Part shown: positions 1-36,093 of the stretch, one piece after another
Numbering within the stretch: position 1 is the first letter of the stretch
How the letters are laid out: every line of letters begins with the position of its first letter
Position numbers and translations under genes: made by a program
Notes under the pieces: generated by a model
The model's database searches: none
Told to the model about the DNA's origin: nothing
What the model saw: only the letters and a program-made list of their open reading frames with translations
NCBI GenBank assembly: GCA_937867335.1
Contig: CALMKX010000083.1
Span: 1 to 36,093 of the forward strand
Direction of reading: 5' to 3'
DNA length: 36,093 nt
Origin: an uncultured Acidobacteriota bacterium
GTDB taxonomy: Bacteria; Acidobacteriota; Thermoanaerobaculia; Multivoradales; SZUA-115

Positions 1-96
1 GGCGGCGCCGCCCCGGCCACTCAGCCGCCCGCGAGCCAGCCGGCCCAGAGCGTCCCGGCCACTCCGGCTCCGGCGCCCGGTCCGACCGGCAGCTAG
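1..96 (+). CDS. C-terminal tail of an unknown protein (partial, Pro/Ala-rich)
   Basis: Frame 1 is open from the left edge and ends at TAG (94-96). The 31 visible residues are rich in Ala, Pro, Gln and Ser and finish in PAPAPGPTGS, a composition typical of a disordered C-terminal tail or linker of an exported or cytoplasmic multidomain protein. No domain is visible, so no function can be given. Its stop overlaps the stop of the convergent Uma2 gene in one CTAG palindrome (93-96): TAG is read on each strand. GC-rich DNA keeps many frames open by chance, so coding status is likely but not certain. Confidence 0.45.
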   Translation, partial: GGAAPATQPPASQPAQSVPATPAPAPGPTGS

Positions 97-680
97 CTGA
101 GCTTCAGGGCGACTCGATTCCAGAAGGCGGGGATGTCGAGCTCCACTCCGGCGAGGACTGCCGAACGGTAGACCTCGCCGTCGGGGATCACCACCACGAA
201 GCGGCCGGCCTCGTTGACCAGGAAGTCGATCTCCTTCTCTTCCGGATCGACGATCCAGTATTCGGCCACTCCGCTCTCGGCGTAGAGCTTGAGCTTCTGC
301 ACGCGGTCCCGTCGGGCAGTGCCGGGAGAACGCACCTCTACCAACAGATCCGGCGCGCCCTCGATGCGCTCCCCCACGATGCTCCGCCTCTCCCGGGAGA
401 CGTAGATCACGTCCGGCTGCACCACCGAGTGGTCCGAGAGGGCGACGTCGAGCGGCGCGACGAGGGCCAAGCCGCGCGATGACTCGGTGGTTCGGTTCAG
501 AGCATCCCAGAGCAAGGTAACGACCACTTGATGCAAAGAAGACGGGCTTGGGCTCACGTACAGGCTCCCATAGAGGAGCTCGCAGCGGGGCTCGTCCGGC
601 AAGGCCAGGTAGTCGCGGCGCCGGAACGGGCCCAGCTCAGCTGTGGCGGCGAGCGGAAGCTCCTCGAGCAGGGCGGGCAT
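93..680 (-). CDS. Uma2 family (DUF820) PD-(D/E)XK nuclease-like protein
   Basis: A protein of 195 residues from the ATG at 680. Uma2 proteins have a restriction-endonuclease-like fold and are abundant in cyanobacteria, Acidobacteria and Planctomycetes; their physiological role is largely unknown. Family landmarks are present: RRDYLALPDEPRCELLYGS near the N-terminus, the QPDVIYVS strand mid-protein, then APDLLVEVRSPGTARRD followed by KLKLYAESGVAEYWIVDPE. The D and E-x-R/K positions form the putative metal site. A longer version from TTG at 713 is open but adds residues that do not fit the family start. A TATACT hexamer lies just upstream of the ATG and there is no Shine-Dalgarno, so a leaderless start is possible. 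It is convergent with the gene fragment at the left edge. Confidence 0.85.
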   Translation of the reverse strand: MPALLEELPLAATAELGPFRRRDYLALPDEPRCELLYGSLYVSPSPSSLHQVVVTLLWDALNRTTESSRGLALVAPLDVALSDHSVVQPDVIYVSRERRSIVGERIEGAPDLLVEVRSPGTARRDRVQKLKLYAESGVAEYWIVDPEEKEIDFLVNEAGRFVVVIPDGEVYRSAVLAGVELDIPAFWNRVALKLS

Positions 681-723
681 CAGCTGAGAGTATAAACGGC
701 GAAGTGCCGGCAACCGCGAGGAC

Positions 724-754
724 TAGACAGCTCCCGGTTTCTCGCTGCTACAAT
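724..754 (+). promoter_or_regulatory. Candidate promoter of tRNA-Leu
   Basis: TAGACA (724-729) and TACAAT (749-754) are each one mismatch from the sigma-70 consensus. The 19-bp spacer is longer than ideal. The predicted transcription start falls a few bases before the mature tRNA 5' end at 764, which fits a tRNA promoter. Confidence 0.45.
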
Positions 755-763
755 GCCCCTCGC

Positions 764-848
<85 letters not shown>

Positions 849-889
849 AGCCCTCCCCGGCAGCCCGTTCCTCTCCCGACCTCGACCCC

Positions 890-2509
890 CTAGCTCACGC
901 CCACCAGACGTTCCTGAGCCGGCAAGCTGGTATTCCTCTGCCGCAGGAAGTGCCAGCGGCACTCTCCATCGATGCGCCCGAAGACCACCGGCCGGATCTC
1001 CTCCTCGTGCTCGCGTAGCAGCGAGGCCAAGCTTTGGCCGCGGGCCGCGGCCACCAGAAGCGGCGCCGCGCTCGGCCCTGACTTGCTCAGGTAGGTCTGC
1101 CAGATCGCCTGGCGGATCGAAATTCCGCCGCTCATCGACACATTCGGCATTCGCGCCACGCCCCGCTTGAGCAACGCGAGCTTCTCCTTCAGGCTCGCTT
1201 CCTCCGCCATCGGCTCCCGCTGCCAGGGAGTGAACGGCTTCGGCACCAGGATGTTCGTGCCCAGGTGGAGGTGCCCCAGCTGCCCGCTCCGGCGCCCCCT
1301 CTCGACCAGGATGGCTCGAGCCTCCTGAGCGAGGTCGAGGATCGCCTGCACATCCTCGAGCGTCTCCCCCGGCACTCCCACCAGGAAATAGAGCTTCAGC
1401 TGGGTGAACCCTTGCTCGAAGATCAGCCTCACCTTCTCGAGCAGGGTGGCGTTCTTGATCGGCTTGTTCAGGTGCGCTCGGAGCCGGTCGCTGCCGGTTT
1501 CAGGGGCCAGGGTGATCGAGCGGTCCCCCGAGCGGAAGAGCGCTTCCAGAACCCCCTCGGTCACTGCCGGGATGCGGATCGACGACACCGACGCCCGGAA
1601 GCCCATGCGGCAGGACTCTCCGAGGATCCGCTCCACCTCCGGATGGTCGCCCACGGCAGTGGCCACGAAGCCCACCTGGTCCGTGACCGGCCGCGCCCGC
1701 TCCAGGGCTCCCAGGATGTACTCCGTGGGATGCCAGCGGAAAGTGCCCATGCCGAAAGTGGCCCAACAGTACTTGCACTTCTCCGGGCAGCCGCGGGACA
1801 TCTCGACCAGGAACTTGTTGGCGAACTCCGTATGCGGCGTGACGATCGCCGTGGTGGGCAGGTGACCCGGCTGGCGGAACTGCTCGGCCGTGAGCTCGAG
1901 CTTCTCGAGCTTGGCGAAGCCCTCCTCCTCAGGATGATGGTGGGCCGGCACGAAGAAGCCCGGTTGCCCGGCCAGCCGCTCCAACACCGCCTCCCTTCCG
2001 CTCTCTTCCTCGAGCGCCGCGAGCAGTGCGGGCAGCGTGTTCTCGGCCGCCCCGAGCGTGAAGACGTCCACCAGATCGGCGAGCGGAAGAGGGTTGATCG
2101 AAGCGCAAGAGCCGCCCTGAATGATCAGCGGATCCCAGCCTCCCCGCTGGTGGCGGAAAAGCGGGATGCGCGCCCGGTCCAGCAGCTGGAGGAGGTTCAC
2201 GTAGTCCTCCTCGAAGGAGACCGAGAAAGCCACGGCGCCGAAGGAGGAAAGTGGGCGATCCGACTCCACCGAGAGCGGCATGCCGCTGCCGTCTGTGAAG
2301 AATCGCTCCGCCTGCCACCCCGGCCGCTGCCCCACCAGCTGGTAGACCCGCTGGAAGCCGAGGCTCGACATGCCGATCTCGTAGCCGTTGGCGTAGACCA
2401 GGGCCAGGGAGAAATTCCCGGTTCCCGGGCGAGGCTCCACCCATCGCTCGTCGCGTCGGAGGGGTGCCCAGGAGTGGCTCGTGGAGGTTCTCGGCTCGCC
2501 GCGGATCAT
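890..2509 (-). CDS. Radical SAM protein with N-terminal B12-binding-like region
   Basis: A 539-residue enzyme. The cluster-binding motif C241-x3-C245-x2-C248 ([15 protein letters not shown]) is the radical SAM signature that holds the 4Fe-4S cluster cleaving S-adenosylmethionine. The first 200 residues ([20 protein letters not shown], then [18 protein letters not shown] and [20 protein letters not shown]) match the cobalamin-binding-like Rossmann region of the TIGR03960/YgiQ-like radical SAM proteins. Downstream, [14 protein letters not shown] and [17 protein letters not shown] are typical TIM-barrel strands. The substrate is unknown; relatives include RNA-modifying and methylating enzymes, but no specific reaction can be inferred. 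It is convergent with the tRNA-Leu gene, 41 bp away, and no neighbour shares its operon. Confidence 0.88.
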
Positions 2510-2766
2510 CGCCGGAGCTCATTCTGCCACACCCACCGAGCCCCGCTCGGCGACGGAAAAAGGCGCTTCAGCGCCTCGGCGGTGACGAAAAGTGGCGCAT
2601 TTTGAGCCACTGGAGCTCTTTCCTCTATGGTGTAGGCCTTGCAGTGTGCACTTTTCGGAGGCCTAGCCTTCACGTGTTACTATGCCGTAGAAACATACTG
2701 CGCCCATTGCGGGCCGGACATCACTCGCTCGACGCAAGTCCTTGGATGGACTGGAGGGTCCCTCGG
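2510..2766. other. Divergent intergenic region between radical SAM gene and PKD gene
   Basis: The region is less GC-rich than its flanks. It holds a perfect 6-bp inverted repeat AGTGGC (2591-2596) and GCCACT (2606-2611) with a 9-nt loop, which could be an operator or a small hairpin. A TACTAT hexamer (2678-2683) is a plausible -10 for the downstream secreted-protein gene, but I see no matching -35. No convincing small gene is visible. Confidence 0.3.
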
Positions 2767-5577
2767 ATGAGGGGTTTGAATTCCCGTCTCGTCGTTGTTG
2801 CGGTCGCTCTCTCGCTGGCTCCGGGCTTGGCTCTCCCCGCCCGCGCCCAGTGCACGGATACCACCTGCCAGTACGTCGCCTGCCGAGCGCCGGCCTTCGG
2901 CGCACCCTCCACCTTGTGGGGAGAGATCCAGCCCACGGACACCAGCCAGCTGCCGGCCGACCGCGACAATACCGACTGGAACGAGTTCACCGACCCGCAC
3001 AACGAGAACCAGCCCCACTGGGAATCGCTCGACGTCGAGAACCACTGGATTTTCGCCGGCATCGCCTACGGCCTCCAGATCTGGGACGCCACCGGCAGCC
3101 GGACCCACCCGGTGCGGGTGAAGCTCCTGGGGCCCTCGGCCTTTCCGGTCTGGCCTTCGGATCCCCACAACTTCGATCCAGTGCGCGACGTCGATGCCCC
3201 CGAAGGCAACGACAACGCCGTCGCCGTCGCCGTGTCGGGCGATGCCGGCGTGGCGATCTTCAACACCACTTCGAAGACCACCCCGCTCGCGCGCTACGGC
3301 GACCACAACAAGGACGCCCAGCAGATCTACGCCGCTCGCATCGCCGGCACGGACTACTCCTTCACCGCCACCAAGAACGCCGGCCTCTTGGTGCACAACA
3401 TCTCCGCCGCAGTGGCGCGCTCTACGCTCTGCACCGAAGAGACTCCCGGCCAGAACACCTGCGGGGTGTACGTCCGCCGCCTCGGCAGCCGCACCACCGT
3501 GAGCTACGTGGACGGGGCGGGCAGTGCCGACGGACTGAACCACTGGGTCGCCTTCTCCTCGGGCGGCAACGATTTCGGGCTCGAGATCTGGAAGGTGAGC
3601 TCGCCCACCAGCCCCTCGCTGGTGGTCGCAACTTCGGGCTCGAGTGCCGAATTCGTGCACGGCGTCTCGCTGTGGCGCAAGGGGACGAGCAACTACTACC
3701 TGGCGACGCGGGTGATCTCCGGCTCGGGCACTCAGGCTCGGATCTACGACTTCTCCTGCCTGGCGACCAACACCTGCTCCTCGACCGCACTGCCCACACC
3801 GATCTGGACCGCCAGCCTGCCCGCGGGCGGCGCCGGCCTGTTCATCACGGACTCGCAGTCCGGCTCGCGGCAGTTCCTCTACTTCGGCGATTCCAACCGC
3901 TGTGCCCAGGCCCTCCAGGACGAATGGCTCTACGACGTGAGCAACCCCCTCGCCCCGCGGGACATCACCCCCCCGGCCCGCACCGTGGGCGGTGAGCTCA
4001 CCGGCTACTGGGGCTGGTACTACCGGCGCAATACCACCGGCTTCAACCTCGTCAACCCGCGGATGGGCAAGTTCGACGGCGAGTACTTCTACCGCGTGGC
4101 CTACAGCCTCTTCGACATCCACAAGCTGACCACCGCGGCGCCTTCGGCGGCCTTCACCTACAGCCCCGGTACCGTGTACCGCGGCCAGCCGATCTCGTTC
4201 ACCGACCAGTCCACCTCCGCGCCGACCTCGTGGTCCTGGACCTTCCAGGATGCGAGCCCCGCGAACTCGAGCAGCCAGAACCCCACCGGCGTGGTGTTCA
4301 ACGCCGTGGGCTCGAAAACCGTGGGCCTGACCGCCTCGAACGCCTTCGGCTCGAGCTCGACCTCTCAGCAACTCAATGTGCTGGACCCGGCGGCCCAGGT
4401 GGGCTCGGTGAGCTCTACGCCGGCGGCGCCCCTGCTCTGCCAGACCGTCGCCTTCACCGCCCAGAACGTCACCGGCCTCGCGCCGATCAGCTACGCCTGG
4501 CAGGTTCGCAACAGCCTGAACCAGGTGGTGGCTACCGGCAGCTCGGCTTCCTTCAACTGGAATACCTCTACCGCTTCGCCGGACACCTACACCGGCTCCG
4601 TGACCGTGAGCAACACCGGCGGTAGCGACTCGGCCACCAGCTCGCCGATCGTCCTCGCGGCCCTGCCCACGCTCGCTTTCGCCAGCCCGGGCAGCGCTCC
4701 GGAGACCCTGAACGGCCCGCCTTTCGGTTCGGGCCTGGTGAACTTCCGGATCCAGACCGTGGGAGCCACCGAGTGGCGATGGAACTGGGGAGACAACACC
4801 CCCTCCGTGTGGACTGCGGATGTCAATGCCGGCACCCAACCCACCCACACCTACACGCTCGAAGGGCAGTACACGGTGACGGTGGACATCCGCAACTGCC
4901 AGCAGGCGGCGATCACCAGCGCCTCGACCCTGGTGGACATCACCATCACCACCCCGCTCCAGGCCGGCTTCGCCGCCAGCGGGCTGTTCTGCACCGCGAG
5001 CGGCTGTTTCGCCGACACCGGCCAGGCAATCACCTTCGTGGACAGCAGCGTGGGGACCCCGAACTTCTGGGACTACGACTGGGACGGCGACGGTTCTTTC
5101 GAGGACGCGGACCACACTTCGCCGGTGACCTCGCACACCTACAACACAGCCGGCACCTACATCCCCCGCCTGCGGGTGCGACGGGCGAGCGTCTCGAGCA
5201 TCTTCTCGCACGCGGTACCGATCATCGTCGCGGGCGGCGGGGTGCCGGTGGTGACCGTGACCGGCCCCAGCCAGGGTGAGGTGGGCCTTGAAGTGGCGTT
5301 CTCCGCCCAGGGCTCGAACTGCAGCGCCTCGCCGACCACCTGGACCTGGGACGTCGGCCTCAACGGCGTCATCTTCGGCAGCAGCACCGGGCCGAGCGTG
5401 ACGGTGATCTACGGCTCGTCCGGGGCGCGCACGGTCACGGCCACGGCGGCAGACGGCGGCAACTGCGCTGGCCTTGTGGGCTCCACCAACATCTCGGTCG
5501 CCCCCGGTGCTGCGGCGGTCTTCGTGGACGGCTTCGAAAGCGGCGACCTCGCGAGCTGGGGGCTCACCTTCCCGTAG
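2767..5577 (+). CDS. Secreted protein: LVIVD-like propeller region plus PKD/Ig-like domains
   Basis: Taking the ATG at 2767 gives 936 residues with a clean Sec signal (hydrophobic VVVAVALSLAPGLALP, cleavage after ARA27). Upstream in-frame codons would put extra residues ahead of this signal. Residues about 30-450 resemble LVIVD/choice-of-anchor beta-propeller repeats (WIFAGIAYGLQIWDATG, GDAGVAIFNTTSKTT, YSFTATKNAGLLVHNIS), predicted to be an adhesive or scaffold fold. From about 455 onward there are PKD or Ig-like modules, for example PISFTDQSTSAPTSWSWTF, EWRWNWGDNTPSVWT with HTYTLEGQYTVTVDIRNC, and FWDYDWDGDGSFEDADH with HTYNTAGTYIPRLRV. The tail reads VFVDGFESGDLASWGLTFP. A role in surface structure or binding is inferred; no catalytic motif is visible. 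The next gene encodes another secreted mosaic protein 77 bp downstream. Confidence 0.88.
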   Translation: MRGLNSRLVVVAVALSLAPGLALPARAQCTDTTCQYVACRAPAFGAPSTLWGEIQPTDTSQLPADRDNTDWNEFTDPHNENQPHWESLDVENHWIFAGIAYGLQIWDATGSRTHPVRVKLLGPSAFPVWPSDPHNFDPVRDVDAPEGNDNAVAVAVSGDAGVAIFNTTSKTTPLARYGDHNKDAQQIYAARIAGTDYSFTATKNAGLLVHNISAAVARSTLCTEETPGQNTCGVYVRRLGSRTTVSYVDGAGSADGLNHWVAFSSGGNDFGLEIWKVSSPTSPSLVVATSGSSAEFVHGVSLWRKGTSNYYLATRVISGSGTQARIYDFSCLATNTCSSTALPTPIWTASLPAGGAGLFITDSQSGSRQFLYFGDSNRCAQALQDEWLYDVSNPLAPRDITPPARTVGGELTGYWGWYYRRNTTGFNLVNPRMGKFDGEYFYRVAYSLFDIHKLTTAAPSAAFTYSPGTVYRGQPISFTDQSTSAPTSWSWTFQDASPANSSSQNPTGVVFNAVGSKTVGLTASNAFGSSSTSQQLNVLDPAAQVGSVSSTPAAPLLCQTVAFTAQNVTGLAPISYAWQVRNSLNQVVATGSSASFNWNTSTASPDTYTGSVTVSNTGGSDSATSSPIVLAALPTLAFASPGSAPETLNGPPFGSGLVNFRIQTVGATEWRWNWGDNTPSVWTADVNAGTQPTHTYTLEGQYTVTVDIRNCQQAAITSASTLVDITITTPLQAGFAASGLFCTASGCFADTGQAITFVDSSVGTPNFWDYDWDGDGSFEDADHTSPVTSHTYNTAGTYIPRLRVRRASVSSIFSHAVPIIVAGGGVPVVTVTGPSQGEVGLEVAFSAQGSNCSASPTTWTWDVGLNGVIFGSSTGPSVTVIYGSSGARTVTATAADGGNCAGLVGSTNISVAPGAAAVFVDGFESGDLASWGLTFP

Positions 5578-5654
5578 AGCTGGCCCCTTTCTCGGTCGTT
5601 TTCCGTCTCTCTCCGCAGCCGGGGCCCTTCTCGTCTCGGCTGGAGAGAGACATC

Positions 5655-8327
5655 ATGAGACCCTTCCGTTTACTCCTTCTCGCCGCCCTGCTCGTCGGGC
5701 TCGCCACCGCCCCACCCGGCCGCGCTCAGTCCTGCTCCGAGACCGGCACCTATCATTCCTACGCGCTGATCACCGGCGCGGCCATCTGGGACATCCACGA
5801 GGCCACCTGCCCGTTGGTCTGCAACGGCCCGGAAGGCTACGCCTACTTCGCCCAGGCCGGGGATCCCAAGACCGGCACCGTGCCCGGAGCTCTGGGCGGC
5901 TTGACCGGCTGGGATGTGCGGGTCTGGGCGAGCAACTTCCAGGGGCCCATCCTGGTGGGCAGCGGCTGGCCCAAGCAGTGGGAATGGACCGCCGACCATT
6001 GGCTGCAGCACTCCTCGCGCCGCTACCCCTGCGTGTATTGCCAGCAGACGGTGAATTCCCCGGCGCAGTTCGGCCTGGGCGTCTATCGCATCCTCGAAGA
6101 CGACGAGGCGCCGCTGCCGTTCGACGACTACGTGGGCAAGGTGCAGATCGACCACAGCTACTGCAAGAGCGACGTCTTCGATCAAGGCGCGGCTGCCGGC
6201 TGGACGGCCGAGCACACCACCCCCGGCATCGACGACGTGGACTCCACCACCTACAAGATCTTCTGCAACGCCAACACGCTGTGCACCGCCGCGATCACCT
6301 GCCCGGACGGCTCACCGCTCTCTTGCAGCGCCCCCGGCACCTGCGGCGCAGGAAGCTGCGCCTCGGGCTCCGATTGGGTGCGCTGCGGCGGCCAGACCTA
6401 CGCCTGCGGCGGAGCCCCACCGCCTCCCCCTCCGCCGGCCAGCCTGCCGCAGCAGCCCATCAACCTGGTGGCCCTGCCCGTGGTGGGTGGCGAGACGGCG
6501 ATCGAGATCTCCTGGCAGGACCGGAGCGACAACGAAGCCGGCTTCCAGATCCAGCGAGTGCTCCCGCGCACCGGCGCGGTGCAGCTCTTCGATGTCGGGG
6601 CCGACGAGACCGGATTCCTCGACGACGTGGGCGAGCTGCCGCCCACCGGCCTCGGGCCGGACGAGTACCGCTATCGTGTGCGCGCCTGGAATGCCGCCGG
6701 GCGGCCCGCCTGGGTGGATGTGCCGATGGCCACCGCGCACATCTACAACACGCCTCCCGGCCGGCCGGACACCTTGAACCCCCGGGGCTGCATCAGCACG
6801 CTGAACCCCACCCTCTCGTGGCGGGGCCATGAATCGTCGCAGTTCTACGTGCGCCTGCTCGACGCCAGTACCGGTGAAGAGGCCATGGCGGACCAAACCC
6901 CCACCACCAACCAGGTCGTGGTGCCCGGCTCGCTGGTTGCCCGGCGGCCCTACCTGCTACGAGTCTGGGGTATGAACAACCTGGGCTGGGGCAGTGGCTC
7001 GGACGGCCAGTACTTCGTGCCGTTCTGCCAGCCGGTCGACCCGCCGGCGATCCTCGCGCCGCTCGGCTGCACGGCGAACCTCACCCCCACGGTGAGCTGG
7101 ACCCCGGTGGCGAACGCCCTCTACTACGTGCTGCGCATCCACCGGGTGGTGGACATCAGCAACGACCCGGAGGTGATTCCCGGCGGCGTGGGACCCACCG
7201 GCACCAGCTGGACCTTCCCGGCCGGCCTGCTCCAACCCGGGCAGGAGTACCGCATCAAGGTGAAAGCGTTCACCGGCACCAACACCGAGCCCTACTCGGT
7301 GATTCGCTTCTTCACCCCGCAATGCAACCCCAGCTCTCCTCCCGGTACGGCCTCCGGCATCGCCCCCGACGGCGGCACGGTGCCCACGGCTCAGCCCACT
7401 TACACCTGGTTCCCGGGGGCGCAAGCCGAGAGCTACCTGCTCGAGGCCTTCACGCCCGGCTGGCAGCTCGCGTACTCGGGAACCGTACCGGCTGCCGGCG
7501 TGTGCGACGGCACGACGTGCAGCTTCCGGCCCTCGCAGCCCCTGGCGGACGGCACCTACTCCTGGCACGTGCAGGGCAGCAACGCCTTCGGCTCCGGCCT
7601 CGCGAGCCCCTGGGCAACCTTCACCGTGGCGGACCAGACGCCGGATCTCACTGTCACCGGTGCCACGGTCACCGAAGGCAACCGCGGCACCGTTGCGGCC
7701 CAATTCACCGTGCAGCTCACTCATCCGGCGCCCACCGAAGTCTCCTTCGACGTCGCCACCGCGAACGCCTCAGCGGTGGCCCCTTACGACTACCAGAGCG
7801 TGAGCCGCTCCGTGGCCATCCCTGCCGGCCAGAGCCAGGCCGTCGTCTCCGTGCTGGTGCAGGGCGATCCGGACTTCGAGGGCACCGAGACTTTCACCCT
7901 CAACCTCTCGAACGTACTGGGCGCTCACGCCCTGGCGACTCAGGCCGTCGGTACCATCCTCGACGACGACCCGCCGCCGAAGGCCGCCCTGTTCCTTTCG
8001 CAGACGGTTCCCACCGCCGTGGGCGCCGGCCATCGCTTTACGGTGAGCCTCACGGTGAAAAACGCCGGCAGCCTGCCCTGGGACCCCGTGGGCCCCAGCT
8101 GCAAAGCCTTCCGGCTGGGCTCCGCCAACCCGTACGGGAACAATACCTGGGGCCTGAACCGAGTGGAGCTGCCCGCCCCGGTACCTCCCGGCGGCCAGGT
8201 GACCCTCAACTTCAGCGCTGTTGCTCCGCTGGTGCCGGGGCTCTACCCCTTCCAGTGGCGCATGGTGCACGAATGCGAGGAGTGGTTCGGAGACCTCTCC
8301 CCGGCGGTGGTGGTGACGGTAGGGTAG
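5655..8327 (+). CDS. Secreted mosaic protein with FN3-like, Calx-beta and NBR1-type Ig domains
   Basis: An 890-residue exported protein with a GGAGAGAGA ribosome site before the ATG and a signal peptide cleaved after RAQ25. Residues 26-250 form a Cys-rich region that I do not recognise (CSETGTYHSYALITGAAIWDIHEATC). A PPPPPPP linker near residue 257 leads into fibronectin type III-like modules (ETAIEISWQDRSDNEAGFQI; TPTVSWTPVANALYYVLRI; QPTYTWFPGAQAESYLLEAF). A Calx-beta module follows (VTEGNRGTVAAQFTVQL, then GDPDFEGTETFTLNLSN and GTILDDD). The C-terminal 110 residues (FTVSLTVKNAGSLPWDP, PVPPGGQVTLNFSAVAP, FQWRMVHECEEWFG) match the NBR1 four-tryptophan Ig-like fold. All are binding or structural folds, so a surface or extracellular scaffold role is likely. 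It is probably co-transcribed with the PKD gene and ends at a strong hairpin. Confidence 0.88.
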   Translation: MRPFRLLLLAALLVGLATAPPGRAQSCSETGTYHSYALITGAAIWDIHEATCPLVCNGPEGYAYFAQAGDPKTGTVPGALGGLTGWDVRVWASNFQGPILVGSGWPKQWEWTADHWLQHSSRRYPCVYCQQTVNSPAQFGLGVYRILEDDEAPLPFDDYVGKVQIDHSYCKSDVFDQGAAAGWTAEHTTPGIDDVDSTTYKIFCNANTLCTAAITCPDGSPLSCSAPGTCGAGSCASGSDWVRCGGQTYACGGAPPPPPPPASLPQQPINLVALPVVGGETAIEISWQDRSDNEAGFQIQRVLPRTGAVQLFDVGADETGFLDDVGELPPTGLGPDEYRYRVRAWNAAGRPAWVDVPMATAHIYNTPPGRPDTLNPRGCISTLNPTLSWRGHESSQFYVRLLDASTGEEAMADQTPTTNQVVVPGSLVARRPYLLRVWGMNNLGWGSGSDGQYFVPFCQPVDPPAILAPLGCTANLTPTVSWTPVANALYYVLRIHRVVDISNDPEVIPGGVGPTGTSWTFPAGLLQPGQEYRIKVKAFTGTNTEPYSVIRFFTPQCNPSSPPGTASGIAPDGGTVPTAQPTYTWFPGAQAESYLLEAFTPGWQLAYSGTVPAAGVCDGTTCSFRPSQPLADGTYSWHVQGSNAFGSGLASPWATFTVADQTPDLTVTGATVTEGNRGTVAAQFTVQLTHPAPTEVSFDVATANASAVAPYDYQSVSRSVAIPAGQSQAVVSVLVQGDPDFEGTETFTLNLSNVLGAHALATQAVGTILDDDPPPKAALFLSQTVPTAVGAGHRFTVSLTVKNAGSLPWDPVGPSCKAFRLGSANPYGNNTWGLNRVELPAPVPPGGQVTLNFSAVAPLVPGLYPFQWRMVHECEEWFGDLSPAVVVTVG

Positions 8328-8342
8328 CGGTGTAGCAAGAAG

Positions 8343-8380
8343 CCCCCGAGCCGGCCAGGTCATCCGGCCGGCCCTGGGGG
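8343..8380 (+). terminator. Rho-independent-like hairpin after the secreted-protein pair
   Basis: CCCCC (8343-8347) pairs with GGGGG (8376-8380), and GCCGGCC (8350-8356) pairs with GGCCGGC (8366-8372), around a 9-nt loop. There is no T-tract, as is common in GC-rich genomes. It lies 16 bases after the stop codon of the gene ending at 8327. Confidence 0.6.
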
Positions 8381-8401
8381 TCGGTCCGCCCTGGTAACCT
8401 T

Positions 8402-8442
8402 CTAGAAATCTAGTCTGGTTTGACGGCTTCCCGTATTTGCGG
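8402..8442 (+). promoter_or_regulatory. Candidate operator/-35 region of the first toxin-antitoxin pair
   Basis: An inverted repeat CTAGA (8402-8406) and TCTAG (8409-8413) sits just upstream of TTGACG (8420-8425), a good -35 hexamer. The expected -10 position reads TTTGCT, which is weak. Toxin-antitoxin operons are normally repressed by their own antitoxin through such dyads, so an autoregulatory site is plausible. Confidence 0.3.
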
Positions 8443-8454
8443 TTTGCTGGGCGC

Positions 8455-8757
8455 ATGAAGGCCACACTCGAAGTTCCTGACGAGCTCTACCGCCAGGTGA
8501 AGGCCAAGAGCGCTCTCGAAGGTCGGACCTTGAAGCAAGTAGCCGAGGAGCTGTTCCGCCGGTATGTCAGCGCGAGTGAGCCCGCTTCCCGCCCCGAAGC
8601 TGGGCCCTCGCCATCCGGCGCCGGATCTGAAGCGGGCGAGGCACGACCGCCCTGGTTCGGTCGCTTCCGGAAACTGGCGCAGGGCGCTGAGCGACACGAT
8701 CTGGAAGCGATCCGCAGCAGTATCGCCGCCGGTCTTGCTCGGGAACGCGGCCTTTGA
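8455..8757 (+). CDS. VapB-type antitoxin, ribbon-helix-helix
   Basis: A 100-residue protein from the ATG at 8455; a start 18 bases upstream is open but breaks the family pattern. The N-terminus KATLEVPDELYRQVKAKSAL followed by EGRTLKQVAEELFRRYV is a ribbon-helix-helix DNA-binding module. A low-complexity Pro/Ser/Ala linker leads to a C-terminal helical part (WFGRFRKLAQGAERHDLEAI), which in this class wraps the PIN toxin. The stop TGA overlaps the TTG start of the following toxin gene in TTGA, so the two were translationally coupled. The partner toxin is interrupted by an amber codon while this antitoxin looks intact, so it may now be an orphan or may cross-neutralise other PIN toxins. Confidence 0.75.
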   Translation: MKATLEVPDELYRQVKAKSALEGRTLKQVAEELFRRYVSASEPASRPEAGPSPSGAGSEAGEARPPWFGRFRKLAQGAERHDLEAIRSSIAAGLARERGL

Positions 8758-9158
8758 CCCTCGGTGCCGACACGAGCGTGGTCCTCAGGCTCCTTGTGGG
8801 CGAGCCTGAACACCAAGCGAGTGCAGCTCTGGCCTTCCTGCTCGGCCAGACTCGGGCTGGGCACACCGTGCTGGTCTAGGACCTCGTTTGCTCGGAGGTC
8901 TACTTTGCCCTGCAGTACCACTATGGCACTTCGAAACGGGAGGCTCTGGACGCGATGCAGAGCTTCTTGAAGACTCCGGGTGTCTGCGGCACTGGAGACG
9001 TGGCCTCGGTGCTCGAAACCCCGAACCTGGAGTCTGCGAAACCGGGTTTCCTGGACCGGGTGATCCACCGACAGTATCTCGGTGCGGGCGCCGGGAGCGT
9101 CGCGACTTTCGAGCGAGCCTGGGCCAAGCTCCCGCGCGTCCAGCTCCTTGGCGCCTGA
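8754..9158 (+). pseudogene. VapC-like PIN-domain toxin interrupted by in-frame TAG
   Basis: Reading from TTG at 8754, overlapping the antitoxin stop, gives MTLGADTSVVLRLLVGEPEH, the usual start of a PIN ribonuclease with the first metal-binding Asp at residue 6. The frame meets TAG at 8877-8879 (codon 42) and then continues open for 92 codons with clear PIN sequence: DLVCSEVYFALQYHYG with the second acidic residue, GFLDRVIHRQYLGAGAG, and a closing ATFERAWAKLPRVQLL. The stop sits where VapC proteins of this kind usually read V-S-D-L-V, and TCG to TAG is a single base change. PIN toxins cleave tRNA or rRNA; truncation at residue 41 should abolish activity. Loss of function is the simplest reading; amber suppression or a sequencing error are alternatives. 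Confidence 0.8.
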
Positions 9159-9159
9159 A

Positions 9160-9350
9160 GTTCCCCCGGAATCGTGGACACTCCTCGAGCAGGGAAGAAG
9201 GAGTCGACGATGCCGAGAGCCGAGTTCCGCCTGCGTCGGATGTGCGCGCTGCCGGCGGTCCCCCCGGCGGCTCCTACGCCTTCCAGCAACGTGAGGTGAG
9301 CCAACGCCTGCACCGCGAGGGCGTCCTGGGGGACGTTCCGTTGGGTCTCG
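9160..9350 (+). mobile_element. Decayed IS3-family insertion sequence fragment
   Basis: Directly after the toxin stop, CCCCCGGAATCGTGGACACT (9164-9183) resembles the terminal repeat region of IS3-type elements. GAAGAAGGAG then precedes an ATG (9210) encoding MPRAEF, similar to an OrfA start. This frame runs straight into RLRRMCALPAVPP, and after a shift in the C-run at 9260-9265 into GGSYAFQQREVSQRLHREG. Together these resemble the N-terminus of the IS3 OrfB transposase (MCxxLGVxxxGYYAWxxR). OrfA is almost entirely deleted, the frame is broken and no catalytic DDE region follows. The identification is from memory of the family pattern and is tentative. Confidence 0.4.
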
Positions 9351-9420
9351 GTTGACCTTGTCTCCCTACTACCTTTACAGGCTCTGAGGGCCCGGCCAAT
9401 CCAACCTGGGCCTTTCAGGT

Positions 9421-9819
9421 CTACGCCCAGCTCTCCACTTCGAGCCCCGGGATGCGTTCGAAATGGCGGATGTTGTTGGTGACGATCGTCAGGCCGGACA
9501 CCAGTGCCTGGGCTGCGAGCAGGGTGTCGAAAGTGCCGATCTGCGAACCCGCCTGGCGCAGCGCAACAGCCAGCGTGCCGAAACGTTCGGCCGCGGTCTC
9601 ATCGAACGGCAGTACGCTGAGTGGCTGGAGAAAAGCGCTGATTTGCCGGCTGAGCTTTCGTGATCCGCGCAGGGCCGCGCCGAAGCGCAGCTCTGCAACT
9701 GTGATCGAGCTCACTGCAAGCTCCGAAGGGCGCCTGGCCAGAATCCGCTCGCCTACGCGACCCGCACCGCGAAGCGCGGAGCTCACCGTGTCGGCGTCGA
9801 GAAGGTAGCGGAGTCTCAA
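9421..9819 (-). CDS. vapC: VapC-family PIN-domain ribonuclease toxin
   Basis: A 132-residue PIN-domain protein, normal length for VapC. The four acidic or polar metal-site positions are visible: D8 in RYLLDADTVS, E43 in VAELRFGA, D98 in FDTLLAAQAL, and the TNNIRHFERIPGL block (N115/N116) that is standard in plasmid-type VapC. VapC toxins cleave initiator tRNA or the rRNA sarcin-ricin loop when released from VapB; the target here cannot be told. The start codon is TTG at 9819, overlapping the antitoxin stop in TTGA, so toxin translation depends on antitoxin translation. All key residues are present, so the gene looks functional. Confidence 0.92.
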   Translation of the reverse strand: MRLRYLLDADTVSSALRGAGRVGERILARRPSELAVSSITVAELRFGAALRGSRKLSRQISAFLQPLSVLPFDETAAERFGTLAVALRQAGSQIGTFDTLLAAQALVSGLTIVTNNIRHFERIPGLEVESWA

Positions 9820-10058
9820 GCCAGGGGGTCCTCAAGCTCGGCAAAGGGCTCCTCAGGCAGCCGCAGTAGCTCTTCGTCCCACGAACCGAGGCAGGCCTGG
9901 AAGCTCGGCGGCCACTCATCCAAGGGCTCGAGAATCACTCGTCGCCCTTCCCGCCGCACAACTACTTCGCGTTGATCGCTGGCAAATCGAAACTCCCGGG
10001 GAAGCCGCACTGCCTGGCTTCCTCCGTTCGTAAACAATCTGGCTCGAGCCGTTTTCAT
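9816..10058 (-). CDS. vapB: VapB-family antitoxin (AbrB/SpoVT swapped-hairpin type)
   Basis: An 80-residue antitoxin from ATG at 10058. The N-terminus KTARARLFTNGGSQAVRLPR matches the VapB/MazE pattern (A-x-L-F-x-N-G-x-S-Q-A-V-R-L-P-x-x-F-R-F), an AbrB-like DNA-binding swapped hairpin. The acidic C-terminus (SWDEELLRLPEEPFAELEDP) is the expected toxin-binding tail. An upstream in-frame ATG at 10094 lies beyond the promoter palindrome and would read through it, so the shorter start is chosen. No Shine-Dalgarno precedes the ATG and the candidate -10 is only a few bases away, so the mRNA may be leaderless. Confidence 0.9.
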   Translation of the reverse strand: MKTARARLFTNGGSQAVRLPREFRFASDQREVVVRREGRRVILEPLDEWPPSFQACLGSWDEELLRLPEEPFAELEDPLA

Positions 10059-10064
10059 GATACG

Positions 10065-10094
10065 GAGTCTATACGCGCGTATATACTCTGACAA
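10065..10094 (-). promoter_or_regulatory. vapBC promoter and palindromic operator
   Basis: A 24-bp palindrome (10065-10088) with one mismatched pair surrounds a perfect 14-bp core TATACGCGCGTATA (10070-10083), 6 bp upstream of the vapB ATG. On the minus strand TTGTCA (10094-10089) and TAGACT (10071-10066) form a candidate promoter with a 17-bp spacer overlapping the palindrome; TATAGA at 10073-10068 is an alternative -10 with a 15-bp spacer. A VapB-VapC complex bound here would block RNA polymerase. Confidence 0.65.
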
Positions 10095-10190
10095 GCGCTG
10101 CCGGATGAAGCCGCCTGGGGCTCACTCCGGCCTGCTGAGCGGCCTCACCTTCACCTGCATCGCCAGCCTCCCCCCTTGAAAGACCAGCAC

Positions 10191-10238
10191 ACTGTGCTTG
10201 ACACAGTACCTGGTGTCGCATACTATGTGTTGAACAGT
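10191..10238 (+). promoter_or_regulatory. PadR promoter with two matching operator-like dyads
   Basis: TTGACA (10198-10203), a 17-bp spacer and TACTAT (10221-10226) form a near-consensus sigma-70 promoter. Two 17-bp dyads overlap it: ACTGTG-CTTGA-CACAGT (10191-10207, perfect 6-bp arms) over the -35, and ACTATGTGTTGAACAGT (10222-10238) over the -10. They share ACTnTG and ACAGT ends and are 31 bp apart centre to centre, about three helical turns. This suits autorepression by two PadR dimers on one face of the DNA. Confidence 0.65.
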
Positions 10239-10250
10239 GGTGGGCGAGAC

Positions 10251-10574
10251 ATGGTAGATCGAGACAACACAGGCTTGACGGAACTTCGGCGCGGGGTGCT
10301 GGTTCTGGCCGTGCTTTCCCGGCTGCGGGCGCCGCAATACGGCTATTCGCTGCGGCAGGCGCTCGCCGAGGGGGGCATGCCGATCGAGGAAGGCACGCTC
10401 TACCCGCTGCTGCGGCGGCTGGAGGCGCAGGGGCTGCTGGCGAGCGAATGGAACACCACTTTCGCGCCGCCGCGCCGCTACTACCGGCTGAGCCCCGAGG
10501 GGGAACGGACCTTCACGGCCCTCGCCGAAGCGTGGCGGGCGCAGGCGCAGGTGATCAACGGATTTCTCGAGTGA
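10251..10574 (+). CDS. PadR-family transcriptional regulator
   Basis: A 107-residue winged-helix regulator, the length of the short PadR-s2 class. Hallmarks are LRRGVLVLAVLSRL, then YGYSLRQAL, EGTLYPLLRRLEAQGLLASEW and the RRYYRLSPEGERTF wing. PadR proteins are usually repressors of the operon that carries them. The ATG at 10251 is chosen because an upstream start (10176) would lie ahead of the promoter and begin with non-family residues. It is followed 12 bp later by a HAAS-type membrane protein, a pairing seen widely in Firmicutes and Acidobacteria, where the regulator controls the membrane protein. The ligand or signal is not predictable. Confidence 0.93.
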   Translation: MVDRDNTGLTELRRGVLVLAVLSRLRAPQYGYSLRQALAEGGMPIEEGTLYPLLRRLEAQGLLASEWNTTFAPPRRYYRLSPEGERTFTALAEAWRAQAQVINGFLE

Positions 10575-10586
10575 ACGGAGGCGGCG

Positions 10587-11492
10587 ATGAATGCCAGCCA
10601 AGTGATCGATTCCTACGTGCGCGACGTAGCCCAATACCTGCCGCGGGACAAGCGCAACGATGTGGCCTTCGAGCTCCGCGCCCTGCTCGCCGACGAGCTG
10701 GCGGCCAAGGCAGCGGCTGCGGGCAAGCCGCCCGACCAGGCCATGGTGATGGAGCTGCTGGCCGGCTTCGGCCGGCCGGCGGAGGCCGCCTCGCGCTACG
10801 CTCCCCGCGCCCCGATCATCGACCCGGCGGACAACCACAACCTCTTCATCTGGGCCTTGGTAGGGTCGGTGGTCGCCACGCTGCGCAATCCCCAGGCCGG
10901 CATCACCTTCCTCGGCTGGGTCGGCGCGGTGTTCCTGGTGTTCGCCGGGCTGGCCTGGGCACGCCGGCGCCAGGGCCCCGGTGTGCTGCGCTGGCGGCCG
11001 AAGCGGGTGGAAAAGCCGGCGGCGATGCCGAGAATTCTGGCGCTGATCCCCGTCGTCGCCCTTCTGGCTTTCCCGGTGTTCCAGTACCTCGCGCCGCAAG
11101 CGTTCGTGAGGCTGGCCTTCCTGGGCGCGGTCCCTACCTCCGGCCTCGAGTTCACTCAGGCGTTTCGCGACAGCTGGCAGCGGGCGGCAACCCTGCTGGC
11201 CTTTGCCGGGGTGGTGGGGGTCCATCTCGCGGTCCTCGTCCGGGGCGGCTGGCGCCCTTGGTCGCGCTGGGGGATCGCTGTGGCGAACGCCGGCTTGGGT
11301 TTGCTCCTGGTCGCTCACGCCCTGCCGATGCGCACACTCCTCTCGCGCGAGCCGTTCGAGATCTTCGAATCCACCCTGGCGAACCGCGTCGCCATGCCGA
11401 TCTTCGGCGCGGTCGGGGCCATGCTGGTGCTCGCCGCCCTCTACGACGGCTACCGGGAGTGGGCGCGCATCGAGCCCGCACCTGCGCTGTAG
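10587..11492 (+). CDS. HAAS-type multi-pass membrane protein partnered with PadR
   Basis: A 301-residue membrane protein with GGAGG before the ATG. Residues 1-70 (VIDSYVRDVAQYLPRDKRND, then VAFELRALLADELAAKAAAA and MVMELLAGFGRPAEAASRY) form an all-helical domain like the HAAS (HTH-associated alpha-helical signalling) module that accompanies PadR regulators. About six hydrophobic segments follow: LFIWALVGSVVATL, ITFLGWVGAVFLVFAGLAWA, ILALIPVVALLAFPVFQYLA, TLLAFAGVVGVHLAVLV, WGIAVANAGLGLLLVAHAL and IFGAVGAMLVLAALY. It is likely a membrane sensor or stress-response protein; no transport or enzyme motif is visible. It is convergent with the kinase gene, 38 bp away. Confidence 0.8.
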   Translation: MNASQVIDSYVRDVAQYLPRDKRNDVAFELRALLADELAAKAAAAGKPPDQAMVMELLAGFGRPAEAASRYAPRAPIIDPADNHNLFIWALVGSVVATLRNPQAGITFLGWVGAVFLVFAGLAWARRRQGPGVLRWRPKRVEKPAAMPRILALIPVVALLAFPVFQYLAPQAFVRLAFLGAVPTSGLEFTQAFRDSWQRAATLLAFAGVVGVHLAVLVRGGWRPWSRWGIAVANAGLGLLLVAHALPMRTLLSREPFEIFESTLANRVAMPIFGAVGAMLVLAALYDGYREWARIEPAPAL

Positions 11493-11530
11493 GGGCGCGG
11501 TGCCTGCGTCCGGGCCTGCCCCCGCTTCGT

Positions 11531-14137
<2,607 letters not shown>

Positions 14138-14145
14138 GGCTGGGC

Positions 14146-14153
14146 TCCTCCTT
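14146..14153 (-). promoter_or_regulatory. Strong Shine-Dalgarno that decides the kinase CTG start
   Basis: AAGGAGGA on the minus strand (14153 to 14146) is followed 8 nt later by CTG at 14137. It lies just after the sigma-factor stop (14159-14161). No ATG, GTG or TTG occurs in the kinase frame for the next 47 codons. Confidence 0.7.
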
Positions 14154-14158
14154 CGCGT

Positions 14159-14797
14159 TCAGGCCGACGGGCCCGGCCGAGGGACATCGCCGGCCGCCTC
14201 GCCTCGCACTTCCTTGCGCAGCCAGGCCCGCGCGGCTCGCCAGTCTCGCTGCACGGTCTTGGTGGAGATGCCCAGGAGGCCGGCGATCTCCTCGAAGGAG
14301 AGCCCGCTCCAGAACTTGAGCTCCACCATCCGAGCCACTCGCGGCTCGCATTGCTCCAGGCGGGTCAAAGCCTCGTCCAGGGCCAAAACTTCGGCGCAGG
14401 CGGCCTCGGTGAGCAGTGGACCGGCCTCCGGCAGGGGCAGGAGGGCCTCGCCGCCGCCGCGCTTCCGGCGGTTGCGAGTGCGGGCGTGGTCCACCAGCAC
14501 CCGGCGCATGGTGCGCGAGGCGGCGCCGAAGAACTGCAGCCGGGTGGCGGCCGAGATGCTCCGCTGGTCGAGCAGGCGGAAGTAGGTTTCGTGCACCAGG
14601 GCCGTGGGGGAGAGGGTGTGGTCCGGGCGCTCCGCGCGCAGCCGCGAACGCGCCAGCTGCCGCATTTCGTCGTAGAGCAGAGGCACCAGGCGGTCGAGGG
14701 CCGAGCCGTCCCCCAGGGCCAGCTGCTCGAGCCAGCGGGTGACCTCTCCCGGCTCTTGCCGGGGCGAATGTCCAGTCTCTTGAGTCGATGTCGCCAT
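14159..14797 (-). CDS. ECF RNA polymerase sigma factor, kinase-associated (TIGR02999-like)
   Basis: A 212-residue sigma factor from ATG 14797; an upstream start at 14830 is open but lacks support. Region 2 carries the subgroup signature LVPLLYDEMRQLARSRLRAE followed by HTLSPTALVHETYFRLLDQ and FFGAASRTMRRVLVDHARTR. Region 4 is LKFWSGLSFEEIAGLLGIST followed by KTVQRDWRAARAWLRKE, the -35-binding helix-turn-helix. This subgroup is repeatedly found beside membrane Ser/Thr kinases and is thought to be regulated by phosphorylation rather than by an anti-sigma factor; no anti-sigma gene is seen. The stop precedes the kinase CTG start by 21 nt. Likely targets are the surface or secreted proteins nearby, but this is inference. 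Confidence 0.93.
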   Translation of the reverse strand: MATSTQETGHSPRQEPGEVTRWLEQLALGDGSALDRLVPLLYDEMRQLARSRLRAERPDHTLSPTALVHETYFRLLDQRSISAATRLQFFGAASRTMRRVLVDHARTRNRRKRGGGEALLPLPEAGPLLTEAACAEVLALDEALTRLEQCEPRVARMVELKFWSGLSFEEIAGLLGISTKTVQRDWRAARAWLRKEVRGEAAGDVPRPGPSA

Positions 14798-14807
14798 GGA
14801 ACAGGGA

Positions 14808-14838
14808 AGCAACTCCTCCAACGATCTCACGAGTTGCT
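14808..14838. promoter_or_regulatory. 8-bp inverted repeat between sigma factor and secreted-protein gene
   Basis: AGCAACTC (14808-14815) and GAGTTGCT (14831-14838) are perfect inverted copies separated by 15 nt. They lie within the 75-bp divergent gap, between the sigma-factor ATG (14797) and the AAGGAGA ribosome site (14861-14867) of the next gene. Their symmetry suits a dimeric regulator of both promoters; a hairpin in the leader is the alternative. Confidence 0.35.
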
Positions 14839-14872
14839 CATAGCCATTTTATTTTCGACCAAGGAGACTACG

Positions 14873-17278
14873 ATGCCAAGCAAGAACGGCGGTACCTGGA
14901 AGCTGATTGCCGCGGCCCTCGCCTGGGCGCTCGGGGGCTGGGCGAGCCCTGCGCTCGCCGGCGACAACCCTGGGCTTTCGCCCCAGCAGCGGCAAGAACT
15001 GCTGCGCCCCCTCTACGAGCGCGCCAAGACGGACCCCTCGCTCGCCGCCCTCGACCTGGGCAAGCCGGGCCGAATGAAGGACCCCGCGGCCGTGGAGGCC
15101 TACTTGAAGGCCCTGCCCCTCTCGCCCCTCGAGCGGCTCAAGCTCGACATGTTCACCCGCCGCTTCGAGGTGGTGATCCCGAAGCTGATCGACGAGTGGC
15201 ACACGCAGTGGATCGGCTTCCACGAGGACGACGCCCGCAAGCTCTACGGCGACGCCGAAGTCGACGCCCGCCTGGCGAGGCGGCTGGACGCCTACCGCAC
15301 CGAGACTGTCACCCTGGCGCCTCGGGTGGCCGGCAACCGGAACCTCGCCGCCACCTCCTTCCCGGCTCCCGAGGACTACCAGGGTGAGATCCAGATCGCC
15401 GTCAACCCCTCGAATACCAGCCAGATCGTCGCTGCGGCCAACACCTGGGATTCGCCTGGCACCGGCTGCGGCGACGGCACGATCGCCATCTTCTACTCGG
15501 GCAACGGGGGCACCGGCTGGGGCTACACCTGCGCCCCGGATCACACCGCCTACGCCGGCTTCCCGAATTGCACCGGCACCGAGTTCGGCAGCGACCCGGC
15601 CCTGGCCTGGAACGCCAGCGGCGAGGTGTTCCTGAACTACATGCTGCTGTGCACGCCGAACGGTTCGGACTTCTGGTTCTCGATGGTGGTGGCCCGCTCG
15701 GCCAACGGTGGCGCCACCTGGACAGCCCAGGGCGTGGTGAAAAACAGCTGGCCGACGCCCAATCAGGTGGAGGACAAGAACTTCTACGTGGTGGATCGGG
15801 TGACGACCAGCCCCTACAACGGCCGTCACTACACCTGCTGGGACCGCAACAACAACGAGAAATTCGCCTACTCGACCAACAACGGCGTCACCTGGACCGA
15901 GGTGGACCTGCCCTCGCCGGCGGTGGGCACTCTCGACCTCGGCTGCGACCTCGCCATCGACAAGGCCGGCAAGATCCACCTGATCTTCAACAACCTGACC
16001 TGCGGAGCCTTCGCCTGCACCAACACCAAGCTCTACTACACCACCTCGGTGGACGGCGGTTCCACCTGGACCAACCCGCGCCTGCTGCGCGACTACAACC
16101 TGACCGAGTTCTCGGGCGGCAACTGCCCGCTGGCCCAGAACGACCGCTGCATCGGCACCCTGGGTTCGATCGACGTCGATCGCTCCGGCGGTCCCTGCGA
16201 CGGCACCGTCTACGTGACCTTCGACGACTTCGACACCGGCCAGGGCATCGAAGACACCGACGTCTGGGTGACTCGTGGCGTGTTCGGTGGGGCCCTCTGG
16301 TTCGGTCCTACCAAGGTGAACAACGCCGGCTTCACCGAGGCCATCCAGTTCCACCCCACTCTGGCAGTGGACCAGTACGATGGCGAACTCGCCGTGGTGT
16401 GGCACGACGGCCGCAACCACCCCAACAACAAGCTCATCGACATCTACTACGGCACCTCGCGGGACTGCGGCGTGACCTTCTCCAACCTGCAGCTGACCCA
16501 GGCCTCCACCGAGTTCAACAACTCCGCCCGCACCACTTCGGACGAGAACTCCGGCGACAACGCCAACTACAACCCCAACCAGTACGGCGAGTACCTGGGC
16601 GTGGACCTGGTGGGCTCCACGCTCTCGATGGCGTGGACCGACACCCGCCACTACTACCCGAACTTCTCCACCGAGAGCCAGAAGGAGAATGTGGCCTACG
16701 AGGCCCGGGTTCTGCCCAAGCTGGGTATCGTCAACACGTACTATTCGCTCGCCTCGGAGGACGGCTGGGTGCAGGAGTCCTCCGAGTTCTCCGGCGTGGG
16801 GGACTACTTGTCCACGACCGATATCTCCGTGGGCGACAACAACCTCGATGAGCAGAGGAAGGGCATCCTCTCCTTCTCGACTTCCGACATCCCGGACGCC
16901 GCCACCATCCTCTTCGCCCGGCTCAAGGTGAAGCGCAAGAGCCTGGTGGGCACCGACCCCTTCACCACCCACGGCGTGCTCTTGGCCGACATCAAGAGCG
17001 GCACCTTCGGCACCACGGCCCTCGAGGCGAGCGACTTCGAAGCCACCGCCGGAGCCTTGGGTGTTTGCTGGCTGAGCGACCCCCTGGCCAACGGCGACTG
17101 GGCCGAGTGCTCGCTCAACGCGACCGGCATCTCGCTCATCAACAAGACCGGCCGCACCCAGATCCGGCTGCACTTCGCCGTCGACGACAACGACGACGCC
17201 GGCTACGACAACTACATCTTCTACGGCGGCGAGGCCGCTTCCACCGACCGGCCGCAGCTGATCGTGACCTACGAGTAG
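14873..17278 (+). CDS. Secreted Asp-box (sialidase-fold) protein with shared C-terminal domain
   Basis: An 801-residue exported protein. AAGGAGA precedes the ATG at 14873 and the signal peptide (LIAAALAWALGGWASPALA) would be cleaved near residue 29. A helical N-terminal region (30-150) leads to a beta-propeller of BNR/Asp-box type, with at least three S-x-x-x-G-x-T-W motifs: SANGGATW, STNNGVTW and SVDGGSTW. This fold occurs in sialidases and in many binding proteins; the catalytic Arg triad cannot be confirmed, so glycosidase activity is unproven. Residues about 628-801 (GDNNLDEQRKGILSFSTSDI; DPFTTHGVLLADIKSGTFGT; INKTGRTQIRLHFAVDDNDD) are closely similar to the C-terminus of the subtilase at 31634-34273. 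It is divergent from the ECF sigma factor and followed by a terminator. Confidence 0.85.
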   Translation: MPSKNGGTWKLIAAALAWALGGWASPALAGDNPGLSPQQRQELLRPLYERAKTDPSLAALDLGKPGRMKDPAAVEAYLKALPLSPLERLKLDMFTRRFEVVIPKLIDEWHTQWIGFHEDDARKLYGDAEVDARLARRLDAYRTETVTLAPRVAGNRNLAATSFPAPEDYQGEIQIAVNPSNTSQIVAAANTWDSPGTGCGDGTIAIFYSGNGGTGWGYTCAPDHTAYAGFPNCTGTEFGSDPALAWNASGEVFLNYMLLCTPNGSDFWFSMVVARSANGGATWTAQGVVKNSWPTPNQVEDKNFYVVDRVTTSPYNGRHYTCWDRNNNEKFAYSTNNGVTWTEVDLPSPAVGTLDLGCDLAIDKAGKIHLIFNNLTCGAFACTNTKLYYTTSVDGGSTWTNPRLLRDYNLTEFSGGNCPLAQNDRCIGTLGSIDVDRSGGPCDGTVYVTFDDFDTGQGIEDTDVWVTRGVFGGALWFGPTKVNNAGFTEAIQFHPTLAVDQYDGELAVVWHDGRNHPNNKLIDIYYGTSRDCGVTFSNLQLTQASTEFNNSARTTSDENSGDNANYNPNQYGEYLGVDLVGSTLSMAWTDTRHYYPNFSTESQKENVAYEARVLPKLGIVNTYYSLASEDGWVQESSEFSGVGDYLSTTDISVGDNNLDEQRKGILSFSTSDIPDAATILFARLKVKRKSLVGTDPFTTHGVLLADIKSGTFGTTALEASDFEATAGALGVCWLSDPLANGDWAECSLNATGISLINKTGRTQIRLHFAVDDNDDAGYDNYIFYGGEAASTDRPQLIVTYE

Positions 17279-17289
17279 GCCTCACATCA

Positions 17290-17326
17290 CCGCCGTGCCG
17301 GCCGAGGCCTCCGGCTGGCACGGCGG
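17290..17326 (+). terminator. Hairpin terminator after the Asp-box protein gene
   Basis: Fourteen base pairs (17290-17303 with 17313-17326, including one G-T) enclose a 9-nt loop. The 3' side continues CTCCTCTTTCCT, moderately pyrimidine-rich. It begins 11 nt after the stop codon. Confidence 0.7.
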
Positions 17327-17586
17327 CTCCTCTTTCCTGAGGCTCCCCACCGGCTCAGCCCAGCCTGTTTCAACTCTTTTCCAGTCAAGCACTTGCAGCA
17401 AGCAGCCGAGCTAGTTCGGGACCGCCCCCGGGCCAGCAAGACAAGGAGTCTCCAAAAAGTAGATCAGAAACTCGTTGACACAAAGGAATCGACCAGGCGA
17501 CAATGTGAACGCAGTTTGATTGATTGCGGCGAGGGGTGGTCTTGCTGACCTGTCCGACTCCTGCCACCGTCTCTTGTCAGATTATC

Positions 17587-17615
17587 TTGATTTCGGGGTA
17601 GTACACCACTACATG
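17587..17615 (+). promoter_or_regulatory. Candidate operon promoter with dyad in the spacer
   Basis: TTGATT (17587-17592) and TACATG (17610-17615) are 17 bp apart, giving a modest match to sigma-70. GTAGT (17598-17602) and ACTAC (17608-17612) form an inverted repeat spanning the spacer and the -10, a typical operator position. The start codon at 17630 would leave a very short leader. Confidence 0.3.
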
Positions 17616-17629
17616 TTGAAGCCTTCGCA

Positions 17630-18751
17630 ATGGCCATAGGCCGTCTCGTTCTAGCTGCCTTCCTGGTGGTCGGGGCGCACTCGCTCTTGCTGGGCGCCTT
17701 GCCGATCTATCTCGCTCGCCAGGGCGCCGGCCCTCTTCTGGTGGGTGTCGCGGTGGGCGCCTACGCAATCTCGGCGGGCCTTCTGCGCCTCCTCGCCGGC
17801 TCCTGGCTCGATCGCCGCTCGACCGGCCCCCTGCTGCGCGGCGCGGCGCTGCTCTTCGCCACCGCCCACCTGGGCTTCGCAGTCCTGCCCGTGGGCTGGG
17901 GCCTTCTGGCTCCTCGGCTGGTCCAGGGCATCGCCGTGTTCTTGTTCTACACCGCCTCCCAGGCCTGGCTGGTTCGCTGCGGCGCGCCGGAGGAGAAAGG
18001 TCGACGGCTGGGGCTCTTCACCGCCGTCTCGGGGCTCGCCCTCATCCTGATGCCGGCCGTGGGAGTCGCCGTCCTGGACTCTCTCGGCGCCCAGACCCTC
18101 TTCCTGCTCTGCGCCGGTGCGGCCCTGCTCTCGGGCCTGCTCGCGGTGGAAGGTCGGCCCGAACCGGCCGACTCGGCACCGGCCTCGATGCGCGATCTCC
18201 TGCCCGCCTTCGCCCCCTTGGTGCTGGCTGGAGTCACTTTGGGCAGCCTCGAGGCCTTCCTGCCGGCGATCGCTCAACGCCAGGGGGTGAGTTCGCTGCC
18301 CCCGGTCTACCTGGCCTTCGGGCTGGCGCTCGCCCTGGGCCGCCTCCTCGGTGGCGCGAGCAGCGATCGGCTGGGCCGGCAGCCGGTGGCCCTACTCGGA
18401 TCGCTCCTGATTTGCGTGGCCTTCGGCCTCGCTTCCGAGGTGCGGGGAGCCCTGGCCGTCTCGGCGATCGCGCTGGTCTACGGCCTCGGTGTGGGCGGCC
18501 TCGGCACGGCCTCGTTGGTGGGCGTTTCCGATCGCGCCGGCCGTGCTCGCCAAGGCCAGGCGCTCGCGCTCGCCGCCTTCTGCCTCGATCTGGGGCTGGC
18601 CCTGGGGGCGGCGAGTTCGGGTCTCCTGGCCCTCGCCCGGCCCGGCGGGATGCTCTGGCTCATGCGCGGGGCAGCGCTTCTCGCCTTGATCTCTTCAGCC
18701 CTGCTGGGCAGCCCCGCCGCGAGGCCCCTGCCGGCGGCCCAGCCTTCCTGA
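17630..18751 (+). CDS. Major facilitator superfamily exporter
   Basis: A 373-residue integral membrane protein, short for MFS but with hydrophobic segments throughout consistent with about 12 helices. The motif-A loop between helices 2 and 3 is visible as AGSWLDRRSTGPLLRGAALL, and the equivalent loop in the second half is LGGASSDRLGRQPVALLGSL. This resembles drug-efflux or sugar-efflux MFS proteins. It is the first gene of the biosynthetic operon, ending 3 bp before the FAAL gene, and probably exports the product or confers self-resistance. No clear ribosome site precedes the ATG, so a leaderless or weakly translated start is possible. Confidence 0.9.
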   Translation: MAIGRLVLAAFLVVGAHSLLLGALPIYLARQGAGPLLVGVAVGAYAISAGLLRLLAGSWLDRRSTGPLLRGAALLFATAHLGFAVLPVGWGLLAPRLVQGIAVFLFYTASQAWLVRCGAPEEKGRRLGLFTAVSGLALILMPAVGVAVLDSLGAQTLFLLCAGAALLSGLLAVEGRPEPADSAPASMRDLLPAFAPLVLAGVTLGSLEAFLPAIAQRQGVSSLPPVYLAFGLALALGRLLGGASSDRLGRQPVALLGSLLICVAFGLASEVRGALAVSAIALVYGLGVGGLGTASLVGVSDRAGRARQGQALALAAFCLDLGLALGAASSGLLALARPGGMLWLMRGAALLALISSALLGSPAARPLPAAQPS

Positions 18752-18754
18752 GCG

Positions 18755-20488
18755 ATGGAGAGCTCCGTGACCACCCCGAATCCCCGGAAAGGGCACTCCC
18801 GCTCGCTGGTCGAGTTGCTGCTGCGCGAGGCTTGCGAGCGCCCCGGTGAGGTTCTCTACCGGTTCTGTCCGCAGGGCGAGGCGGAGAGCTGCGAAGTCCT
18901 GAGCTACGGCGAACTCGAGCGCGATGCCTCTCGGCTCGCCGGGGCCTTGCGGCAGCTCGCCGAGCCCGGCATGCGCGTGCTGCTGCTCTACCCCCCCGGC
19001 CTGGACTACATCCGGGCGTTCTTCGCCTGTCTCCTGGCCGGCATGGTGGCGGTTCCCACCTATCTGCCCCGACCCGGGCGCGGCCTCGCCCGGCTGAAGG
19101 CGATCGCCGGCAGCAGCGGAGCTTCGCTGGCCTTGGCCGGCGCCGCAACAGCCGCCAAGCTCAGCCCTTTCCTCCCCGAGCTGCGCTGGCTGGCGAGCGA
19201 CTCGATCGATGGCGAATCCCCGGCGCTACGGAGCCCCTTCGAGGCGCGGGAAGAAGACCTCGCTTTCTTGCAGTACACCTCCGGCTCGACCGGCTCGCCC
19301 AAGGGCGTGGAGATCACCCACGGCAACTTGCTCGCCAACCTGGCGGTGATCGAGCACTGCTTCGGCCACTCCCGGCAAAGCGTGGGCGTGGCCTGGCTGC
19401 CGCCTTACCACGACATGGGGCTGATCGGCGCCGTCCTGCAACCCCTCTACGCGGGCTTCCCGGTGGTGCTGCTGCCACCGCTCGCTTTCGTCCAGCGGCC
19501 TCTGCGCTGGCTGCAGGCGGTCACCCGCTTTCGTGCCACCGCCACCGGCAGCCCGAACTTCGGCCTCGACCTCTGCCTGCGCAAGATCACCCCGGCCGAG
19601 CGCGACACGCTGGACCTCTCCTCGCTGACGCTGATGTTCACCGGCGCCGAGCCGATCCACGCCGAGACGCTCGAGCGGTTCGCCAGCTACTTCGAGCCCT
19701 GCGGCTTCCGGCGGGAGAGCTTCTACTCTTGCTACGGGCTCGCCGAGGCCACCCTGATGGCGACCGGCAGCCGCCGGGGCGAGCACCCCACGGTGCTACG
19801 TCTGGACGCCGCAGCCCTGGAGGCCGGAGCCGCCCCGGCGGTGAGCGGGCGAGAAACCCGGCAGCGGGAGCTGGTTTCTTGCGGCGAGGCGGTTCCTGGC
19901 CATCGCCTGCTGGTGGTGGACCCGGAAAGCCGCCGGCCCCTCGCCGAGCGCACCGTGGGCGAGATCTGGCTGGCCGGGCCGAGTGTCGCCCGCGGCTACT
20001 GGGCCGAGCCGGAGGCCAGCCGCGAGACCTTCGGGGCGACTCTCGCAGGCGGCGACGGCACACAGTTCCTGCGCACGGGAGACCTCGGCTTCCTGGCCGA
20101 CGGCCAGCTCTTCGTGAGCGGCCGCCGCAAGGACCTGATCATCGTTCGCGGTCGCAACCACTATCCGCAGGACATCGAGCGGACCGTCGAGACCTGTCAC
20201 ATCCTGCTTCGCCGCGACGCCGGCGCCGCTTTCTCCGTGCTGGTGGACGGCGAGGAGCGGCTGGTCGTGGCTCACGAGGTCGACCGGCAGTACCGACCGG
20301 AGCATCGCACGGCGGTCCTTGCGGCGATCCGCGAGGCCATCGCTCGCGACCACGAGCTGCAAGTCTTCGCCATCGCCCTCCTGCGGCCCGCCTCGGTGGC
20401 CAGGACTTCGAGCGGCAAGATCCGCCGCACGGCCATGCGAGAGGCCTTTCTCGCCCAAACCCTCGACCTTGTGGAGAGCCACCCGTGA
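18755..20488 (+). CDS. Fatty acyl-AMP ligase (FAAL)
   Basis: A 577-residue ANL-superfamily adenylating enzyme. FAALs convert a fatty acid and ATP to acyl-AMP and pass the acyl group to an acyl carrier protein rather than CoA. The ATP-binding loop is YTSGSTGSPKGVEITHGNLL (Y174 on). FAAL-type features follow: WLPPYHDMGLIGAVLQPLYA, FVQRPLRWLQAVTRFRATAT and SPNFGLDLC, closer to FadD32/FAAL proteins than to acyl-CoA synthetases. The acceptor-binding part contains LRTGDLGFLADGQLFVSGRR and KDLIIVRGRNHYPQDIE, and the C-terminal catalytic lysine lies in SSGKIRRTAMREAF. The partner ACP is encoded next, with a 4-nt GTGA overlap. Chain length cannot be read from sequence. Confidence 0.93.
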   Translation: MESSVTTPNPRKGHSRSLVELLLREACERPGEVLYRFCPQGEAESCEVLSYGELERDASRLAGALRQLAEPGMRVLLLYPPGLDYIRAFFACLLAGMVAVPTYLPRPGRGLARLKAIAGSSGASLALAGAATAAKLSPFLPELRWLASDSIDGESPALRSPFEAREEDLAFLQYTSGSTGSPKGVEITHGNLLANLAVIEHCFGHSRQSVGVAWLPPYHDMGLIGAVLQPLYAGFPVVLLPPLAFVQRPLRWLQAVTRFRATATGSPNFGLDLCLRKITPAERDTLDLSSLTLMFTGAEPIHAETLERFASYFEPCGFRRESFYSCYGLAEATLMATGSRRGEHPTVLRLDAAALEAGAAPAVSGRETRQRELVSCGEAVPGHRLLVVDPESRRPLAERTVGEIWLAGPSVARGYWAEPEASRETFGATLAGGDGTQFLRTGDLGFLADGQLFVSGRRKDLIIVRGRNHYPQDIERTVETCHILLRRDAGAAFSVLVDGEERLVVAHEVDRQYRPEHRTAVLAAIREAIARDHELQVFAIALLRPASVARTSSGKIRRTAMREAFLAQTLDLVESHP

Positions 20489-22086
20489 GCCCTGATCATT
20501 CTCCCGCCGACTTCGTGGAGGAGCGTGCGTCGAAGCCTCTGCAGGCGCCGGAAGCGAGCCCCGGCGGCGAACTCGTGCTCGAAGACCTCCGCGCCGAGCT
20601 CGCGGCCAGCGCCGGCCTGTCTGCCGACGAAGTGGCGCCGGACCTGCCGATCCTGAGCCTGGGCCTGGACTCCCTGCGGATGGCCGAGCTCCAGGCCTTG
20701 CTCGAGCGCAGCTACGGCTTCGAGCTGGAGCTCGACGAGCACCTCGACGCGCTGACCCCTCGCGCCCTGGCTGGCAGGATCGCCGGCTGGCTCGAGCAGA
20801 GGGGTCCGGGGCGGGCCGCGAAGGCCCGCGACGCCCGCCCGAGCTCGCCCGGAGTTCCCCTCGATCCCCTGCAGCAGGCCCGCGACTTCACCCTGGCCCG
20901 CGAGCTCCGCGCCAAGGACCTCCTGCCCTATTACGTCGAGCTCGCCCGCAACGACGGCGACATCTGCAGCCATCGCGGTCGCGACGCGATCATGCTGGGC
21001 TCGGGCAACTATCTCGGCCTCACCACCGACCGCCGGGTACGCAAGGCGGTCGCAGCCGCGGCGCTGGTGGAAGGCTCGAGCCTCACCGGCTCGCGGCTCT
21101 TTAACGGCACCACCACGCTGCATCGAGCCGTGGAAGAGAAGCTGGCGGCGTTTCTGGGCCGTGGCGATGCCCTGATCTTCACCACCGGGTACCAGGCCAA
21201 CCTCGGCATGCTTTCGGCCTTGATGGGTGCCGGCTCGGTGCTCTTCGCCGACGAGTCCTGCCACGCTTCGATCTTCGACGGCGCCCGCGTGGCGGGCTGC
21301 CAGGTGATCGCCTTCCGCCACAACGACCCCAGCGACCTCGACCGCCGGCTCTCCCGGCGGCCCTCGCGGCCCACGCTGGTGATCGTCGACGGCGTCTACT
21401 CGATGCACGGCGACCTCTCGCCGATCGAGGAGGTCCGCGAGGTCTGCGACCGCCACGAGGTTCGCCTGGCCCTCGACGACGCCCACGGCATCGGCACCCT
21501 CGGCCGCTCGGGCAAGGGCAGCGAGGAGCACGTGGGGCGGATCGGGCTGGCGGATATCCTGTCGGGAAGCCTGTCCAAGAGCCTCGCCTCGGTGGGCGGC
21601 TATGTGGCCGGAGATCCGGACGTCATCGACTGGATCCGCTTCCGGGGGCGGTCGATCGTGTTCACCGCCGCCATCCCGCCCACCGCCCTCGCCGCCGCCT
21701 CGGCCGCCCTCGACATCCTCCAGGCCGAGCCCTGGCGGCTCACCCGGCTGCGAGACAACGCGAGCTATTGGCGCGGTGGTCTAAAGCGCCTCGGCTTCGA
21801 GGTCGCCACCTCGGCCTCCGCCATCGTGCCGGTGCTGATCGGCGACGACACGAAGTGCATGGCGGCGGCCCGGTCGCTGCTCGAGAGGGGAGTTTTCGTC
21901 AACTGCGCCGTGCATCCGGCCGTGCCCCAGCAAGGGGCCCTGCTGCGCACCACGGTGATGGCCACTCATAGCCGCGAGCAGCTGGATGCCGGCCTGGCCG
22001 CCTTCGCGGAGGTCGGGGCCGAGCTGGGCCTGCTCCGAGCCCGCTCGTCCCGCTCGCAAACCGCCCAAGGAGGGGCGAATCCATGA
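20485..22086 (+). CDS. ACP-alpha-oxoamine synthase fusion (PLP-dependent)
   Basis: A 533-residue bifunctional protein starting at GTG 20485. Residues 30-105 are an acyl carrier domain with the phosphopantetheine serine S63 in LSLGLDSLRMAEL. Residues 140-515 are an alpha-oxoamine synthase of the AONS/KBL/SPT/CqsA group: SGNYLGLTTD, TGSRLFNGTTTLH, DDAHGIGTLGRSGKG (D331, H334) and the PLP-lysine segment GSLSKSLASVGGYVAGD (K365). Such enzymes decarboxylatively condense an acyl thioester with an amino acid to give a 2-amino-3-ketone, as in sphingolipid or prodigiosin-branch biosynthesis. Fusion to an ACP next to FAAL implies the acyl chain is delivered on S63. The amino acid used (Ser, Ala or Gly) is unknown. 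It overlaps the next gene by 4 nt (ATGA). Confidence 0.93.
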   Translation: MSPDHSPADFVEERASKPLQAPEASPGGELVLEDLRAELAASAGLSADEVAPDLPILSLGLDSLRMAELQALLERSYGFELELDEHLDALTPRALAGRIAGWLEQRGPGRAAKARDARPSSPGVPLDPLQQARDFTLARELRAKDLLPYYVELARNDGDICSHRGRDAIMLGSGNYLGLTTDRRVRKAVAAAALVEGSSLTGSRLFNGTTTLHRAVEEKLAAFLGRGDALIFTTGYQANLGMLSALMGAGSVLFADESCHASIFDGARVAGCQVIAFRHNDPSDLDRRLSRRPSRPTLVIVDGVYSMHGDLSPIEEVREVCDRHEVRLALDDAHGIGTLGRSGKGSEEHVGRIGLADILSGSLSKSLASVGGYVAGDPDVIDWIRFRGRSIVFTAAIPPTALAAASAALDILQAEPWRLTRLRDNASYWRGGLKRLGFEVATSASAIVPVLIGDDTKCMAAARSLLERGVFVNCAVHPAVPQQGALLRTTVMATHSREQLDAGLAAFAEVGAELGLLRARSSRSQTAQGGANP

Positions 22087-22985
22087 CGCAGACAGCCGCC
22101 CTCGAAAGCCCGACCGCCGAAGCCGCCGACTTCCTCGCCCGGTGGGGCCTCACGTTCAACGACCTGGCGCTCCAGGTGGGTCCGCTCGCGGACTCGGAGA
22201 CGTTGCTCCTGGTGGGCTCGATCGCCGAAGGCCTCGCCAACCCGCTCTCGGATATCGACCTGATGATTCTCGGCGACGGCACCCTGCGCCAGGGCGTGCT
22301 GATCAACGAGGCCGAGTTCGAGCAGTCGGTGCGCCGCCTCGACGGTGGCGAGGAGCTCAACGTCGAGTACTGGCGCAGCGACGACGTCGCGCGGATCGGC
22401 GATCGGCTGCGGGAAGTGGTGACCGTGATCCAGGATCCGGCGCGCTTCGTCAAGCTCGAGACCTTCAGCGAGATGGAGCTGCGCTTCCTGCACCGGATGC
22501 ACACCGGCATTCCGCTGGTCAACGCCGACAACGCCGAACGCTGGCGCAGCCAGCTCGGGCTCGGCGGCCTGCGCGACTACTTGGTCCTGCATTGGCTGAC
22601 CCTGCACTACACCTACCGCGAGGACACCATCGCGCAGGTGCAGTACGGCGACTCCTTGACCGCTCTCACCACCCTGCGCATGGCGATGGACGCGCTGGCG
22701 GCGGCAGCTCTCGCCACCGTGGGCGAAACCCATTTCCACCCCAAATGGCGCCCTCGCCTGCTCGAGCGCCAGCGGGACGCCCTGGGCGCCGAGATCGTCG
22801 ATCCCCTGGTCGCCTCGCTCTTCCCGGCCCTCGCCTCCGACGCCGGCCGGCTCGCCCGCGAGGCCCTGGGCTTCGCCGACGGCGTGATCCAGATGCTGAT
22901 CGGCAGATCGATGCATCTGGTGCCGGCGATGCTCGAGCTCAACAAGCTGATCAGCTTCGTGGGCACCTTCGAGGGCGGCCGGTGA
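22083..22985 (+). CDS. Nucleotidyltransferase-fold protein (Pol beta superfamily)
   Basis: A 300-residue protein. LLLVGSIAEGLANPLSDIDL holds the G-S (45-46) and D-x-D (D57, D59) motif of minimal nucleotidyltransferases, and E95 in ELNVEYW is a fitting third carboxylate, so metal-dependent NMP transfer is plausible. The C-terminal two-thirds is helical (LHWLTLHYTYREDTIAQVQY, LTTLRMAMDALAAAALATVG), like the acceptor-binding half of aminoglycoside nucleotidyltransferases. The substrate is unknown. Position inside the operon with 4-nt overlaps on both sides argues for a pathway role: transient adenylylation of an intermediate, or modification of the product for self-protection. Not assigned to a named family. 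Confidence 0.75.
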   Translation: MTQTAALESPTAEAADFLARWGLTFNDLALQVGPLADSETLLLVGSIAEGLANPLSDIDLMILGDGTLRQGVLINEAEFEQSVRRLDGGEELNVEYWRSDDVARIGDRLREVVTVIQDPARFVKLETFSEMELRFLHRMHTGIPLVNADNAERWRSQLGLGGLRDYLVLHWLTLHYTYREDTIAQVQYGDSLTALTTLRMAMDALAAAALATVGETHFHPKWRPRLLERQRDALGAEIVDPLVASLFPALASDAGRLAREALGFADGVIQMLIGRSMHLVPAMLELNKLISFVGTFEGGR

Positions 22986-24655
22986 CCCTGATCGCCCCCG
23001 TGGCCAGGACGGCCGAGCCGCTGCTCGGCGAGTTCCGGACGGGCCCGGAGAGGCCGGGCCGGGGCCTCGAGCTGCGCTTCCAAGGGGAGCTCACCAACCT
23101 CGAGGAGCTCGCCCGCCGGCTGAACCGCCCTGCGCTCGAGGGCGACCCCGTGCCCCTGCTCACCGAGCTCTATCGGCGACTCGGCGCCGGCTTCGTGGCC
23201 GATCTCCGAGGCTCGTTCGCCCTGGCGGTGGAGGATCCCGCCGAGCAGCGCTTGCTGCTCGCCCGGGATCGCCTGGGCCGGGAGCCGCTGTTCTACTCGC
23301 CGATCGCCCGGGGCCTTGCCTACTCCTCGCGGCTCGAGCGCCTCGCTTGCCGGCCGGACCTCTCCCGCGAGCTCGACCTGGAAGCGCTCAACCTGTACCT
23401 CGCCTTCCAGTTCTTCCCGCTCGATCGCACCGCCTTCCGCAGCGTGCGCAAGCTGCCGGCCGGCCATCTTCTGGAGCTCGGCCCGAGCGGCCTTAGTTGC
23501 TCGCCCTACTGGCTTCCGGCTTTCGACGACCAGGCTCCCGCCAAGGCCCAAGCCGAACTGGACCGCGAACTCGAGATGCGTCTCTTGGCCTCATTCCGCC
23601 GCCTGCCGCAGGCGGACGGGCCCCAGGGCGCCTTCGCGAGCGGCGGCATCGACTCTTCCACCAACCTGGTGTTCCTTTCGCGCTCGAGCCGCCGGGCGGT
23701 GGCGCTGACGGCGGCCTTCGAGGATCCGGACTACGACGAATCCCGGGACGCCGCCGAAGTCGCCAGTGCGCTCAGCTTCGAGCACCGCGTGGTCGCGGTG
23801 GGCGAGCGCCACCTCGAGCGCCTCGCCACCCTCGCCGCCCACCTCAACGAACCGATCGGCGACCAAGCGGTGCTGCCCACCTCGGTGCTCTTGGAGACGG
23901 CCTCGAGCGACCTTTCCGGAATCGTTTCGGGCGAGGGGGGCGACGAGCTCTTCGGCCCGCCTCGGCGCTTCGGAGAGGCCCGGCCGCTCGCCGAGCCGGT
24001 TCGGGAAGTGGGCGCCCTGGCCCGGGACTACGCTGAGCGGATCGCCTGCTGCCCGGGGGCGCTGCGCCGCGGCCTGCTCGCCGGCACGAGCCCCGAGGAA
24101 GAGATTCTCGGCGCTCCCGCGGCGCTGCTCCAAAGCCTCTACCGGCGCAGCGCGGCAACCGACCGCTTCTTCCTGCTGAAGCTCGGCCAGCTGTTCACCT
24201 GGCTGCCGGACAACGTGCTGGCCAAAGACCGGGACCTCGCCGGCAGCCGCGGCCTGGTGGCGCGCTTTCCGCTGATCGACGATGCGGTGGTCGAGCTGGT
24301 GTCGAGCCTGTCGCCGGCGGATCACCTGGCGGCTTGCCTGGACAAAGGCCTGCTGCGGCGCCAACTCGCACCGTTCCTGCCCGCCGGTACTCTGGCCAAG
24401 CCCAAGCACCGCTTCCTGGTGCCCGTCTGCCGCTGGCGGGGGCCAGCCTTCCTGCAAGCTGCCCAGGAGGCGCTCGCCTCACCGAGCTCGCTCACCCGAG
24501 ATCTCTACGCGCCGGCGGCGGTCGCAAACCTGCTCACCGGCCAGGCGTCCGGAGATCCGGCTGCGGCCCGCCCGCTCTGGGCGCTCCTGGTTCTGGAGTA
24601 TTGGTTGCGTCACATAGAGTCGGTTGCAAAAGCGAGGGATCGATGGGACCGCTGA
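22982..24655 (+). CDS. Asparagine-synthetase-like amide ligase lacking the glutaminase nucleophile
   Basis: A 557-residue AsnB-superfamily protein starting at GTG 22982. The C-terminal ATP-pyrophosphatase domain is complete, with SGGIDSS (220-226) and SGEGGDELFG, and should adenylate a carboxylate. The N-terminal class II glutaminase domain is shortened by roughly 40 residues: it has no Cys2, no RGPD segment, and the usual FNGE is FQGE (33-36). Ammonia cannot come from glutamine in this protein, so it should use another amine, as in beta-lactam synthetase, carbapenam synthetase or lasso-peptide cyclase. In this operon it may join the amino ketone or amino alcohol to a carboxylate or close a ring. 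A second, intact AsnB homologue lies three genes downstream. Confidence 0.88.
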   Translation: MTLIAPVARTAEPLLGEFRTGPERPGRGLELRFQGELTNLEELARRLNRPALEGDPVPLLTELYRRLGAGFVADLRGSFALAVEDPAEQRLLLARDRLGREPLFYSPIARGLAYSSRLERLACRPDLSRELDLEALNLYLAFQFFPLDRTAFRSVRKLPAGHLLELGPSGLSCSPYWLPAFDDQAPAKAQAELDRELEMRLLASFRRLPQADGPQGAFASGGIDSSTNLVFLSRSSRRAVALTAAFEDPDYDESRDAAEVASALSFEHRVVAVGERHLERLATLAAHLNEPIGDQAVLPTSVLLETASSDLSGIVSGEGGDELFGPPRRFGEARPLAEPVREVGALARDYAERIACCPGALRRGLLAGTSPEEEILGAPAALLQSLYRRSAATDRFFLLKLGQLFTWLPDNVLAKDRDLAGSRGLVARFPLIDDAVVELVSSLSPADHLAACLDKGLLRRQLAPFLPAGTLAKPKHRFLVPVCRWRGPAFLQAAQEALASPSSLTRDLYAPAAVANLLTGQASGDPAAARPLWALLVLEYWLRHIESVAKARDRWDR

Positions 24656-25470
24656 ACCGAGAGGAGTACACCATTCTCGCCCAGGGCCTGTTTCGCGAGC
24701 CCCAGGTGCTCGTCCACTACGACCCCGACGGGCTCAACCGCACGCTGTCTCCGGCGCTCGCGCTGCGCATCGAGGAGCAGTGGCGGCAGGCCGAGCTCCG
24801 GGCCCGAACGCTGGGGCGGGACCTCTTCAACTCGCCGCTCTTCCGCCTGGCGGAGATCCGCACCGGCTCGCATTCGTCCCTCTCCCTGGGCCTCGGGGAT
24901 ACCGACTACCGCGAGTACCTCGAGAGCCGAGCCCATCCCCACGAGACTCCTCGCGCCGACCCTCTGGGCACCGCGGTGATCGTGTTCACCACCGACGGCC
25001 TGGTTCCCGTGGGCAAGCGCTCGCAGCGAGTGGAGGTGAACCCGGGGCGCTATTTCACCTTCGGCGGCTTCTTCGACCGCGGGCTCGACTGGCGAGCGGG
25101 CGGCAACGAGCCCAGCTTGTTCGGCTGTGCCCGCCGCGAGCTCGAGGAGGAGTTGGGGATCCAGGTCCCGGAGCAGGACCTGCGCTTGCTGGGCATCATC
25201 TACGACCAGCGCCATCCCCATCCCGAGGCCTGCTTCCTGGCCCCGGCCGGCAAGACGGGCGTGGAGCTCTTGGCCTCGCGGGATGCCGAGGAGATCTCGG
25301 ATCTCTTGCTGGTGCCCCTCGCCGGGCTGGCGAGCTTCCTCGAAGAAGAACAGAGCCGGATCTGCGAGAGCCTGCGGGGAGGCTTCGAGATCTTCCTGCG
25401 CCTCCTCGAGCGTGGCGCGCCGTTCGGCGACGGGCCGGCCTGGGCACCGCTGGTGGAGACCCTGTCATGA
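24643..25470 (+). CDS. Nudix-domain protein, NUDT22-like layout
   Basis: A 275-residue protein starting at ATG 24643, 13 nt inside the previous gene. Residues 165-173, RELEEELGI, are the core of the Nudix box; the upstream Glu is offset by one position, so the box is slightly non-canonical. Ahead of it LFNSPLFRLAEIRTG, SLGLGDTDYREYLES, DPLGTAVIVFTTDGLVPVGK and RSQRVEVNPGRYFTFGGFFD resemble, from memory, the order of elements in eukaryotic NUDT22-type UDP-sugar hydrolases. Nudix enzymes cleave nucleoside diphosphates linked to another moiety. With a nucleotidyltransferase and an NDK-like protein in the same operon, it may remove a nucleotidyl group or cleave an NDP-linked intermediate. Overlaps the next gene by 4 nt (ATGA). 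Confidence 0.8.
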   Translation: MGPLNREEYTILAQGLFREPQVLVHYDPDGLNRTLSPALALRIEEQWRQAELRARTLGRDLFNSPLFRLAEIRTGSHSSLSLGLGDTDYREYLESRAHPHETPRADPLGTAVIVFTTDGLVPVGKRSQRVEVNPGRYFTFGGFFDRGLDWRAGGNEPSLFGCARRELEEELGIQVPEQDLRLLGIIYDQRHPHPEACFLAPAGKTGVELLASRDAEEISDLLLVPLAGLASFLEEEQSRICESLRGGFEIFLRLLERGAPFGDGPAWAPLVETLS

Positions 25471-26597
25471 ACGGGGGCCCCGAGCCCCTCCTCGCGCGGC
25501 TCGGGCTGGAGGAGTCGAGCTACTTCGTGGCCCAGGGGTATCACCGCCCCTTCCTCGACGCCCTGCTCCAGGAGGTTCCGGAAGCGGAGCTCCGCCGCCT
25601 GGCCCACCTCACGTTCGCGTTGCTCAAGCCCGACACGGTGCTGTCGGCCAGAGTCCGGCCAGCGCTCGCGCTCCTGGCGCAAGCCGGGCTGGAAGTGGTC
25701 GACCTCGGGGTTTGTCTGAGCACTCATCCGCGACAGTTCGAGGAGCTCTACAAGACCAACCTGACGGTCTACAACCAGCAGAACATGGTGGGAGCCTGGT
25801 GGCTCAACCACCAGATCTACGAACTCGCCCCGGTGGTGACGCTGCTGCTCGCCCTGCCAGGGGAGGGGGCGGGCGATGCCCAGCGGCGGCTGGCCGCGGT
25901 GAAGGGGCCTTCGAGCCCCTATCTCTGCCAGCCCGACCAGCTGAGGGCCCGGCTCGAGGCCTCCAACCGCTCGATCAACCTGCTCCACACGGCGGACGGT
26001 CCGGTCTCCTCGGCCCGCGAATACCTGCTGTTCCAGCCTCTCTCCCGGCTGCGGGAAGCGCTCGCTCGCCTGGACGGCGGGAGCGGCTGCCGGCCTTTCC
26101 CCGCAAGCCGGCTCGAAGCCGAGCTCGCGACCCTGCCGGGGGCGTTCGTGGAAACCGACTTCCTGCGCGTCTTGACCACCCTCAAAGCGCGGCTCCACAA
26201 GGCCCTGCTCGAGCAAGGCGCCCTCGCCGAGGAGCCGCAGGCGAGCTCGCTCCGAGAGCAAGCGGCCGTCGCCGCCGGGGGAGAGCCGCTGCTGGAACGT
26301 ACCCGCGCCTACCGAGAGCTCAGCCATCGCGAGCTCGCGAGCCTCGGGCAGCTCGCTCGAACCGCCTCCTGCCCCTTGCTCGAGGCGGCGCTCTCGCTCG
26401 CCGACTTCGACCATCTCGACCTCGCCGTGGCCCGCAGCACGGTGGCGGCTTTCCGCGGTGCCGGCCTCTACCTTTCGGCCTGGGAGCAGCTCCTGCTGGA
26501 AACCAGCTGCTACTACCTGGACGACTTCCTGGCCGGAGAGCCGGCAGGCCCGAGTCCCCGGCGATCGGTCGATCGGGCCCCGGGAATGAGGAGGTAG
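25467..26597 (+). CDS. Protein with nucleoside-diphosphate-kinase-like domain and novel C-terminal half
   Basis: A 376-residue protein. Residues 47-189 track the NDK fold: HLTFALLKPDTVLSARV (K54 matches the phosphate-binding lysine), LSTHPRQFEELYKTNL, VKGPSSPYLCQPDQLRARLE (R160 near the usual TIRGD arginine) and NRSINLLHTADGPVSSAREY. The catalytic pair keeps its N-x-x-H spacing (N171, H174), so phosphohistidine chemistry may survive, although HGSDS has become HTADG. About 45 residues precede and 185 helical residues follow this domain, whereas normal NDKs are about 140 residues in total. I do not recognise the extension. Its place in a biosynthetic operon suggests a phosphotransferase or nucleotide-binding role on a pathway intermediate rather than housekeeping NTP synthesis. 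Confidence 0.75.
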   Translation: MNGGPEPLLARLGLEESSYFVAQGYHRPFLDALLQEVPEAELRRLAHLTFALLKPDTVLSARVRPALALLAQAGLEVVDLGVCLSTHPRQFEELYKTNLTVYNQQNMVGAWWLNHQIYELAPVVTLLLALPGEGAGDAQRRLAAVKGPSSPYLCQPDQLRARLEASNRSINLLHTADGPVSSAREYLLFQPLSRLREALARLDGGSGCRPFPASRLEAELATLPGAFVETDFLRVLTTLKARLHKALLEQGALAEEPQASSLREQAAVAAGGEPLLERTRAYRELSHRELASLGQLARTASCPLLEAALSLADFDHLDLAVARSTVAAFRGAGLYLSAWEQLLLETSCYYLDDFLAGEPAGPSPRRSVDRAPGMRR

Positions 26598-26602
26598 GCC
26601 CG

Positions 26603-28495
26603 ATGTGCGGGATCGCCGCCACCCTCGACCCGGCCCGCGAGCTGCCGCCGGGCCTGGTGAACCTGATGCTCGCCCGCCAGTACAGCCGCGGGCCGGACGC
26701 CGCGGGAGTTCTCAGTGCCGGCGCGGTGACGCTCGGGCATCAGCTGCTGCGCATCCTGCCCTGCCCGCGCTCACGCCAGCCGATGGAGAGCCAGGACCGC
26801 TCGCTCGCGATCTCGTTCAACGGCGAGATCTACAACTACCTCGAACTGCGCCGGGAGCTGGAAGACGCCGGCGGCCGGTTCGACACCGAGACGGACACCG
26901 AGGTGATCCTCGAGGCGTTCCGACTGTGGGGGCTACCGGGGCTCTCGCGGCTCAACGGCATGTTCGCCTTCGTGCTGCACGATCGCCGGCGCCGGCAGGT
27001 GCACCTGGTGCGCGATCGCTTCGGCCAGAAGCCGCTCTATCTGCGTTCCAGGGGCGGCCAGCACTTCGTGGCCTCGGCCCTGGCCTCGCTGCTGCTGCCG
27101 GCGATCGGCCCCGCTCGCCTCGATGAGCAGGCCCTCGCGGACTATCTGCTCACGCTCAACACGTTCGAGCACAGGAGCCTGTTCGCCGGCATCGAGCACG
27201 TTCCCGCGGGCACCTGCTTGACCCTGGCCGAAGACGGCCGGCGCCTCGGGGCGCAGGCCCTCGCCCGGGTCGCCTTCGAGCCGGACGAGGCGGCAGGGAA
27301 CCTCGACCAGGCCGCCGAGCAGCTCTGGGCCCTGCTGCGCCAGGCGGTCCATCGCCAGACCCGCAACGTCGAAGGCCTGGCGAGCCATCTGAGCGGCGGC
27401 CTGGATTCGAGCGCCCTCGCCCTGGCGCTGAAGTCCTCGGCCCCGCTTCCCTTCGCCACCTACTCCTGCGCCTACGAAACCGGCACAGGCGACGCGGTTC
27501 TGCGCGAGGAGCGCGGCTTCGAAGAGTCGCACTACGCTCGCCAGGTGGCCCGCCGCCACGGGCTCATCAACGTTCCCGTGAGGGTGGGCCCCGGCGACTA
27601 CTTTCGCCTCCTGGCCGAGCTGGTGGACACCCTGGAGGAGCCCAAGGGCAACCCCTGCCTGCCGCACTTCATGCTGGCCCGGCGGATCTCGCTCACGCAT
27701 CGGGTCTTCGTCAGCGGCGAGGGTGCGGACGAGCTGCTCGGGGGTTATCCCTGGAAGCTCGCCGCCGCCCAGGAAGCCACCCCGGCCGAGGTGGAGCGGA
27801 CGTTCTTCCGCCTCCTCCTGCCGGCCGAGCAGGGCGCGCTCGAGGAGACCTTTCTGCCCTCGACCCTCACTGCCGAGGGCGTCTGGGCTCGCTTCCGCTC
27901 CGCCCTCGCGCTGGCCAGCGCTGCGAGCCCCCTCGACGCCTTGATGAGCTACGACCTCCGCCAGTTCCTGCATTACCTCCTCATCCAGGCTGACAAGCTC
28001 GCCGGCCATTTCGCTCTCGAAGGGCGCTACCCCTTCCTCGACAACGACTTCGCCGCCTTCGCCCTCTGCCTGCCCCGGCAGCTGCGCTCGGGTGATCTGC
28101 ACACCGCCAAGCCGGTGCTGCGCCGCGCTCTTCTGGAGCGGCTGCCCTCGGCGATCCTCGCCCGCCCCAAGGTGGGCTTCGTGCCACCCGAGGGCTCCTG
28201 GTACGGCCGGGAGCTCCGGCCCCTGGTGGAGCGGCTGCTCCTGGGCCCGCAGAGCTTCGTGCTGTCCCTGGCCCAGCCGGAGCGCCTGCGGGCCTTGTGG
28301 CAGCAGCACCTCGGCGGCCAACGCAACTACCGCAAGCTGATCTGGGGCCTGATCTCGCTCGAGCTCTGGCACCGCCGTTTCCTGCAGGGCCAGGGGCGAC
28401 AAGCGCTCGAAGAGGAGATCCTGGCCGCCGCTCCCACCGAGATCGTGCGTTCCATTCCGCCGAGGATGCCCCATGCTGATCGCCTCGCGTACTGA
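26603..28495 (+). CDS. asnB: Glutamine-dependent asparagine synthase-like amidotransferase
   Basis: A 630-residue complete AsnB homologue with GAGGAGG before the ATG. The nucleophile is Cys2 in MCGIAAT, with SRGPD (R29-D32), the oxyanion block FNGEIYNYLEL (72-82), and the synthetase loop SGGLDSS (264-270) followed by SGEGADELLGGYPWK. It should hydrolyse glutamine and pass ammonia to an adenylated carboxylate. True asparagine synthetases are usually about 500-590 residues; the slightly longer length and operon context suggest amidation of a pathway carboxylate instead of aspartate, as for AsnB-like tailoring enzymes in lipopeptide and polyketide clusters. Five bp separate it from the NDK-like gene, and its 3' end overlaps the P450 start by 23 nt. 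Confidence 0.92.
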   Translation: MCGIAATLDPARELPPGLVNLMLARQYSRGPDAAGVLSAGAVTLGHQLLRILPCPRSRQPMESQDRSLAISFNGEIYNYLELRRELEDAGGRFDTETDTEVILEAFRLWGLPGLSRLNGMFAFVLHDRRRRQVHLVRDRFGQKPLYLRSRGGQHFVASALASLLLPAIGPARLDEQALADYLLTLNTFEHRSLFAGIEHVPAGTCLTLAEDGRRLGAQALARVAFEPDEAAGNLDQAAEQLWALLRQAVHRQTRNVEGLASHLSGGLDSSALALALKSSAPLPFATYSCAYETGTGDAVLREERGFEESHYARQVARRHGLINVPVRVGPGDYFRLLAELVDTLEEPKGNPCLPHFMLARRISLTHRVFVSGEGADELLGGYPWKLAAAQEATPAEVERTFFRLLLPAEQGALEETFLPSTLTAEGVWARFRSALALASAASPLDALMSYDLRQFLHYLLIQADKLAGHFALEGRYPFLDNDFAAFALCLPRQLRSGDLHTAKPVLRRALLERLPSAILARPKVGFVPPEGSWYGRELRPLVERLLLGPQSFVLSLAQPERLRALWQQHLGGQRNYRKLIWGLISLELWHRRFLQGQGRQALEEEILAAAPTEIVRSIPPRMPHADRLAY

Positions 28496-29816
28496 GACCC
28501 GGCTGCCTCCGGGCCCGCCGGGCCCCGCCCTGTGGCAGACCCTGCAGTGGATCTCCCGGCCCTGCCCCTACCTCGACCACTGCCACCGCCGCTTCGGCGA
28601 GATCTTCACGTTGCGCTTCAGTGGCTGGGGGACGATGGTGTTCCTCAGCAACCCCGAAGCCATCCGCGAGGTGTTCGCGGCGGGGCCCGAGCAACTCCAC
28701 GCCGGTGCCGCCAACGAGATCATGCGGCCGCTGCTGGGGGATCACTCGATCCTCATGATCGACGGCAGCCGCCATCTGCAACGCCGCCGCCTCCTGCAGC
28801 CCACCGTCCACCCCCGCTCCTGGGTCTCGCTCGCCGCCGAGGTGCAGAGCAGCGCCGAGCGGATGGCCTCCACCCTGCCCCTCGGTCGCGTTTTCTCCCT
28901 CCAGAGCCACCTCGAGGCGGTGTCCATGGAGACCATCCTGCGCGTGGTCTTCGGGCCGGCGGCCCGGGAGCAGAGCGGCGAGTTCGCCGAAGTGCTGCGC
29001 GCCGTGCTCGGCCCCGGCAGCGCCGCGGTGGCCTTCTTGAAGCCGCTGCAGCGCAACCTCGGCCCCTTGAGCCCCGGCGGCTGGTTCCGCGCCCGGGTGG
29101 ACCGTCTCCACCGCCTCATCACTCCCCATATCGAGCGCAGCCGCCGCGATGGGCCGGACCCCACCACCGCGCTCGGCGCCCTGCTCGCGGCCCGCGACGA
29201 AGCGGGAGAGCCGCTCTCCGAGGGCGAGCTCCTGGACCAGGTGGTGACCCTCCTGGTGACCGGGCAGGACCCGCCCGCCACCGCCATGGCCTGGGCGTTC
29301 CATTGGCTGCTCTCGACTCCGGGAGTGCTCGAGCGGCTCACCGACGAGATCGCCCCGGTGCCCGCGGACGCCGCGGAGAAGCTGCTCGAGCTGCCCTACC
29401 TCGAAGCTGTCTGCCGCGAAGCGCTGCGCATCGTGCCGGTGGTGGAGGCGGTGCAGCGGGTGGCCCGGGTGCCCTTCGCCCTCGCCGGTTTCGAGATCCC
29501 GCCGGGAGTGATGGTGGCGCCCTGCGCCTACCTGGTGCATCGCCGGCCCGATCTCTATCCGGATCCCGAGCTCTTCCGCCCGGAGCGCTTCCTGGAGCGC
29601 AGCTTCTCCGCCAGCGAGTTCCTGCCCTTCGGCGGCGGCACCCGCAAATGTCTGGGGGCTCCCCTCGCTTTGCTCGAGATGAAGGTGGTGGTGGCCACCC
29701 TGCTGCGCCGCTTCGAGCTGCGGCGCCATGAGCCGGAGAAGCTTCAGCCCTCCCGCCGCAACGTCACGGTGGCACCGTCCGACGGCACCCGGGTGATCGC
29801 GGAGCCCAGGAGATGA
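28473..29816 (+). CDS. Cytochrome P450 with unusual I-helix
   Basis: A 447-residue P450, normal bacterial length. The heme ligand is C393 in FLPFGGGTRKCLGAPLA, the ExxR pair is E316/R319 in REALR, and an N-terminal RLPPGPPGPALWQTL proline hinge is present. The overall pattern resembles the CYP110-like fatty-acid or lipid hydroxylases. The oxygen-activation motif in the I-helix, normally A/G-G-x-D/E-T-T, reads T-G-Q-D-P-P-A-T (263-270): the acidic residue is kept but both threonines are prolines. This may alter proton delivery and so the reaction type. It starts inside the asnB-like gene and is 37 bp before the SDR gene. No ferredoxin gene is present, so electrons must come from elsewhere. Confidence 0.93.
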   Translation: MLIASRTETRLPPGPPGPALWQTLQWISRPCPYLDHCHRRFGEIFTLRFSGWGTMVFLSNPEAIREVFAAGPEQLHAGAANEIMRPLLGDHSILMIDGSRHLQRRRLLQPTVHPRSWVSLAAEVQSSAERMASTLPLGRVFSLQSHLEAVSMETILRVVFGPAAREQSGEFAEVLRAVLGPGSAAVAFLKPLQRNLGPLSPGGWFRARVDRLHRLITPHIERSRRDGPDPTTALGALLAARDEAGEPLSEGELLDQVVTLLVTGQDPPATAMAWAFHWLLSTPGVLERLTDEIAPVPADAAEKLLELPYLEAVCREALRIVPVVEAVQRVARVPFALAGFEIPPGVMVAPCAYLVHRRPDLYPDPELFRPERFLERSFSASEFLPFGGGTRKCLGAPLALLEMKVVVATLLRRFELRRHEPEKLQPSRRNVTVAPSDGTRVIAEPRR

Positions 29817-29853
29817 GCTCGGAGCCTGCCGTGACCCGGCCCGGGAGAGCGCG

Positions 29854-30849
29854 GTGATCGCCCTGGTCACCGGCGCGAGCGGCTTTCTGGGCGGAGCGCT
29901 CGCCCGGCGGCTGGTGGAGGAGGGCCACCGGGTGCGCATTCTGGCCCGCCCGGCGAGCCGCCTGGACCACCTCTCCGACCTGCCGCTCGAGGTGGTTCGC
30001 GGCGCACTCGAGGAGCCGCCGAGCCTCGAGCTGGCCCTTTCCGGGGCGCGGCTGGTTTTCCACTGCGCCGCCTGCTCGACGGATTGGGCCCCCTGGCGTG
30101 ACTACCGGCTCGCGAACGTGGTCGGCCCCGGCAACCTGGCGGCTGCCGCTCTGCGCTCCACCACCCTCGAGCGCGTGGTGCACGTGAGCAGCACCGACGT
30201 CTATGGCTATCCGCGCTCCCCCGGCCCGGAGAGCTCGCCCCTCCTCGACGTGGGCCTGCCCTACAACCGCAGCAAGATCCTCGGCGAGCAGGTGTTGCGC
30301 CAGGCGGCGGAACAACACGGCCTGCCCCTGACCATCCTGCGGCCGGCCACCATCTACGGGCCGCGGAGCAAGGATTTCGCACTCGAGATCGGCGAGCTGC
30401 TGCTGGCCGGAAAGATGCTCTATCTCGACGGCGGTGCCGCACCGGGAGGCTTCGTCTACATCGACCATGCCGTGGATGCGCTGCTCGCGGCCGCGTCCAC
30501 ACCGCAGGCCCTCGGCAAGGTCTACAACCTGACCGACGGCGGCAGCCAGACCTGGCGGCAGTACGTCGAGGCGCTCGCCCGGGAGCTGGGCGTGGTGGCG
30601 CCACGAAAGTCGCTTCCCTCGGCGGTCGCTCTCGCTCTGGCGCGGCTCATGGAGTTCCTCTGGAGAGCTCTGCGGCGCCATCATCGGCCGCTGCTCACTC
30701 GCCACGCCGTGTTCTTGTTCTCTCGCAGCCAGGCCTTCCCCAATCGCCGTGCCCGCGACGAGCTGGGGTTCCGGCCGACCCTGCCTTTCGAAACGGCCGT
30801 CGGGCGGACCGCCCGGTGGTTCCAAGACCAGCCGCGCCGCGCCGCCTGA
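29854..30849 (+). CDS. Extended SDR / NAD-dependent epimerase-dehydratase-like oxidoreductase
   Basis: A 331-residue enzyme from GTG 29854. The N-terminal Rossmann motif is TGASGFLGG (6-14), the active-site pair is Y137-x3-K141 in PYNRSK, with S112/S113/T114 as the catalytic serine or threonine region. The C-terminus (LMEFLWRALRRHHRPLLTRH, RRARDELGFRPTLPFETAVG) is that of 3-beta-hydroxysteroid-dehydrogenase-like extended SDRs. In Caulobacter-type bacterial sphingolipid synthesis the 3-ketosphinganine reductase belongs to this same superfamily, so reduction of the 2-amino-3-ketone made by the upstream oxoamine synthase is a reasonable guess. An epimerase or dehydratase role on a sugar is the alternative. 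It is 19 bp from the methyltransferase gene. Confidence 0.88.
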   Translation: MIALVTGASGFLGGALARRLVEEGHRVRILARPASRLDHLSDLPLEVVRGALEEPPSLELALSGARLVFHCAACSTDWAPWRDYRLANVVGPGNLAAAALRSTTLERVVHVSSTDVYGYPRSPGPESSPLLDVGLPYNRSKILGEQVLRQAAEQHGLPLTILRPATIYGPRSKDFALEIGELLLAGKMLYLDGGAAPGGFVYIDHAVDALLAAASTPQALGKVYNLTDGGSQTWRQYVEALARELGVVAPRKSLPSAVALALARLMEFLWRALRRHHRPLLTRHAVFLFSRSQAFPNRRARDELGFRPTLPFETAVGRTARWFQDQPRRAA

Positions 30850-30868
30850 TCGGGCCCTGGAGGACAGC

Positions 30869-31579
30869 ATGCTCACCCTGGACGACACCGGAGAACGGAT
30901 GATCCCCCTGCAGGTCGCCGCCGAGGACTCCCTCACCCGGCAGCTCCTGGAACACTCCCTCGAGCGCTACCGCAAGGCTCTCCCCTACGTCGGCGGCAAG
31001 CGGGTGCTCGACATCGCCTGCGGCTCGGGCTACGGCAGCCGCATGCTGCTCGATGCCGGCGCCCGGGAGGTGGTCGGGGTGGACCTCTCGCCGGAAGCCG
31101 TGGGCTACGCCGAGGCCACCTATGGCTGCCCAGGGCTGCGCTTCGTGGCGAGCGACGCGATGAGCTTCGAGGGCGGCGGCTTCGATGTGATCACTTCCTT
31201 CGAGACTCTGGAGCACGTTCCGGACCCCCGGCTGTTCCTCGCCACGCTCCGCAGCCGACTCGGCCCGGGCGGCCTCTTGCTCCTCTCCGCTTCCACGGTT
31301 CCGACCTCGGACCTCTACGTCTTCCACCTCCACGACTTCGATGCCGACGAGCTGCGGCGGCTGGTTCGAGAGGCGGGCCTGGAGATCTGCGACGAGCTCG
31401 AGCAGCACGACCGCTTCACTCCTCGCCAGGTTCGCCTGGCCCTGCGCCTGCACACCGGCAGCCTGCCGCCGAGCCGCATCCTGCGCGCACCTCTGCACTA
31501 CCTGCGCCGTGGACTCGAGGTGTTGGTGCTGCGCGGGCTGGACTACCGCAATCTGCTGCTGGTGTGCGCGCCGGCTTGA
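30869..31579 (+). CDS. Class I SAM-dependent methyltransferase
   Basis: A 236-residue protein with GGAGGA ahead of the ATG. SAM-binding motif I is VLDIACGSGYGSRML (46-60), followed by VVGVDLSPEAVGYAEATYG, the FDVITSFETLEHVPDP strand with the usual LEHV, and LGPGGLLLLSAST. The start DDTGERMIPLQ is typical of Methyltransf_11/UbiG-like enzymes found in glycan and natural-product loci. It is the last gene of the operon and probably caps an O or N of the product; the acceptor cannot be deduced. A hairpin follows and the next gene is convergent. Confidence 0.92.
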   Translation: MLTLDDTGERMIPLQVAAEDSLTRQLLEHSLERYRKALPYVGGKRVLDIACGSGYGSRMLLDAGAREVVGVDLSPEAVGYAEATYGCPGLRFVASDAMSFEGGGFDVITSFETLEHVPDPRLFLATLRSRLGPGGLLLLSASTVPTSDLYVFHLHDFDADELRRLVREAGLEICDELEQHDRFTPRQVRLALRLHTGSLPPSRILRAPLHYLRRGLEVLVLRGLDYRNLLLVCAPA

Positions 31580-31583
31580 AGCC

Positions 31584-31625
31584 GAGCCCGCGAGGAGCAG
31601 GCGCGAGGCCTGCCCCTCGGGGCTC
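31584..31625. terminator. Bidirectional hairpin between operon and subtilase gene
   Basis: GAGCCC (31584-31589) pairs with GGGCTC (31620-31625), GAGG with CCTC, and GCAGGC (31597-31602) with GCCTGC (31608-31613) around a GCGAG loop, with small internal mismatches. It starts 4 nt after the methyltransferase stop and ends 8 nt before the convergent subtilase stop, so it can serve both strands. There is no T-tract. Confidence 0.6.
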
Positions 31626-31633
31626 GTGGTGAG

Positions 31634-34273
31634 CTACGGCGTGTAGGTGACGGTGAGGGTGGGGCGGTTGGCCGCGGTGGCGTTCTCGCCCGAGAAGTAG
31701 CCGATGTAGTCGTTGCCCAGGTCGTCGTTGTCGTCGAGCGAGAAGTAGATCCGCAGCTGGGTGAGGCCGGTCTTGTTGATCGCCGCGAGCCCGGCGGCAT
31801 TCAGGCTGCCGGTCGAGGCCGAGCCGTTGGCGGCGGCGTTCGACAGGGTGGCGACGCCGGTGGCGGAGGCCGCCGCCTGGAAGTCCCCGGCTTCGAGGGC
31901 CGATGAGGTGCCGAAGGCGCCGGTACGGATGTCCACCAGGCAGCTGCCGTGGGTGGTGAAGGGGTTGGTTCCGGAGGCGGTTCCGCGCACCAGCTTCACG
32001 GTGGCCGAGGTGATGGTGGCGGTGTCCGGAATCGACGAGGTATCGAAGGAGAGGAAGCTCTTGTACTGGGCGTCGGCGTTGGTGTCGCCCACGCGCAGCG
32101 CCGAGGTGGTGCTGTTGCTGGCGGTCACCGTGCCGCCGGCGTTGCTGGTTTCGGAGGATTCCACCACTCGGCCGTCATCGGCACCGATGGAAGTGAAGGT
32201 GACGGTCACCGGGTTCGAGGGAATGCTGGTCACCGAGACGGCCACTTCATTCGAGACCAGGGTGGAGCCGCAGCCGGGGGTGGTGCGCTCCACCAGGAAG
32301 TAGCTGCCCACCGCCGGGAAGTCCGCACAGTTGAGCTGGTAGGTTCCGCCGGTCTTGCCGGCGAGGTCGGTCACCGCACCGCCCGAGACCGTGCGGTACC
32401 CCCACTGGTGATTGGCGGTGCCGCCGCCGGTGTCGGTCACCGTGGCGGTGCCGCCCAGGCAGGGGCTGCCGATCGTGGTGCTGCCGGCCACGGCGATGGT
32501 GACGTTCGAAAGCGGCGGGGCGATGCTCACCGTGGCACTGCCCGCGCCCGGCTGGTTGCAGCCGGTGCTCGAGACGCTGGTGAGCGAGTAGGTGGTGGCG
32601 ACGGTGGGCGAAACCGTGCGGGTGGCCGGGGTGCTCGCCACGCCGCTCTGCACGAGACCGTCCGACCAGGTGAGGGTCCACGGCCCGGTGCCGATCAGGT
32701 CCACGGTGAGATTGGCCGAGCTCCCCGAACACACCGCAGTGGAGCCGCTCACCTTGGCCGGAACCGCGCAGCCCACGTCCAGTCGGCCGTAGCCGTAGAC
32801 GTTGTTCGGCACCGCCCCGGCGGCGCTGCTGCAGGTGGCGGTCGATAGCGGGATGGCGTGCGCCGAGGAGGTGATACGGGCCTCGATCGCGTCCGGGTTG
32901 CCGGCGAGCGACGGGAAGGCCGAGAGCAGCAGGGCCACGCCGCCGGCCACGTGAGGGCCGGCCATCGAGGTTCCGGAAAGCGATGTGTAGGCGGTGTCGC
33001 TGGTGTTGTAGGAGGAGCGGGTGCTGGTTCCCGGCGCCGAGATGTCCGGCTTGATGCGGTTGCTGCCGTCCGCCGTCACCGGGCCGCGGCTGCTGAAGGT
33101 GGCGATGGTGTCCGTGCCGGTACTGAGCGCACCGGTGGTGAAAGACGGGTCGTAGAAGCTCGGCGGATCGCTCACCGTGGAGCAGCCGGAGCCGGAATTG
33201 CCCGCCGAGACCTCCATCACGATGCCCGCCGCGCGGGTGTTGGCCACACCGGTGAGCAGGATGTTGGGCGTGGTGCAACCCTCGCTCGTGGGGCAGCCCC
33301 AGGAGTTCTGGGTGACGTGTGGCGCCTTCGAAGGATCGCCCTGGGCCGTCGTGCCGCCCACCGGATAGGGGGCGATGAAGAACTCCATGCACTCGAGGTA
33401 AGTGGTGGGCGTGCCGTTGCCCTGGTCCATGTTGCGGCAGCCGATCCAGCGGGCGCCGGGGGCCATGCCCACCTGGTTGGCGCCGTCCAGCCCCACCGAG
33501 GTGCCCATGGTGTGGGAGCCGTGGCCGTTGTCGTCGCAGGGCTGGGGCGAGTTGGCGCCGCAGATGCCGCCGCCCGAGTGGATCGAATCGTGCCAGTTGT
33601 AGTCGTGGCTGGCGGTGGTGCCGTTCCAGCCCCGGTAGCCCGCCTTCAAGGCCGCGTGGGTCCAGCGGTAGCCGGTGTCCGCACCGCCCACCACCACACC
33701 CTGGCCGGTGTAGCCCAGGTTCCACACGTTCGGGGCCCGTACGTAGCTGATGCCGGGCTCGACGGTGGTGATGGCGTCCGGCGTCCAGTCCGGGTTGAAC
33801 TCCAGGGGCTGCGGCGGCTCCGGCTCGGGCAAGGCCTGGCGCATCACCGGGTTGCCGTCGATCCGGGCCACGTCCGGCCGGCCAGCGAGCGAGAAGGCGA
33901 GGCTGCGGTCTCCCTTCACCCAGACCGCATTCACCAGATAGAAGGAGCGGTGCTCCACACCGCGGGCGGAGAGGTCCGCCAGCAGCGGCGCTTGGCTCTC
34001 GCGGGCGGTCTTCATCAACGTGTCGTACACGTACCGGCCCTTGGCCTCCTTGCTCTTGAGCTTGGCCGCCGCCGAAAGATCCGCCTGGCGCGCCAGCACC
34101 ACCAGGAACTCCGCCTCGGCTCCGGCCCGCGTGTTCTCGAGCACCCAGGGGTCGATCTTGGCCGAGGCCGCCGGGGCCTGGGCGCCGAGTGCCGGCGCCA
34201 GGGCGAGGCCCAAGAGCCAAACGCCGAGTGCGCGGCGAAGGGCGCCGTTCGTTGTGCCACAGACATTCCTCAT
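31634..34273 (-). CDS. Secreted subtilisin-like (S8) serine protease with Ig-like and shared C-terminal domain
   Basis: An 879-residue exported protease from ATG 34273, which has GGAGG upstream and directly precedes a signal peptide (ALGVWLLGLALAPALGAQA); 40 extra codons upstream are open but unlikely. An inhibitor-I9-like propeptide follows (EAEFLVVLARQADLSAAAKL; HRSFYLVNAVWVKGDRSLAF). The catalytic triad is visible as Asp in VVVGGADTGYRWTHA, His in DNGHGSHTMGT and Ser in SLSGTSMAGPHVAGG. Two Ig-like modules follow (GTGPWTLTWSDGLVQSG; GGTANHQWGYRTVSGG). Residues about 697-879 (VGDTNADAQYKSFLSFDTSS; NPFTTHGSCLVDIRTGAFGT; INKTGLTQLRIYFSLDDNDD) are closely similar to the C-terminus of the Asp-box protein at 14873-17278. 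An extracellular degradative role is likely. Confidence 0.93.
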   Translation of the reverse strand: MRNVCGTTNGALRRALGVWLLGLALAPALGAQAPAASAKIDPWVLENTRAGAEAEFLVVLARQADLSAAAKLKSKEAKGRYVYDTLMKTARESQAPLLADLSARGVEHRSFYLVNAVWVKGDRSLAFSLAGRPDVARIDGNPVMRQALPEPEPPQPLEFNPDWTPDAITTVEPGISYVRAPNVWNLGYTGQGVVVGGADTGYRWTHAALKAGYRGWNGTTASHDYNWHDSIHSGGGICGANSPQPCDDNGHGSHTMGTSVGLDGANQVGMAPGARWIGCRNMDQGNGTPTTYLECMEFFIAPYPVGGTTAQGDPSKAPHVTQNSWGCPTSEGCTTPNILLTGVANTRAAGIVMEVSAGNSGSGCSTVSDPPSFYDPSFTTGALSTGTDTIATFSSRGPVTADGSNRIKPDISAPGTSTRSSYNTSDTAYTSLSGTSMAGPHVAGGVALLLSAFPSLAGNPDAIEARITSSAHAIPLSTATCSSAAGAVPNNVYGYGRLDVGCAVPAKVSGSTAVCSGSSANLTVDLIGTGPWTLTWSDGLVQSGVASTPATRTVSPTVATTYSLTSVSSTGCNQPGAGSATVSIAPPLSNVTIAVAGSTTIGSPCLGGTATVTDTGGGTANHQWGYRTVSGGAVTDLAGKTGGTYQLNCADFPAVGSYFLVERTTPGCGSTLVSNEVAVSVTSIPSNPVTVTFTSIGADDGRVVESSETSNAGGTVTASNSTTSALRVGDTNADAQYKSFLSFDTSSIPDTATITSATVKLVRGTASGTNPFTTHGSCLVDIRTGAFGTSSALEAGDFQAAASATGVATLSNAAANGSASTGSLNAAGLAAINKTGLTQLRIYFSLDDNDDLGNDYIGYFSGENATAANRPTLTVTYTP

Positions 34274-34315
34274 CGTTGCCTCCAGAAGGGGGATGAAGTG
34301 CGGTCCGCGGTGAGA

Positions 34316-34345
34316 CGGCGCCGCCACCCACGGCGCGCGGCGCCG
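34316..34345 (-). terminator. GC-rich hairpin between YceI and subtilase genes
   Basis: CGGCGCCGC (34316-34324) pairs perfectly with GCGGCGCCG (34337-34345) with a 12-nt loop. It lies downstream of the YceI gene and about 43 nt upstream of the subtilase start, so it could terminate YceI transcription or structure the protease leader. No T-tract; the region is so GC-rich that chance pairing is possible. Confidence 0.25.
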
Positions 34346-34455
34346 CCGGCGGTGCCAGGCCCCGGCAGGCTTACAGGGCTCAGCGCTGACCACGATCTCT
34401 GCCTCCCATGAAACACCAAGGAGTGCTTCGAGTCAACGCGCCTGGAGGTATTCGA

Positions 34456-35049
34456 CTATGGGCTGTTTTTGCTCAAACTTGGGTCCGGCTTCAAGGTGGC
34501 CACCAGCTTCACTTCGACCTCCGCTTCCTTGTCCACCCGCAGCACGAAAGCGCTCGGGTCCTTCATGCCCCAGGCCACGAAGGGCAGCTTGAAGCGGCTG
34601 TGGGCTTCCACCTTGCCCTCCTCGAGGCTGAGCTCCACCGGATAGCTCACGGGATGGCTCGCGCCGTGGATCGACAGCACTCCCTTGAGCGCCACGCGGC
34701 TCGTGCCGGAGGGGGCGATCGGGCCGTCGAAGCCCTGGACCTCGAGCACGATTTCCGGGAAGCGGCCGGACTCCAGCACGTCCTGATGGAGGTTCTTGTC
34801 GCGCGAGGCATTGCCGGTGGCGAGACTTCGCGCGTCCACCACCACCCGGCCGCTCGCCGTTCCCGCCGCGGGGTCGAGCTGGACCTCGCCGCTTGCGATG
34901 CGCGCGGTGCCGTGCACGGTGTGGAGGGTGGCACCCAGGGTAAAGTGGATCTCCGAGCTCTCGGGCAGCACGGTCAGAACCAGCGGCTGGGCCGCGGCAG
35001 GCAGGCTCGAGAGCAGCAGAAGGGCGAGCGGGGCGACGGGTCGAAGCAT
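34456..35049 (-). CDS. YceI-family periplasmic protein
   Basis: A 197-residue exported protein with signal LRPVAPLALLLLSSLPAAAQ. YceI proteins are lipocalin-like barrels that bind polyprenyl or other lipids in the periplasm. Family landmarks are SEIHFTLGATLHTVHGTARI, GRVVVDARSLATGNASRDKN, FPEIVLEVQGFDG, VALKGVLSIHGASHPVSYPV and FKLPFVAWGMKDPSAFVLRV. GGGAGG lies 5 nt before the ATG at 35049. It is divergent from the M20 peptidase gene and upstream of, but 182 bp from, the subtilase gene. Specific ligand unknown. Confidence 0.93.
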   Translation of the reverse strand: MLRPVAPLALLLLSSLPAAAQPLVLTVLPESSEIHFTLGATLHTVHGTARIASGEVQLDPAAGTASGRVVVDARSLATGNASRDKNLHQDVLESGRFPEIVLEVQGFDGPIAPSGTSRVALKGVLSIHGASHPVSYPVELSLEEGKVEAHSRFKLPFVAWGMKDPSAFVLRVDKEAEVEVKLVATLKPDPSLSKNSP

Positions 35050-35121
35050 GGCGAACCTCCCGCCCTATTCTAGGGATCCCGCAGGCGGCCCCTGCGCCGA
35101 ACGACGAGAAGGGGGGAGGGA

Positions 35122-36093
35122 ATGAGGCGTCTCTTGAAGCATGCCTGGCTGGGTCTGTTGCTGGCGGCGGGGTCGGCCGAGAGCGCGCCTCCGGTGGATC
35201 GCGGCCTCGCCGTGAAGAGCTTCCGGGAACAGCACGCTACGGCGATCCTCACCGAGCTCGCGGACTTCCTCGCCCTGCCGAACCTCGCCACGGATGCTCC
35301 GGCCATCCGCAAGAACGCCGAACACCTGAAGGCGATGCTCGAACGCCGGGGCCTCGCAGCCGAGTTGCTCGAGTCTCCCGGCTCGCCGCCGGCGGTGTTC
35401 GCCAGCCGCACCGTTGCCGGCGCCCGCCGGACGGTGGTGTTCTACGCCCACTACGACGGCCAGCCCACCGATGCCACCCAGTGGGTGAGCCCGCCCTTCA
35501 CCCCCACCCTCCTGAGCGGCCCGCGGGAAGCCGGAGGCCAGCCCCTGCCCTGGCCGGGAACGCCGGCGCCCTTGCCGCCGGAAGCGCGCCTCTACGCCCG
35601 CTCGGCAAGCGACGACAAGGCGCCCATCGTGGCCCTGCTGGCGGCGCTCGACGCCCTCGAGGCAGCGGGAGTGCCGCCGTCGGTGAACCTCAAGTTCTTC
35701 TTCGAGGGCGAGGAGGAAGCCGGCTCGCCCCACCTGGGGGAGATGCTGCGCGCCCACGCGGCACGGCTCGCTGCGGATGCCTGGCTGTTTCTCGACGGCC
35801 CGGCGCACCCCAGCCGGCGCCTGCAGGTGGTGTTCGGCGCCCGCGGCGTGATGGGTCTCGAGCTCACGCTGTACGGCCCCACCCGGGCGCTCCACAGCGG
35901 CCACTACGGCAACTGGGCACCCAACCCCGCCGTGGCCCTGGCCGAGCTGGTGGCCGGGCTGCGCAGCTCGGACGGCGAGATCAAAGTGGCCGGTTTCTAC
36001 GACTCCCTGCGCCCGCTCACGCCCGCGGATCGCGCCGCCCTCGCGGCCCTGCCGGACCCGGACGCCGAGCTGCGGGCCGAGGAACAGCTCGTT
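35122..36093 (+). CDS. M20-family metallopeptidase, signal-bearing (partial, runs off the right edge)
   Basis: The frame from ATG 35122, preceded by GGGGGGAGGG, is open for 324 codons to the window end. A short hydrophobic N-terminus (AWLGLLLAAGSAESA) suggests export. M20 metal-site segments are visible: VVFYAHYDGQPTD (H110, D112), ARSASDDKAPIVALLAALDA (D164/D165) and FFEGEEEAGSPHL (E197/E198, catalytic Glu and ligand). Later LQVVFGARGVMGLEL and TRALHSGHYGNWAPNP belong to the lid/dimerisation domain. The closest class is the dipeptidase/ArgE/carboxypeptidase group cleaving short peptides with a dinuclear zinc site. About 100-150 C-terminal residues would be expected beyond the window. Confidence 0.92.
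   Translation, partial: MRRLLKHAWLGLLLAAGSAESAPPVDRGLAVKSFREQHATAILTELADFLALPNLATDAPAIRKNAEHLKAMLERRGLAAELLESPGSPPAVFASRTVAGARRTVVFYAHYDGQPTDATQWVSPPFTPTLLSGPREAGGQPLPWPGTPAPLPPEARLYARSASDDKAPIVALLAALDALEAAGVPPSVNLKFFFEGEEEAGSPHLGEMLRAHAARLAADAWLFLDGPAHPSRRLQVVFGARGVMGLELTLYGPTRALHSGHYGNWAPNPAVALAELVAGLRSSDGEIKVAGFYDSLRPLTPADRAALAALPDPDAELRAEEQLV

Follow-up and report, generated by a model that had tools for sequence, protein, structure and literature searches.

A cryptic Acidobacteriota operon that might join a lipid to an amino acid and then tailor and export the product

What could a bacterium make with an operon that sets fatty acid activation and aminoketone formation beside amide-ligase, nucleotide-handling and export genes? 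The question is raised by a locus of an uncultured Acidobacteriota bacterium, within the 36,093-nucleotide stretch of DNA that was analysed as a whole (the window). On its + strand, eleven co-directional ORFs span positions 17630-31579 with no intergenic gap above 37 nt. Neighboring genes overlap by 4 nt at four junctions (FAAL/ACP-AONS, ACP-AONS/NT, NT/AsnB-1 and Nudix/NDK-like), the remaining junctions measure, in gene order, +3, -13, +5, -23, +37 and +19 nt, and GTG start codons are found in the ACP-AONS, AsnB-1 and SDR genes. All ORFs and junctions thus bear out the preliminary description of eleven head-to-tail genes with four 4-nt overlaps and small gaps or overlaps elsewhere, and the eleven gene families that it had named were all upheld by Pfam and NCBIfam, with weak matches for NT and NDK-like. 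The features are as follows.

ends 17278: BNR-repeat protein gene, upstream boundary
17475..17504, + strand: promoter-like site (TTGACA-18-GACAAT) from a consensus scan, 1 found against 0.1 expected; it lies upstream of the operon, and the match is no evidence for function
17630..18751, + strand: MFS exporter (Pfam MFS_1, 1.1e-41)
18755..20488, + strand: FAAL, fatty acyl-AMP ligase of the NRPS/PKS-loading type (AMP-binding, 3.1e-67; TSGSTGSPKG motif)
20485..22086, + strand: ACP-AONS, ACP fused to an SPT-like alpha-oxoamine synthase (PP-binding, 9.1e-10; Aminotran_1_2, 2e-52)
22083..22985, + strand: NT, MNT-type nucleotidyltransferase (NTP_transf_2, 27.1 bits, cut-off 21; weak DUF6001; motif GSIAEGLANPLSDID)
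22982..24655, + strand: AsnB-1, asparagine-synthetase-like amide ligase lacking the glutaminase Cys (Asn_synthase, 6.7e-48)
24643..25470, + strand: Nudix hydrolase (NUDIX, 3.3e-7, 30.8 bits)
25467..26597, + strand: NDK-like phosphotransferase, a member of the long NDK-like family (Pfam NDK, 27.5 bits, cut-off 27)
26603..28495, + strand: AsnB-2, glutamine-dependent AsnB with Cys2 (TIGR01536, 315 bits, cut-off 267)
28473..29816, + strand: cytochrome P450 (p450, 7.7e-66)
29854..30849, + strand: extended SDR of the epimerase/3-oxo reductase type (Epimerase, 7.3e-34)
30869..31579, + strand: SAM-dependent methyltransferase, MT (Methyltransf_23, 7.9e-21)
31634-34393: S8 protease gene, downstream boundary, convergent with the operon

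Tight packing with translational coupling ties the core and accessory genes together and counts for one joint pathway. At the core, the best NCBIfam likeness of FAAL is to the N-terminus of PRK05691, the loading FAAL of NRPS/PKS proteins (511 bits). The ACP domain of ACP-AONS keeps the serine motif GLDSL and the AONS domain the PLP-lysine motif SKSL, so that the PLP lysine, the ACP serine and the fold-I AONS domain expected of an ACP-linked alpha-oxoamine synthase are all present; the closest solved structure is an SPT (PDB match, 1.7e-89), and identity to the AONS of spt-like loci reaches 46%. The presence of a FAAL next to an ACP-fused, SPT-like AONS supports the conversion of a fatty acid and an amino acid to a 2-aminoketone, the product to be expected from the core that the preliminary description had proposed and that families and motifs confirm. 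The same genome also carries a separate AONS family enzyme (contig C71) and a separate NDK (contig C278, 169.5 bits), and the operon AONS and NDK-like are therefore extra copies.

Among the tailoring genes, AsnB-1 begins with MTLIAPV, without Cys2, and keeps the ATP loop SGGIDSS, while AsnB-2 begins with MCGI, with Cys2 present, and has an SGGLDSS loop. P450 carries the heme motif FGGGTRKCLG and an I-helix (TGQDPPAT) without the usual Thr, and SDR has the motifs GASGFLG and YNRSK. A reading of the two AsnBs as lasso peptide cyclases was rejected, as they score 81 and 160 bits on NF033535 (cut-off 525) and no protease or RRE gene lies in the operon.

With regard to the nucleotide-handling genes, the NT motif is of the MNT (KNTase-like) type, and relatives of NT were found in loci L091, L108, L110 and L112, a kinship based on pairwise BLAST (1e-11 to 6e-5) and on a profile of which the window NT is itself a part; the nucleotidyltransferases of L109 and L111 proved to belong to NTP_transf_5, were rejected as members of the same family, and the profile was rebuilt without both. 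The NT family adjoins NDK-like genes in two cryptic-cluster loci (L108 and L110) and TMK-like kinases in L091, L108 and L112, and MFS genes accompany NT in L108 and L112, as well as AlpM in the argolaphos cluster. NT also sits with other kinases in a Rhizobium phosphonate plasmid cluster. NDK-like scored 63.8 bits, over residues 32-296, against a profile of the long NDK-like family from which the window protein had been left out, with 0 matches in a 1.43 Mb background, and the match extends beyond the NDK domain. Members of this family come from cryptic clusters in Streptomyces, in Enterobacter and in a proteobacterium; at six of nine plasmid NDK-like loci no nucleotidyltransferase was recognised within ~10 kb. 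Residues K54, R160, N171, H174 and D177 of NDK-like align with those of housekeeping NDKs; as a housekeeping nucleoside diphosphate kinase, however, the protein was rejected, with 21.3 bits on NF001908 against a cut-off of 155. The Nudix protein has an intact RELEEELGI core, the upstream half of its Nudix box being spaced one residue longer, and its relatives on Rhizobium and Streptomyces plasmids have unrelated surroundings. AlphaFold single-sequence models of NT and NDK-like (pLDDT 43 and 35) were too poor for a fold search. What is new here is the placement of NDK-like in the long NDK-like family and the recurrence of the NT family beside NDK-like genes in two loci.

Whether this is a cryptic specialised-metabolite operon, in which a lipid and an amino acid are joined, tailored and exported, is in our judgement an evenly balanced matter; from protein families and motifs we infer what the product may be, which amino acid may be used and what the nucleotide enzymes may do. 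FAAL would convert a free fatty acid to the acyl-AMP and load it onto the ACP domain of ACP-AONS, whose SPT-like PLP domain would condense the acyl-ACP with an alpha-amino acid, be it Ser, Gly or Ala, and release a 2-amino-3-ketone. SDR would then reduce the ketone, P450 might hydroxylate the chain, and the methyltransferase might cap a hydroxyl or an amine; AsnB-1, having no glutaminase, would use a free amine to form an amide, and AsnB-2 would take its amide nitrogen from glutamine. In the most speculative steps, the NDK-like histidine phosphotransferase and NT could tag the intermediate with a phosphate or a nucleotidyl group that serves as handle or protection, to be stripped by the Nudix enzyme; such a logic has been proposed for argolaphos and is known from FR-900098, where the Nudix enzyme FrbI removes the nucleotide later. 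MFS would export the product. The earlier suggestion that the amide-ligase, nucleotide-handling and export genes point to a tailored, exported product is supported.

The same core could also belong to the canonical ceramide pathway (AasR-AcpR-SPT-CerR), leading to a membrane lipid with unusual head-group genes, a reading that we regard as improbable even though FAAL, ACP, SPT and SDR constitute the Rhodobacteria sphingolipid gene set (PMC9386255), such loci were retrieved with the AONS query, and a dedicated ACP is indeed present, as the PP-binding domain with GLDSL fused to AONS. The operon FAAL scores 388 bits on PRK09192, the AasR-type model (cut-off 600), which the FAALs of real spt loci pass (L044, 736 bits; L018, 842 bits). 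AONS falls below the SPT cut-offs (372.9 bits on NF047600, cut-off 640; 367 on NF047599, cut-off 500), non-proteobacterial relatives score 444-525 on the SPT model compared to its 373, and in the tree it lies outside the SPT groups; the NF047600 cut-off is missed by relatives from putative spt loci as well (L011, 479; L119, 444), so that a score below it does not decide the AONS substrate. SDR is ~27-35% identical to the SDRs of spt loci and, among NCBIfam models, matches HpnA (151 bits) and OleD (138 bits), whereas for the SDRs of L014 and L044 no model matched at 1e-25. The operon holds no presumed ceramide N-acyltransferase, and that of L011 (Nitrospira) had no match in the 391 contigs of the operon's own genome, in a search run without a positive control. 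Two AsnBs, P450, NT and Nudix, moreover, have no place in such a pathway. Hence, of the parallel to sphingoid-base synthesis drawn in the preliminary description, the FAAL/ACP-AONS core stands, but the likeness is not supported at the level of the individual FAAL and AONS genes, SDR is not clearly a CerR, and the operon reads better as serving specialised metabolism than bacterial sphingolipid synthesis.

Slightly less probable still is that ACP-AONS, like PigH/RedN, supplies a heterocycle precursor, the product being a pyrrole or pyrazine and not a sphingoid-type amino alcohol. Free 2-aminoketones cyclise readily, and an ACP-AONS fusion is found in the prodiginine-like plasmid cluster L095, with 34% identity across its ACP and AONS; SDR, however, would have to leave the aminoketone untouched, the operon is without the PKS, nitroreductase and acyl-CoA dehydrogenase genes of L095, and in the tree AONS is closer to SPT-like proteins than to that of L095. 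A different doubt concerns the nucleotide enzymes, as NT, NDK-like and Nudix might serve self-protection and not biosynthesis, NT nucleotidylating the product, which would be inactive in the cell until Nudix or a later step reactivates it, on the model of the aminoglycoside/lincosamide nucleotidyltransferases. We give this a minor but real chance: the MNT (KNTase-like) motif and the exporter genes that accompany NT in several loci speak for it, yet NT is matched by no resistance family model, and its recurrence with TMK-like or NDK-like kinases and a PEP mutase pathway suits a biosynthetic step at least equally well. Rather tentatively, and with somewhat less conviction, NT, NDK-like, Nudix and the exporter could be seen as a portable nucleotide-handle module for use in chemically unrelated pathways: phosphonates in argolaphos and in the Rhizobium plasmid cluster, where NT comes with other kinases, and a lipid amino alcohol here. 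The handle would be put on, stay in place while amides are formed, and then be taken off.

The collections searched yielded no relative of the operon as a whole. The NDK-like protein had none in a GTDB-wide pattern scan of genome contigs, which reaches close relatives only, nor in viral contigs, and the NDK family profile retrieved no operon relative from 386 same-phylum genomes; the outcome was the same for NT in 297 (NT query) and 376 (NT profile) same-phylum genomes and for Nudix in 72 same-order genomes. Phylum and order matches to these three proteins were, in fact, the window itself, housekeeping genes or weak fragments only. Because no operon relative was found, conserved synteny cannot be shown. 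The literature searched likewise contained no characterised cluster with this gene content, in agreement with the preliminary description.

If the handle-module reading is true, the operon would pass via a nucleotidylated sphingoid-type intermediate. Lipid-amine and nucleotide chemistry in one operon is a combination that is apparently undescribed. The operon also draws attention to the NDK-like proteins, catalytically intact-looking and of unassigned function, that occur in Streptomyces, Enterobacter and proteobacterial cryptic clusters. Should the nucleotide enzymes be shown to act on intermediates, assays on the argolaphos enzymes and on this operon could help assign function to many cryptic clusters.

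Compared to known systems, the operon has in common with AasR-AcpR-SPT (and epi/CerR and N-acyltransferase) of Caulobacter and other Rhodobacteria a dedicated FAAL-superfamily acyl-ACP synthetase, a specialised ACP, an SPT-type PLP enzyme and an extended SDR; there, however, ACP is separate and here it is fused, the FAAL subfamilies differ, and the N-acyltransferase of that pathway was not found here, whereas AsnB, NT, NDK and Nudix are missing there (PMC9386255). The SgaAB sphinganine cluster of Pseudomonas fluorescens MYb115 is likewise a specialised-metabolite cluster around an SPT-like oxoamine synthase, but a PKS supplies its acyl chain and it comprises two genes only, with no tailoring set (PMC12134224). 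The PigH/RedN-type prodiginine synthases, of which L095 is an example, share the ACP-AONS fusion, but their partners are a PKS and pyrrole enzymes. In the FR-900098 pathway, as cited in PMC8976061, the cytidylyltransferase FrbH attaches a nucleotide to an intermediate; the nucleotide-on/Nudix-off logic is alike, but the acceptor there is a phosphonate and the NT family is different. The closest accessory set is that of the argolaphos (alp) phosphonopeptide cluster of Streptomyces monomycini, which encodes the KNTase-like nucleotidyltransferase AlpM (291 aa), the NDK AlpE (291 aa), the NUDIX AlpB, the MFS AlpN and three amide ligases, and where AlpE and AlpB are assigned no role (PMC8976061, Table 1). 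All four families, NT, NDK-like, Nudix and MFS, are found in the operon together with amide ligases, the match being by published annotation only. The argolaphos core, in contrast, is PEP mutase phosphonate chemistry, with no FAAL, AONS or P450, and its amide ligases are of the ATP-grasp and GNAT types, whereas those of the operon are AsnBs (PMC8976061). The nucleotide-handling genes recur as a set, for which argolaphos is a published precedent, a point that the preliminary description had missed.

The operon (17630-31579) is real and tightly organised, and it is apparently undescribed; its kind, that of SPT-type aminoketone clusters, is already known. Its eleven open reading frames lie in the order MFS, fatty acyl-AMP ligase (FAAL), ACP fused to an SPT-like alpha-oxoamine synthase (ACP-AONS), MNT-type nucleotidyltransferase (NT), AsnB-1, Nudix, NDK-like, AsnB-2, P450, SDR and methyltransferase, at the positions given in the preliminary description, all on the forward strand, with four 4-nt overlaps and a largest gap of 37 nt, and family searches agreed with every family name it had assigned. 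Motifs are intact: GLDSL (ACP) and SKSL (PLP-lysine) in ACP-AONS, TSGSTGSPKG in the FAAL, FGGGTRKCLG in the P450, GASGFLG and YNRSK in the SDR, GSIAEGLANPLSDID in the NT, and RELEEELGI in the Nudix protein; AsnB-1 lacks Cys2 and retains SGGIDSS, and AsnB-2 carries MCGI. Because the I-helix of the P450 (28473-29816; TGQDPPAT) is without the usual acid-Thr pair, its oxygen activation may be unusual.

Upstream lies a 351-bp intergenic region containing one promoter-like site, and a convergent S8 protease gene sets the downstream limit. This protease and the BNR-repeat protein, encoded by the two genes flanking the operon, have in common a C-terminal domain of ~210 residues (46% identical) that has no Pfam name:
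16658-17272 (+), C-terminal domain common to the flanking genes
31643-32278 (-), C-terminal domain common to the flanking genes
Elsewhere in the window, a serine/threonine-kinase-like gene (11531-14830, -) adjoins the gene for a TIGR02999-type ECF sigma factor (196 bits).

That the eleven genes form one pathway is supported by how closely they are packed, by translational coupling that spans both core and accessory genes, and by the accessory set recurring at other loci. Synteny speaks neither for nor against the operon as a unit, as no second copy was found in a GTDB-wide NDK-like pattern scan (which detects close relatives only), in 386-396 same-phylum genomes searched with the NDK-like protein, in 297 and 376 same-phylum genomes searched with the NT, in 72 same-order genomes searched with the Nudix protein, or in two same-family genomes searched with an NT profile. 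The source genome has a normal NDK on another contig (169.5 bits) and a second AONS-family enzyme on a third (33% identity), so the operon's versions are not housekeeping copies.

The closest PDB matches to ACP-AONS are serine palmitoyltransferases (1.7e-89), and scanning 84,980 species genomes brought up 80 relatives. A Nitrospira (46%) has the best of these, followed by a deltaproteobacterial MAG (44%); proteobacterial spt loci supply most of the others, and there a gene resembling FAAL lies close by, frequently accompanied by an SDR. Since these neighbourhoods match the AasR-AcpR-SPT arrangement of Rhodobacteria (PMC9386255), the parallel with sphingoid-base synthesis drawn earlier is mechanistically sound; membership of the gene set in that pathway is not supported. 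FAALs from spt loci (736 and 842) pass PRK09192, the model for AasR-type FAALs (cut-off 600), whereas the window FAAL (388) fails and matches the FAAL with which NRPS/PKS proteins begin (PRK05691, 511). The window AONS scores under every SPT cut-off and in the tree branches off separately from the SPT groups (support 94/89 where it joins), a placement made unsure by long branches nearby; the SDR has greater likeness to HpnA/OleD; and the source genome yielded no relative of the presumed N-acyltransferase of Nitrospira, in a search without a positive control. We therefore read the core as SPT-type chemistry put to use in a specialised-metabolite operon.

Judging by family, the FAAL would load the ACP, an amino acid would be joined on by decarboxylative condensation, and the pathway would further comprise reduction of the ketone, hydroxylation, methylation, two steps that form amides, and export of the product. 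More speculatively, a nucleotide might be attached and later removed; for this part the main rival is self-protection by nucleotidylation, in place of a role in biosynthesis.

Among 84 loci collected for unrelated purposes (1.43 Mb, 1205 ORFs), none matched the NT or the NDK-like family. A 25% relative of the NT (blastp 2e-11) lies in a Rhizobium leguminosarum plasmid cluster (L091). That cluster (pRLTp73_2, 6667-18837) is of phosphonate type, with PEP mutase, phosphonopyruvate decarboxylase, an NTP_transf_3 protein, AsnB, a TauD-like enzyme, the NT, and HprK-like and thymidylate-kinase-like (TMK-like) kinases. A two-sequence NT profile found a proteobacterial operon (L108) encoding an NDK-like protein (26.6% to that of the window), a class III aminotransferase, and formyltransferase-like, TMK-like, GGACT, NT and MFS proteins. 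Its proteins as queries led to nine long NDK-like proteins encoded by plasmids of Streptomyces and Enterobacter, and to a locus in Agrobacterium that has NT, TMK and MFS. Of the NDK active site, this long family retains His, Lys/Arg, Arg and Asp; its nucleotide-binding stretch departs from that of NDK, and its C terminus is extended. Against a family profile from which it was left out, the window protein scores 63.8 bits. A window-type NT stands beside an NDK-like gene in the window, L108 and a Streptomyces virginiae plasmid locus (L110), and the co-occurrence in the latter two is not circular, because L108 was found via NT and L110 via NDK-like. Such co-occurrences are few: among the nine plasmid NDK-like loci, one has a window-type NT and two (L109, L111) a different kind, NTP_transf_5.

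These loci are varied. In L110 (8522-13036), two NDK-like genes flank the gene for an MtnA-like isomerase, and a DUF6001-like NT is encoded nearby. In L109 (Streptomyces anulatus plasmid, 9974-12325), a fusion joins the long NDK-like domain to an amidohydrolase; it lies within a YcaO/TOMM cluster that also contains an inositol-monophosphatase-like gene and the NTP_transf_5 gene. The uncharacterised cluster L111 (Enterobacter chuandaensis plasmid, 4969-17206) brings together NDK-like, two redox enzymes that contain iron, an aminotransferase, an M14 peptidase, MFS, NTP_transf_5 and a histidine phosphatase. In the Agrobacterium tumefaciens locus (pAt1, 3223-17723), the neighbours of the NT, TMK, MFS and Nudix genes include genes for a PyrF-like protein, a nucleoside phosphorylase and a dihydroorotate dehydrogenase, so that the locus may encode an unusual pathway for pyrimidine nucleotides.

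Its link to clusters of the argolaphos type makes the operon more testable than was supposed in the preliminary description. The argolaphos phosphonopeptide cluster of Streptomyces monomycini (PMC8976061, Table 1) encodes AlpB (NUDIX), AlpE (NDK, 291 aa), AlpM (nucleotidyltransferase, 291 aa) and AlpN (MFS); its authors proposed that AlpM makes a CMP conjugate ahead of peptide bond formation, and gave no role for AlpE and AlpB. Going by the published annotation, these four families are common to argolaphos and the window, with homology between them putative, and alongside them argolaphos has three amide ligases where the window has two AsnB amide ligases.
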